Shown here piece after piece: positions 1 to 64,000 of a stretch of 64,000 nucleotides of DNA. Source of the stretch: Daphnia pulex (Eukaryota; Arthropoda; Branchiopoda; Diplostraca; Daphniidae); assembly GCF_021134715.1 (NCBI RefSeq), contig NC_060028.1:9647482-9711481 (forward strand), in the 5' to 3' direction. The translations under genes and the position numbers were made by a program. Every line of letters begins with the position of its first letter. The first letter of the stretch is position 1. The notes under the pieces were generated by a model. The model was given only the letters and a program-made list of their open reading frames with translations. It was not told where the DNA came from and did no database searches.

Positions 1-140
1 AAAAACATTACGACTTTTGTTCGAAATCCCGATCCGACGAGTCGTCAGCTCTGTCCTTCGTTTGGTGAAAATATTTTAGTCTTGAAATTCTGCCTAGTTT
101 TGCCTGTCTATTGTAATTACTCAATACATTTAGTTTGAAC

Positions 141-1770
141 ATGTCAGCGAACGACGAATTAGTTGCCAATTTCCGGGAAGTAACTGGGATTGATGAACAA
201 AGGGCTCGTTTTTACCTAGAGTCATCCGGTTGGCAATTAGAAGTATACTAAGACAGATTAAGAACAGTTATGAGCATTCAATAAATAAATCACTTTGATT
301 CTCAGACAGCCCTTGCCAGCTTCTTTGAAAATGATGGAGCTATGGACAGGCAAGCTGGAGATGGAGAAGATGAACCTGTTGAAGTTCCTTCAAACCAACT
401 TCCAGAACCCCCATCAAGGTATTAGTTAATATGATTTTTCACATACTGTAGTGCAGACCAAATTTTGAAAATTTAATTATAGAGGTGCTGCTGCTGTCCA
501 TAAACTTGTAGAAATGAATAGTTCTTCTGATTCGGATGAAGAGGGCCAAGCTTTTTATGTTGGAGGCTCTGAGAGAAGTGGTCAGCAAGTCATTGGTCCA
601 CCACGTAACAAGGGAAAGCCTTCTGGAGATCTCATTGGAGACATGTTCAAATCAGCCAGAGAGTGGGTTTACTCTTTGAGATTATTACAAGAAAAATGTA
701 TTAACATTTTCTGGATCCTAGGCATGGAGCAGAAGTTTTGGAAAAGGGGGCCTCAACCTCAACCAAGGGTAATCAAACATTTAAAGGAACTGGATATCGT
801 CTAGGGCAGAGTGAAGAGGATACACAAGGTAGTTATCTTTGCCATGAAATAACAGCACCATGACATTTCTTCAAGCATAATTCCTTTCTATAGTCATACC
901 AGGCGCACGACAGCCTGAACAACCTAGGACCGTTGTGCTAAAATTATGGAAAACCGGCTTCAGTTTAGATGAGGGTCCAGTGAGAGACTACCAAAATCCG
1001 GCAAACAAGGACTTCCTTGAATACATCAAACGCGGGTAATTGTGCATTCTACGTTTTAAATATGAATAAAACAATTGTTTACAAATTTCCTTACAATTTG
1101 TCCATCATTAGAGAAGTACCCATGGAGTTGATCCGTGAATCTCGCGGCCGTGAAGTGCATTTGCAAATGGAAGACCACCGTACTGAAGAATTCATCAGTA
1201 AGAAGATGCGTTTCCAAGTAATATACATTCAAAGTAGTTAGATCGTTAGTTAGTTGTTAAAAACCTACTTGGATTCAGGCTTTTGGAGGTGAAGGACAAG
1301 TATTAGGAAATCCAGCCCCTTCGGTTTCTCAAAATGTTGCAGCTTCTGCCGTCGCGCCAACAGATTTAGCGGCGTGTGAACAGAAAGCCATTGTGGAACT
1401 TAAATTGGTTGAGTCTGAACCAGCTAGTAATGTGCAGGTACTAGAAAGAGCATATTTTTTTCTTTGGCACTTGATATTTAAAACTTTTAAATTTAGATTC
1501 GTCTGGCTGACGGCTCCAGATTGATCGGTCGTTTTAACCACACACATACTGTAGGGGAAGTCAGACAATACATCACCACGTGAGTGAAACAAATTTGGAA
1601 ATACGTTTACAGTTTTTAATTATTTTTATTTTTTCAGTGCTCGTCCTCAATATAACGTCCAAGCGTTTGCTCTGTTAACTACTTACCCGAGTCAAGAGCT
1701 GAAAGACGATGATGTAACTTTAAAAGACGCTTCACTTGTTGGAGGTACCATAATGCAACGTCTGAAATGA
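141..1770 (+). CDS. NSFL1C: NSFL1 cofactor p47 (UBA-SEP-UBX adaptor of p97/VCP)
   Basis: Adaptor of the AAA ATPase p97/VCP in Golgi/ER membrane fusion and ubiquitin-dependent processes. The start is the ATG at 141, giving [16 protein letters not shown], a typical p47 UBA-like N-terminus. Exon 1 is 141-242 and exon 2 starts at 306 ([12 protein letters not shown]). The exon near 482-660 reads [20 protein letters not shown]. The SEP domain is split over 897-1230 ([20 protein letters not shown], then [20 protein letters not shown]). The C-terminal UBX domain (about 1500-1770) has [19 protein letters not shown] and ends GGTIMQRLK before the TGA. Introns are 60-100 bp. Domain order and length (about 370 aa) fit the family. 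It is convergent with the gene on its right; the stops lie only about 120 bp apart. Confidence 0.96.
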
Positions 1771-1889
1771 ATTTGTATTTTTCTGTCGTAAATTCATGTT
1801 CAACGTTCGAATTGGCATGTTCATAATACATTGTTTTCAACATCAATACAACCGGAACAACCCAAATGTGGAATATGGATTATTACCGA

Positions 1890-3119
1890 TTAATTTTTTA
1901 AGCGGGGGATATTTTGAGCGAGAGCTCGGAACGTACGCACAGTTTCATCTTCCGTTTTACCGTTTTCTGTTGTGCGACATTGCTCAAATATTAGCAATTT
2001 AACCGCTTGAGAGTCAACCTTTACGGTTTCGGGGTTGCCTGGATGGTTGGGGGCTTCTGTCCATCGTATAATTCCGGTTCTAATTACTTTCTTTTTCGGA
2101 TTAATCATTCTTGCACGCCTTACAAGACTAGTTTCGGTTGCAGACAAGTTGGCGCAAATTGTTTGAAGCGGGATTCGGACTTCAAAACTTGATTCACTGC
2201 TATGGCCTCTTGCTTTGGCCAAAAACTCTTTCAACCTCAAACCCTTTGGAAGAGCTAGAAAGTGACCGAATTGCACAGTGATCGAGGATCCTTGCTTTGC
2301 TCCATGCCTCCACGAACAGTCGTGATTTATCAGAGCGAAATCAACTAGAAGAGAGGAACTTGATGGACGATTCCAAGTTGTTAGATGAATTGTTACATTG
2401 CTGAGTGTCCGTGTCCGTGCCAATGCCTGCAAAGATGAGATCACTTGATCACCAATCCCTCGATGATAAAGGTAGATATTGTCGACTCCAAGTAGCGAGT
2501 AGTAATGTATGAAATCGGCAAGATCATCTATGTGCCAATAGGGATCATTCGATAATACACAAAGAGATGTTGCGTGATCTTTAGGATGCGTCGGGCCAAG
2601 ATGCAGCGGAACTTTAAGCGGTTGTAAAGACGATTTACTGTCGTAAAGGGAGAAGAGGTGAGAATTGCCGATCATTTCTGGAACATTGCAGACAACCGAA
2701 TATGCCACGTAGTCGTTATCTGTTTCGATTTGTTTCCATTCAATAGTTCCTTCAAATTTGTCATCATTGACATCTCCAGATATCAAAGCACACACAGTGT
2801 TTTTCATTGAAAAAGAAGAATTTCGTTTCACAACTGCCACACTGTTTAAACTCCATCCTTTTTCGTTTGCAACCTTGAAGGCTGCATAAACTTGCACTTC
2901 TGAATATTTGTGCCAGAAATCAGGAATGAATTCAACAGATCCATTAGAACAGATTCCCTGAAGTTCATATGTTTGGGGACCATCTGTTACTGTTGAGCCA
3001 AAAACATTCAAGACTTCCAAGACATTTCTCAGCCTGTCATACTCGTGTTTGTAAATAACAAAACACACCAAACTGACAACCGATAAGATGAAAAGAATTA
3101 GTTGGTAATATTTCCTCAT
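1890..3119 (-). CDS. GT92-family (DUF23) type II membrane glycosyltransferase-like protein, degenerate metal site
   Basis: Single open frame of 409 aa. A short cytosolic MRKYYQ is followed by one N-terminal membrane anchor (LILFILSVVSLVCFVIY, about 7-23) and a lumenal domain, as in Golgi GT92 enzymes. Family hallmarks seen: VCNVPE (about 145), ATSLCVLSNDPYW, FIHYYSLLGVDNIYLYHRGI (about 208-227) and INHDCSWR. Family members then normally carry an acidic DxDEF-type motif; here the corresponding stretch reads VQFGHFLALPKG, so the metal-binding acidic residues are not apparent. This may be a non-catalytic paralogue or a decaying copy. Later TGIIRWTEAPNHPGNP still resembles the family C-terminus. 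The family call rests on motif recognition; the substrate is unknown. Its start lies 530 bp from the muskelin start, in divergent orientation. Confidence 0.72.
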   Translation of the reverse strand: MRKYYQLILFILSVVSLVCFVIYKHEYDRLRNVLEVLNVFGSTVTDGPQTYELQGICSNGSVEFIPDFWHKYSEVQVYAAFKVANEKGWSLNSVAVVKRNSSFSMKNTVCALISGDVNDDKFEGTIEWKQIETDNDYVAYSVVCNVPEMIGNSHLFSLYDSKSSLQPLKVPLHLGPTHPKDHATSLCVLSNDPYWHIDDLADFIHYYSLLGVDNIYLYHRGIGDQVISSLQALARTRTLSNVTIHLTTWNRPSSSSLLVDFALINHDCSWRHGAKQGSSITVQFGHFLALPKGLRLKEFLAKARGHSSESSFEVRIPLQTICANLSATETSLVRRARMINPKKKVIRTGIIRWTEAPNHPGNPETVKVDSQAVKLLIFEQCRTTENGKTEDETVRTFRALAQNIPRLKN

Positions 3120-3649
3120 GATTCTCCCTCCTGAAATAAAATCAAAACTAAGTTAAGTACTTGTCAAAAAATGGCAAACATGGCAACAAATTCAACACAT
3201 AAAGGGTGCCTTTAAAACTAATTGACAATAAAATAAATGCAGACAATATCAGACTAAACCAAACATAACCGTTTTTACCTGAGGAACGTGCTTCTTGCAT
3301 TAAAAATGAAAAGCTAACGCGTTAATTAGGTCATGATAAGTTATCTAAGCAGATTCCGGTTAACAACTTCAAATCTAACTAGGGTAATAAACGTTTGAAA
3401 ACGTCACGAGTAGCACAAGAAAATTCCGGTGAACAGTTTATACTGCTACAGCATACGCGGAACGCAGCGCAGCACACGTAAAAACTCAGCTGATGCGACG
3501 CTCATCTTCCTTCAATTGTTTTTTTCCACAAATGTTTCCCACTTTTCCCAGAGTAGAACTTACCATTCCTTTGGGAGCTTTTTTTGTTGTGAAAACGAAT
3601 CTCAATTTTTCCCAACTGAAAATTGAAACATCACTTTCAAATTTTTACA

Positions 3650-6476
<2,827 letters not shown>

Positions 6477-7208
6477 TCACTAAGATCAAATGCCTTCTCA
6501 AATGGAACCGCAGCTTAACATTTCAATAACCCTTGCCCGAAACGTGTTCAGATCCCAGGTCTTCACTCATCTATACATCATGTGCAAAATCTCTTTTTAC
6601 CTTCCTATTTGAATGCTTGTCGTGATTCGGCTTGTGCTGCTTGCATAACTAGCGATTTTACGATTACGGTGTAGAATATTGTTCAACATGATAATCTGAT
6701 TTGATGAAGATATTTTGTTTGTACAAATTATACAAAATGCCTATTACTTGAGTGATTCCAGTTGTCCACTTCAATATACCCAGTAGCAAAAATAGAAAAA
6801 ATAAGGAATTCATACTAACTTTATATCATTGAGATATTCAACTGATGTTAAGGTAGGCTAGATGCTGAAAATTTCCAATCTGGTTGTGGTAGTGGTCAAC
6901 TGTAGAGACGACCAAATAATTGGCTATGAAGACAATGCGATACTTTCCGTGACATTGCGAATTGGATGGTTCTATATTACAGGGAACATTTTGAAAGATA
7001 AATAAAGCAAAGTTCTTCTAGTCAGGCCTTAACTTAAGATCAAAATGTAAGGAAAACTTTTTTGTTAGCCACTGTGAGGGAATGCATAGAAAATACTGTA
7101 GTGCACAATAACTTGATGAAAATATAACTTAAAAAACCTGATTTTTATTATTTTTGCTTGAGCCAGCAAATACATAAACACAGAAATGATATGAAGTTTT
7201 GTGAAATA
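6477..7208. other. 3' flanks of muskelin and TFIIA gamma
   Basis: AT-rich intergenic DNA between two convergent genes. I see no coding potential; it presumably holds both 3' UTRs (an AATAAA-type signal occurs around 7000). Confidence 0.5.
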
Positions 7209-7749
7209 TTAATCATCCTTGGTTGGCGGGACAGCTGTAAATAAAAATTAATTGTAAAATTACAAAGGCACATGCAGATATATTTAATTCATACCTTTCC
7301 CATCACACGCCACAATTTTGACAGTCTCCCCTTTGCAAAGTTCAGAGACATCACGAAATTCAACATCGCTTAGCAGGAATGTCCAAACATTGTCACAAAA
7401 CCTGTATGTATTAAGTTTTCCTGCCTAAATTAAACAAAAGATATGAATAAAGAAGTTAACAAATGCTTCAAAGCCAGATGTATACCTTGAATGTCAGCCT
7501 ATTTTTTACTTTCTGAGCCAAAGAGTTGTTCATTGTACGATCGAAATGAACAAGAACTTTAAGGGCTAATTGTGGAGTGATTTGTCCAAACTAGGAAGGA
7601 AGTAAAAAGAGTTTGTCATTAAGAGGCATGTAATAAAATGATTACATTAACGACGTGGCAATCAGAATTATAATTACTTGAATAAGCTCATCCAATGTTT
7701 CTTGCAACGTGTTGCCTAGGGTCGTGTTTCGATACAGTTGATAAGCCAT
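7209..7749 (-). CDS. GTF2A2: transcription initiation factor IIA gamma subunit
   Basis: Small subunit of TFIIA, which stabilises TBP on the TATA box. Exon 1 (from ATG 7749-7747) encodes [20 protein letters not shown], nearly identical to the family N-terminus. Exon 2 (about 7500-7590) encodes [20 protein letters not shown] and [15 protein letters not shown]. Later exons encode [20 protein letters not shown] and KIVACDGK, ending PPTKDD and TAA (7211-7209). Total about 108 aa, the usual size, with both helical-bundle and beta-barrel halves present. Divergent from the ERMARD-like gene, with 290 bp between the starts. Confidence 0.96.
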
Positions 7750-8039
7750 GACTTCGAATTACCTCGATACAACAAATTCTTGCCCTTATTATCCACAACT
7801 CATCCACCAAGGGATTCCAACAATGGAAAATTACTTTTAAGTAGATTAAAACTTGTAAATCGTTTCGCATCAACGCAAAGATGCTGCGTGTTGTAAGACG
7901 AAACGAATAGAAGACTGTTGCAAAGTTCGTCTGCTTTCAAACGTCTGCTTTCCGCTCATTTTCAAAATAAAAATATTCTTTTTGATATTTTTTTTTAAAT
8001 TGATTTAATAATATAGTACCCAGTTTGTGATGTGAAAAA
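7750..8039. promoter_or_regulatory. shared divergent promoter region of TFIIA gamma and ERMARD-like gene
   Basis: Only 290 bp separate two divergent start codons, so both 5' UTRs and core promoters must lie here or overlap. I see no TATA box at a convincing spacing, which fits housekeeping genes. This is inferred from layout. Confidence 0.5.
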
Positions 8040-10302
8040 ATGGACGAGGTCGTTAGCAAGTGGTGTGAAATCGCCGAGAATACGACCACGTATTTATCCA
8101 AGAATGTTCAAGACCTTGTTCTAAAAAAAGGCATTGCAACAACAACTAGCATCAGTCTAGAAATTGCTACAGATGATTTGCTGGATATTTCTAGACTCTC
8201 TTCCTCCTTACTAAGTGATGGTATCTGAACTGCTGCTTAATGATATGTATTCAAGATAACTGAAGCAGGACCATGTCTTTTATTTCTCCAGATGGTTACT
8301 TACATCATCCAACTCAACGTAGTGCAGAATGGTACATTCAACACATTAAGGATACTGAACCTTTTTTTGCCAATGTAAAAATGAAAATGAAGGTCATTTC
8401 TGAAGAAGAGTTGCAAGGCCTTATCAAGCTGTGTGCATGGATGCACCAGCCCCAGACAGTCGATCTATGTTTTGATTTGCTGACCAGGAAAGAGGAAGTG
8501 GCTCTCAACTCCCACGAATGCCTCCTGCTCACAACTGCTGCACTTGAGAGGGCTCTTGGCAATGTAGATAGTCTTCTTTCTTATTTATATTACCAAATCT
8601 CTTTGTGTTTCTAGTTTGAATTTCAAAACTAATTCTTGTTTTCTATGAATCCAGCTATTCTTACACGGGGATCGAAAGAAGAAGGTCCCATCTTTGCTTC
8701 GAGATCTGCTGGCCTCGCCAGAATTGCTCTTGTTACTGGGCACATCCCAAGTAAGTAATGCAATCAAAAATAAATAAATATAAAGAGTCGCTCAAGGTCA
8801 ACAGCAGTATCTAAAATAACAAAACACTCTTGTGCCATTGGCTCTTTTTTTTTCGTCTGTGTACATGTAAAATGTAGGTAATCCTTTTACAGCTGTTGCT
8901 TGGCAGTCCTCTGTCGCTTAATTTGAGAAACCTGATATGGCACGGCTTCGTCGGTTTCCTCGACTGGGACACCCACGGCTACGCTTCCGTCTTGCTGTTC
9001 GTCTGCGCCGCCATAGGTCGACATTTGGATGACTGCCGATCGATAGAAACCGTCGATGAAATCATCCCTAGACGTTGGGCTACTTTCGAGCGACATCAGC
9101 ACAAGTGGCCAAAATGGTCGCAATTTATGGCCGACAACGAAGAGATGTTGGTGGAAGCCGTTTCAGAAACGCCAGCCCTGCCCGGCAGCCGCAAGGCCAT
9201 TTGGCTCCGTGCCATTAGGCACCATCAGAAGGGCCGTTATGGTCGTTGTTGTGCGCTGATGATGCCCGAAATAGAGCACACGCTCCGATTGATTTACTGC
9301 GCCGTCAACGGGTGCCCAGCTCGAGCCCTGACTGCTGAATCAGTCGTTCACTACACGACTCTGGACGTCATCCTGGAATGCGGTGGTGAATCAAACGACG
9401 TGAAGCCTCGAATAGCCGAATTTCTGGGCAATGGACTCTATTCCGCTTTGCTGGATGTATTCGTCCAACTGGAAGGACCGCGAGTTCGCGATCGGTTTAG
9501 TCACGGTGAGTGTCGCTTGTGGGACATTGACGCCCAGCTATCCACTCACTTGCTGGCTCTATCGACCGCCATTTTGTGGCTGCCCGGTCGTCCTTCCTCT
9601 GTAGTCATTCCTCATTATTCATCGCACTTCAGTCCGGCCGCTCTATTTCATCGAGAACTCGTCGAAACAATCGAAGCCATTGGGCGCTGGCTCGGCTGTC
9701 TGCTCGCTCCATGCCCATCCGTCGACGTTGATTTGTCCGCTTGGCCGGCGGAATGGCGCCCGCTGGTAAGCAACTGGCTGCGTAACTGGTCGCCTGCGGT
9801 TAATCAGCTGTTAATAAATCAGTTAAAAGAAGAAGAAAACGACCGGCGAATGGACGACATTGTCGTCATCCATGCGGGCCAGTTATCGCCCACCTGGCTA
9901 CGTAAAATGATGAGCCAGATCGTATTAGGTTGCCAACGGCTGACGTCTCATTACAACCAAAGAAATGGGCCCGGTACTTTGTCGTCATTACACTCCCGAC
10001 AGCGATCCACTCATGCCCGGATGGACAGTTACATGCACCTATTCATAGCGGCCGTCCAACTTTCCTTGCTCTTTCCCATAGCCGTGAGCTTTGGAGGCCA
10101 AGTGATTGTCAACGATCCGCCAACCGTACGGCGGATGAAACGGATCGTGACTCGCTGGGCAGATCATTTCGCCAGGGCATCCGCCAACAACCGTTGGATA
10201 GAACTGGCAGACTGCACCAAAGACTCGATCCAATCGATGGAAATCCTCATTTCATCCGTCCTCGTCTTTGCTTCCGAATTCCCATCTCCATCCGCTTGCT
10301 AA
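8040..10302 (+). CDS. ERMARD: ERMARD-like DUF4209 protein (ER membrane-associated RNA degradation protein)
   Basis: Exon 1 from ATG 8040 gives MDEVVSKWCEIAENTTTYLS. Exon 2 starts about 8292 (DGYLHHPTQRSAEWYIQHIK) and reaches LLTTAALERALGNV, a DUF4209 hallmark. A small exon about 8654-8751 must be read in the frame LFLHGDRKKKVPSLLRDLLA followed by SPELLLLLGTSQ to keep the family pattern. The last large exon (about 8893 on) begins LLLGSPLSLNLRNLIWHGFV, the family's LRNLxxHG signature, and runs about 468 aa without an intron to TAA at 10302. Human ERMARD has two C-terminal TM segments; here hydrophobic stretches appear near YMHLFIAAVQLSLLFPIAVS and SMEILISSVLVFASEF. Function in animals is poorly defined. 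Identification is by motif memory. Confidence 0.78.
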
Positions 10303-11216
10303 AACTTCTATGCGACATCCGTCCTTGCTGCTGCATCTGCAAAAATGGATTTCAGTCACGAAAAAATCAGTTGGCATTTTGATAATAATAGAAATCCAAT
10401 CCAACCCACGTATTGTGTGTCGGTGGAGGAGATGCGGACCAGTTCCAAAGATAAACTTACCTCCGGTTGTCCCTGACTGATGACGCATAAACTCTTGAGA
10501 AGAAAAAGGAGGAATATTACATTCATTGAATTTGTATATGTATTAGAAATCGTATTACAAAAACAAAAAAGAACCGTTTGGCCCCGGCAGCCTTTTTCGT
10601 TAGCGGCCATCTGTTGGTAATAATAATAATAATACTCGTCGTCCAGTTAATAGAAAAGGAAATTTCTACAGTGAGTGTGGTTCCTTTAGGGCAATGAAGA
10701 GAAAAAAGGTAGCGATTCCGTTTTTACGGTTTCTTTTTTGTAATATTTTTTTCCCTATTAAATGTTGGGCACAACAAAAAAGAAATAGGGACAATGAACC
10801 GCAGACATTCACCACCAACAAATTCAAAAGGGGAGAGAGAGAAACAGAAAAGTGTTGAAAACCCTGAAATGGAACAGGAGAACTAAAGGAAAAATAAATA
10901 AAAATGTGGATGAAACGGTGGATAACTCGGGTAGAAGAGAAGCAGACGCAAAACGGATAGGTAATTCAATGTTGAAATTGATCAATGGCGGACGTGAAAG
11001 CCAAAAAAGAGGACGTGAAAATAGAGAAGCCAATCTCCTCGTATTGCATATTAAACGAAAGGGTTTAAAGGCCCCTGACGATAGCGCCACGATCAAACTC
11101 CAAGGTGCCGCAGCAAAACACAAAAAAGAGAAAAATGAAAACGGTCGATTCGTTGACTAGTTTTCGACTTGAATAAATCTGATGAATAATGAATTCGTAT
11201 ATAAAAGGAACAATTT
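10303..11216. other. convergent 3' flanks (ERMARD-like / IPPK)
   Basis: AT-rich DNA with a (TAA)n run near 10618-10632. No convincing gene; open frames here are low-complexity and lack splice-consistent conservation. Confidence 0.5.
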
Positions 11217-14200
11217 TCAAACTTTTGGCGGCGGTGGCGGCGGTGGTAATCGATTCACGGAAGACGAGTGGGAGGAGCCGTCGCTGTTGCTGAGCCAAAA
11301 AGCTTCGTTCATGGCGAGGTTTCGCCGGCGGTGCTTTTCCACGCAAGTCACTGGCTTCGGGTCCAAGTCGACGACCGACGCGTGACACTTGTACACATGA
11401 CCTGAAAGGTCACGCACAACCGGCAACTCCTCAACTGCTGCTGCTCCACTCGTGGCTCTCCTGCGTGAATCGAATCAATTTTGTGGACGAAATGAAGAAA
11501 AACTCATTTGGATTTTTTAATAAATAAATTAAGAGGAGAAGGAGGTCGCAGACAAATCAAAAAATGGACAACAACATACTTGGCTGATGGATCCAGTCGA
11601 CGCTGGAAGGCGATCATGATGGAGCAATCGCGAGTCGTCGACGAGATGCGGTAGCGTTGAACTAGACGGACGTCATCCATCGTCTGGTCGCTGGTTTTCT
11701 CTTGGCTAAGGAGCCAGTCGGCCGTGCCCGTGTGCGGATGCGTCCAGCGCATCGTTTCGTACGGGACGGAGCCGTCACGGAAGCGACCGACCAGGGCGTC
11801 GTAGGCGTCGTAGAGCCGCTCAAAGTCCACGTCGCCCAGCGATTGAACTCGCAGCAATCGGCAGAGGACGGACCGTGACGGAAGCCGAGTGTTGCAGCTG
11901 CCCAGCAGCCACGAATCATTGCACTCGGGCGTGGTAACAACAACGGGCGGCAGACAAGGCAGTGAATGGTCGCCCCTTTGTTCTCTCATCAGCGCGTTCC
12001 AATCTTCCAATTCCGATTCCTCCAATGCTGGACAATGGACGCCCTGGACAGATTGATCGGTGGGGCCGTCGCAGATTTCCATCGTCAGCGCTTCCATCAC
12101 CAAAGTGCAGAAATGTTTCAAAGGCCTTTTTAATAAGATAAAAAAAAAATGACATCTTTAATTTAGCCTCGAATCTTTTTTATCAAAAAATAAAGTCGGA
12201 GCCAAACTGACAGTGTGCGATCGCTGGTGTCGTCAAGCTGGAACCACTGCTGCAAAACGGGCAGCAAGTTGTTTTGGCATTCCTCGGCAAACACCAGATT
12301 CCCATCCTGTGATAATCAACGGAATAAAATTACAATATTTTAACCGGGCATATTCAAAAAGGAGAACGGGGCTGGCTGGCTGGCACTGGCACCAATTTCT
12401 TTTAGCTTGATATAGTGTGGAAGCTTTATGCTGTACCTGGAAGATTCGCAGGTTGTTTTGCGGCGTTCGCGTCAGCGCCACAATGGCTTTCAGCATTCTC
12501 AACCGAGATCTAAATAGGAACATTTTTTTTCAATTCTGATATTATTTCGTCGCATAAATAATGGCGGGGGGAAAAAGGGGGCCACCCAATAATTAACAAC
12601 AACAACATCATTTCTGACGATGATTATTTCTTACCCTGAAAATAGATCGAGAGGACAGTACTGGCTGAGCAACTGGATCTTTCCGTGTTTCCTCTACGAG
12701 AATAAAAGTTGAAATTAATCAAATTGGAGGAGAAGAAAACAACGGAATAACCGACAAAAGAAAACCCCAAAAAAAGTACAACAATCGGCGTACAACTATT
12801 TTATTATCATTTCCCGTGTTGATGGCGTCGAGCACGACACACACAAGACGACCAAAGAGTCATAACCCAAAAAAGAGAGAGAGAGAAAAAGTACCGTATT
12901 TGGTGTGCGTTGGGAGAGAAAACGGTACCTACAACAACAACAACAACAACGCCAATGTTGTTTCTTTCTTTATTCCAAGCCCCGGTGTTACTTATATATA
13001 CCTTGAGGAATTGGTTGAGGCAAAAAGGGCAATGTTGATGACCCTGGCTGAGGAAACCTTGTTTCGGTTTGAGTTCGACGCAAAACACTGGCGGCTCTGC
13101 AGACTGACGCTCAACTGTTGTTGCTGTTGCAGCCTGGTTGTTGTTGCAGGTGACTGGAAGCGACAGCAACTGCTGTTGCTCGGTGGCTGTCGACATGGCA
13201 GGAGGCAAAAGTGTGCAATCCGGGCAAACAATCACGTGGCAGACGGGAGCTAACCGTTTGTGCTTTCGGTGAGCTTCGGGAAAAATGATCGGATGAGATG
13301 AAATTGGAGCTAGGGAAACAATTTCGTTGGTTTTATACCTGGACGGAAGACGTCAATGAGATGATCCACCTCTTCAATTTCTTCTAAATCTACATGGCAA
13401 ACTTGGCAGGGACGGACCAGTCCGTCGCCCAGCAACGACCCGAGTATTTTTTGACTGAAAAAGAGTCGCTCCAACTAAAAATTTTAGGGGAAAAAATAAA
13501 ATCACGGATCAAAAAATGAAGATTACAGGGGATTTTGAGTAGATCTAACCGTTTCGTCGATTGTTCGGATGCCTCCGTTGACCTCCTGGGCTACAAACTG
13601 ATTGTCGGAATCCATCCGGCGTAGCTTGTAATCAATTTTAGCCAACTTGACAATCTTTTTTTCCTACAACAACAACAACAACAACAATAGAGATGAATGA
13701 ACGGTGTGTACTACTCAGCAGTATTTGTTTTTAATGAGTTTGCGTGTACCTGAGGCAGGGCCAAGACGACTGGAGATTTTTTGGTGTGTGGGTGAAAAAA
13801 AATTGAAAACAATAGAAAATGATAAGCCGATTATTATTATCAATCTTTTCTTATTTTCCAGAGAAGCACAACAACTATTTGTTTGGGCTCGAGAAAAAAT
13901 AAAAGAGGATCAAGGACCGACACCATTCCCCCCCCCCCCCCCACTCAACCAACTAGACAATAGCTGGGAGGGATTATACACAATGACAAATGTCTTGCTC
14001 AAACAGAAAAATTCTGCTGTTTCATTGTTTCTTATTGATTTTAATAAATTGCTCGAAAGAAAGAAAAGAAAAGAAAAATATTTACTGGAAGCGTTGCCCT
14101 CTCCTCGGTAGACCCAATGGCGGGGACGTTTCAATGTCCATTGAGGACAGTGGCACGAACGGGTCGTTTGGTTACCGGCGTCGCTAGTCGTCCCGACGAC

Positions 14201-14245
14201 GACCGTTGGCTGCTCAGTCACACTCGGCTGCTGCTGCTGCTGCTA
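11217..14245 (-). CDS. IPPK: inositol-pentakisphosphate 2-kinase (5' end incomplete)
   Basis: Makes InsP6 from Ins(1,3,4,5,6)P5. Exons read on the minus strand: 14085-14245 (WVYRGEGNAS, the conserved N-lobe motif), a 20-bp microexon 13750-13769 (IVLALPQ), 13550-13663 (EKKIVKLAKIDYKLRRMDSD), about 13340-13475 (RLFFSQKILGSLLGDGLVRP), about 13004-13251 (FCVELKPKQGFLSQGHQHCP and CLNQFLK, the family's EIKPKxGF plus zinc-site Cys/His), about 12636-12697 (YCPLDLFSG), about 12437-12513 (RMLKAIVALTRTPQNNLRIF), about 12215-12312 (DGNLVFAEECQNNLLPVLQQ), about 11580-12126 (SLGDVDFERLYDAYDALVGR; STTRDCSIMIAFQR) and 11217-11406 (SVVDLDPKPV, ending PPPPPPPKV). The initiating ATG was not found: a CAG run (QQQQQ) precedes the first exon behind a possible acceptor, so another 5' exon is likely. 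Confidence 0.92.
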
Positions 14246-17200
14246 TTAAATGTCAGAGTAGATGTACACAATAACAACATTTTCAATTGAACTTTTTTTT
14301 GTCTTTAAAATTAACAAAATATAAACAAAAGCAACAACATAAACAAAAAACAAAAGAACTTGAAGAGAGAGCGAATAAAATTTATTCAACGCAGAGAGAA
14401 CGAAATTTGCCGGGAGGACTTTCACCGGAAAACGTCAAAAAACCAAAACAAAAAAAAACCCTTTCACGTCATTTTTTTATCATCGACATTCACTTTGTCC
14501 TTTTGTCGTTGAGTGTGTGTGATTCCGTCAGCAAAGAAAAAAAATGAGTCACCCAAACGGATCAGATTTTTTTGTTTTTCACAGGAAAATGATGTCACCG
14601 ACAACTCGTTCACGTTCAACGAGAAATCATTAAAAAAAACCGAAAAAAAATGAGAGCTAACAAAATGTGAAATGGGCCACTTACTTCCACATTTTGCCCC
14701 CCCCCCCCTCTGATTACAAAAGAACTAGAAATGTAGAAATGTATGGCAGTATCTAAACCAATCCAATAATATGCGGGTTCTGACTTTATTACACAGCCGA
14801 GTGTCGCTTTACACAACAGGCAGCAGCGGCGGGGCGTTGTCTGTTGGTTGGGGCTTGCATCTATAAAAATAAAAATACACATTGCACACACACACAAAAA
14901 GAAGTTTGGGAGTCTCTTTCACTCGGGTTCTTCACCTACTTAACGTCCATTGCACTCCCGGCCTTCTACACACACTACTATATACTAAAGGTGGTGCTGG
15001 TTCTCTTTTCTCTTTTTAAGCTCAACGATCATCTTTCACCTCCCGGTCGAGGACTGGCGAAACTTGAGAAATACATTATCTCTCTTCTCATTTTGTTTGA
15101 AACTAAATAATTTCGCATCATCACCTTTTTTTTAAAGGTGAACCCCTACTGTTCCAATATCCAATTGGACATTGGCCCGTTTACTTGTGTTTTAAAATGG
15201 GATAGCCGAACCCGTTTCATTATTAGGATAGCCATTATTACACGCTGCGATGATCAGAGGCCGGGCAATAACGACCCATTGAAAAATCAAATAAAATCCG
15301 GTAAAATGAAAGAAAAGAAATAAGAACGGGGCCGTTAGAGTTCATCGCAGGAGGGAGAGAGAGAACCTTTTTTATTTCTCTTTTTCTCTTTGGTGAACGA
15401 TCGGACGCCGAACTCACGAATTCGAAAGTGCGTGTCCCCCCAGCAACAGCCAAAACACGAAAAAATAACACCAACAGTGAAAAAATCTCTCTCTCTAGCT
15501 TTGGAGAGAGAGAGAGAAAATAGATTCCATGATGAAGCGGGTCAGGGCCTGACTTGAACAACAATCTGGGCATGCACCCAAGCACGGCCGAAAAAATGAC
15601 GATTGAACGAATTTCGGGAACAAGGTTCTTTTTCGATTCCCTCAAAATTCGCCATCCAACTAATAATAGAAACGGTAAATAAAATAAAATAAAATAAAAT
15701 AAAGTCACAAAATGTTTGCGATGCGATGAAGTTTTTTTTTATTATTACTATACAAAAAACAAGTCTCTTTTTTTTTGCTTCCATTATAATAAAAGGGTGT
15801 ACATTTTTTTGTTTTTTCCTTTTTTTTGACGGTGAACAAAAATACCTCTGTACACACACATACACACGTAAGAGCGCACATATTTGTTGTTGCAGAGAGA
15901 AGGGGGAGACAAAATAGAATCAATCAACATTTTCGTTATATCGTCGAGCCGGGAGAATGTTTTTCGGTCGCCCTTTTTATATTCCCATTTTGTCATCATC
16001 TTCTTCTTCGTTTCCAAGTAGTTTACATGGACATTTAATTTTTAATTGAAAAAAAAAAAGACTTGAAGAAAGTAAAGAGAAATAGGGGGAGGGGGGATTT
16101 CTTTGCCAAATATAGTAATTAAAAAAGAGGGTACGATATATTTGAACGAAAAAAAGCATGCACCACACACCGTGAGAATTTCCGTGTGTCGACAATTTCG
16201 AAAGAAAAAAAAATTGGAAAAATTTCCATCTTTTTTGTTTTGTTTTTTTGCAAAAATGACACGAATCGAATCACATTTTTTTAAAAAATTCTTCTTCTTT
16301 CACTTCTCTTCAAAATTGCACGCAAACCAAACGGCGAGGGGTTCTAAAAATAGAAGGGGGGGGGGGGAAACACTACATCATAATTATTATCAAAAACGTG
16401 AAAATTGAAAGAAAAAAAGGGAGAAAAAATTTTTAAAATAGAAGAAAAAATTAAAAGAGAAAAAAAGAGACTTGTCGATCAAACAAAATCAAGTGCCGAG
16501 AGACGAGGAGAGTCAAATACCGATTTTTGTCTCAAATCACATACGAGATAGTTTTTCTTGTCTTTTTTTTAGCTTTTTCGTAGAGGGGGGATGGGGATGG
16601 GAGGAGCGTTCGCGGGAGAGAATTTTACAACATCACAGGCCGAACTCAATTTTTTCCACAACACAAATTTGAATTGAAAAAAAAATAAAAAAATCACGAT
16701 AGGGGAGGAGAAATGGCGCACTGGAGAGAATGGAGGGCACTTCAAAACAATTTGTTGTTGTTTCTTTCCCCGTGTGGTTGTTGTTGTTTTTTAAAAATTC
16801 TACAGACAAAAAAAGTTGTTTTCTTCTCTATTTGTCTCAAATTGACTGGGTTTTGGCGTACTTTTTTTTTTAAATCAAAAATGTGTTTTTCTGTTTTAAT
16901 TTAAAAAAATTAAAATGTCCACAAAGCCATTGAAATTGGGAGAATTGTCGCTTTTTGTACAGGAAACGGCAAGGCAAAAAAATGAATGGCGTTGGATATT
17001 TTAGTTTTTTCTCGTCTGTCAACCAATCAAATGCAAAGTAGCTCGCAATCATCACGCACCCATAGTTAATTTTACACGAAGAACAAAAAAAAACCATTTT
17101 ACACTCGAAAAGAGATGTGGAAGAAAAACAAAGAATTTCTTTTCCTCTCAAGACCCGTAGCGAGACCCATTTTCTATTTAAAAAATTTACTTGTCCCGTC

Positions 17201-19337
17201 ATCATCTCCTATTCTGGATGTTTTTTTTTTCTTTCGCACACTCACGCCGCTACAAATAAAAATATTTCTTTCTCTTGTTTCTATCCCCAGGAAAACAAAC
17301 AGACCCCCGCCATAATTATCTATACAACACACTCACGCTCAAATAAAAATTTAAAAAAAAAAAATATTAAGGGGTAGTAGGTGGAGGAGAATACATCAGC
17401 CAGCAGATATTTTCACGCTTCAAAAAATGATTTGACCGGATTTTTTGTTGAGAGAGGGTGGGCGGGACTACGACAAATGTAAAATATTTCGAATAAATCT
17501 GAGCTCAATTATCGCATCCGTATTTTTCGGGAGGGGGGAGGGGAAACGGGATTTGTACGATCCTCTCCTTTTATAAGTACACAGTTGGGGCTTCACAATA
17601 GAGCAGCTTTACAATGTCGCCAAAATTTGGTAGGAGGAAGTATAGATGATTGGACGATTTGTTTCTTTTTTTTAAAAAAAAGGAAGAAGATATTGCACAC
17701 TAAATGAAATATCAACGGGATCACACACACAATCAATTTCAAGGGATGAGAAGGGGATGATCGAATGAGAAGAGAGGGGGGAGGTGGTCATTCAATCCAG
17801 AGAAATCCTGAGATAAATATCCCGAAGCCGGACCCATGAAAAAAAACACATCGCGCTTCCATTTAACAAATATTTAAAAACCCCGGCCAATCAAAATGAA
17901 AAATAATAATTAATTTAAAAAACACTTCAAGCAAAAAAATATGCTGATCCATTTTTTTGTTTGTTTTGTTTTCGTTTTACAAAAAAAAAATCTTTCGTCA
18001 TATTTGAAATTTGTACTTTTTCTCTTCAGTTTTTTAGAATAATTGTTAAGGCCGGAATTTTTCATATCGCTCATGGGCGGATGGCCATCAACAGGTCAGG
18101 TTGGAATGAAAAATTGTGGGGGGGTTGCATTTGTTTGTTTTTCTTCACCGTGTGCTTGTTTCAATTCAACTTTTTTTTTTCCATTTTTGGTCCCCGAAAT
18201 TCGAAAAATTAAAAATCAATGGATTGAAATCTTTATTTTGTGTACATCATTTGAAAGGGGAGGGGTAAGGGTGGGGAACCTCGAAATTGAGTGGTGATTG
18301 TAAAGCTGCCATCCGTCCGTCTTGCGTTCAACACCAATTAGAAGATAGTTTTAGGGGGAAATCACAAATACGATAATTCAGCTGAGATAATTAAGGGATT
18401 GAATTGAAGAGACTTTTGTGTGTTTTGTTTTTTAATCTTTTGAAAAAATCGACTACCATTTCTCCTTGAAATTTTTAAAAAAAGCAAAAATAACTTGATT
18501 CGTTAACCGAGCGACAAAAATGTTTTGTAGGGGCGGGTGGTGGGGGTATTTCGACAATTATGATATATAAGATTATACACACGTATTTATATATATAAAG
18601 ATGGGGAGGGTTTGTTTGTTTCCGAACACGGGGGAGAGACACATAAAAAGAGAGATATAAATCGAGTATGTCATATATCATCGACGTTTTTCTTGTGTGA
18701 GGAGGATTCAATTGTTTTTAGTTTAAATGGGAACTTGTTTCTTCTTCTTCATTGTGTCTTGATTCTTTGTCTTTTTAGCTCATCTCTTCCAAATGGGGTG
18801 GTGGTGGGATGCACGGTTGGCAATGGCTTTGTTGAGATCACAGTACGGGTTTAACACAACACACCGCTCCTCCATCTTCTTCAGAGCGGCACAAGCAGCA
18901 GGTGGTGGGGGACACATTTCCCCTCCCGTTTGAAATTTTTTAAATTTGAAAAAAAAAAATCTTTTTTCCCCATGTGTGATGATGAAGGAAACGTTAAATC
19001 GATGTGTGAAGTCACCAAAAATAATAAAATAAAAATAAATTCCGTCATGCAAAAATTGGGTGGCTGTTCCATTCTTGACTCCCCCCATTTTTTCTTTATT
19101 CCCCCCATTTTGTTTCTGTAAAAAAAGCCCCCGTCAATATTGAATCTCGTGCAATGTTGAAACAAAAAAAAATATTTGATAAGAACAGCAAGGTCCAAAG
19201 TGTTGTTTTCAGCTGGGTTTGATGTGTGTGTGTGTGTTGGATGGATGGGATCGGAAAAAATCCCAAATTGAAAAGAAAAGTCCGTTGTCGTTCGGTGTGG
19301 ATGGATGATGGGTCGGCGGGGTGATGGCGCAAACCGT
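14246..19337. other. gene-poor AT-rich, homopolymer-rich tract
   Basis: About 5 kb with no recognisable protein. It holds many A/T runs, C or G homopolymers (C-run near 14698-14708, G-run near 16358-16369), an AAAAT pentamer repeat at about 15675-15704 and opposed CT/GA runs at about 15486-15518. It lies downstream of the BTG gene and upstream of the IPPK exons found, so it may contain the BTG 3' UTR (a minus-strand AATAAA lies at 19100-19095) and an undetected IPPK 5' exon. Confidence 0.5.
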
Positions 19338-19982
19338 CTAACTAGAAACGTAGGAAGCGAGATGCTCGAAGGCCAGGATATTGCGGGCATCCATCATAAA
19401 CTCCATTTCGGAACGGACAGATTCTCGGCAGCCGGCCGATGGATCTCCACCACCACTACTGGAATCCATGGAAGAAGGAGACGACGACTCGGATCCACCC
19501 AGCGATGGTGACGGCGAATTGGACGAGTTGGGAGTCGACGAAGCCGATGAATGGCCTCCTCCTGCTTTGTTGGATCCCATGACGTTATTCCGCTCCTGCC
19601 TCATCGATTCCTCCACTTCCCGCTCGTCGTAGAGGACGCAGATGGACCCGTTCTCTCCGATGCGGTACGACACTTCACGCGGATCGATCCACATCGTCAA
19701 TTCCGATGGGAAGATTCTGTGCAGAAATTGGCCAGGCAATCCGACGAGGACGCCAGCTTGGGCCAGGACCGGATCCATTTTGCCGTTGATGCGGATGCAG
19801 CGGTAGCCGCTGCCTCTGCAAGGCTTCTCGGGAAACCAGTGCTCCTGGTAGCGTATCCTCAACGTCTCGATCAAGGCAGCCCGGAAGACTTCCAGCTGTT
19901 GGTCGGAAACGATGGCCGATTCCTTGTTCAGACGAAGAAGTCTGACGAGAAAATTGGCTGCTGAAGTCACTTCGACGCGCAT
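19338..19982 (-). CDS. BTG1/2-like: BTG1/BTG2-type antiproliferative protein, intronless coding region
   Basis: BTG/Tob proteins bind CAF1/CCR4 deadenylases and restrain proliferation. The 214-aa frame starts MRVEVTSAANFLVRLLRLNK. Box A reads YQEHWFPEKPCRGSGYRCIR (about 46-65) with INGKMDP; box B reads FPSELTMWIDPREVSYRIGE (about 91-110) and continues NGSICVLYDE. The spelling is closer to vertebrate BTG1/2 than to Tob/BTG3. The C-terminal half is a low-complexity Ser/Gly/Pro tail (SSASSTPNSSNSPSPSLGG) ending ILAFEHLASYVSS. Vertebrate BTG1/2 have an intron inside the box A region; none is visible here. A strong promoter lies about 0.7 kb upstream. Confidence 0.93.
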   Translation of the reverse strand: MRVEVTSAANFLVRLLRLNKESAIVSDQQLEVFRAALIETLRIRYQEHWFPEKPCRGSGYRCIRINGKMDPVLAQAGVLVGLPGQFLHRIFPSELTMWIDPREVSYRIGENGSICVLYDEREVEESMRQERNNVMGSNKAGGGHSSASSTPNSSNSPSPSLGGSESSSPSSMDSSSGGGDPSAGCRESVRSEMEFMMDARNILAFEHLASYVSS

Positions 19983-20159
19983 TTTCTTTGATTCTTCTTT
20001 TCTGAAATTGTTTTAAATTCGCGAGGGCGGAATGGTGGTGGTGATCGTCTTCTTCGTCTTGGCCGAGATGATGAGCATCCAAACAATCAAAGAAAAGATG
20101 TGTGTGTGCTGTGGCGTCAGAGAATGAGAGAGAGAGAGAATACTCAACAATGGGGTCTG

Positions 20160-20390
20160 AGGACGTGATCAAGATGGCGGCTGCTCGACAAGATGGCGGC
20201 CGTGAGAGAAAGCTGGTGTGAAGCTTTTTAGTTCTCTCAACTGCGCAGTTCACACACAATGGCACGACCAAGAAAGGACAAAAAAAAGGTATCGAATCAA
20301 AAATCATGTCAATAATTGATTTAAAGTAACAAAAATAAAACCGTTTTTCAGTTGGCCCATTTCGGTTCAAAATCCAAAATGGCGGTACCA
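20160..20390 (+). promoter_or_regulatory. cluster of YY1/Pho-like motifs in the BTG leader
   Basis: AAGATGGCGGC occurs at 20171-20181 and again at 20190-20200, and AAAATGGCGG at 20376-20385. These match the YY1/Pleiohomeotic core. They lie downstream of the predicted BTG start site, where YY1 sites often sit. Binding is inferred. Confidence 0.4.
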
Positions 20391-20699
20391 ACACAGAAAG
20401 GAACCAAAAATAAAAATTACCGTTTTTTTCGCAAACGAGGAAAATTGCAGGAAACAAGTTGACTACTTGAATTGAGAACGAAACCAAAACAGGTTTTTAA
20501 ATCCACGGTTTTGTGTTGTTGTGTGAGGAACCAGTAAAAACTAGGATGAAGAAGAGAGAAATCCCTTTGTTTTGTGTGTGCGTTGTTGTACTAGAACAGC
20601 AGAAGGCAAACAAAAAACTGTTTTGTTTTTGGCGTTAGTTCGTTATTTTAGTAACGACGACGGCGAGATGGAAGTTCGTCGGCAACTGAGACGCTTTCC

Positions 20700-20850
20700 G
20701 CTCCTACACTCGGGGGTATATACCCTGGGCCGACGAGCCCGAGCCCAGGGAAGGAGGGACCTGCGCAGTCGAGTTCTTTGTCTCGCCAACCCACGCCTGT
20801 GACGTCACGGTAGCTCCGCCCATCAGACCTCGGATCCGACCAATGGCCGA
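20700..20850 (-). promoter_or_regulatory. BTG core promoter: CCAAT box, GC box, CRE, TATA
   Basis: Read on the minus strand in order: ATTGG (inverted CCAAT, 20844-20840), GGGCGG (20821-20816), a full palindromic CRE TGACGTCA (20807-20800) and TATATA (20722-20717) inside the palindrome GGGTATATACCC. Spacing and order are those of an immediate-early, cAMP/stress-responsive gene, and the nearest downstream minus-strand gene is BTG. The predicted start is about 20690. Confidence 0.65.
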
Positions 20851-23800
20851 GCTCGTAGCAACTCTCGCACCAAAAAGAAAAAGCAAACGGAGGGGGCTAG
20901 CTAGAGGGACCGGATTTGGCAGTGCGTCGTTGGGGCGGATGGTGAATGATTATCATTATCATCATCATCCTTGTCACTTCTTCTTCTCTTTCGTTTCGTA
21001 CTTTATTTTGGGGGCGCCTCCTACTACTACGTATTTTTTAAAAAAATAAAATAGAAAAACTAGCTAAAGCCGAGAGAAAATAAATATAAAACAGTCACCT
21101 TCATTTGTCCTCGGGACCAGCTGAGAATCTTTTCTACGTATAATCGACGACGACGACAAACGCATTTCGGACCAAAATTGGTGGGGCCATTAGATTCATT
21201 CCAAGATTTTTGGGCTTTTTCTTTCAGGATTTTTGCGAGAGAGAGAGAGGAGCGGTGTGCAAATTGATTGATGAAACGATGCGCGCGCACCTCCGTCGTA
21301 ACGAGACGACGCCGTGCGGGATTGACGTCAGTTCCGATGACGCGTTTCCACACACCGCACAAACGTCCGTACGTGTGTGTTGGTGAATGAATAATCATTG
21401 ACCGCCAACCGCATCCAGCAGGAAAGAAAGAAAAACAAACAACAATTTTGTCGTTGATATTTTCTTTGTTCATTCCCATTCGAATTCGCTCGATACCAGA
21501 AAAAGGCGAAAGTCACCGCGTCGACGATATTATTTTCTACCGGTTTCCAGTTTCGTTTCTTTCACAATTTTGGGACATGGAACCGTAGAATAGCTAGTAA
21601 TCTTATCACATTTTGACGAAATGAATAAGAGAACCCAACTCCTCCGGTCGATCGAATATCATTTGAAAAAACAAAACAAAAAATGTCGAGATTGTAAAAA
21701 TTTGTTTTTTTGTGTGTGGCATCAATTTCTCTAGACTGGTATATCCGGTTTTGATGTTGTTGTTGTTACAAGTATGATATATCCTTCCAAACAACTTGTT
21801 CTTCACAGACATACGATACGATACCCCCACATAAATTTTAAAAAAGAAAAAAAAAAGTTAAGTAGATTGGGGTCCCTGGGATTGGATTTAACAGGACACA
21901 AAGAAGCGCGGAGGGTGAAAAACAGCTGTGAAGCATTTTGAGAGAGAGCCCCCTGACGGCTAAAAAACAACCCAAGAGTTTCTTTGTGTTAAATGGGCGA
22001 AGCAGCAGATGTCCAACTACTTTTTCGGATACGTTGGAAAATGTCGCGCCGTGCGAAAACCACCGGAAAAACAGTGGCGACGAAAATGAAAGTTGTAAAC
22101 AAGCGTAAAAAATATCGCCATCAAATTGCCAAAAAAAAATAAATTAGACGCGATAATAAAGGTGGGAAAAGTCAATCGACTAGCTGGAAAGCGTTGGCCT
22201 TTTTCTTCATTTACCATCAGATGAAAATCGAGAAAGTTTACACGTAAATGAGAGAAGAAAGTCGATTAATTGACGTCAAATGGCTTGACGCCACCAAAAA
22301 TATAAAGAAAAAAACTCGTTTTCTCGTTCATTTTGGCTCGTGAGTGCCATCTTTTTTGTCTTTTGGGGTTTTAAAAAAAAACAAATGATTTTTAGGCTGA
22401 ATATCATTAAGCCAGAGTCTCTGGTGCTGGTGCTACTACTATTCCAGTTCTCTCTATTTATTCCACAACAAGTCGACAACAAAGAAGAAAAAAGCTCAAC
22501 ACAATTTCTTTTATATATTCCCCCAAAAGAAATGCTCAAGAGTTTCGAGACAGAGAGAAAGTTCCCTTTTTACTCTTTTGACGTAACTCCCAAGGAAATT
22601 ATTGCGCAAATATTTCAATGGAAGGTGGTAGGAGACTCAAATAACAACAACAAAAATAATACAACGCCGTCTACGATTCAGGCTACAGGGAAAAAATCAG
22701 CTGATTTGAGGTTCTCCCAGGCTGAAAAACACGCACACAAAGGAACTTGTTAGACGAGAGAGGGACGCCGGTGCTGCTGCTATGGTCCCGATATGGCAGG
22801 GGACCGGATTTGGCATCGGAGAGAACCGAGTGGTTAGAGGACAAGCTGTAGAGGACGAAAACAAAGAAGAGAAAAACCGCCTGTAGCTCTTTAAATAATA
22901 ATAATAAAAAAAAGAAAAACAGCTGATTGTGTGTGTAGTCCCCCCTCACACACAGATGGGGGAAACCGTATACACACACAGCTGGTTTTTCTCTCCCCCC
23001 CATACAATTTTCGCCCCTCTGCTATTCTTCAAATTTCATATTCAAAAGTTAGATTTTTCTATAGAAAATATCACTAGGGGCCAACCAAAACACAATGGTC
23101 CATCCTGTCGTCTTCTTCTTTTTACCGAGAAACTTTTCTTTCCACTTAAACATTTTTAAAAAAAAAAGCTCGACCTGAATTTTTATTTTCCTTTCTGACC
23201 CTGGAACGATGCAGGTAGGGCCCTTGGACTTGTGTAAATTCGATCACCAGGGCCCATTTTTAAAAAGAAAAAAGAGAACACACAAAGGGGGGGATTTTGT
23301 CTTTATAAGGTGTTTTACTTCGTTAGTTGCTACCTGGATTTATTCGTATCAGCCACCCTTTAAACCCAGTTTTTTTAAGATCCAGGAAACAACAAAGAAA
23401 ATCCCAGATGGCCGATACGTACCAATCGAGTAGTGAATGAGATCAACAGAGAAAAATGAATTTTGTTAAAAAAAGGCACGTTCAACACAGATTCACGCAT
23501 GGATTGCGCCACTTGTCACACGTTTCAGTTAAATGGTGACACAGCCTTGAGTTAAATTATTTCATTTTTTTACGAGAGAGAATTACGCACTTGTAAGTTA
23601 TCGCGTCCGTTATCTTTTTTTAGGGGAGGGGAGGTCGAGTCTTAACTTTCAGACAAAAACATTCGACAACAATAAAGCAAAGTCCAAAATTTCTATACAA
23701 GCGGCTGGGAAAAAAATAAAAACGAGGAGGAATTATATTCTTCTTCTCGTGAAAGAAACAATTTTTTAAGCGGTTCTGTGGGAAGGATATGACCGATTCG

Positions 23801-24772
23801 ACAAAAGAAACGAAAAAGATCCGTGACGTCATTTTCTACCCAGGCATCTACCAATTAAAGGTTGAAATGGAATCACGTTGATTGGGAAGCCCAATGAAAT
23901 GAATTCCGTATCGAGAAAGTTTTTCGTGTGTTTTTATTCTTCCGCGTGATGCCGAAACGTGAATTTGTCACGATTTTTTCTGGGCTTGGCAGTTGGCATC
24001 CATTTAAAATCGGACGTCATTTGTTTAAGAGAAGAAGAAATATATACAATCCACGTGCCAATGACGAAAAATAACGACCCAATGTAGAACGGATGAATTC
24101 ATTTCCCCGTTTTAACATTGAATTCTCCTTTCCGCGGGCTGAATTCACAACAAAATCAATTTTTGTCATGGAAGGAAAGGAGAAGACGACGAATTTGGCC
24201 GTGAGAGAATAACACAAGTCACGTTGCTGAAATAATCACCTTCAGAAAAATATCAACTCCCCGGTGATCATAATGGAACAACAACTCCCGGAAATATTTT
24301 TAGAAGTTGAGGGAGGGGGGGAATGAAAACCCACAAACGACCTCTGGTGTTCTGGGTACAACAAAAAAGAGTTACCCAGAGGAAAACAAAAAGAAATAAA
24401 GAATTACCATCGCAATGTTTATGCGAATGCGCGTGTTGTGTGGTCGAAAGGTGTGCGCATTTGTTGCTGTTTTTTTTTACTCTCAACTTTTTCCCATTTT
24501 CAGAATGTGCGCAGTTTCGCAGTTAGGGAAAAGGTCCTTTCAAGGACAAACCAAAATGGCGGAAACGAGTTTCAATAATCACCGCTAGGTGGCAGCATCG
24601 TACTGGCGCACAAAATCGGCCCTAACGACGTCCCCTCTAGGGAGCAATCATCAACACACAACATGACGTGAAAATCGATAAGGAATGATTAGACATCCTT
24701 TCGTTTAAAAGAAGCTTAAACGACTAAGGCGATCATAAAACGATGAGAAAAAAGGGGGAGGAGAGCTTTTTG
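20851..24772. other. long noncoding interval upstream of BTG
   Basis: About 3.9 kb of AT-rich DNA with CA/GA runs. I found no exon with family similarity. A small GC-richer patch near 22750-22850 could be a noncoding exon or regulatory element but shows no clear protein. Confidence 0.4.
24553..24595 (+). promoter_or_regulatory. adjacent YY1-like and CTCF-like motifs
   Basis: AAAATGGCGG (24553-24562) is followed 20 bp later by CCGCTAGGTGGCAG (24582-24595), a close match to the vertebrate-type CTCF core. The pairing suggests a promoter or boundary element. Sequence match only. Confidence 0.4.
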
Positions 24773-24775
24773 ACT

Positions 24776-24922
24776 TACCGAGCTGGAGGAACCTAATCGG
24801 AGGCGACCATCTTGCGATAAAACACTGACATCCACCAGGTCTGCCGGCATCGTGGTGCTGGCCCAATCTGGACGATGCACATCGTTAAGTGACAGAGAGA
24901 ATTCGCAGATTTTACGAATCAT
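24776..24922 (-). CDS. orphan coding-like exon with clean splice donor
   Basis: On the minus strand an ATG near 24922 opens MIRKICEFSLSLNDVHRPDW, continues ASTTMPADLVDVSVLSQDG and RLRLGSSSS, and meets GTAAGT (about 24776) in phase 0. Composition is more codon-like than its surroundings. I do not recognise the family, and no matching next exon was identified. Its phase would permit joining to the phase-0 Gln-run exon of IPPK 10.5 kb away, but there is no positive evidence for that. Confidence 0.35.
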
Positions 24923-25748
24923 GTAATCAAATGGCCAAAGCACTGATTTTCAAATGTGAAATCAATTTTCCAGCGGGAAACAGTTGTTCAAAGCACCTTC
25001 AGCACCGACACACATGCACTACACGCAGCCACTACTCGGCGGGAGAATATGTTCTCCCAGCAGACGACAGTTGAGAACGCCAACGCTGGGGTTGTGCAAC
25101 CTTCAGCATTTATCTTTCAATTTTCAACAAATGAAGCACTGCAATTTTATGATAACAATTACAAAGTCATTAAATCTTGTGATTATAAATTTTAAAATAA
25201 GTGCAGCAGATAGTATAACCGGATTTTGTTTTAGTAACGTGACACTGACACCGGTTAATCGGTTAATTCGATCTTTCACAATGCAAACGCCATCTACATG
25301 GTAGACCAAGATGTAGAAATGCTTAATTTCAATTGTTACGATTAATCACGAAAAATAGAAATGAGACTAATTAAAATTTGATGTAACAAATTAATAAGTC
25401 TCACAAAGTCGCCAACGTCAATTATAATAAAACACACCACAATCAGCAGGTGTAAAATTAAATTTAGAAAACATTGTCGTTCCGACGCCAAGTCCGACGC
25501 CCACGATATGTTAACTTTGAATAATACGACACAAAGTTGAAAATATCCACGATCTTTCTCAACGTTGTATTGTCGTTATGTTTCAAGAAAATAAAGTCGT
25601 CAACGTATCAACTTATATAATGAACTATTTTCCTTTCGAAATCATTGAATTACATTTTATGTACAGTACAGAAATAACAGTGTGCCCCTCTGAAAGAATT
25701 GCAGTTGCAGCAAAAGCTAAATGGTTTCATTTACCAGCATAGACATAA
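24923..25748. other. AT-rich intergenic
   Basis: No coding signal recognised. It lies beyond the 3' end of the four-TM gene. Confidence 0.4.
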
Positions 25749-26958
25749 TTAATAGAAATAGATTGAGCTCGTATTTTTGCGGATGACGATCGGTAAACTC
25801 GGTCGATTTTGGTACAGACTAGGATTTTGTGAAACTATTTGTTGCTTATCGCGAGGTCTTGTCCTGTCAATTTCAGATTGGAACCTGCGCATTATGTCAC
25901 TTGATTTACCAGACTGGAAACTGTTAACTCGTGGAATCCACTGGTCTGATCTTGTTGTGCTGTGATCATCGTAGATTGAATGAACTTGTGTAGATCCCGA
26001 CTTGACTGAACCGGCAACATCCAAAAATGGTGGCGCTCGTTGCAGCTTTTGGCGATAGTGTCCGCCGTACAAATCAATGCACAGGATGACGAAACAAGCG
26101 AAATTGGCAATCAGTGCGAAACCGCTAAAAATAAGAACTGTCAATTCCAGCCACCACCAGGCGATACCTGGATCAAATAATAATAACAAATAACTTTTAT
26201 AAAATGTCAATTTTGTTTGTGCGTGCGTGAGGATATTGTCACGTTTGTCGTTATATTATCTTACAGTCGGTTTTTAAAGGTTCGTAAGCGTCAGCACCAA
26301 CGCAAACATGTTGCGGTATCTCTTGATTGTTGTAGAGTTTGAGCTGCTCCGCGATGGCGTAAAAGCCGGCCAGGGCCGATGCGGCAGCGGCGACAACTGT
26401 GAGGACAGTGCCGAATATCATCCTGCAATTTAATTGATGCCATGTGTAAGTGTCAAGTACTGTCATACGCTAAACGATAAGCTGAGTTGTCGCTGTCTTT
26501 ATTTGTTGCATGATATAGCCTTGATAAATCTATTTCTTGGCCTTACATGAGCCGCCTACGAGCTTTGATGACGCAGGCCATGAAAAATCCGACCAGGGCG
26601 TTAGCCGAACCGCTGCTCATGGCCATGGCCGTGTACAAAACATCCCAGGAACTGCTATAGCTTGAACTGGGAAGACTGTTGCCATCGTACATTTGCGTGA
26701 AGTTGTAAAAGATGTAAGACTTTGGAATCAAATAATCAATTAGCCTAAAAATGATTATACGTAAGGAAATTGTATTATTAAGGATTTGCTTACCTGTAAA
26801 CCGACCACTACTACACCAGACACAACTAGGACACCGATCGTGGCCTTTGTGAATCTCCTTGGAAGGAGGGCGTCATTTTTCTCTGGTTCGGCGTTATCAC
26901 GCGAAGTATTAGATGGTAAATGACGTCTATTTGCTGTCGAATTCCAGCTCTGCGCCAT
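25749..26958 (-). CDS. four-transmembrane protein of unknown family
   Basis: Four exons splice in phase: 26958 to about 26790 (MAQSWNSTANRRHLPSNTSR, then TM1 ATIGVLVVSGVVVVGLQ), about 26723-26549 (SYIFYNFTQMYDGNSL; TM2 SGSANALVGFFMACVIKARR), about 26423-26265 (TM3 FGTVLTVVAAAASALAGFY; loop HVCVGADAYEPLKTDC) and about 26170-25749 (TM4 WWWLELTVLIFSGFALIANF and ACFVILCI; tail to SSIYFY). Both termini appear cytosolic. The second extracellular loop has two Cys, reminiscent of claudin/MARVEL-type tetraspans, but I see no family signature. The tail (about 110 aa) is Ser/Arg-rich. Surface membrane protein, function unknown. Confidence 0.72.
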
Positions 26959-28076
26959 TCTTGATGTGCACTACTGTGTTATTTTGGCACTCAGTTATGG
27001 ATGATTTGGCTTGTTCCTGCAGGAATCCACGCTGACAATACACCAGTGATTTCCAAACGTGTTTGATCCGGCCATATGACAGTCAAGTGAATATCATGCA
27101 CTGATAATCGTAGGAGCACTTGTCAAACTTCTCATCTGCGACCCATTGGAGTAACTATGGCGCGTTGGTCCTTCTGTTGGAATCATATTTTTTACTCTAT
27201 CAATTATCCTCCCATCGTCCTAGATAAAAAAAAAACTAAATACAAAAGATTTTGGTTTCGTTTATCTCACCTAGTTTTGGATGGTGATGTCAAAAGTCAC
27301 AACAATTTTATGGCTTGCCTGCATTATATAGTCTTAGATCGACTGCACATTCGAATCTCTCTTGTAAAAACCACAAGATTTTGAATTTTCAAACAAAACA
27401 CTCAGCACCACTGTTTTTTTTTTCGCTATTTAATTCAATAAAATTTAAATGAATTGGTATGATTGATATTTTACGGTGTCACATCCTGTGTCTAATCAAC
27501 ATACGAAAAAATCGCATGTCAGTGCTTAGAGCGACGTGTGTTATTTGTACTCGTTTTATATTCTTGTCCACTAATAAAGCTTCGAATAATAATCGTCCAG
27601 GTGCATACAAGATAAGATAGTTCGGTTGCGTAAAGCATACGCCACGTTAAATGCTACGAATCTTTATAAGAAATTAAAATACTGATCAATACTCTAACTT
27701 TTCTTTGGTTGGTTGATTTCATATCAACCCAATCCTCGATAGCATTTGTCAAATTTGAAATTTAAGCTTAGCTATTACAAAGGACTTTTCAATGGAGTTG
27801 TTTCTATCAGATTTGGAGCATATTATTCCTTATACATTTGAAAGTTCTCTGAAATTTACTGGTTCACCTTGATGGTTTCGCCGTGCCGTTGCAAGGCCGT
27901 CTTTCAAAAAAACTCGCACCGTGATTCACGTCCGGGAGTCCGAGCAAAACAAAAAATTGTGCTTTATCATTTACTTTTTGTTATTGAAGTTCTTTTCCTC
28001 ATACCTTCACTCTCTTCTGTCGAAAAAATGTTCCATTGCGGTCACCGGTGTGATTTACTTCCTGTTGTGGCTTCAA
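26959..28076. other. intergenic between divergent four-TM and cuticle genes
   Basis: AT-rich; presumably contains both upstream regions. No protein recognised. Confidence 0.45.
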
Positions 28077-28084
28077 TATAAAAG
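28077..28084 (+). promoter_or_regulatory. TATA box of cuticle protein gene
   Basis: TATAAAAG lies 75 bp upstream of the start codon, giving a leader of about 45 nt, typical of cuticle protein genes. Confidence 0.7.
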
Positions 28085-28158
28085 ACGAGATACAGAGAAG
28101 GAAAGTCAAACAGCATCGCCCAGTCTTGCAACTCACATTCTCCCTCAGCGATAAAGTC

Positions 28159-28810
28159 ATGCAGTCGATCGTACGTGATTTATCTTATTTAAAATGTAGC
28201 CTATCAATTGAAAACAATTCCTATTCTAATCATTATTATTACATTTCTCATATAGGTTGCTTACCTTTTGGTTACGGTTGTGGCTTCTCAAGCCAGATGG
28301 ATTAACCCAGGATATGGAATGGGTGGATTCACTGGATATTATCCAGTTGCTCCGGCCGCCCCAGTTGCTTACCACGGAGTTCCAGCTGCAGTTCCAGCAG
28401 TCGTTCCCGCATACGGTTACCCCAGCTTCACTTCCACCCAGTATCACGCTCAGGACGAGTTGGGTCAAGCCAGATTCGGTTATGCCCACCCTGGACAGGC
28501 CGCCTCCAACTATCGCGATGGTTTGGGCAACCAGATCGGCAGCTACGCTTACTTCAATCCCGAAGGTAAAGAGGTCCGCGTTTCCTACACCGCCGATCAC
28601 CGAGGCTTCCGTGTCCTTTCCAACGACTTGCCAGTGGCTCCCGTTGCCAACCTGGTAGCACCGGTTCAAGTTCCAGAAACCATCGAAGTGGCTCAGGCTA
28701 AAGCCGCTCACTTGGCCGCTCACGCCGAGGCTAAAGCCGCTCACGCTGCCGCCAAAGCCGCCCTTCCAGTTACACCTGTTGCACCTGCTGCACCCACCAC
28801 GACCGCCTAG
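28159..28810 (+). CDS. cuticular protein with RR chitin-binding domain
   Basis: Exon 1 (28159-28170) encodes only MQSI; exon 2 starts at 28256 after a TATAG acceptor, giving the signal peptide MQSIVAYLLVTVVASQA. This split, inside the signal peptide, is the standard arthropod cuticle-gene architecture. Then come a Pro/Ala/Val/Tyr-rich segment (AAVPAVVPAYGYPSF), the RR/chitin_bind_4 domain (YHAQDELGQARFGYAHPGQA, SYAYFNPEGKEVRVSYTADH, RGFRVLSNDLP) and an Ala/Lys/His-rich tail (AKAAHLAAHAEAKAAHAAAK). The tail repeats AEAKAAH-like units. A structural extracellular matrix protein that binds chitin; the RR domain pattern is nearer RR-1. Isolated here, not in a visible cuticle cluster. Confidence 0.96.
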
Positions 28811-29060
28811 ATGTTAGAAAAAGACTCAAAAAATTTGCAATTAGTTTCTTCCTCCTTGTACAATAAGCTCATCATAATCCATTTTTTCTCGCTACAAAAA
28901 AGTCGAATGAATAAACAAAATGTTTTTCCATTAATTCATTTAAATCCCGCATCTTCTCATTTTGTTAGAAAACCAAAATTTATATTCTGTCTGCCAGTAA
29001 AATCAAAGTGCAAGGTGAACTGTACACAATCAATAAAAAAAGTTCCATTTTTTAAAAAAT

Positions 29061-30929
29061 TCAAAAGTTGGACAGGAGAAAGTTGGTCACTTCTTCAACG
29101 TCTGGAGAAGCGACGATGGCGAGTTCACAAACTTTGGTTAACGTTTCCACTTGATGCATTTCGGCCAGCCCGAGGAATTGCTTGTTTTTGAAAGTCATCC
29201 TGGACGAACCCGTGTACAGGAAATACAGAAAATGTTCGACAACGTGCGCCTCGATTCCCTTGTGAAACGAAATTCGGGATTTGCCGTTCTCCTTGAGATT
29301 GCGCAACAGGCCATTGAGCACGGGACTGCGAGCCGAGAGGACCATTTGATGGGCTTCCATCAACTTGTTCTGGCCGACGAATATCTCGACGTCGGTGTGG
29401 CGACAGCCTAGAGCGGCCTCCCACAGTTGCGTCATCCAAGAGACGTCCATCATCTCGTAAGAATAATCGGCGATCGTTTGAACCATTTGAATATCGAACA
29501 TGATCGATTGTTGAAAGAGTTGCTCGAAATTGACGTCGACTTGGGCCGCGAAGAAGAGCATTTCGGATTTCTCCAGCTGCTGTCTGACGCTCTTGGCTTT
29601 CATTTCGATCCAGTTGGAGCAATTGATGGAATAGAGCACTTGGATGACGAATTTGCGGTGGTTGACGCAAATGAAATGAACGATCCCGTCTTTGAGATGC
29701 AGCGAAAAGAGATTCTCGTTTTGGTAATCAATGGCCAGCGGTTTTTCGGCCGATTCACGTCCTTCGAAGATCCAAACCACTCGGAAAGTCGACTCGGGAT
29801 GGCCATGTGTTACGTAACTATTTTTTTCCGGACTGTATAAATCAATTTTTAAAAAATAACGATTAACTTCGATTAATTTTAAGATTTCGATCTTATTATA
29901 CCTGATGATAACAGAGGCTGGTGGTTCAGTTTGATTTAATTCGAGGGTCGAAACGAAACTGGCCATCTGCAAGACGTCGATTTTCTTGACTGCGATTTGG
30001 CACAATTCCACCAGAGTGTTGAGCTGATAGCGGATGGCCAATTTCAGCAGTTGTTCATTGTCCAGCATTGGAATTTTGGGTTCTCCGGTGTAGAGGAAAT
30101 AGAGAAACTGCTCGAAAACGGTCGACTCCACGTCGTCGATGTTGATCTGCAGAGGTCCGTCACTTTTCTTCCTGGGAAGTTCATCATCCAGTTCAGTGTC
30201 AAATTCGGCTGCAAAGACGGGACTGCGAGCGGCCAGAATGGCTTTGTGAGCTGAAAACTTTTGACCTTTGCACACGAATTCAACGTCGACGTAGTGTTGG
30301 CTTTGCCACAGTTGTTTTTTTACCAGACGATCCGACAGCTGATAGGAATAACAACCAGGAACGCTTCCTTCCAGCCAAATGGAGAAGACGAATGTACATT
30401 TGCCAACGACCATTTCGGTCAGATCGTAGGTAAACAACTGCAGACTTTCGCCGTCGACATTGTTGTGAGTCATCTTCTGACGCGATTGGACATAATTATT
30501 ATCCGAATAGAATCCCACTTCTCGCAGTCTCAGTCCGATGTTGTTGAGGTCGATGGCCATGAAGATCAACGTCGGTTTGTCGCGATTCTTCAGGCCGACG
30601 CGGAAGACTTTCTCGTCGCGGAAACAAAGCATCCGGGATGAGATTGTTTTGGGTTCCATCGCGACATCTTCCAGCTCCCAACGATAAGTCACCATCATCA
30701 TGGATTTACCCAAAATGGTGGCCGGTTTCATTTCGACTTCTTCGCCTTCTTCGGCGTAAAATTGGCTACAAATTTACAATTAAGTGAAGATGTGAGAAAC
30801 TATCACTGATTGAACAAAAAGGAGAATTTGTCACTTGTACCTTCCTGGAAGAGAATCCGGTCTCAATGGCGTCGAAACTATATTGCTAGTTCCACAATTC
30901 ATGTTTTCTGATTGAGATTGGCAATTCAT
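29061..30929 (-). CDS. tandem MATH-BTB / MATH-BTB protein (SPOP-like)
   Basis: Exon 1 starts at ATG 30929-30927 (MNCQSQSENMNCGTSN) and splices (CCAGGAAG/GTACAA) to the exon near 30765 that enters the frame at QFYAEEGEEVEMKPATIL. The order is a diverged MATH-like domain (TYRWELEDVA, LIFMAIDLNNIGLRLREVG), BTB1 (VDVEFVCKGQKFSAHKAILA, EQFLYFLYTGE), a second MATH-like unit (FSLHLKDGIVHFICVNHR) and BTB2 (DVEIFVGQNKLMEAHQMVLS, EHFLYFLYTGSS). SPOP-like proteins are CUL3 substrate adaptors. The two halves are clearly an internal duplication, which is unusual since SPOP has one unit. A 69-nt segment (29833-29901) looks like an intron although it is in frame and lacks stops. Confidence 0.82.
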
Positions 30930-32407
30930 GTTCAATGTCGAAGTAACATTCGTGAGAGATTCTCAACAGCAATCCTGTCAAAAGGAAGAACAATGTACGA
31001 CTGCCTTATTTTTTATCTGGCCTTCTCCCTTTTATAAACAAATAAAAGAAATGAAATTTGTGCTCATGACAAGCCGACGTCACACGGATTTCGTTTCTGT
31101 CGAAGTGGGAGGCTCACCTGCCTCTACCTCTACTGGGACTATATTGCTAAGAATTGTAGCAAGGAAACATTCCATTTATTCCTAGACAGGTAGACCATTC
31201 TATTAATAATCAATAGGTCATAGGGTCCAAAACTCAATAGGGAAATCGTCGGACGACCGACAGACTCTAGAACATTATGGCGCAAAACAAAAACGGTGGT
31301 ATTCCCTGTTGTTCAATTTGCAAGTCCTTTGAGGTACTTTTTTTTACAAAGAAAACGCATTTATCAATATATACCATTAAATACCATTGATACTGTTGAC
31401 ATTAGTGATTCTCAGAGGGAAAATAAGTGCGAAAAATCACCTCCCACAAGACAAATATAAATTGAAATCAAACAGGCGAATCTTTTTTTAAAAATCCATG
31501 CGTTAAAAAAATAATTACGTCGCCAATCGTCGTACATTCCTAGCTCGGAGTTGAAACCTATTTTTTATTTGGTAATAATAAAGAAAAATAAAAAAATAGA
31601 TTGTAATGATAAAATAAAATTCCTTGCATTTAGAGCATGGGCATTGCGCAAGGCCAAAGTTTCGTACCGGTATACGTATGTGTGTTGATTCATCAAATTG
31701 TGAAAGTCGACAAAATGTCGACCTTGCGATCGAAACTTTTGTTGTTGGAAATTCTAAAAGTTCCTGTGCAGCACTGTAATAAAAACGATATCCAGACAGA
31801 TTTCCACTTATAAAGCTGATGCCAAAAAGTCCGTTTTGCTAGATGCTATAATCCCTGGCGAGCAAAGTGCCACGGTCATATAAAGTTTTTTGTTTGAATA
31901 GAATTGAGCAAGGACTTTTTATTGAATAAAATTACCTGTGCAATCATTGTGGGGCGTCACAGTCAACATGAAACTTGTCATTTGTTCGTGACTATAGGTT
32001 CATTTCATTAAATACAAATTTAAAATCTTTTTTTTTTTAGCTCGGAAGTCAAGAGACTGGTTCTTGTATTAAAGAGGACGAATAAGACGAGATGAGTTTG
32101 GCAGAATGAAATCAAGCACGACAAGAGTTGACCTCATACTATAGAAGAGCTATAAAGTCGTCTAGCCTGATACCCAAGATCTTGTTGAACGACTTTAATG
32201 CTACGACACAGGTATATTCAATAACGGCATCAAGTTTTGGCGTCTAGCATTCGCCCTAATTTCCCAGTATTAAATGATGATAAAGCCTTATCAGAGATCT
32301 TGCCCCAAAACTAATTTTTATTATTCTCCAGCTCTTTTAACAATTTTGGACTTAGAGATTTGAATGAACCCCCCCGGAAAAATGCTACCGCTCATTAGTT
32401 TATGTTG
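30930..32407. other. intergenic; one weak two-exon ORF
   Basis: Mostly AT-rich. A weak candidate is ATG at 31277 (MAQNKNGGIPCCSICKSFE, then GTACTT) joined to an acceptor-led open stretch at 31634-31811 (GIAQGQSFVPVYVCVLIH, ending QTDFHL). No homology recognised; it may be chance. Confidence 0.25.
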
Positions 32408-32490
32408 AAACTATATAACCTTACAGGACAGTGTGTGGGGCTTTTATCAGTATAGGTCGCCGGGATAAGTTGGCCGCTATATAATCAGCG
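32408..32490 (+). promoter_or_regulatory. candidate promoter of OST-alpha-like gene with GATA motifs
   Basis: TATATAA at 32478-32484 lies about 135 bp upstream of the start codon. A GATA motif (TTATCA, inverted, 32444-32449) and GATAAG (32464-32469) lie directly upstream. GATA factors drive gut genes in arthropods, which would fit an epithelial transporter. Inference from motif position. Confidence 0.4.
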
Positions 32491-32619
32491 GTCGGATATG
32501 AAGTAATACATTCCCTGGTGATTGGTGATAACGATGGCTTGTGTGTTGGACATGGTCGCCTACCCCTCACACCTATGGGTGCGTAGTTTCAGTCTGGCCA
32601 CAATTGTTGTTGTCCCGCC

Positions 32620-34223
32620 ATGAATTTCTCCAGCATCACGAATTCATCCGACGTCGTGGATTATTCCGGCGACATTGTGGGTCCCTTGGAATTCAACTGC
32701 AGTCAATACGAGTTTGGCAAAGAACCGCCCAATGTCACTCAACACTTTGACGGTATTATAGTAGAAAAATTCATCTCCAATATCGATTTAAGTTGTCATT
32801 AATTATACAAATGGATTTCATATTTCCAGCGCTGGGAGTCGTTGGTCTTGGATTTGCTTATGGAGGGACGGCAAGTTCGGGCCTGCTCACACTTATCTTT
32901 CTGATCCAAATTTGTTCTAACGTTAGGAAATGTCCGTGGGAATGGCAACGACCGCTCAGTTGGATCAGTAAAAAAACAAAACCCTGTCAACTTTATTACT
33001 ATCCTTGATGGCTGATTACTATTTGTTATTACGCATCTGTGTGATTATTATAGTTTCCATGCCGATGATCATTTCGTGGCTCTCACTGACGTCCTTTCTG
33101 GTCCCACGGGCCGGTAACCTGTGCGGAATCGTCAAACAATCGTATGATGCACATAACATTTCCAGAAAAACCTTAGAAAATCAATTTTAGGTACTCAATT
33201 ATGATTATTTCAGGTACATGCCGTTTATGCTGATGCATTTTCTCGATCTAGCGCTCATGATCGACGGTGATGAAGAGAAAGTCCTGGAAATATTGATGGA
33301 CAATCGAGTCCCAATGTCCCTTTGCGCTGCCCCTTGCTGTTTCTTCGGCATCTGCTGCGGCAGTTCCATCGTCACCAAGTGAGTGTGGACGTAACGAAAT
33401 TAATGGCTATTGATATTTGATTATATATCAATTTTAATAATGACAGGCGAGGATTTCGAGCTCTCAGAAGGAGAGTGTATCAAGCCCCGTTATGGCAGTT
33501 CCTCCTGACGATGGCCGCCGTCGTCTTGGAAATTGCTGAAATTAACCAATTCCTTCCGGAAGTAATTGAAACAAATATTCACTCACATTATATAACCATT
33601 TTATTATAAGTCTGGCTATCGAATTTCCCGCAGCATATTGTGACGCCTCTATTTCAAACCTTGGCCGCCCTCAATGTTTTGATGTACATGTTGGGCAGTT
33701 GGGGTTTCAACGTCATCGTCAAAACATTTAAAGGATTGGAAAGATCAAATTGGAATCGTCGCATGGTAAGTGTCGGGTCATTTAAATTTCACCTGTCTGT
33801 ATGTGTTATTTAATTATTATGTACTCAGAAAAAAGCTCACGCTTTGACGCTCTTCATCGCGGCCATGAAGATTCAGATCTTCATTCTCGGATTGTTGGTC
33901 GATTACAGCGATTACATTCCATGTTCGCCACCGGCAGTCTCACCCGCTCACATGAAACAAAGTAGGTCGATATCGCCATCAACCGGTCGCCAATTATCTC
34001 ATCTTTAACCAATTCAAATTTTTCTCGATTTCTAGGTATGGATGCAATGTTGAGCCTAATGGAGGCCCTCATCTTCGGCATCGTCTTCGCGTTCGTTTTC
34101 CGCGTTCGCATCAGCGACATTGAACGCGCCATCAAAGGTGATGGCACCGAGAGATCGCCCAATTTCTACCTAGTCCAAAATATGCAATATCCCAGCACTC
34201 ATCAAGCCTACGATGCACAATAA
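32620..34223 (+). CDS. organic solute transporter alpha-like (SLC51A/TMEM184 family)
   Basis: Begins MNFSSITNSSDVVDYSGDIV with an N-glycosylation-rich extracellular N-terminus. Exon 1 is 32620-32752 and exon 2 starts at 32830 (ALGVVGLGFAYGGTASSGLL, TM1). TM segments follow: RICVIIIVSMPMIISWLSL, FLLTMAAVVLEIAEI, TLAALNVLMYMLGSWGFNVI, TLFIAAMKIQIFILGLLVDY and SLMEALIFGIVFAFVFRVRI. The family Cys cluster reads LCAAPCCFFGICCGSS after YMPFMLMHFLDLALMIDGDE. YIPCSPPAVSP matches the late CSPP of OST-alpha. About seven TM segments and roughly 370 aa fit. In vertebrates OST-alpha pairs with OST-beta to export bile acids and steroids; the substrate here is unknown and no beta partner is visible. Confidence 0.83.
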
Positions 34224-34723
34224 TAGCCATGAGACTCAATTGCGCTGGATGTATAAAATATTAAGCAGTTGGAAAATACAATAATGAATGGAAACAAAAA
34301 ATTAATGACATTTTCTCGGAGACATGTCGCTTATTATATTCAAATCTTGGAAAATTATAAGGGACAGTGCGAACCGGTTTAGGCAACTTTTTTGTGTTGT
34401 CGTAGAAATCGTCTTTACCTGTTGGTTTCTGCTATGTATAACAGCGCAGCATTTGCTCTACTTTCCCGCTGGTATTGCGTGGGGAACGATTGTCCTTTCT
34501 CCCGTTTCTCTCATAACAACGTGCAGCTGAGTGGAGACGGACCTTAGTCATACGTCGGGAAGCAAACTGTTCACTTGTTCGTGCCATAAATATCATCCAA
34601 AAGTTTCTAAATCATTTACTTTGTGGGGCTCAACCCAAAAGGTAAATTTTCTTTTCCCGGTTGTTGTCAGACACGGACAATTGAATTCATTTGAAAAAGA
34701 TATCATTCATCGATAGGGTCAAA
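34224..34723. other. intergenic
   Basis: No recognisable gene in 500 bp. Confidence 0.45.
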
Positions 34724-35674
34724 ATGTATTCATCGACGGAGACTTCAACGTCGACTGAGAACAAGATGTACTACCACCATCACCAGCTGAAGAAGATGAA
34801 GCAAGGGCGGAACGAGCGCATCCGCAATTTCACGCGGCGCATCGACGCCGCCTTCATGGAAGCCTACGGATGTCGTGATTTTCCCGATCCCGATTTCAAT
34901 TTATTCCGTCGAGGAGTCAAAAAGGATGTCCTGGTCAGGGGAATGCAGCGATCCGTCTGGAGGGAACTGCACTCGTCCTACCTGTTTGAACACATCACCG
35001 ACGAGGAAGTGTCGTGGCACGATTTGTGCGAAGCCGCCCAGAACGCCGAATGGATTGTCGATCTGATGCGCATCGGCTCTTCCCGCTACGTCAATCCGCC
35101 GGCCGTTTCCGATAAGTTACTCCACTCGTTCAGCATCAACCGCAACGGATTCGTACGCGTCTACACCGACGGCATTTGCCTCCAAAAAGGACATCCGGAC
35201 GCTCAGGCTGGAATTGGCGTCTGGTTTGGCCGCAACCACCAACTGTGCGTACATCATTAAAAATTGTAATTCAATTTCGTATTATTTTACATTAATTGAT
35301 GGTGAATTTGGTATTGCAGAAATTTGAGCGAGCCGCTAGACGACCGAGACGACACTTCGAAAAGTGCAGCTGAAGTCAGAGCGGCTATTGAAGCCATTAA
35401 AATCGCAAAGGCCTGGGGTATCGGCCGGATGGCCATCCACACTGAGTCCAAGTACCTGCGCAACGTCATCGAAAATCTCATTTTTTACTGGATGGACAAC
35501 GGTTGGAGGAAGACGACTGGCAATTTAATCAAACACCGGAAATTGTGGCGTGAACTCCTCTTCACTCTGGAAGAAATGGATGTCGAATGGAAATATCTCA
35601 AAGGGCCCGGAATCTACGACGATGGATCGTCTGCCGCCAAACGACTGGCTCGTGAGGGAGCCGAACGCTATTAA
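34724..35674 (+). CDS. RNase H1-like protein with unusual N-terminal helical domain
   Basis: Exon 1 starts at ATG 34724 (MYSSTETSTSTENKMYYHHH) and splices at CAACT/GTGCGT to exon 2 at about 35320 (NLSEPLDDRDDTSKSAAEVR), keeping frame. The C-terminal RNase H1 domain aligns well: VRVYTDGICLQKG, QAGIGVWFG, AEVRAAIEAIKIAKAWGI, HTESKYLRNVIENLI, DNGWRKTTGNLI and KRLAREGAERY. The first Asp (YTDG) and the Glu (AEVRAA) are kept. The TDS position reads TES, and the last acidic site (EEADRLA in RNase H1) reads SSAAKRLA, so activity is doubtful. The first ~120 aa are not the usual hybrid-binding domain but a helical segment (RIRNFTRRIDAAFMEAYG) distantly reminiscent of retroelement gag-like helices. Possibly a lineage-specific paralogue with a binding role. 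Confidence 0.78.
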
Positions 35675-36324
35675 AACACGCTATTTGATTGCTCATTGTT
35701 TTTGTAAATCACCGTATAATGAAATGATTTGCTGTTATTCTGAATTCACTATGAATAAGTCATGAATTAGAAAAATAAAATTTGACTTCGCTATTGAGTA
35801 GCTACATATTGTACCGAAATGAACACGACGGATGCTAGATGGCAGAAAAACATCACCTGTTGTTCTGGTCCGATAATGTAATCACCAAGTAAACAGCGTC
35901 AAATGTCGATAAGGAAATGAGTCTGCTCACTTCACTGACAATCGAGTTGCCATCAGTTTGAACGTTTTGCATTTCGCGCTTCAGGTAAGTCCAGATTTCT
36001 AAATATTTATTCAATTTAGACATTTCCGTTCCACATATTTTCCATTTTTTGTCTAACGTAAAACCGGAGTTGAAAAAAAAGCCCGAATTTGGTTTCCAAC
36101 AAAAAGTTGAACTGAAAATATGTATACCGTAACCAATGCGGAGAAAGCAAAGTATAATATAAAAGATAGATAGTAGCACACTAAGATAACGCAATTTGAT
36201 GACGTCTGGTCGAGTCTCTGTTAGCACACTGACTCATTTTCTTACCATTCTTGATTTTTATTTTGTTTTTTTTTTTTAATAGAATCTCGTTCGACTGCTA
36301 TTCCGGTTCTATCAAAATACGGCG
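35675..36324. other. intergenic and 5' UTR of synaptobrevin-like gene
   Basis: An acceptor (TTTAATAG) near 36281 precedes the VAMP start, implying an upstream noncoding exon. A 124-codon minus-strand frame at 35853-36227 shows no family features and is probably chance. Confidence 0.45.
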
Positions 36325-36690
36325 ATGGCGGAAGCGGCGGAAGGAGCGGTTGGCGTTGCCCAGCTGACTGTGACAGCGGGGTCTGGCCAACAACTATCGA
36401 ACCGGCTGCCATCGCAGCTTGAGCAGACGCAGCGGCAGGTGGACGAGGTAGTCCAGGTGATGCGCAAGAACTTGGAAAGCATCGCAGCTCGCGAGGATCA
36501 CCTCAACGAGCTGGAAATGAGGGCCGCCACGCTGGAAACGCAAGCCCAAGAATTCCACGTGCACACCGCTCAAATTCAAAGGAAAATGTGGTTTAAAGAC
36601 CTCAAATGGACGATTATTGCCGTTGCAACCGTCACGACCATTATCGTCATTGTCGTCGTTACCCTTGCTGTCAAGCTGTCCGGAAATTGA
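36325..36690 (+). CDS. synaptobrevin/VAMP R-SNARE
   Basis: 121 aa. After a variable N-terminus (MAEAAEGAVGVAQLTVTAGS) comes a complete R-SNARE motif: LEQTQRQVDEVVQVMRKNLE, then SIAAREDHLNELEMRAATLE, with the zero-layer Arg in IAARED. A basic/aromatic juxtamembrane stretch (RKMWFKDLKW) and a C-terminal anchor (TIIAVATVTTIIVIVVVTLA) with a very short tail (VKLSGN) follow. Vesicle-anchored SNARE for fusion with syntaxin/SNAP-25 partners. It is VAMP2-like in QTQRQVDEVV, but the rest is diverged, so whether it is neuronal or endosomal is open. The whole coding region lies in one exon. Confidence 0.92.
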   Translation: MAEAAEGAVGVAQLTVTAGSGQQLSNRLPSQLEQTQRQVDEVVQVMRKNLESIAAREDHLNELEMRAATLETQAQEFHVHTAQIQRKMWFKDLKWTIIAVATVTTIIVIVVVTLAVKLSGN

Positions 36691-37667
36691 AATTTTTATT
36701 GTTGTCCCACAAAAATACCAACACGACGTATCTATAATTAATCAATTAAATTCTGAACTGAAATAAATTTGTATAATTCAACGCATGATGAAATAGATTT
36801 CGACATTCGCCTCTAATCTATGGAATGACACTGCTAAGATAAGACTCCAATTCCTGTTCTAAATTTTCAATCTATATTTTTTCAAAGTTAATTTTGATAC
36901 CTTAATTTATTACTACATTGCGTAAAGTGTAACAGTGTTATTGAGGATTTTTATTCATTAAGGGCAGCAAGTCCGGCAACAGGTTTCTATGACAGGCAAA
37001 TCCTCGCGCAACTTATCGGCGAATCTATCAAATGTGCTGGACTTTCTCTTCGTTAACAAAGCGCATAGTGGCGCATGGCATGACGGCAACCCACCGTGGT
37101 CTTAAACTTGTATATCTCACAGGTGACTAGTTTTATTTATTCGTGCAACAGGTTTACTCCCATTAAAAGGTTTGGGCTTTCTCCGTTTTCACTTTGTGAT
37201 CTCTCTTTCAATTTAGAGTTATTATCCTATTATTCACATAGGCTACAACCGCTACATATTTAGCGCCGCATATAAACAACTTGCAGTATTTTTATTGAGC
37301 TGTTTAATATTTAATTTTTGATGCTTAATTATTATTAGAATATTAATGTAAATGGTTAGAAAAAAAAACCCAAAATGGATTCAACTTTCCACTAAATTGC
37401 CCAGATTCGTAGGTCATAACTAAAATAATATCTTACCCTTTCCTCTGTCAAATTCTTTTTTTAAAAAAATGTAGGGAACGGTACGAGAATTTTACAAACC
37501 CTTACTCTTCATTCCGGTCGGCCATTTTCCCAATTTTTAAATAACCTTGCCCGAGTTTTCATTTCTTTCGAGAGAGAGAGAGAGCGCAAAGTTTGACATT
37601 GTTTGATACACGGTGAAAGCGACCTGCGCTGCGACCCAAAGTCCATTTTCGTCACACAACAGAGAAA
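36691..37667. other. intergenic
   Basis: AT-rich, with a (GA)n run near 37570-37583 just upstream of the next gene, possibly a GAF-type promoter element. Nothing else recognised. Confidence 0.45.
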
Positions 37668-38217
37668 ATGCTTTGGTGGTTGACAAACGTCAAACTGGTT
37701 TTGTTTTTCCTAGTAATTTCTCGACTTTCCCTGGCAGCCAACAAAGCGGAGCGTAACGATACGATCAAGCGCAGCTTTCACGGCGAATCACACGTGTCAT
37801 CTTACGTGACCGTCACTGTCCCCTATGAAAATGACGACTTGATTGCCCGACTTATTACCGACCAACTGGAGACGACCACCGATTCATCAGCCAATCCTCG
37901 TTTTGACAATCAAGTTTCTTCGTCACTAGAAACGGTTTTGAATCGATGCCTCGATAGGCATTTGACAGTCCAATTTTTGGGTCCATTTCTTATTTTTACC
38001 GGCCTCATTGGTCTTCTTAATGGCCCACTTTTCGGAGTCAAAGTGCTTCTCTTCTCCATACAGTTTAACATCGTTTTCCCGACGTTTGTCTGCTTCGTCA
38101 CGGTATGTTGAACCGTTTTTATCCTTTAGTATTTTGCATTTGAGTTAACCATGTTTTGATCGTCAGGAATGGTTTTATCACAATCCAGATCGAGTAGGAC
38201 TTCCTGAACTTTATTGA
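37668..38217 (+). CDS. small signal-peptide membrane protein, unknown
   Basis: Exon 1 (37668 to about 38103) opens MLWWLTNVKLVLFFLVISRL with a likely cleavage after SLAA, then a hydrophilic segment (KRSFHGESHVSSYVTVTVPY) and hydrophobic segments (FLGPFLIFTGLIGLLNGPLF; VLLFSIQFNIVFPTFVCFVT). A 63-bp intron (ends CGTCAG at 38166) leads to EWFYHNPDRVGLPELY and TGA 38215-38217. About 160 aa. I do not recognise the family. The clean splice and signal peptide support a real gene. Confidence 0.65.
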
Positions 38218-38702
38218 GGAAATTTACATATTTCGAGTCATCGTATTTGTTTATGAAAATACTGTGATGCTACTTGGGTTTTTTCCTAAATTATTCATGT
38301 TATCTGTGGTATAAGAATCGTACCATTTCGGGTGGTCTTTGTCCCTCATTTGAAAATCCTTTAATCATTATTTACGTAGAGTAAATACAACGCGTAAAAG
38401 GATATGCGAGGATTTGATAAGTATTCCAGAATCGTCATAGCAACAGCTTTACATGAATATAAATAGTTTAATTTTTGAAGAAGTTGAATCACTTGAATGA
38501 CCCGCGGGCAGTCTTGGCTATAAGCGACCTTGAAACAGTGTGGCTGCGGGCGTCGTCGTTCGTTTATTTCTCTCCCAAAATAATTTCGACAGACGACACG
38601 TTTTGTTTATCCAAGTCAGTTTCTCTCTTTTCTAGCTGGCAACTGCTGCTGTGGTTTCACTCTGATCGTCTTGTTTCTATAAGTCCCAAGAACAAAACAA
38701 TT
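38218..38702. other. intergenic / 5' flank of acyl-CoA ligase
   Basis: No independent gene seen. The start of the next gene is placed at ATG 38703. Confidence 0.4.
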
Positions 38703-40816
38703 ATGGCCATCACTCAACAAGGTTCAGGTTTCATTCTTATTATGATTAAAACTCACAACTTTTTGCTTCTTTTATGTGTAAATGTAATGAAACTTTGTAA
38801 TTTGTCTGAGGCAGCCAAAATATTGAGACACCCGGATGAATATGACGAAACAATCCCAAATCTTACACTAACAGAATATGTCGTTGACAAGATGCGTGAA
38901 TTCGGCAACGATATCGCTTGTGTAATTAAAATGAATTATATTGATTTTGATGTCGTAAATTTATTAATCTATCAATAGTTTTGTTGACATTTCCGTTAAG
39001 ATTGATTCAGACACGAAACAATCGTTGTCGTACAATGAGATTTGCGAAAACATCTTGGCCCTAGCAGCAGGACTCCAAATGAAACTCAATCTCAAACCGG
39101 GCGACATTGTAGCCGTTGCTTTGCCCACCTGTTTGGAGTACTCGATCACCGTCTTGGCCTTGAATTTGTGCGGGGCGACATCTACCTTGATCAATCCTGG
39201 CCAAACCATTTGTATTAAAACATATTATTTTATTCGAGATGAGAAGCTCTCTCAACTAATTGAACTTTTATTATTTAGCTGAATTGACGCACTGCGTTCA
39301 ACTGACGAAACCCAAATTGTGGGTCGGAACGGACAGTTTTAGTAGCAAATTTAGTCAACTCTATCCGGACGTTGCCAGCAGACCGCCTATGATTTTATTT
39401 GGATCAAAGACCAGCAACGGACTCGACTATGCAGGATTGATGGACTCTGGCCGTGGAAAAACTGTTCAGCCAGTGGGTAATACTCCACTAGACTTGGACG
39501 CTTTTATTTTATTCTCCAGCGGGACAACAGGTGTACCTAAAGGTGTCGTCCTAACCAATCTGAATTATGTCGTCACGAGGAAACAGAGCTTGTGAGTCTT
39601 ATTTAACTCGTTTCCATTTTGTGTCTCAACATCGTTAATTGTTTTTGTTTTTTTTTCATACAGGGAATCAACAAAAATTTCTTACAGGGATCCTGAAGAC
39701 GTCACTCTCTTCTTCATGCCGCTGTATCATGCGGCAACACTAAACGGCCTATTTGAATGTTTTATGCGTGGTCTGCGATTTGTCCTGATGCCCAACTTCA
39801 CCTTCGAACTGATGTTGCAATCAATTCAGGAATTTAAAGTGTGTAATCCGTTTTACTCCGTAGGAATTAATACCTAAACAAATAGTTTCTTTCAAATGTA
39901 GATCACTTTGATGTTCCTGGTTCCAGCCATAGCAGTGCAGCTGTTGAAACATCCAGTAGAGAAACACTACGACCTTACTTCATTGAAGATGTTGAGGTCT
40001 GGAGCTGCCGCTATCAGCAAAGAGACGCTTGTTGCCCTTGCCGAAAAGTTTGGTGTCCTTGTTCTGCAACTCTATGGCCTAACTGAAGCCACACTCTGCA
40101 CCCACGGCAATACTTTCACATATAATCGTGATGGAAGTATCGGAGTCGTAGCGCCATTTTGCGAGTCCAAGGTATTATTCATCTTAATTACTTGACTGGA
40201 ATCAAATAACAAATAAAGAACTTTTTAATACTTAGATTGTGGATACAGAAACGGGCGAAGCGCTTGGTCCCAACCAAGAGGGTGAGATCTGCGTAAGAGG
40301 CCCAATCGTGATGAAGGGTTATATTGGCAACGAAGCTGCCACCAAAGAGACGGTGGACACCGACGGATGGTTGCATTCCGGTGACGTTGGCTATTACGAC
40401 GAAGACGGTTTCTTTTTCATCACTGATCGTAAGAAGGAGCTCATCAAGTTCAAAGGACTTCAGGTATCTCCTACCGAATTGGAGAAGATCCTACTGGGCC
40501 ATCCGGAAATTCAGGATGCGGCAGTGGCTCCCGTTCCAGATGAAGTGGCTGGCGAGCTACCTAGAGCTTACATCATTAAGCGGCCAGGCTCGGCTGTGAC
40601 GGAAAACGACATCGCCAAATTTATAGCCGGTTAGTTGTTTTATTTTCCAGTTATTCTACTCGAATTTGTTTTGATATCATTTGTGTTGGTTTGGCAGACC
40701 AAGTGAGTGCGCACAAACGTCTTCGTGGCGGTGTGGTTTTTGTCGACTCCATCCCAAAGACGGCCACGGGCAAGATTATGCGACGTCAACTAAAAACCAT
40801 TAAAAGCAAGTTATAG
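38703..40816 (+). CDS. peroxisomal acyl-CoA / 4-coumarate-CoA ligase-like (luciferase superfamily)
   Basis: ATP-dependent carboxylate-CoA ligase. MAITQQ splices (CAACAAG/GTTCAG to GAGGCAG) to AKILRHPDEYDETIPNLTLT. Exons then give SLSYNEICENILALAAGLQM, LKPGDIVAVALPTCLEYSI, the AMP-binding P-loop FSSGTTGVPKGVVLTNLNYV (39515 on), FFMPLYHAATLNGLFECFMR, the adenine motif LQLYGLTEATLC, the hinge GWLHSGDVGYYDEDGFFFIT then DRKKELIKFKG, and the C-terminal catalytic Lys in PKTATGKIMRRQLK. It ends IKSKL, a canonical PTS1 peroxisomal signal, as in firefly luciferase relatives. About 520 aa. All catalytic motifs are intact. The substrate, probably a fatty or aromatic acid, cannot be told. The CYP4-like gene follows 300 bp downstream on the same strand. 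Confidence 0.95.
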
Positions 40817-41117
40817 TAAAGGGTTCAACGAAATAGTCTTATCTTGTTTTCAAATTATATTTTACACTTGGCCATGTCTGTAGACGTTACAAAATATACT
40901 CTTTATCAGTCTTGAATAATGGGCGGGGTTATAAAGAAAACTAGATTTTGGACTGACGACTAAATAGAATAAATATTTACAGTGCCATTGAATCCATGCA
41001 ATCTAGGAATGAACTATGATGCAAGATAGACTTTTCATGTCGTGAGATTATCGCTTACCAAGCTTATTTTTTATTTGCCATACAAGTATTGCCATTGTTT
41101 ATTTTTGGGAGGCTCAA
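40817..41117. other. intergenic (ligase 3' / P450 5')
   Basis: 300 bp, AT-rich, no gene. Confidence 0.5.
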
Positions 41118-43499
41118 ATGGTCGTTGAAAGTGGAAAGATGTTTCAATATTTTGCTCCGGAATGGATTTCAGCCCCGAATAGCGTTACGCTTTTCACGGT
41201 AATTGTTGTTTTGGCAACTGCCGTTTTATTGGCTATCATTAAGCGGCTCAATTTTATTCTACGAGTGAATCAAATTCCTGGTGCATTTTGCGGATTCACC
41301 ATTTTTGGTAATGCGCCTGTGTCACCCATGTCTCCTGAAGGTAATGTATCACGTTGTTCGTTTTGTACAATCTATTGTCTTTTGTAATCTATTTTATAAT
41401 TGTAGAAATATTCATTTTCATCATGGGCTACGTGCATGTTATGCGATCATGTGGTCCTGTTCTTCGTGTGTGGGCTGGACCCTTTCCAAATTTCATGCTG
41501 TTTACACCTGAGGCATTTGAGGTTAGACGATCAAAAATATCTTCTGTGCAACCGTATAATTATTGCATTGTTTTACTTGTCTATCAAAAACAAATTTCTT
41601 TTGCATGGGTTTGTGACATTTAGACGGTGTTGAGCAGCAAGAAACTGATTGACAAAGGTACTGAATACGGGTTTCTTCATCCTTGGTTGGGTACTGGACT
41701 ACTCACAAGCACAGGTATGTATTATACGTTTTTCATGTATGTATAATGCAAATTATTAATGATATGAGGTTTTTGCTAATGCAGGTAGTAAATGGTCAAC
41801 TCGAAGAAAAATGCTCACCCCGGCATTTCATTTTAAAATTCTTGAAGATTTTTTTCATGTTTTTAACGAACAAAGTCAGGTTTTAATTCAAAAACTCAGC
41901 GCAATTTCCACAACTGAAAAGGATGGCTTCGATATTTATCCTTTTATTTCACGTTGCACTCTTGATATCATATGTGGTAAGTTAGTTGTGTAATGAATCA
42001 GCGAATCAGCTCTTGTTGGCATTTTTAAGTTGAAGGTTTAATTTAGAAACGGCAATGGGCTGCAAAATTGAAGCTCAAACTCGCATCGACAGCGAATACC
42101 TGCAAGCTGTTCTATCGTAAATACCAAATTGGTTTTCTATTTTTAATCGATTTTAGGTGTTATTTATTGCTACAAATTTCACTAGTATAATCTTTAATAT
42201 AGGATGTGCCGAATTTTGAACGTTAGAACAAGTCAACCACTTATGCGGTCCGATATATTGTTCAAATTATCATCACATGGCGCACAACAACGAAGAAATC
42301 TGAAGATTTTACACGGATTTACTGATGGTGTAAATATTAATCATGAATTCACTAATTATTACAAGCCACTAATTGCCATTTACAGGTAATCCAAAAGAAG
42401 AAACTCGAACGAAAGCAACTTAATCTTAACAAAGGACCTACTAGTCCTGGCGATAAAAACGATTTTGTTCCTAGTAAACTTATTTAATGATAATAATTGA
42501 CACGTTCAGCGTATCTAATGCATCTATAATGATTTTAGCAAAGAAACGTCTGGCTTTTCTTGATCTTCTTATAGAGGCTTCCAAGGACGGGGAGTTGTTA
42601 AGCGATTCCGACATTCGTGAGGAAGTTGACACTTTCATGTTTGAAGTAAGCCTAGACGAAAACTAAAAGTTTCACTCATGTATTTATTGAAATCTTGTAA
42701 TATTTTTTTAAGGGCCATGATACGTCAACAGCTGCCATCAGCTGGTCATTACATCTTATTGGAAGCCACCCACCTGTTATGGTGAATTTCACTTTCAACG
42801 CATCTTTAAGCATTGATTAATTTGTGCCGTTTTGCAGGAGTTGGTCTGTAAGGAACTTGAACGTATTTTTGGAAACTCCAATCGTCCAGTTACTATGAAC
42901 GATTTAAATGAATTGAAATACCTTGAATGTTGCATCAAAGAGGCTCTGCGCTTGTTCCCAAGCGTCCCCATAATGGCACGTAATCTAAGAGAGGACACAG
43001 TCATACGTAAGTTACATGAATATTTTTCCACTTAAAGCTATTATTGAATATTATTTTGTGCCTTTGTTGTTTTACTATACTCTAGACGATTACATCTTAC
43101 CTGCCAACACGACGGTGTTGCTTGTTACGTACTATCTTCATCGGGACCCCAAGTACTATCCTGATCCGGAATTATTTCAACCTGAGCGATTCTTTGAAGA
43201 GAATAATCGAGGACGCCATCCCTATGTTTACGTTCCTTTTAGCGCAGGGCCACGGAATTGTATCGGTAAAATTTTACACAGCATTTTATTCTCACTGGAA
43301 ATATTAAAATTGGCGTCACATTACAGGTCAAAAATTTGCCATGATGGAACAGAAAGTGATCTTGGCCAACATTTTCCGCAATTTTCACTTGCAAGCCAAA
43401 GATAAGAGAGATGAAATTGTCCTTTTGAATGAAGTGGTGCTTCGTCCACGTGACGGAATACGTGTTCATCTAACACCTAGACTAAAAGAATCTTTGTAA
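41118..43499 (+). CDS. cytochrome P450, CYP4 family (CYP4C-like)
   Basis: ER-anchored monooxygenase. It starts [20 protein letters not shown]; the anchor is [18 protein letters not shown]. Exons give [74 protein letters not shown] (CYP4 helix C), [38 protein letters not shown], the I-helix [20 protein letters not shown] (CYP4 signature), ExxR in [40 protein letters not shown] and the heme loop [19 protein letters not shown] (Cys ligand, split by an intron at about 43265-43326). It ends LTPRLKESL. All P450 landmarks are intact over about ten exons. CYP4 enzymes hydroxylate fatty acids, hormones or xenobiotics. Confidence 0.95.
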
Positions 43500-44419
43500 A
43501 CAAAAAAAATTATAGCCAAGGTAACAAATAAATTGCCTGTAGGTTGTAGCATGTGATATTTCCAAAAGGGATTTCTGTTTTTTCCTACTCACATCCATCA
43601 TTCTTTATTTTTTGCATCGATGTTTTTCTCAGTTTACACCTGTTTAGCTTGCTGGTTTAATTTCATCAAATTTCCACGAAGTAATATGGAAACGCCTAAC
43701 GCAACAAACGCGATCTTACTCGTTCTCTTGGATAGTTGAATAATTGAATTGAATTTTTTTATAGTTAAATCTATTGATCGTCGCAAGGTGGCGTTGAAAC
43801 TTGAAAAATGTACTATCCACCAGCAGGTGGCGTTCGTCATTTTACATTGAACCGATTAAGGATTAAACTTCATTAGGTCATGCGTCATGCCCCGTCGAAA
43901 TTCTGATAGAAATTGGAAGCCATTGAAAAAATAGCCAATCATTTGGTTGAGGGTTGGGCTGGCAGGCTGCCACCAGCATATTGTTGCAAAGATCATTGAG
44001 TTGTTTGATTGTAGTGAACTATTTGGTAAATGATCCTGTTCCCACACAAGTTTGCTTTTGTTTCTTGATTGCATAACTTGTGTTACCCATGGGTGTTTAG
44101 TGTCCTGTTACCCCCCAAATGTGTTTGAAACAGCCCATGTGATACCTTTGCTTTTCAAGAATCTAGCAATATTGAACCAGTACTTAACGAAATGAACAGA
44201 AACATGCAGTGAGACCTACCTACACAAGACAGACACAATGTTTGCTTGAAATCAGAATTCAAGTATGAATTGGACATGGATTGCAGTTTCACACCAGACA
44301 ACAAAATATCAGTGTTCAAGAAAAGCTAGTGAGAAGGATGTTATTATTGGTGTAAACTGTAAAGTTGTGCAGAATTGACAATATGGACAGCCCAGTTTGT
44401 TAAGTGTGTTCAGACTTGC
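43500..44419. other. unique left flank of the palindrome
   Basis: No gene. It contains a CTCF-like core CCAGCAGGTGGCG (43820-43832) and a related AAGGTGGCG about 45 bp before it, within 0.6 kb of the palindrome edge. Confidence 0.45.
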
Positions 44420-44777
44420 AGTTCTACATCATACTTCAAGTTGTTACTTCCTACGTTGGTGTCCATGCTGTGTTGAACTGTTAGGCATATTTTATCGTCG
44501 ATATGTCGTCTCTTGCTACCTGTACCTGCGTTGAGGTAATGCTAAATGTTCAGATTCATTTTATTATTGACTTGTAATTAAATCTGCGCTGCTTCACTTG
44601 ATCCATTGGTGAAACCGTGAAACTAATTAGAGGTTGTTGTCGATAAATTAAAAGTGCATATTTGTGCTCCCTTCCTTTCTGTGGCCCCGTTTCCCTATTT
44701 GCAACAGAGTCTCTGTGATTAGCTGTGACTGTGCAATTTGTGCATGCAAACAACTTAGGATTCAAAACACATGACTA

Positions 44778-45385
44778 GATGTCGGCAGTGTCGCCCTTGT
44801 TGTTGATACTTCGTGAAACGAGGCAAAAAGGGCGAAATAACAAATTGTACATAATTAATAATACTTATATTCCTGTGATTTCATATACCAAATTGAACTT
44901 CGTAACTTATGTAGGTTTAATCTTGACATTTTTCCTTATTTTTATACTGTACCAACTTATTTCTTCAAATTCTAGATGCCTAATGTCAGTCATTCCAACA
45001 GGTTGACGTAGTGCTCAGTCAATTTCCATCCATTAGGCCCATCATGCTGTCAAAAGCCTAAAACTCATGGTTGAAGTGCAAATGTGCCGAGAGTATTTCC
45101 CCATTACTGCTACCAGACCATTACAATTCAGATTTTCTTATAACATAGGTGTCCTTGGCTCCTTGCGCATGAACCATAGGATCTTTTCTGAATCTCACAA
45201 TTTTGGTGGCTTACCCTGCAACAGCATGTTTGTTGTTATGGCTGTTTTACTTCTGTTTAGAAGGCAACCCAGCTAAGAGATAGGTAGAGTTTTATTTCTC
45301 ATAGGTAATTTTGTGTAAATATATAAATAACGTAGAGAATTTTCATGAAGAGACGAAGAGTGTGAAGTGAACCTGCCATGTGTGT
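44778..45385 (+). repeat. outer ~600-bp terminal repeat, left arm
   Basis: Starts near ATGTCGGCAGTGTCGCC and shares long blocks (GTGAAACGAGGC, CAAATTGAACTTCGTA, GATGCCTAATGTCAGTCATT, CCATCATGCTGTCAAAAGCC) with 51425-52032 in inverted orientation, at roughly 80-85% identity by eye. It therefore bounds the arm like a long TIR. Confidence 0.75.
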
Positions 45386-45822
45386 GTACATGTACCAGAT
45401 CTGTACATGAAAACATATGTACATGAGTACAGATATGTAAAAGGCAAAATTTTTATTTCTTTAATAATAATCCATAGCTAATAATCATTTTATTCTTTCC
45501 AACAGATCTGCAAACACGAGGTTATGAATTTCGTTTTGGGGTCAATGGAGTTGGCGGTGGTTGCCGTTACTGGCCTTTTGCGACGTCTTGATATCAGTTT
45601 GAAATAATAGTTCTGAACTCTGGGGAATCCTCACTCATACTCGAGGTAACTTTGCAGTTAACAGGAGTTTAAGATTCGTTACGTTTTTTGCATGTCTTTG
45701 TTGTGTTTTTTTGCATGCAAGTCAACCTGCAGACAGGTCGGCCAGTTTGTTTCAGTATGTTTCTGGATGTGCTTCACGCTTGAAGGTCAAGGGAAAGACA
45801 TAACGTAAAACTGGCATGCGGT

Positions 45823-46152
45823 GGTGTAGAGGTTGGGTGAGAATGACACGTGTTTCAACATTATCAAGTAGGTACAATAGCCGCAAGGTTAAGCTATTTG
45901 ATATTCATTTTGATATTTTGGTTTTTGTAGACCCATCCCCAGCAACGTCTACCTAAAGAAGGAAAGGCCAGTTTGCATTTCAATCGAAGGTCATGGAGAT
46001 CATTACGAAAAGGTGTCATACAGTGGAGAAGAGGTTGGGTGAGAACGGTACGTTTTGCATCATTATCAAGAAGGTAAAAAAAGCCGCAAGGCTTGAGAGG
46101 AGGGGTGAGAAAAAATTGTATAAAAGGCGGGAGAAAGTCGATAGGTATCAGT
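45823..46152 (+). promoter_or_regulatory. promoter of Tyr-rich copy 1: duplicated upstream module, TATA, Inr
   Basis: Two copies of a module (GAGGTTGGGTGAGAA, an ACGTGTT- or ACGTTTT-type core, a CATTATCAAG block, GCCGCAAGG) lie at 45833-45893 and 46024-46094. TATAAAAG at 46119-46126 and an arthropod initiator TCAGT at 46148-46152 follow; the A at 46150 lies 31 bp from the first T of TATA, ideal spacing. Mirror at about 58125-58454. Confidence 0.7.
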
Positions 46153-46213
46153 CGAGTGAGTGTCTCCGACACGGCAACAGCTGCAGTATTCGTCGTAATA
46201 TCAGTTCGCAATT

Positions 46214-46497
46214 ATGGGTAAATATTCATTTTTAATTTCGAGTCGTAAATCTATTCTACCTTGTTTTGAGTTGTTGATACGACTAGTTATCTTAGAAAAA
46301 TAATGTCCAATTGTTTATTTTATTGCATAGTTAATTATGGCGTTGTGTTGCTGTTGGGTGTTGTATCGTTGATGTTGACCACGAGAGAAAATCTTTTAAA
46401 AGGAAAGAAAAAGGGCAACGGAAGTCAATCGAGTAAGCATCTCCGAACGGCAGCAGCTGCATTCTTCGTCGTATTATCAGGTCACAATCACGGGTGA
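46214..46497 (+). CDS. chimeric small secreted protein from a truncated Tyr-rich gene (copy 1)
   Basis: Exon 1 ends ATGG at 46217 before GTAAAT; exon 2 starts at 46331. The joined frame gives the family signal peptide MVNYGVVLLLGVVSLM, then instead of Tyr-rich repeats it runs LTTRENLLKGKKKGNGSQSS and on to LSGHNHG, stop at 46497. The downstream part is the promoter/first-exon sequence of another copy read as protein, so a deletion fused the signal-peptide exon to it. The TATA promoter is intact. About 56 aa. Whether it is expressed is unknown; it may be a pseudogene. Confidence 0.5.
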
Positions 46498-47218
46498 ATA
46501 TTCTGTATTTCTACGTGGAATTTTGTATCAATTTCTATTTTTTCTGTTTGATAATCTGTCCGTTAGTGTTGAATATTTAATGTAGTCTGGTTAACTATTC
46601 CTTGAGACTATACTTTAGAACTATACTTTAGAATGTCTTAAATTTAAGTATGTTTTCTTAATCCATTTAAAGTTTCAACAAGTTCCAACTGATGTAGTGT
46701 TTAATAATTATTTTTCCATTACCGTAGATGATTTGGTTGTGGCCAGACCCGACCAAATTTTTTGCTTTCCACTCTCTCCTAATTATCTCTCTAAATGGGT
46801 AAAATATGTAGAATGAATAAGTTTAGAATATTTATTTTAAAGCTGTTGGGAATATAATTCTTTGAAAAAATCAAGTGTGTTAAAATAATGTGTTTGATTA
46901 CGAAGCTGCTTATAACACTTGTTACTTTTGTTCCTCTTAGGTTCCTGATTTGTTTGATGATCGTGTGTCATCAAATTTGACTAGAGTTCTGAATTCTTAG
47001 TGATGGACTGTTTGCAGAATAAAATAGAATTTGACTGATGATACATATATTTGGCCAGGATTCAGACGCTGGCCAGGATGGCGATGTTGGTGGATGAGAC
47101 GCGTCGCAACCATCTCTAATTCACCAAAGTCAATCTGCAGACGGGTTGGTGAACGCTTGAAGGTCACGGGATTAGGTAAAACTGTCGTCTGTCGTGCAGT
47201 GGTGTGCAGTGCAGTGCA

Positions 47219-47345
47219 GAGGTTGGGTGAGAACCATGCAGTGGTGTAGAGGTTGGGTGAGAAAGTCTGTGCAGTGGTGTAGAGGTTGGGTGAGAACCGT
47301 GCAGTGGTGTAGAGGTTGGGTGAGAACGACACGTGTTGCTTCATT
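47219..47345 (+). repeat. tandem promoter-module repeat (4 units)
   Basis: GTGGTGTAGAGGTTGGGTGAGAA recurs with a period of about 29-31 bp (47220-47325), ending in the ACACGTGTTGC block. This is an amplified form of the upstream module in front of copy 2. Mirror at about 56932-57058. Confidence 0.8.
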
Positions 47346-48072
47346 TCCAAGCAGGTACAATTGCCGCAAGGCTTAGGAGGTGAGTCAGGGTAAGAAAAAG
47401 TAGTATAAAAGGAGAGAGAAAAGTCAGTTTGAGATCAGTCGAGTGAACATCTCCGACACGGCAACTACTGCTGCGCACCATTGGTAACCAACCTCCTTCT
47501 TCATCGTTTAACCAGTTCGCAATCACGGGTAAATATTCTGTTTTTTTTTTTTTTACATTGAGTTTTGTATCAAATCACTTTTGACTACTTTTTTATCTGC
47601 CAGTTGTTGGTGAATATTAATTTTTAAATTTATTAATTCTCTAGTTAACTATGGCGTCGTGCTGCTGTTGGGTGTTGTATCGTTGATGGCTGGGTCGACC
47701 ACTGGTGTACCGATGTCTCCTGGGTCCGCAATGCTGCTGCCTCCCACACAACAACAACATACGCAACCACCGGATACTACACCACCAAGGCTCCAGAGTC
47801 CTACCACAACTTAGGATGCCCCGAGCTACTACACCGAAGCTCTGAAGTATAACTCTACCCCGAGCCACACCAACAAAGATCCGGCGTACAACACCAAGGC
47901 TCCCAAGTACTACACCACTAAGGCACAGGAATACTACACGATTACGTATGCTGCCCCTGCCTACTACACCGAGGCCCCTAATTACTACAACACTGAAGCA
48001 CCCAAGTACTACACTACAACCTACACTGCCCTAAGCTACTACATTAACGCCCCGAAGTATTACTCTGCGTAA
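47345..48072 (+). pseudogene. Tyr-rich secreted protein gene copy 2, decayed
   Basis: TATAAAAG at 47404-47411 and an initiator TCAGT at 47435 are intact. The expected ATGG at the end of exon 1 reads ACGG (47524-47528), so the start codon is lost. Exon 2 from 47645 still encodes NYGVVLLLGVVSLMAGSTTG. Parts of later frames show the family repeats (YYTEALKYNSTPS, NTKAPKYYTTKAQEYYT, APAYYTEAPNYYNTEAPKYY, INAPKYYSA then TAA 48070) with at least one frame change and one TAG between. The parent was a secreted Tyr/Thr/Pro-rich structural protein. Confidence 0.72.
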
Positions 48073-48162
48073 AAGGAGTCGTTAAAAAAGAAGATGTAAA
48101 AAGGAGTGAGAAAAGGTGGTAGAACATTTGATAATTTAGTTACAATTGAAAAATCCATCAAT

Positions 48163-49260
48163 GACAAGTGTTGCATCATTTTCAAGCAGGTGCAATTGCC
48201 GCAAGGCTCGAGTTGAAAGGTGAATCAGGAGAAGGAAAAATCCGATTGAACGAGAGAAAGGGCGATGGAAAACAGTCGAATGAGCATAACAACTGGATTG
48301 TTCATCGTTAAACCAGTTCATAATTATGGGTAATTACTCTGTTTTTTACATTGCGTTTTGTATCAATCATACTTTTTTCTATTTGTTAAGATGCCATTGA
48401 ATATTAATGTTTAAACTTCTTTATTTTTTAGTTAACTGTTGCTTCGTTGTGTTGTTGATCGTTGTATGGCTGGGTCGACCACTGTGGTCGGTGTACCGAT
48501 GTCTCCTGGTTATAGCTGATAGCCTGATACCAAACCGCAATGCCGCCGCCTAACTACACAACAACTTTAACGACCAGTTACAACACCGAGGCCTAGACCG
48601 AGACCCACAAATACTACACCACCAAGTCACCGAAGTAGGATACGATAACTTGCGCTTCGCCGAGCTAATACACCGATCCCCCGAATTATTACTTTGCCTC
48701 CAGTTGCACCACCAAGTCAGCGAAGTACTACACGACTACGTATCCTGCTTATCTTACTACACCGAGGCTCCAGCTACTACACCGAGGCTCCAGCTACTAC
48801 ACCGAGGCTCCAGCTACTACACCGAGGCTCCAGCTACTACACCGAGGCTCCAGCTACTACACCGAGGCTCCAGCTACTACACCGAGGCTCCAGCTACTAC
48901 ACCGAGGCTCCAGCTACTACACCGAGGCTCCAGCTACTACACCGAGGCTCCAGCTACTACACCGAGGCTCCAGCTACTACACCGAGGCTCCAGCTACTAC
49001 ACCGAGGCTCCAGCTACTACACCGAGGCTCCAGCTACACAACCACGACTGATGCGGTCAAGGTTTACGTAGCCCCAACTTTCTACTCAACTACTGCCCCT
49101 TCGTATTACGTTGAACCGAAATACTGCACTGAAGCTTCAGGTTACTACACCGAAAATCTGAAGTATTACTCTGCTCATAGTAACTACACCACTAAGGCAC
49201 CTGAATAGTACACTAAGACATACGCTTCTCCAGATTTCTAGAAGGATTCTAAATGCCAGA
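48163..49260 (+). pseudogene. Tyr-rich secreted protein gene copy 3, decayed, with minisatellite
   Basis: The upstream module (AGTGTTGCATCATTTTCAAG, CAATTGCCGCAAGGCTCGAG) is kept but no TATA is visible. Exon 1 ATGG at 48325-48328 joins exon 2 at 48432: MVNCCFVVLLIVVWLGRPLW, out of frame after a 7-nt loss relative to copy 2 and stopping within about 41 codons. Farther on are a 20-bp minisatellite and family-like remnants (APKYYT-type words, VEPKYCTEASGYYTENLKYY). Confidence 0.7.
48761..49040 (+). repeat. 20-bp minisatellite, 14 units (ACCGAGGCTCCAGCTACTAC)
   Basis: Fourteen head-to-tail 20-bp units, identical except for the last few bases of the final unit. The ancestral coding unit would be 21 nt (SYYTEAP). 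The lost base makes each successive unit shift frame, so YYTEAP, TTPRLQ and LLHRGSS alternate; all three frames stay open. Confidence 0.95.
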
Positions 49261-49743
49261 GCTGATATGATGGAAAATCTGTACACATACATATACACAA
49301 TATCATAATAGTTACTAGTCACTAGGAATTGTTCTTTGATGAGAAAATAAAGTTTTTAATCTGAGTAATTATTTTGTTCGACTTTTACTACCTAAGAGCA
49401 TTATGATAATTCGACTTTTTCTGATTTTTGTGGGAGTTTTCCTATTTCGCATGTTGGAGATAACTTTTGCTTTAGTCGATCTGCATTCAGACATTCTAGT
49501 GTTTGGACGAACTTCATTAGGAGTTGTGGATAGTGTTTGCTTCCTCATGGAATTTTATTTAAAGAGTCTTAAAATGGTTAATCACCTAGCTATAACATGT
49601 GTAAAATTTCAAAGTTGAAAGAATGAAAGTACTATGACACAAACAAAAACTTTAAAAGGAATTGCTTTATTGTCCCACCTCCACCCACAATTCCACCACA
49701 TTTTACAGTCACATATATTCATACATACACACACTTAAGTTAA

Positions 49744-50011
49744 CCCATTGGCTGCCACGCCATACAACCCGTAGGTTGCTCTCTACTAATCTACGCGCCA
49801 CGTCTGAAGGATCCATGACCAAGTGGGACTTGCCATTGCTGACAAGTCCGTGCTGAAAAGGGGGAACTATGGTGCATTGCCTGAAACAGGCGCCTTGCGG
49901 CAAATTTTGGGCTTGGCGACTCTCCGACCCCGCGGCTTGTAAACCACGAGACCGAACAGCGCGGCCCATGCTAAGGAGCTAGGGGAAAACAAAGGCGTGG
50001 CAGACAACGGG
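49744..50011 (+). mobile_element. piggyBac-type MITE with TTAA target duplications
   Basis: 268 bp bounded by CCCATTGGCTGCCACGCC and, inverted, GGCGTGGCAGACAACGGG (16/18 match), and flanked on both sides by TTAA (49740-49743 and 50012-50015). TTAA plus terminal CCC/GGG is the piggyBac hallmark. No transposase; the interior has no long frame. Confidence 0.82.
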
Positions 50012-50291
50012 TTAACTAACACTCACACAAACATATTACCAACAACAAATGATGATCCGCGCTGACATTTTGGAGATACCGGCGACGTTTTGGTATCCAT
50101 CTTCTCGACGTTTCCTCTGCATTACCTGAATAAAGAGATAACAATTCTTATTAAGTGGCATGCCAATAAAAGTTACATAATAGTCACATAATACTTATAA
50201 GTTCATTATTCTTGTTTTTTTGCTCAAAACTTTAAAGGTGCGCTTTAAATTGCTTAAAATCTACCTAACAATATTGAGAACTGTTCACATA

Positions 50292-50677
50292 ACAGAGCTC
50301 ACTTGCTAGTCTTTAAGAAAAAATTCCGGAAGTAGACCGGAAGTAACCACAGCGCCTCAACCATTGAGCTGTCGTCAAATTAAACCACATATTCGTGATC
50401 TCCATGAAATTTGGGGTCGATCAGATGTGATTTAAACGAAATCCAAAATTTGACCAAAATAGAGAATTTTCCTGAACTATAGTTCAGGAAAATTTTCGAA
50501 ACCGGAAGTACGAATACGTAAAAAATATAACATGAACTTTACCACAAATTCGACGAGGATCACGAATATGTGGTTCTTTTGCTCCTCGAATGAATATTTA
50601 CTGAACTACTGACTGAAATGAGCAAACCGGAAGTAGAAAAAAAAATCAATTATCGAAAATTTTACAAGTGAGCTTTG
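50292..50677. mobile_element. foldback MITE (self-complementary, ~386 bp)
   Basis: Ends ACAGAGCTCACTTG (50292) and CAAGTGAGCTTTGT (50677) are inverted repeats. Internal paired blocks include ACCACATATTCGTGATC against GATCACGAATATGTGGT, and a perfect 30-bp palindrome sits at 50465-50494. Several CCGGAAGT blocks occur on both halves. No coding capacity. Confidence 0.75.
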
Positions 50678-50921
50678 TTGCTGGAATAGTAATCGTCAGT
50701 TATCACTAAATATTTCAACAAAATAACTGCCAATAAATGTTTAAATAGATGTGCAAAGTAACTGAAACTGACTGTTTTGACAGCTGCAAATTATCAAAAA
50801 GCCATCTAGCGCTAGAAAAAAGAAACGTCCAAGTAAAACTTCGTTGGCGCGTAAGAAGGGACTGATTTTGGAAACTATTCTAAAGACAGAGTCTAACGCA
50901 ACTAGACTATTAGTAGATAAC

Positions 50922-51206
50922 CTACGAAAATAAGTCAATTGTTGGGTACCTGGGCATAATCCCGTGGTGAGTGACTGCAGGTGTGTAACAGCGGACGGAA
51001 ACGATCACTGAAGAGGTCCAGAAACTCGCCAAGTCGCCAGTGAAGTAAAACAAATTGTGTTTAGAAGCAGTGAAGCTAGATGAGCGTGCGTCGCGAAGAT
51101 AAGGATGGAGAAGAACGTTGATGGAAGTCCCTCTTCCGTCATGGACAAAGGTCAGCATTGGCACAGAATCTCCGTGCCAGGACTGGCCAGGACCACACGA
51201 TTCCAT
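50922..51206 (-). CDS. unrecognised 94-codon frame within the arm
   Basis: Starts MESCGPGQSWHGDSVPMLTF and continues VHDGRGTSINVLLHPYLRDA. The composition is protein-like (mixed, not repeat-derived) and both arms keep it open, but the arms are too similar for that to be evidence of selection. No family recognised. Confidence 0.25.
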   Translation of the reverse strand: MESCGPGQSWHGDSVPMLTFVHDGRGTSINVLLHPYLRDARSSSFTASKHNLFYFTGDLASFWTSSVIVSVRCYTPAVTHHGIMPRYPTIDLFS

Positions 51207-51424
51207 AAAGAAACTGCGTGCTCTCTAAAATAAAATGTTTTACATTGATGAAATATTAAAAAGAATAAAGCATATTGATCTTTACCTTTAGAAGCACACT
51301 GCAATTTTCATGAAGAAAAAACCGTAAAAATGGAATTCACAGCAACCAACAGCATTACTCCACATGTTGAGATAAATTTCCTGATGCTCAAGTTAGTGTC
51401 ATGAAGTATTGCAGTAGCATGGTG

Positions 51425-52032
51425 ATAGGTGGTTCACTTCACAGTCTTCATGTCACTGAAACTCTAAGTGGAAATGGGACAAGGAAATTCTCTATGTTAT
51501 TTACAAATTTACACAAATTTACCTATGAGAAATAAAACTGTTCCTATCTCTGAGCTGGGTTGCCTTCTAAACAGAAGTAAAAACAGCCATAACAACAAAC
51601 ATGCTGTTGCAGGGTACACCACCAAAATTGCGAGATTCAGAAAAGATCCTATGGAACAAGAATACCTATGTTACATGAAAATCTGAATTGTAATGGACTG
51701 GTAGTAGTAATGGGAAAATACCTTAACTCGGCAGATTTTTATTCCACTATATGTGTGCTTAAAACATGATTTTTAGGCTTTTGACAGCATGATGGGTCTA
51801 TTGGATGGAAAGTGTCTGGGCGCTAAGTCAACTTGTTGGAATGACTGACAGTAGGCATCTAATATTTGAAGAAATAAAATGATACAGTATAAAAATAAGG
51901 AAACTAGGTAAAGAGATAAACCTACATATAATACGAAGTTCAATTTGCTAATTGAAATTACAGGAATATAAGAATAAATTAGCAACCAATTATTTCGCCT
52001 ATTGTGCCTCGTTTCAAGATGTTACAACAACA
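51425..52032 (-). repeat. inner ~600-bp terminal repeat, left arm
   Basis: Inverted relative to 44778-45385 and nearly identical to its mirror at 52358-52970. Its outermost ~19 bases are absent compared with the right-arm partner. Confidence 0.75.
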
Positions 52033-52357
52033 TTATATCCATCATTGAGTGGACTTGTTGTCTTGTTGACCTGTTGCCTTGTTGGAATGACTGACAGTAT
52101 GCATCTAGAATTAGGAGAAATTAGTTGGAACAGTATCAAAATAAGGAAACTAGGTCAAGAAATACCTACACAATATACGAAGTTCAATTTGGTATTTGAA
52201 ATCACAAGAATATAAGTTTAAATTAGAAACAATTTGTTTCGCCTATTTCGCCTCGTTTCACAAAGCGAAAACAACAATCGCGACACTAGCAACATCTAGT
52301 TACCTACTTAGGAATTAGGATTCAAAACTTATTACCAGATGTCGCTAGTGTCGCCAG
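52033..52357. repeat. asymmetric palindrome centre with third terminal-repeat fragment
   Basis: The 325-bp spacer is not self-complementary overall. It contains, at about 52079-52318, a further copy (minus orientation) of the terminal-repeat family, and the outermost bases (about 52339-52357) of the right arm's inner terminal repeat, which are missing from the left arm. Confidence 0.75.
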
Positions 52358-52970
52358 TGTTGTTGTAACATCTTGAAACGAGGCACAATAGGCGAAATAA
52401 TTGGTTGCTAATTTATTCTTATATTCCTGTAATTTCAATTAGCAAATTGAACTTCGTATTATATGTAGGTTTATCTCTTTACCTAGTTTCCTTATTTTTA
52501 TACTGTATCATTTTATTTCTTCAAATATTAGAATATTAGATGCCTACTGTCAGTCATTCCAACAAGTTGACTTAGCGCCCAGACACTTTCCATCCAATAG
52601 ACCCATCATGCTGTCAAAAGCCTAAAAATCATGTTTTAAGCACACATATAGTGGAATAAAAATCTGCCGAGTTAAGGTATTTTCCCATTACTACTACCAG
52701 TCCATTACAATTCAGATTTTCATGTAACATAGGTATTCTTGTTCCATAGGATCTTTTCTGAATCTCGCAATTTTGGTGGTGTACCCTGCAACAGCATGTT
52801 TGTTGTTATGGCTGTTTTTACTTCTGTTTAGAAGGCAACCCAGCTCAGAGATAGGAACAGTTTTATTTCTCATAGGTAAATTTGTGTAAATTTGTAAATA
52901 ACATAGAGAATTTCCTTGTCCCATTTCCACTTAGAGTTTCAGTGACATGAAGACTGTGAAGTGAACCACC
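52339..52970 (+). repeat. inner ~600-bp terminal repeat, right arm
   Basis: Complete version, beginning AGATGTCGCTAGTGTCGCC; it pairs with 51425-52032. Confidence 0.72.
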
Positions 52971-53191
52971 TATCACCATGCTACTGCAATACTTCATGAC
53001 ACTAACTTGAGCATCAGGAAATTTATCTCAACATGTGGAGTAATGCTGTTGGTTGCTGTGAATTCCATTTTTACGGTTTTTTCTTCATGAAAATTGCAGT
53101 GTGCTTCTAAAGGTAAAGATCAATATGCTTTATTCTTTTTAATATTTCATCAATGTAAAACATTTTATTTTAGAGAGCACGCAGTTTCTTT

Positions 53192-53476
53192 ATGGAATCG
53201 TGTGGTCCTGGCCAGTCCTGGCACGGAGATTCTGTGCCAATGCTGACCTTTGTCCATGACGGAAGAGGGACTTCCATCAACGTTCTTCTCCATCCTTATC
53301 TTCGCGACGCACGCTCATCTAGCTTCACTGCTTCTAAACACAATTTGTTTTACTTCACTGGCGACTTGGCGAGTTTCTGGACCTCTTCAGTGATCGTTTC
53401 CGTCCGCTGTTACACACCTGCAGTCACTCACCACGGGATTATGCCCAGGTACCCAACAATTGACTTATTTTCGTAG
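53192..53476 (+). CDS. mirror of the 94-codon frame
   Basis: Identical frame in the right arm; see 50922-51206. Confidence 0.25.
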   Translation: MESCGPGQSWHGDSVPMLTFVHDGRGTSINVLLHPYLRDARSSSFTASKHNLFYFTGDLASFWTSSVIVSVRCYTPAVTHHGIMPRYPTIDLFS

Positions 53477-53720
53477 GTTATCTACTAATAGTCTAGTTGC
53501 GTTAGACTCTGTCTTTAGAATAGTTTCCAAAATCAGTCCCTTCTTACGCGCCAACGAAGTTTTACTTGGACGTTTCTTTTTTCTAGCGCTAGATGGCTTT
53601 TTGATAATTTGCAGCTGTCAAAACAGTCAGTTTCAGTTACTTTGCACATCTATTTAAACATTTATTGGCAGTTATTTTGTTGAAATATTTAGTGATAACT
53701 GACGATTACTATTCCAGCAA

Positions 53721-54106
53721 CAAAGCTCACTTGTAAAATTTTCAATAATTGATTTTTTTTTCTACTTCCGGTTTGCTCATTTCAGTCAGTAGTTCAGTAA
53801 ATATTCATTCGAGGAGCAAAAGAACCACATATTCGTGATCCTCGTCGAATTTGTGGTAAAGTTCATGTTATATTTTTTACGTATTCGTACTTCCGGTTTC
53901 GAAAATTTTCCTGAACTATAGTTCAGGAAAATTCTCTATTTTGGTCAAATTTTGGATTTCGTTTAAATCACATCTGATCGACCCCAAATTTCATGGAGAT
54001 CACGAATATGTGGTTTAATTTGACGACAGCTCAATGGTTGAGGCGCTGTGGTTACTTCCGGTCTACTTCCGGAATTTTTTCTTAAAGACTAGCAAGTGAG
54101 CTCTGT
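53721..54106. mobile_element. mirror copy of foldback MITE
   Basis: Same element in the right arm. Confidence 0.75.
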
Positions 54107-54386
54107 TATGTGAACAGTTCTCAATATTGTTAGGTAGATTTTAAGCAATTTAAAGCGCACCTTTAAAGTTTTGAGCAAAAAAACAAGAATAATGAACTTA
54201 TAAGTATTATGTGACTATTATGTAACTTTTATTGGCATGCCACTTAATAAGAATTGTTATCTCTTTATTCAGGTAATGCAGAGGAAACGTCGAGAAGATG
54301 GATACCAAAACGTCGCCGGTATCTCCAAAATGTCAGCGCGGATCATCATTTGTTGTTGGTAATATGTTTGTGTGAGTGTTAGTTAA

Positions 54387-54654
54387 CCCGTTGTCTGCCA
54401 CGCCTTTGTTTTCCCCTAGCTCCTTAGCATGGGCCGCGCTGTTCGGTCTCGTGGTTTACAAGCCGCGGGGTCGGAGAGTCGCCAAGCCCAAAATTTGCCG
54501 CAAGGCGCCTGTTTCAGGCAATGCACCATAGTTCCCCCTTTTCAGCACGGACTTGTCAGCAATGGCAAGTCCCACTTGGTCATGGATCCTTCAGACGTGG
54601 CGCGTAGATTAGTAGAGAGCAACCTACGGGTTGTATGGCGTGGCAGCCAATGGG
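54387..54654 (-). mobile_element. mirror copy of piggyBac-type MITE
   Basis: Identical element and TTAA flanks in the right arm, so the insertion predates the palindrome duplication. Confidence 0.82.
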
Positions 54655-55137
54655 TTAACTTAAGTGTGTGTATGTATGAATATATGTGACTGTAAAATGT
54701 GGTGGAATTGTGGGTGGAGGTGGGACAATAAAGCAATTCCTTTTAAAGTTTTTGTTTGTGTCATAGTACTTTCATTCTTTCAACTTTGAAATTTTACACA
54801 TGTTATAGCTAGGTGATTAACCATTTTAAGACTCTTTAAATAAAATTCCATGAGGAAGCAAACACTATCCACAACTCCTAATGAAGTTCGTCCAAACACT
54901 AGAATGTCTGAATGCAGATCGACTAAAGCAAAAGTTATCTCCAACATGCGAAATAGGAAAACTCCCACAAAAATCAGAAAAAGTCGAATTATCATAATGC
55001 TCTTAGGTAGTAAAAGTCGAACAAAATAATTACTCAGATTAAAAACTTTATTTTCTCATCAAAGAACAATTCCTAGTGACTAGTAACTATTATGATATTG
55101 TGTATATGTATGTGTACAGATTTTCCATCATATCAGC

Positions 55138-56115
55138 TCTGGCATTTAGAATCCTTCTAGAAATCTGGAGAAGCGTATGTCTTAGTGTACTATTCAGGTG
55201 CCTTAGTGGTGTAGTTACTATGAGCAGAGTAATACTTCAGATTTTCGGTGTAGTAACCTGAAGCTTCAGTGCAGTATTTCGGTTCAACGTAATACGAAGG
55301 GGCAGTAGTTGAGTAGAAAGTTGGGGCTACGTAAACCTTGACCGCATCAGTCGTGGTTGTGTAGCTGGAGCCTCGGTGTAGTAGCTGGAGCCTCGGTGTA
55401 GTAGCTGGAGCCTCGGTGTAGTAGCTGGAGCCTCGGTGTAGTAGCTGGAGTCTCGGTGTAGTAGCTGGAGTCTCGGTGTAGTAGCTGGAGCCTCGGTGTA
55501 GTAGCTGGAGCCTCGGTGTAGTAAGATAAGCAGGATACGTAGTCGTGTAGTACTTCGCTGACTTGGTGGTGCAACTGGAGGCAAAGTAATAATTCGGGGG
55601 ATCGGTGTATTAGCTCGGCGAAGCGCAAGTTATCGTATCCTACTTCGGTGACTTGGTGGTGTAGTATTTGTGGGTCTCGGTCTAGGCCTCGGTGTTGTAA
55701 CTGGTCGTTAAAGTTGTTGTGTAGTTAGGCGGCGGCATTGCGGTTTGGTATCAGGCTATCAGCTATAACCAGGAGACATCGGTACACCGACCACAGTGGT
55801 CGACCCAGCCATACAACGATCAACAACACAACGAAGCAACAGTTAACTAAAAAATAAAGAAGTTTAAACATTAATATTCAATGGCATCTTAACAAATAGA
55901 AAAAAGTATGATTGATACAAAACGCAATGTAAAAAACAGAGTAATTACCCATAATTATGAACTGGTTTAACGATGAACAATCCAGTTGTTATGCTCATTC
56001 GACTGTTTTCCATCGCCCTTTCTCTCGTTCAATCGGATTTTTCCTTCTCCTGATTCACCTTTCAACTCGAGCCTTGCGGCAATTGCACCTGCTTGAAAAT
56101 GATGCAACACTTGTC
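55138..56115 (-). pseudogene. mirror of Tyr-rich copy 3
   Basis: Same structure in the right arm but with 8 rather than 14 minisatellite units. Confidence 0.7.
55361..55520 (-). repeat. 20-bp minisatellite, 8 units (right arm)
   Basis: Same unit; two adjacent units carry a C-to-T variant (TCTCGG on the plus strand) not present in the left arm. The six-unit difference accounts for the 120-bp shift between arms. Confidence 0.95.
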
Positions 56116-56205
56116 ATTGATGGATTTTTCAATTGTAACTAAATTATCAAATGTTCTACCACCTTTTCTCACTCCTTTTTACATCTTCTTTTTTAACGAC
56201 TCCTT

Positions 56206-56932
56206 TTACGCAGAGTAATCCTTCGGGGCGTTAATGTAGTAGCTTAGGGCAGTGTAGGTTGTAGTGTAGTACTTGGGTGCTTCAGTGTTGTAGTAATTAG
56301 GGGCCTCGGTGTAGTAGGCAGGGGCAGCATACGTAATCGTGTAGTATTCCTGTGCCTTAGTGGTGTAGTACTTGGGAGCCTTGGTGTTGTACGCCGGATC
56401 TTTGTTGGTGTGGCTCGGGGTAGAGTTATACTTCAGAGCTTCGGTGTAGTAGCTCGGGGCATCCTAAGTTGTGGTAGGACTCTGGAGCCTTGGTGGTGTA
56501 GTATCCGGTGGTTGCGTATGTTGTTGTTGTGTGGGAGGCAGCAGCATTGCGGACCCAGGAGACATCGGTACACCAGTGGTCGACCCAGCCATCAACGATA
56601 CAACACCCAACAGCAGCACGACGCCATAGTTAACTAGAGAATTAATAAATTTAAAAATTAATATTCACCAACAACTGGCAGATAAAAAAGTAGTCAAAAG
56701 TGATTTGATACAAAACTCAATGTAAAAAAAAAAAAACAGAATATTTACCCGTGATTGCGAACTGGTTAAACGATGAAGAAGGAGGTTGGTTACCAATGGT
56801 GCGCAGCAGTAGTTGCCGTGTCGGAGATGTTCACTCGACTGATCTCAAACTGACTTTTCTCTCTCCTTTTATACTACTTTTTCTTACCCTGACTCACCTC
56901 CTAAGCCTTGCGGCAATTGTACCTGCTTGGAA
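56206..56932 (-). pseudogene. mirror of Tyr-rich copy 2
   Basis: Same decayed gene in the right arm, with at least one substitution in the last codons (GAAGGATTACTCTGCG versus GAAGTATTACTCTGCG on the coding strand). The start codon is likewise ACG. Confidence 0.72.
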
Positions 56933-57779
56933 ATGAAGCAACACGTGTCGTTCTCACCCAACCTCTACACCACTGCACGGTTCTCACCCAACCTCTACAC
57001 CACTGCACAGACTTTCTCACCCAACCTCTACACCACTGCATGGTTCTCACCCAACCTCTGCACTGCACTGCACACCACTGCACGACAGACGACAGTTTTA
57101 CCTAATCCCGTGACCTTCAAGCGTTCACCAACCCGTCTGCAGATTGACTTTGGTGAATTAGAGATGGTTGCGACGCGTCTCATCCACCAACATCGCCATC
57201 CTGGCCAGCGTCTGAATCCTGGCCAAATATATGTATCATCAGTCAAATTCTATTTTATTCTGCAAACAGTCCATCACTAAGAATTCAGAACTCTAGTCAA
57301 ATTTGATGACACACGATCATCAAACAAATCAGGAACCTAAGAGGAACAAAAGTAACAAGTGTTATAAGCAGCTTCGTAATCAAACACATTATTTTAACAC
57401 ACTTGATTTTTTCAAAGAATTATATTCCCAACAGCTTTAAAATAAATATTCTAAACTTATTCATTCTACATATTTTACCCATTTAGAGAGATAATTAGGA
57501 GAGAGTGGAAAGCAAAAAATTTGGTCGGGTCTGGCCACAACCAAATCATCTACGGTAATGGAAAAATAATTATTAAACACTACATCAGTTGGAACTTGTT
57601 GAAACTTTAAATGGATTAAGAAAACATACTTAAATTTAAGACATTCTAAAGTATAGTTCTAAAGTATAGTCTCAAGGAATAGTTAACCAGACTACATTAA
57701 ATATTCAACACTAACGGACAGATTATCAAACAGAAAAAATAGAAATTGATACAAAATTCCACGTAGAAATACAGAATAT

Positions 57780-58063
57780 TCACCCGTGATTGTGACCTGA
57801 TAATACGACGAAGAATGCAGCTGCTGCCGTTCGGAGATGCTTACTCGATTGACTTCCGTTGCCCTTTTTCTTTCCTTTTAAAAGATTTTCTCTCGTGGTC
57901 AACATCAACGATACAACACCCAACAGCAACACAACGCCATAATTAACTATGCAATAAAATAAACAATTGGACATTATTTTTCTAAGATAACTAGTCGTAT
58001 CAACAACTCAAAACAAGGTAGAATAGATTTACGACTCGAAATTAAAAATGAATATTTACCCAT
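57780..58063 (-). CDS. mirror of chimeric small secreted protein (copy 1')
   Basis: Identical exon pair in the right arm (57780-57946 and 58060-58063). The upstream TATA region differs slightly in an A/T-run next to the TATA box (near 58158-58168) between the arms. Confidence 0.5.
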
Positions 58064-58891
58064 AATTGCGAACTGATATTACGACGAATACTGCAGCTGT
58101 TGCCGTGTCGGAGACACTCACTCGACTGATACCTATCGACTTTCTCCCGCCTTTTATAAAAATTTTTCTCACCCCTCCTCTCAAGCCTTGCGGCTTTTTT
58201 TACCTTCTTGATAATGATGCAAAACGTACCGTTCTCACCCAACCTCTTCTCCACTGTATGACACCTTTTCGTAATGATCTCCATGACCTTCGATTGAAAT
58301 GCAAACTGGCCTTTCCTTCTTTAGGTAGACGTTGCTGGGGATGGGTCTACAAAAACCAAAATATCAAAATGAATATCAAATAGCTTAACCTTGCGGCTAT
58401 TGTACCTACTTGATAATGTTGAAACACGTGTCATTCTCACCCAACCTCTACACCACCGCATGCCAGTTTTACGTTATGTCTTTCCCTTGACCTTCAAGCG
58501 TGAAGCACATCCAGAAACATACTGAAACAAACTGGCCGACCTGTCTGCAGGTTGACTTGCATGCAAAAAAACACAACAAAGACATGCAAAAAACGTAACG
58601 AATCTTAAACTCCTGTTAACTGCAAAGTTACCTCGAGTATGAGTGAGGATTCCCCAGAGTTCAGAACTATTATTTCAAACTGATATCAAGACGTCGCAAA
58701 AGGCCAGTAACGGCAACCACCGCCAACTCCATTGACCCCAAAACGAAATTCATAACCTCGTGTTTGCAGATCTGTTGGAAAGAATAAAATGATTATTAGC
58801 TATGGATTATTATTAAAGAAATAAAAATTTTGCCTTTTACATATCTGTACTCATGTACATATGTTTTCATGTACAGATCTGGTACATGTAC

Positions 58892-59499
58892 ACACACATG
58901 GCAGGTTCACTTCACACTCTTCGTCTCTTCATGAAAATTCTCTACGTTATTTATATATTTACACAAAATTACCTATGAGAAATAAAACTCTACCTATCTC
59001 TTAGCTGGGTTGCCTTCTAAACAGAAGTAAAACAGCCATAACAACAAACATGCTGTTGCAGGGTAAGCCACCAAAATTGTGAGATTCAGAAAAGATCCTA
59101 TGGTTCATGCGCAAGGAGCCAAGGACACCTATGTTATAAGAAAATCTGAATTGTAATGGTCTGGTAGCAGTAATGGGGAAATACTCTCGGCACATTTGCA
59201 CTTCAACCATGAGTTTTAGGCTTTTGACAGCATGATGGGCCTAATGGATGGAAATTGACTGAGCACTACGTCAACCTGTTGGAATGACTGACATTAGGCA
59301 TCTAGAATTCGAAGAAATAAGTTGGTACAGTATAAAAATAAGGAAAAATGTCAAGATTAAACCTACCTAAGTTACGAAGTTCAATTTGGTATATGAAATC
59401 ACAGGAATATAAGTATTATTAATTATGTACAATTTGTTATTTCGCCCTTTTTGCCTCGTTTCACGAAGTATCAACAACAAGGGCGACACTGCCGACATC
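58892..59499 (-). repeat. outer ~600-bp terminal repeat, right arm
   Basis: Mirror image of 44778-45385, essentially identical. Confidence 0.75.
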
Positions 59500-59856
59500 T
59501 AGTCATGTGTTTTGAATCCTAAGTTGTTTGCATGCACAAATTGCACAGTCACAGCTAATCACAGAGACTCTGTTGCAAATAGGGAAACGGGGCCACAGAA
59601 AGGAAGGGAGCACAAATATGCACTTTTAATTTATCGACAACAACCTCTAATTAGTTTCACGGTTTCACCAATGGATCAAGTGAAGCAGCGCAGATTTAAT
59701 TACAAGTCAATAATAAAATGAATCTGAACATTTAGCATTACCTCAACGCAGGTACAGGTAGCAAGAGACGACATATCGACGATAAAATATGCCTAACAGT
59801 TCAACACAGCATGGACACCAACGTAGGAAGTAACAACTTGAAGTATGATGTAGAAC

Positions 59857-60098
59857 TATTCCCAACAGCTTTAAAATAAATATTCTAAACTTATTCATTC
59901 TACATATTTTACCCATTTAGAGAGATAATTAGGAGAGAGTGGAAAGCAAAAAATTTGGTCGGGTCTGGCCACAACCAAATCATCTACGATAAGTGCACGA
60001 TGGTAATGGAAAAATAATTATTAAACACTACATCAGTTGGAACTTGTTGAAACTTTAAATGGATTAAGAAAACATACTTAAATTTAAGACATTCTAAA
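59857..60098 (-). repeat. third copy of an arm-internal segment at the palindrome edge
   Basis: Repeats 57423-57650 in the same orientation (and 46627-46854 inverted), with a 14-bp insertion (ATAAGTGCACGATG). It abuts the end of the right arm with a 4-bp overlap (TATT), suggestive of a rearrangement junction. Confidence 0.88.
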
Positions 60099-60295
60099 TC
60101 TCTTTATTCAATCCACCATCAACAACAGTACTGTACAAGTACAGAGATGTAGATGATCGTCAAAGCTATTGACACGTAGAATTTTCACTATTGACAGAAT
60201 ATCCGCTTGGTGGCGCTACTTGGAGTGACCCATAAATATGACATCGATTTTCATTCCGATGTCTTGGCCTTTTATTACTATACAGAATCAGGAGA

Positions 60296-60426
60296 AAGCA
60301 AGGAAGCAACCTACAGTCTGGAGAAAATTTCAGAGATTTTTTTGACAGCTAGTAGTTCAAAAGTATGACCACAGATGGCGTGAATAACATAAACAAAAGC
60401 AAGGAAGCAACCTAGAGTCTGGAGAA
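60296..60426 (+). repeat. 30-bp direct repeat, two copies 101 bp apart
   Basis: AAGCAAGGAAGCAACCTA, then CAGTCTGGAGAA or GAGTCTGGAGAA, occurs at 60296-60325 and 60397-60426, differing at one base. Confidence 0.75.
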
Positions 60427-61128
60427 CATGAACAATTATGGGTGGAAGCTAACGAATTAGCAAAAGAATGGGCAAATACGTTAACAAATCTACCGATTCC
60501 GGCATTCCAAGGCCAACTGAACGCCATGAAACACTTGATCGAGTGTGCGAAAAATAACACCACAATCAACTTCAGTAAAATAAAATAGAAACAGCTTTCT
60601 TACAAACCGGTTTATTTAACTTTTTCGTTTTCCAATTACAGACGAAAAGATCATACCAACAGAAGAGAAAGAGGCAACCAACCTTGTGAATGAGCCATTT
60701 ATGCCAATAGCCATACCAAATTCCACTGCATGCGAAACACACGAACAACTAGCTTTAAACATAGAAGGTAACCTGTGGCAAAAGTGTATAACTTAACATT
60801 AATAGAATTGAAGAAATCTCATTTTCCAACTACAGACGATATCACGAAAATGGCGAAAGAACTAAATTCCAATCAGCATAATATAGATGAACAAAAGCTA
60901 ATGGAAACAGAGGTTCAACAAATCACAGAAGTAGTGAATGAACTCGTAGTCGTACCTGACGTCAACAAAAAAAAGAGTGAAAGATTGAAGAAACTAAAAC
61001 AATTGAAACTTGTAAACATAAAAAGACGACAGGGTAAACCAAGAACAACTAAAAAGCTTGATAAATACAAGTACAGTCCCAAACCATTCCTGAAAAAAAA
61101 AAATCACACGAGAAAAATAGAAGTATAA
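60400..61128 (+). CDS. multi-exon coding region upstream of the PHD exon, unrecognised
   Basis: Open stretches read EHEQLWVEANELAKEWANTL then TNLPIPAFQGQLNAMKHLIE (about 60426-60585). After an acceptor at about 60643 comes DEKIIPTEEKEATNLVNEPF, ending NIEG at GTAACC (about 60769); after an acceptor at 60836 comes DDITKMAKELNSNQHNIDEQ, a Lys-rich basic stretch (NKKKSERLKKLKQLKLVNIK) and RKIEV at the stop, 61128. Two acceptors share the context TTCCAATTACAG/ACGA or TTCCAACTACAG/ACGA, suggesting exon duplication. Basic, nuclear-looking. How it connects to the PHD exon was not resolved. Confidence 0.45.
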
Positions 61129-61185
61129 ACTACATGATAATTTGAAAATTCTATACATTTTATTCTAAGAATTACTATTCTTCTA

Positions 61186-61617
61186 GTGTTTCTTTCATGG
61201 ATAACAGGAAAAGAGAAAGCTAACTACCTGTTACTCAACCAACAAAAAGCTGATCGAAAACATCTCACCCATGCCACCCAAATGAGTACAGCAGTTATCG
61301 AAGATGATGTACAAAGCGTATTACAATCATTTGAAAACCTATTCACTGAAGAAGGATGGAAACAACTAATGACAAACAGTAAAAATAATCTTATCACTAA
61401 TTTAAAAAGATACTATTCAAATTTATCACTAGTTCATGAACGAAATCAAACAACACTGGAATACATCTGTCCAACTTGCCGCAAACCTGAAGGCACCGAA
61501 AAAGAACCTTGTATTTTCTGTGAGTCATGCCAATTGTGGCATCACTACAGCTGTCAAGCCATTAAAAAAAAACAATCAAGCAATTATACCTGTACAATCT
61601 GTCGAAAGTCGAAATAA
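61186..61617 (+). CDS. PHD-finger protein exon
   Basis: After a TTCTAG acceptor the frame reads FLSWITGKEKANYLLLNQQK, helical QSVLQSFENLFTEEGWKQLM, and ends in a Cys4-His-Cys3 zinc finger: YICPTCRKPEG, CIFCESCQLWHHYSCQAI, YTCTICRKSK, stop 61617. Spacing fits a PHD finger (CxxC, CxxC, HxxC, CxxC). PHD fingers read histone H3 tails, but fingers of this kind also occur in transposable-element proteins, and the inverted repeats around this locus make that possible. Confidence 0.6.
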   Translation: MFLSWITGKEKANYLLLNQQKADRKHLTHATQMSTAVIEDDVQSVLQSFENLFTEEGWKQLMTNSKNNLITNLKRYYSNLSLVHERNQTTLEYICPTCRKPEGTEKEPCIFCESCQLWHHYSCQAIKKKQSSNYTCTICRKSK

Positions 61618-62113
61618 ACAATTGATTCAGGTTAAACTGAAATCCTTCAACGAAGGAAAAAAACAAACAACTCTGTAACTAACATATCACAATGCCAAAG
61701 CACTCTCGTGCACATTCATGTTTTTGCCGTCAGTCACTCAAGCAGCGCCACCAAGCGGATATCTTGTCAATAGCCTAAAAAAAAACCTAATTGACAAGAG
61801 AAAGTCCGTGTCAATATCATCGACCGTAGATGATTTGCTTTATAGCAGACGACGGATGACATTTCTCCTGCAGTACGAATATCTTCTAATAGGTGTCTCT
61901 CTTAGCGCAATTCATTAGCATGGCCATGAGTTCTGTAATTCATGAGCATGGGCTGCATGGCTATTATTTAAAAAATCTTTTTTTTTTAATAAAAAATTTG
62001 AAATCGATGCATGATTTATATTCCCATGTATTTTGATTCTAAGAACGTTACAAGAATATTTAGCGTATGGGGAGGGAGAGGCAGAGAACTTGGATCATTA
62101 CGTCGTGAAAAGT
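61618..62113. other. 3' flank between convergent PHD and TMEM63 genes
   Basis: Contains the right inverted repeat (61733-61770). Otherwise AT-rich; no gene. Confidence 0.45.
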
Positions 62114-64000
62114 TTAGACAGATTGATGGATTTCAAAATTAAGCGCTTTGATGGGGTCGTATTCGTGCTTAGCATTACTCATTAAATCTATCATATCCTC
62201 CTCGTCGTCTTCAACATAGCCGACCCATCGGCGTAGCCATGTCCGTTTGGGGAAATATCGTAGGAATGCGTAAATTAAGTGAAGTGCGCATACAATGGTA
62301 ACACAAAGAGGAGCAATGAATCGATCGTCTAGCAAGTTATTAGGCAAGTTGGATCCAAGCTGAACAATCCTGTAGATCAGCAAAGCCAGGGGAGAGAGAA
62401 TGGACAAACTTAGGACAATGTTTACTGGCTCTTGGTGTATATTGGGATTGGTACTGCTAACTGCATAGATATTCATCAAGGCGCTTCTGTCGCTCAAAAA
62501 AGTTAGAATCGAACTAATCCAAGACACAATACCTATAACTGGGAAATTGATTATTATAAGGCAGGTCAGGACGAAATTGCTAGTTAGCTCGGCATAGCGG
62601 GAAGCAAAATCAAACTCAAGTCTGTAAGATTTTCTCCAGGCAATGTGCTCCCCTTGTGAACGGAAGGTGAACACTTTCTTGAGGTAATTAAAGAGGAACT
62701 GGAAGCGCGTCTGATCCATCAATATCCTACTGGCTGTGTTAACAATAATACTGCAAGCAATGAAACTGCCGTGTTCTGGAAAGAAGAGGCACTCTAAGCG
62801 AAAATGTTGGCTGTCGAATAACTGGCCAGAAAACAGTAAAGGTAGTGGCTGTACCGCCATCATTCGAACCAAATAGAGTATACTCGACAGGTAGAAAATT
62901 GACCGCAATCTTCCTATTTCAATACTTGCCAGGCAAAAGTGGTGTCGGTAGAGGTCTAGATTAGTCACCAAGTCTGTCAGTTCGGTTGTGATGAAAGTTA
63001 CAATGCTTGGTAGAATGAAAATTTTCCAAGTTAATGAAACAGGGTTTGATCCTTCCCCTACCAAGTAGAGAGAGCGGACAATAAAGCCAGGTGTGGCCAT
63101 CACAGTAATATAAGTTGAATAGGCAATCAGTAACATCAGCAAGACAGATAATTTTTTCCAAATAGAGTGTTGTCCTTCCAATTGCTGCCAATTAATGTGC
63201 GAACCAGGTGGAGCATATCGCACGGTCCAATGACGTAGTCGAAATTCATCTTCTTTTTGCGGCATAATAGAGTAACGAAACCATTTCGGTTGATGATTAA
63301 TGATAGCCATTTTCGTCGCTTTGGCTTGGGCAGGATCGTCAAATCGGATGAAAGCTGTGCCGATAAATTCCAAGTTTTTGATCATAGCGTCTTTTTCTGC
63401 TAAGAGAATATTTTCTTTCCTGTTATAATATGCCGTAGCGTCTTCTTCGTTGTTGTTTTTATCCCAAAATCGCCGTTGAATCAATTCCGGTCCGGAGGGG
63501 GAGATTAGTAACTGCCGCTTGATGTCTCGCACAGTATTCAGTTGATCTAAAACGGGCCACAGTTTTGTAAGATCATTGGCAAAAACGATTCCTTCACGGG
63601 TTATCCCCTGGGCATTAAACTTCTTCTTCAGGTATTCGTAGAGCGAGTCAATCGTTACATCCCGTCCAAGTCCAGTGATCTTCAACCATTGTCGATTACA
63701 AACTCTGGCCGTGTTTGGTACATTCGGACTGACCAATGTTCTGATACGCCGATCGTTTCCGTGTCTTGTCATCACCCAAGCCAATGTTGCCAGTATAGCA
63801 AAGGAGAGTAAGGAATGGACCCCGCTTAGCCCGACATTGTTAAGTGATGTATAACTTAACAGGTTTTCAAGTCCTAGTTTGCTTCCAAAACTATGAATAA
63901 CTATCAAAGCCACGCCGAAGACCATCATCCAAGTATAGACTTGAATAAGACGATAGTGGAACCAGAGATATGTTGCGCCGTCTTTTCCAATTGCATTTTC
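62114..64000 (-). CDS. TMEM63: TMEM63/OSCA (CSC1-like) mechanosensitive cation channel, 5' end beyond window
   Basis: Continuous frame from the window edge (ENAIGKDGATYLWFHYRLIQ at 64000) to the stop at 62114, at least 628 aa. TM segments: MMVFGVALIVIHSFG, HSLLSFAILATLAWVM. The cytosolic RNA-recognition-like domain includes RQWLKITGLGRDVTIDSLYE and FIGTAFIRFDDPAQAKATKM, then YAPPGSHINWQQL. The pore region follows: LSVLLMLLIAYSTYITVMAT, FILPSIVTFITTELTDLV, RLEFDFASRYAELTSNFVLT and CLIIINFPVIGIVSW. The C-terminus is FPKRTWLRRWVGYVEDDEED, then HEYDPIKALNFEIHQSV. Order and motifs match TMEM63, an osmo/mechanosensitive channel. The last ~1.8 kb of coding is uninterrupted, whereas vertebrate TMEM63 genes are intron-rich. 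Confidence 0.9.
   Translation of the reverse strand, partial: ENAIGKDGATYLWFHYRLIQVYTWMMVFGVALIVIHSFGSKLGLENLLSYTSLNNVGLSGVHSLLSFAILATLAWVMTRHGNDRRIRTLVSPNVPNTARVCNRQWLKITGLGRDVTIDSLYEYLKKKFNAQGITREGIVFANDLTKLWPVLDQLNTVRDIKRQLLISPSGPELIQRRFWDKNNNEEDATAYYNRKENILLAEKDAMIKNLEFIGTAFIRFDDPAQAKATKMAIINHQPKWFRYSIMPQKEDEFRLRHWTVRYAPPGSHINWQQLEGQHSIWKKLSVLLMLLIAYSTYITVMATPGFIVRSLYLVGEGSNPVSLTWKIFILPSIVTFITTELTDLVTNLDLYRHHFCLASIEIGRLRSIFYLSSILYLVRMMAVQPLPLLFSGQLFDSQHFRLECLFFPEHGSFIACSIIVNTASRILMDQTRFQFLFNYLKKVFTFRSQGEHIAWRKSYRLEFDFASRYAELTSNFVLTCLIIINFPVIGIVSWISSILTFLSDRSALMNIYAVSSTNPNIHQEPVNIVLSLSILSPLALLIYRIVQLGSNLPNNLLDDRFIAPLCVTIVCALHLIYAFLRYFPKRTWLRRWVGYVEDDEEDMIDLMSNAKHEYDPIKALNFEIHQSV

Follow-up and report, generated by a model that had tools for sequence, protein, structure and literature searches.

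Probable recurrent gene conversion between the arms of a dispersed palindrome family in Daphnia pulex

Introduction

Gene conversion between palindrome arms is described for the human and ape Y chromosomes (PMC3723533; Rozen et al. 2003, as cited in PMC7953838 and PMC5490193). The Daphnia pulex palindromes considered here resemble these structures in their arms, which are more than 99% identical, in the apparent concerted evolution of those arms, in the genes they contain and in tandem repeats whose length differs between arms. However, the Daphnia contigs are not known as sex chromosomes, and the arms measure 4–9 kb, whereas those of the Y palindromes extend over tens to hundreds of kilobases. 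Also unlike the Y palindromes, the Daphnia structures have one core in common across many loci and, adjoining the centre, a divergent zone that is unconverted.

Other systems share parts of this organization. In Caenorhabditis, inverted repeats accompany divergent or convergent paralogous gene pairs; as in Daphnia, the inverted pairs and their intergenic inverted repeats are alike within a genome, even where copies or species differ in sequence, and are duplicated as an entity (PMC1803023). The Caenorhabditis test was made between species (PMC1803023), whereas ours compares paralogous palindromes of one genome, and in Daphnia divergence is highest beside the centre and the genes in the window are degenerate. 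Palindromic gene blocks combined with clonal reproduction are likewise found in the parthenogenetic rotifer Adineta vaga and the springtail Folsomia candida (PMC7953838, PMC5490193). For F. candida, the authors describe widely ranging Ks values and found concerted evolution unsupported (PMC5490193). Foldback-primed inverted duplications in yeast are also centred on an imperfect inverted repeat and are followed by secondary rearrangements (PMC10622511); they arise anew in the laboratory following a break, whereas the Daphnia cores are old and common to paralogous loci, and flanks are kept on either side.

Gene conversion in Daphnia has been reported for ribosomal DNA spacers (PMC3036644) and Dscam exons (PMC3236188), and the 23 genomes of an earlier palindrome screen did not include D. 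pulex (PMC7953838). Among the literature matches listed, from which subscription journals were mostly missing, no paper addressed Daphnia palindromes or the tyrosine-rich repeat gene family. In D. pulex, clonal and sexual reproduction alternate, and sex is set mainly by the environment. The window analysed here is the whole stretch of 64,000 nucleotides from positions 9,647,482 to 9,711,481 of contig NC_060028.1.

Results

The near-perfect 15.4-kb palindrome of the original prediction is present in the window (Table 1). Arm-to-arm alignment revealed 8 substitutions in 7,492 aligned columns, and a second tool recovered the same arms as three ungapped pieces; when the window was simulated five times with a first-order Markov model, the best-scoring inverted match reached 62 bp at 74%. 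Neither the remainder of the window (44,400 + 4,140 bp) nor five single-arm loci, which with the window flanks make up a control of 148,540 bases, contained an inverted repeat of 300 bp or longer with identity of 85% or higher. Three indels also separate the arms: 1 bp at 47541, 8 bp at 51857 and 120 bp corresponding to six units of a 20-bp minisatellite (14.1 copies on the left, 8.1 on the right). The predicted asymmetries, namely arrays of 14 and 8 units, private unit variants (two were found) and the 8-bp indel, were thereby confirmed.

Table 1. Features of the palindrome and its right edge, in window coordinates
Feature	Position	Strand	Remarks
Left arm	44420..52032	+	7,613 bp; inverted match to 52358-59857
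Outer half of foldback core, outer end of left arm	44755..45342	-	mirror copy 58935-59522
Degenerate tyrosine-rich repeat genes, left arm	46118..49220	+	limits approximate; exon-2 match, repeat-type ORFs
20-bp minisatellite, left	48755..49037	+	14.1 units
1.8-kb conserved block, left copy	49642..51433	+	repeated across genome
Inner core arm, left	51434..52032	+	same type as right inner core arm
Relic of older, different left core arm, adjoining loop	52046..52297	+	similarity to C9_7805, C9_8730
39-bp loop, middle of foldback core	52298..52336	.	between two facing core-tip motifs
Inner core arm, right, tip intact	52337..52964	-	core-tip motif
Right arm	52358..59857	-	7,500 bp; inverted match to 44420-52032
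1.8-kb conserved block, right copy	52965..54756	-	C12:9700446-9702237
Degenerate tyrosine-rich repeat genes, right arm	55178..58159	-	mirror coordinates; exon-2 match on - strand
20-bp minisatellite, right	55361..55523	-	8.1 units; two private unit variants
Third copy of arm segment 46627-46854, right edge	59857..60098	-	keeps 14 bases absent from both arms

The two arms are convergent, because the right-arm genes mirror those of the left arm. The exon-2 match in the window lacks the YYT repeat, and its frame is open for 56 aa only. Across the 16 loci searched, 23 exon-2 matches were identified in nine, the longest open reading being 87 aa at a single-arm locus; an intact gene product was therefore rejected as the reason for upkeep of the palindromes. 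Neither tRNA genes nor Rfam families at the gathering score were detected in the window.

The 325-bp centre was expected to be asymmetric, and it does differ from the arms, but it is not plain unique sequence, since 52078-52566 forms a 77% inverted repeat belonging to an older foldback core. On its left side lies a relic whose identity is 94.5% with the left core arm of C9_7805 (over 52046-52320) and 93.2% with C9_8730 (over 52041-52320); its tip motif ends at 52297. The outer half-core at 44755-45342 comprises one core arm and half a loop, shares about 80% identity with the inner core arms and carries core-tip motifs at 44777 and, in its mirror copy, at 59483. The right edge had been taken for unique sequence and proved to be a third copy of an arm segment, identical at all 228 shared bases and 14 bases longer. 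The corresponding 14-bp deletion is common to both arms and could be older than the palindrome itself.

A search of the 133,188,837-base genome placed this locus in a dispersed family. The 1.8-kb block occurs in at least 40 copies that are 83–100% identical, which fits the earlier suggestion of an amplified locus. Among 40 scored copies, 16 form eight close pairs, all eight arranged head-to-head around the core, with 1.2–1.8 kb between the blocks. Five block pairs (C10:2459k, 2544k, 2679k and 3060k; C11:3299k) were placed from coordinates alone. Long palindromes had been considered rare, yet those of this layout (degenerate tyrosine-rich repeat genes, 1.8-kb block and foldback core) are not rare in this genome. 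An origin on a sex chromosome or by breakage-fusion is likewise not needed, as the scored copies are spread over eight contigs (C3, C5, C6, C7, C9, C10, C11 and C12), a distribution that, for the family as a whole, argues against confinement to a sex-limited chromosome. Counted by coordinates alone, the family has 26 loci. None of the five single-arm loci fetched has a second arm, and arms are therefore also gained or lost. The foldback-core search, in which 40 of 246 candidates were scored, yielded six distinct loci outside the window; all six are flanked on both sides by the block, and a free small foldback-core element was rejected. The core tip had no match in the viral contigs scanned.

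Arm divergence was profiled in ten two-sided palindromes, the window and nine others. A sharp step was directly observed in seven of the nine, located 0.28–1.17 kb from the tip, with divergence falling from 11–16% near the centre (4.8% in one) to 0–0.42% outside, the outer comparison covering only 499 aligned bases in C9_8482 and 393 in C7_10215. The steps had lnLR values of 32.6–234.7, and none of the 30 shuffles made for each exceeded 7.6. Judged by sequence divergence, the two sides of the family cores are evidently old, mostly 11–16% apart. Over its 1,404 aligned bases, C7_10495 lacked this step and had a weak one in the reverse direction, and C7_9930 is 3.8% diverged in its outer zone.

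Paralogous palindromes allowed the history of cores and arms to be compared. P1 and P2 are collinear over the whole palindrome, both arms included. Their left outer ends differ, the left arm of P1 stopping where P2 continues. In trees of the core arms, like sides of P1 and P2 cluster together (99.5/100 and 100/100). Over 5,704 columns of the arms, we directly observed 65 sites that group by palindrome, 3 that group by side and are confined to the inner end, and none that are crossed. The cores of C9_7805 and C9_8730 also group by side (100/100 and 97.8/100). The left inner block of C9_7805 forms a separate clade (100/100), and both C9_8730 blocks belong to the other type (100/100); therefore, an older second type has apparently been overwritten in C9_8730. 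Shared divergent cores, set against the grouping of the arms, indicate that both pairs of palindromes are older than their arm identity implies. For the window palindrome, the relic core and the shared 14-bp deletion point only indirectly to the same conclusion.

Discussion

The window is probably one member of an old, dispersed palindrome family whose arms are homogenized by recurrent arm-to-arm gene conversion. Cores shared by side, together with arms that match within palindromes, appear to be the footprint of this process. Of the two possibilities originally raised, a recent event or gene conversion, this contrast favours conversion acting on old palindromes over a recent event. Each arm contributes its degenerate genes together with a 1.8-kb block, and the foldback core is where the arms meet. 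Pairing of the inverted arms, either within one chromosome or across sister chromatids, would recurrently let one be copied onto the other until the mismatched core halts copying, leaving a sharp boundary with near-identical arms outside it. In the window, the homogenized zone would extend almost to the tip and spare only the approximately 250-bp relic of the older left core. Core mismatch may thus both limit conversion and steady the palindrome. The C7_10495 and C7_9930 profiles and the absence of GC bias count against conversion. Of the 65 fixed differences, 39 could be polarized, with 11 weak-to-strong and 19 strong-to-weak changes; in this small sample, GC-biased conversion is unsupported. 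GC-biased transfer is reported for some palindromes (PMC8981503) and is no requirement.

Alternatively, the palindromes could have arisen by repeated independent inverted duplication, in which a break at the foldback core or close to it is followed by outward copying that ends in a template switch. The 3' end would either fold back on itself or invade the opposite arm, by foldback priming or break-induced replication, and arm likeness would reflect recent copying rather than continuing conversion. The central position of the same core in all eight close pairs agrees with this scheme, as do the yeast duplications primed around imperfect inverted repeats (PMC10622511) and the five single-arm loci. 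Within the window, so do the copied arm segment at the right edge, as expected from template switching, and the out-of-register joint between left arm and relic core at 52032, where 51832-52032 and 52078-52276 are both present. Nevertheless, we consider it unlikely: two distinct events starting at one core would have to be assumed for the collinear P1 and P2, and likewise for C9_7805 and C9_8730, and many arm ages would be expected, whereas only C7_9930 is intermediate among the ten two-sided palindromes.

Scaffolding errors can produce palindromes in assemblies (PMC7953838), and the structure could accordingly be an inverted chimera, or consensus correction could have erased the differences between two somewhat divergent arms. 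This is improbable, given that the window arms differ in minisatellite length and private variants, that the two flanks are unlike and that minisatellite length is also unequal between the arms of P1, P2, C11a, C9_7805 and C9_8730. The earlier argument against a simple artefact is strengthened by old cores and sharp steps that recur at several loci with differing boundaries, which is unexpected for a random chimera. A foldback-type transposable element, in which the whole palindrome is mobile and has very long terminal inverted repeats, would suit palindromic loci on eight contigs with core and block in common but was rejected as highly improbable, since flanks compared by eye showed no target-site duplication at 44420/59857, outer ends vary between loci (the left ends of P1 and P2) and no transposase was seen, none of the 10 scanned arm ORFs (of 23 listed) reaching the Pfam cut-off.

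Recurrent conversion, the reading we prefer, bears on why palindromes persist. Because the window-arm genes are broken, homogenization seems to be a side effect of structure and not a means of maintaining useful genes, a point relevant to the view that palindromes persist to protect genes. Sex chromosomes supply the best-known cases of arm-to-arm conversion, and the study of the parthenogenetic F. candida, which has palindromes, did not find it (PMC5490193). Paralogous palindromes separate the age of a palindrome from that of its last overwriting within one genome, without a second species, and the overwriting boundary can be read at replicate loci. A broader proposal, standing at about an even chance, is that the family is self-renewing: one ancient foldback core, dispersed to numerous sites over eight contigs or more, would serve as a hinge that is steadier because it is mismatched, with conversion repeatedly restoring arm identity as far as a limit imposed by the core. 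If so, these loci would be a natural replicate series for measuring how fast conversion proceeds, where its tracts end and how stable the palindromes are, in an animal with both clonal and sexual phases.

The 11 differences between the window arms (8 substitutions and 3 indels) include four that are comparable with relatives, and in all four the right-arm state is the minority, a sample too small for determining copying direction. At position 50654, the right-arm base is common to four other family copies. The length of the 20-bp minisatellite unit is not divisible by three.

Architecture of the palindrome

The palindrome is a genuine feature of the assembly. As the original prediction held, it is near-perfect: its arms (44420-52032 and 52358-59857) differ by 8 substitutions per 7,492 aligned columns, together with indels of 1, 8 and 120 bp. 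The predicted inequality of minisatellite length was also recovered (14.1 vs 8.1 copies of a 20-bp unit), the 120-bp indel amounting to six units. The top-scoring inverted match in five simulated windows reached only 62 bp at 74% identity. The tyrosine-rich repeat genes, a name coined in this analysis, are convergent between the two arms, and single-strand folding of the central kilobase predicts a single extended hairpin whose tip is irregular.

Features of the window and step in arm divergence (arm-to-arm differences) at related palindromes
Feature or palindrome	Position	Remark	Outside boundary	Inside boundary
Window	G000:C12:9647482-9711481
Half of foldback core	44755-45342 (left arm)	Outermost; one in each arm
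Degenerate tyrosine-rich repeat genes	about 46118-49220	+ strand in left arm
1.8-kb block	49642-51433 (left arm)	Inward of genes
Inner core arm		About 600 bp; innermost in each arm
Loop	52298-52336	39 bp; separates facing inner core arms
Domain-bearing neighbour ORFs	4774-5463, 8878-10299, 11507-12157, 29064-30773, 62117-64000
P1	C10:1842-1860k		0.42%	13.1%
P2	C10:2206-2227k		0.05%	11.2%
C11a	C11:630-640k		0.04%	4.8%
C9_7805			0.03%	15.6%
C9_8730			0.07%	14.9%
C9_8482		Outer zone covers 499 aligned bases only	0%	13.5%
C7_10215		Outer zone covers 393 aligned bases only	0%	12.4%
C7_9930			3.8%	12.9%

A dispersed family with old cores

Sequence comparison across the genome (133,188,837 bases, 13 contigs) indicates that the window palindrome is one of a family rather than a lone event, and that the arms of this family undergo concerted evolution around old cores. 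At least 40 copies of the block (744 candidates, of which 40 were scored) are spread over contigs C3, C5, C6, C7, C9, C10, C11 and C12. Eight pairs less than 20 kb apart account for sixteen of these 40 copies, and all eight are head-to-head with an inter-block distance of 1.2-1.8 kb. Among the longer matches to the window centre, two-sided cores were found at 19 of 40 loci (40 of 246 candidates scored), a two-sided core alone being no proof of long arms. By coordinates alone, 26 loci appear palindromic, and the window is the sole locus common to the block-pair and core lists. Ten two-sided palindromes were examined in sequence, namely the window, the eight with divergence values in the table and C7_10495. 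In C7a (C7:10918-10932k), the eleventh, the core is one-sided, and 14 of 3,744 columns differ between the arms. All five further loci examined, at 20 kb each, carry a single arm only.

A one-change-point fit to arm-to-arm differences revealed a sharp step in divergence, with boundaries lying 0.28-1.18 kb off the innermost end of the core. No such step was found at C7_10495 across 1,404 aligned bases, where a weak step runs in the opposite direction. In the window, near-identity continues to the limit of alignable sequence (52032/52358).

In P2, a stretch of about 1.9 kb (block and adjacent sequence) present in the left arm is missing from the right; elsewhere the two arms differ at 4 of 8,593 columns. 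Inverted single block copies also lie about 157 kb apart on C12 (1144684-1146448, +; 1301955-1303700, -), where likeness continues past the core (94.7% over 3.6 kb), and about 97 kb apart on C7 (171608-173407, +; 268695-270494, -). These far-apart pairs may represent palindromes that have opened up, or the ends of inversions.

Repeat genes and minisatellites

The repeat genes of the window arms appear broken, because the exon-2 frame spans only 56 aa without the YYT repeat and the 20-bp unit breaks the reading frame. None of ten arm ORFs scanned (23 ORFs listed) reached the Pfam cut-off. Gene remains occur in all 12 loci with at least 10 kb of sequence, as exon 2 in nine and as repeat ORFs in the remaining three. 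A relative at a single-arm C6 locus resembles Daphnia pulex DAPPUDRAFT_309695 (66% identity, 61% query coverage). Minisatellite length is unequal between arms in the window, P1, P2, C11a, C9_7805 and C9_8730, and in the latter five the arm lengths differ in steps of 24 bp, equal to eight codons. With its 20-bp unit, the array in the window (48755-49037) has lost the frame. Relatives of the repeat genes (P0013, P0015) were also observed in public metagenome data, on contigs as long as 14,815 bases that may contain independent Daphnia assemblies of these loci.

Probable arm-to-arm conversion versus repeated duplication

The paralogous palindromes P1 and P2 are collinear through the centre. Across 5,704 columns of their arms, 65 sites group by palindrome and three by side, each of these three at the inner end; no site is crossed. 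Their core arms cluster by side (left with left, 99.5/100; right with right, 100/100; SH-aLRT/ultrafast bootstrap), as do the cores of C9_7805 and C9_8730 (100/100 and 97.8/100). The left inner block piece of C9_7805 keeps a divergent type that forms a clade of its own (100/100), but C9_8730 has the other type on its two sides, grouped with the C9_7805 right side (100/100); an older second arm was therefore once there and was overwritten.

Repeated, independent inverted duplication from the core would likewise yield similar arms, and at a single locus it could produce an identical picture. At many loci it is less likely, since it would leave arms of many ages, yet C7_9930 alone is intermediate. 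GC bias was not seen (11 vs 19 changes). Beyond the observed family, layout, old cores, step and grouping, we infer gene conversion: inverted arms would pair, within one chromosome or between sisters, each serving as template for the other. Core mismatch would hinder pairing close to the tip, fix the conversion boundary and reduce hairpin formation.

The window retains traces of its history. Adjoining the loop on its left, 52046-52320 is 94.5% identical to the left core arm of C9_7805 and is read here as a relic of an earlier left core; the left-arm core sequence to 52032 is of a different type and matches the right arm. The joint at 52032 is out of register, as homologous 51832-52032 and 52078-52276 are both retained, so a simple replacement tract alone is insufficient as an explanation. 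The right-edge sequence 59857-60098 repeats 46627-46854 a third time, matching it at all 228 common bases and carrying 14 extra. Family-copy alignments extend 5 bases into these 14 (4 of 5 identical) in 10 of 11 cases and 2 bases in the other, two each coming from P1 and P2; thus, a derived deletion is probably present in both window arms. The 14-bp loss fits either arm-to-arm transfer of the deletion or a deletion older than the palindrome.

Relation to known palindromes

The kind of palindrome is already known; a multi-locus family sharing an unconverted core is a new form of it. Palindromes of this kind in Daphnia were not found among the literature matches listed. By its title, a study by Cunningham et al. 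2003 reportedly deals with stabilising rearrangements that arise by a center-break mechanism. Published work describes inverted paralogous gene pairs maintained as structures in nematodes (PMC1803023), inverted duplications arising around inverted repeats in yeast (PMC10622511), F. candida palindromes for which concerted evolution was unsupported (PMC5490193) and a palindrome screen covering 23 of 26 parthenogenetic genomes, D. pulex not included (PMC7953838).

Surroundings and other loci

The neighbours of the palindrome are ordinary, with ORFs bearing Kelch, DUF4209, inositol-pentakisphosphate 2-kinase, BTB and PHM7-type domains. Starting about 330 bp beyond the palindrome, the right flank (60430-61200) has a 98% copy at C12:7123802-7124569. 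A short mitochondrial COX1-like stretch with one stop, above the Pfam cut-off, lies at G000:C11:6254056-6254226 and may represent mitochondrial DNA copied into the nucleus.
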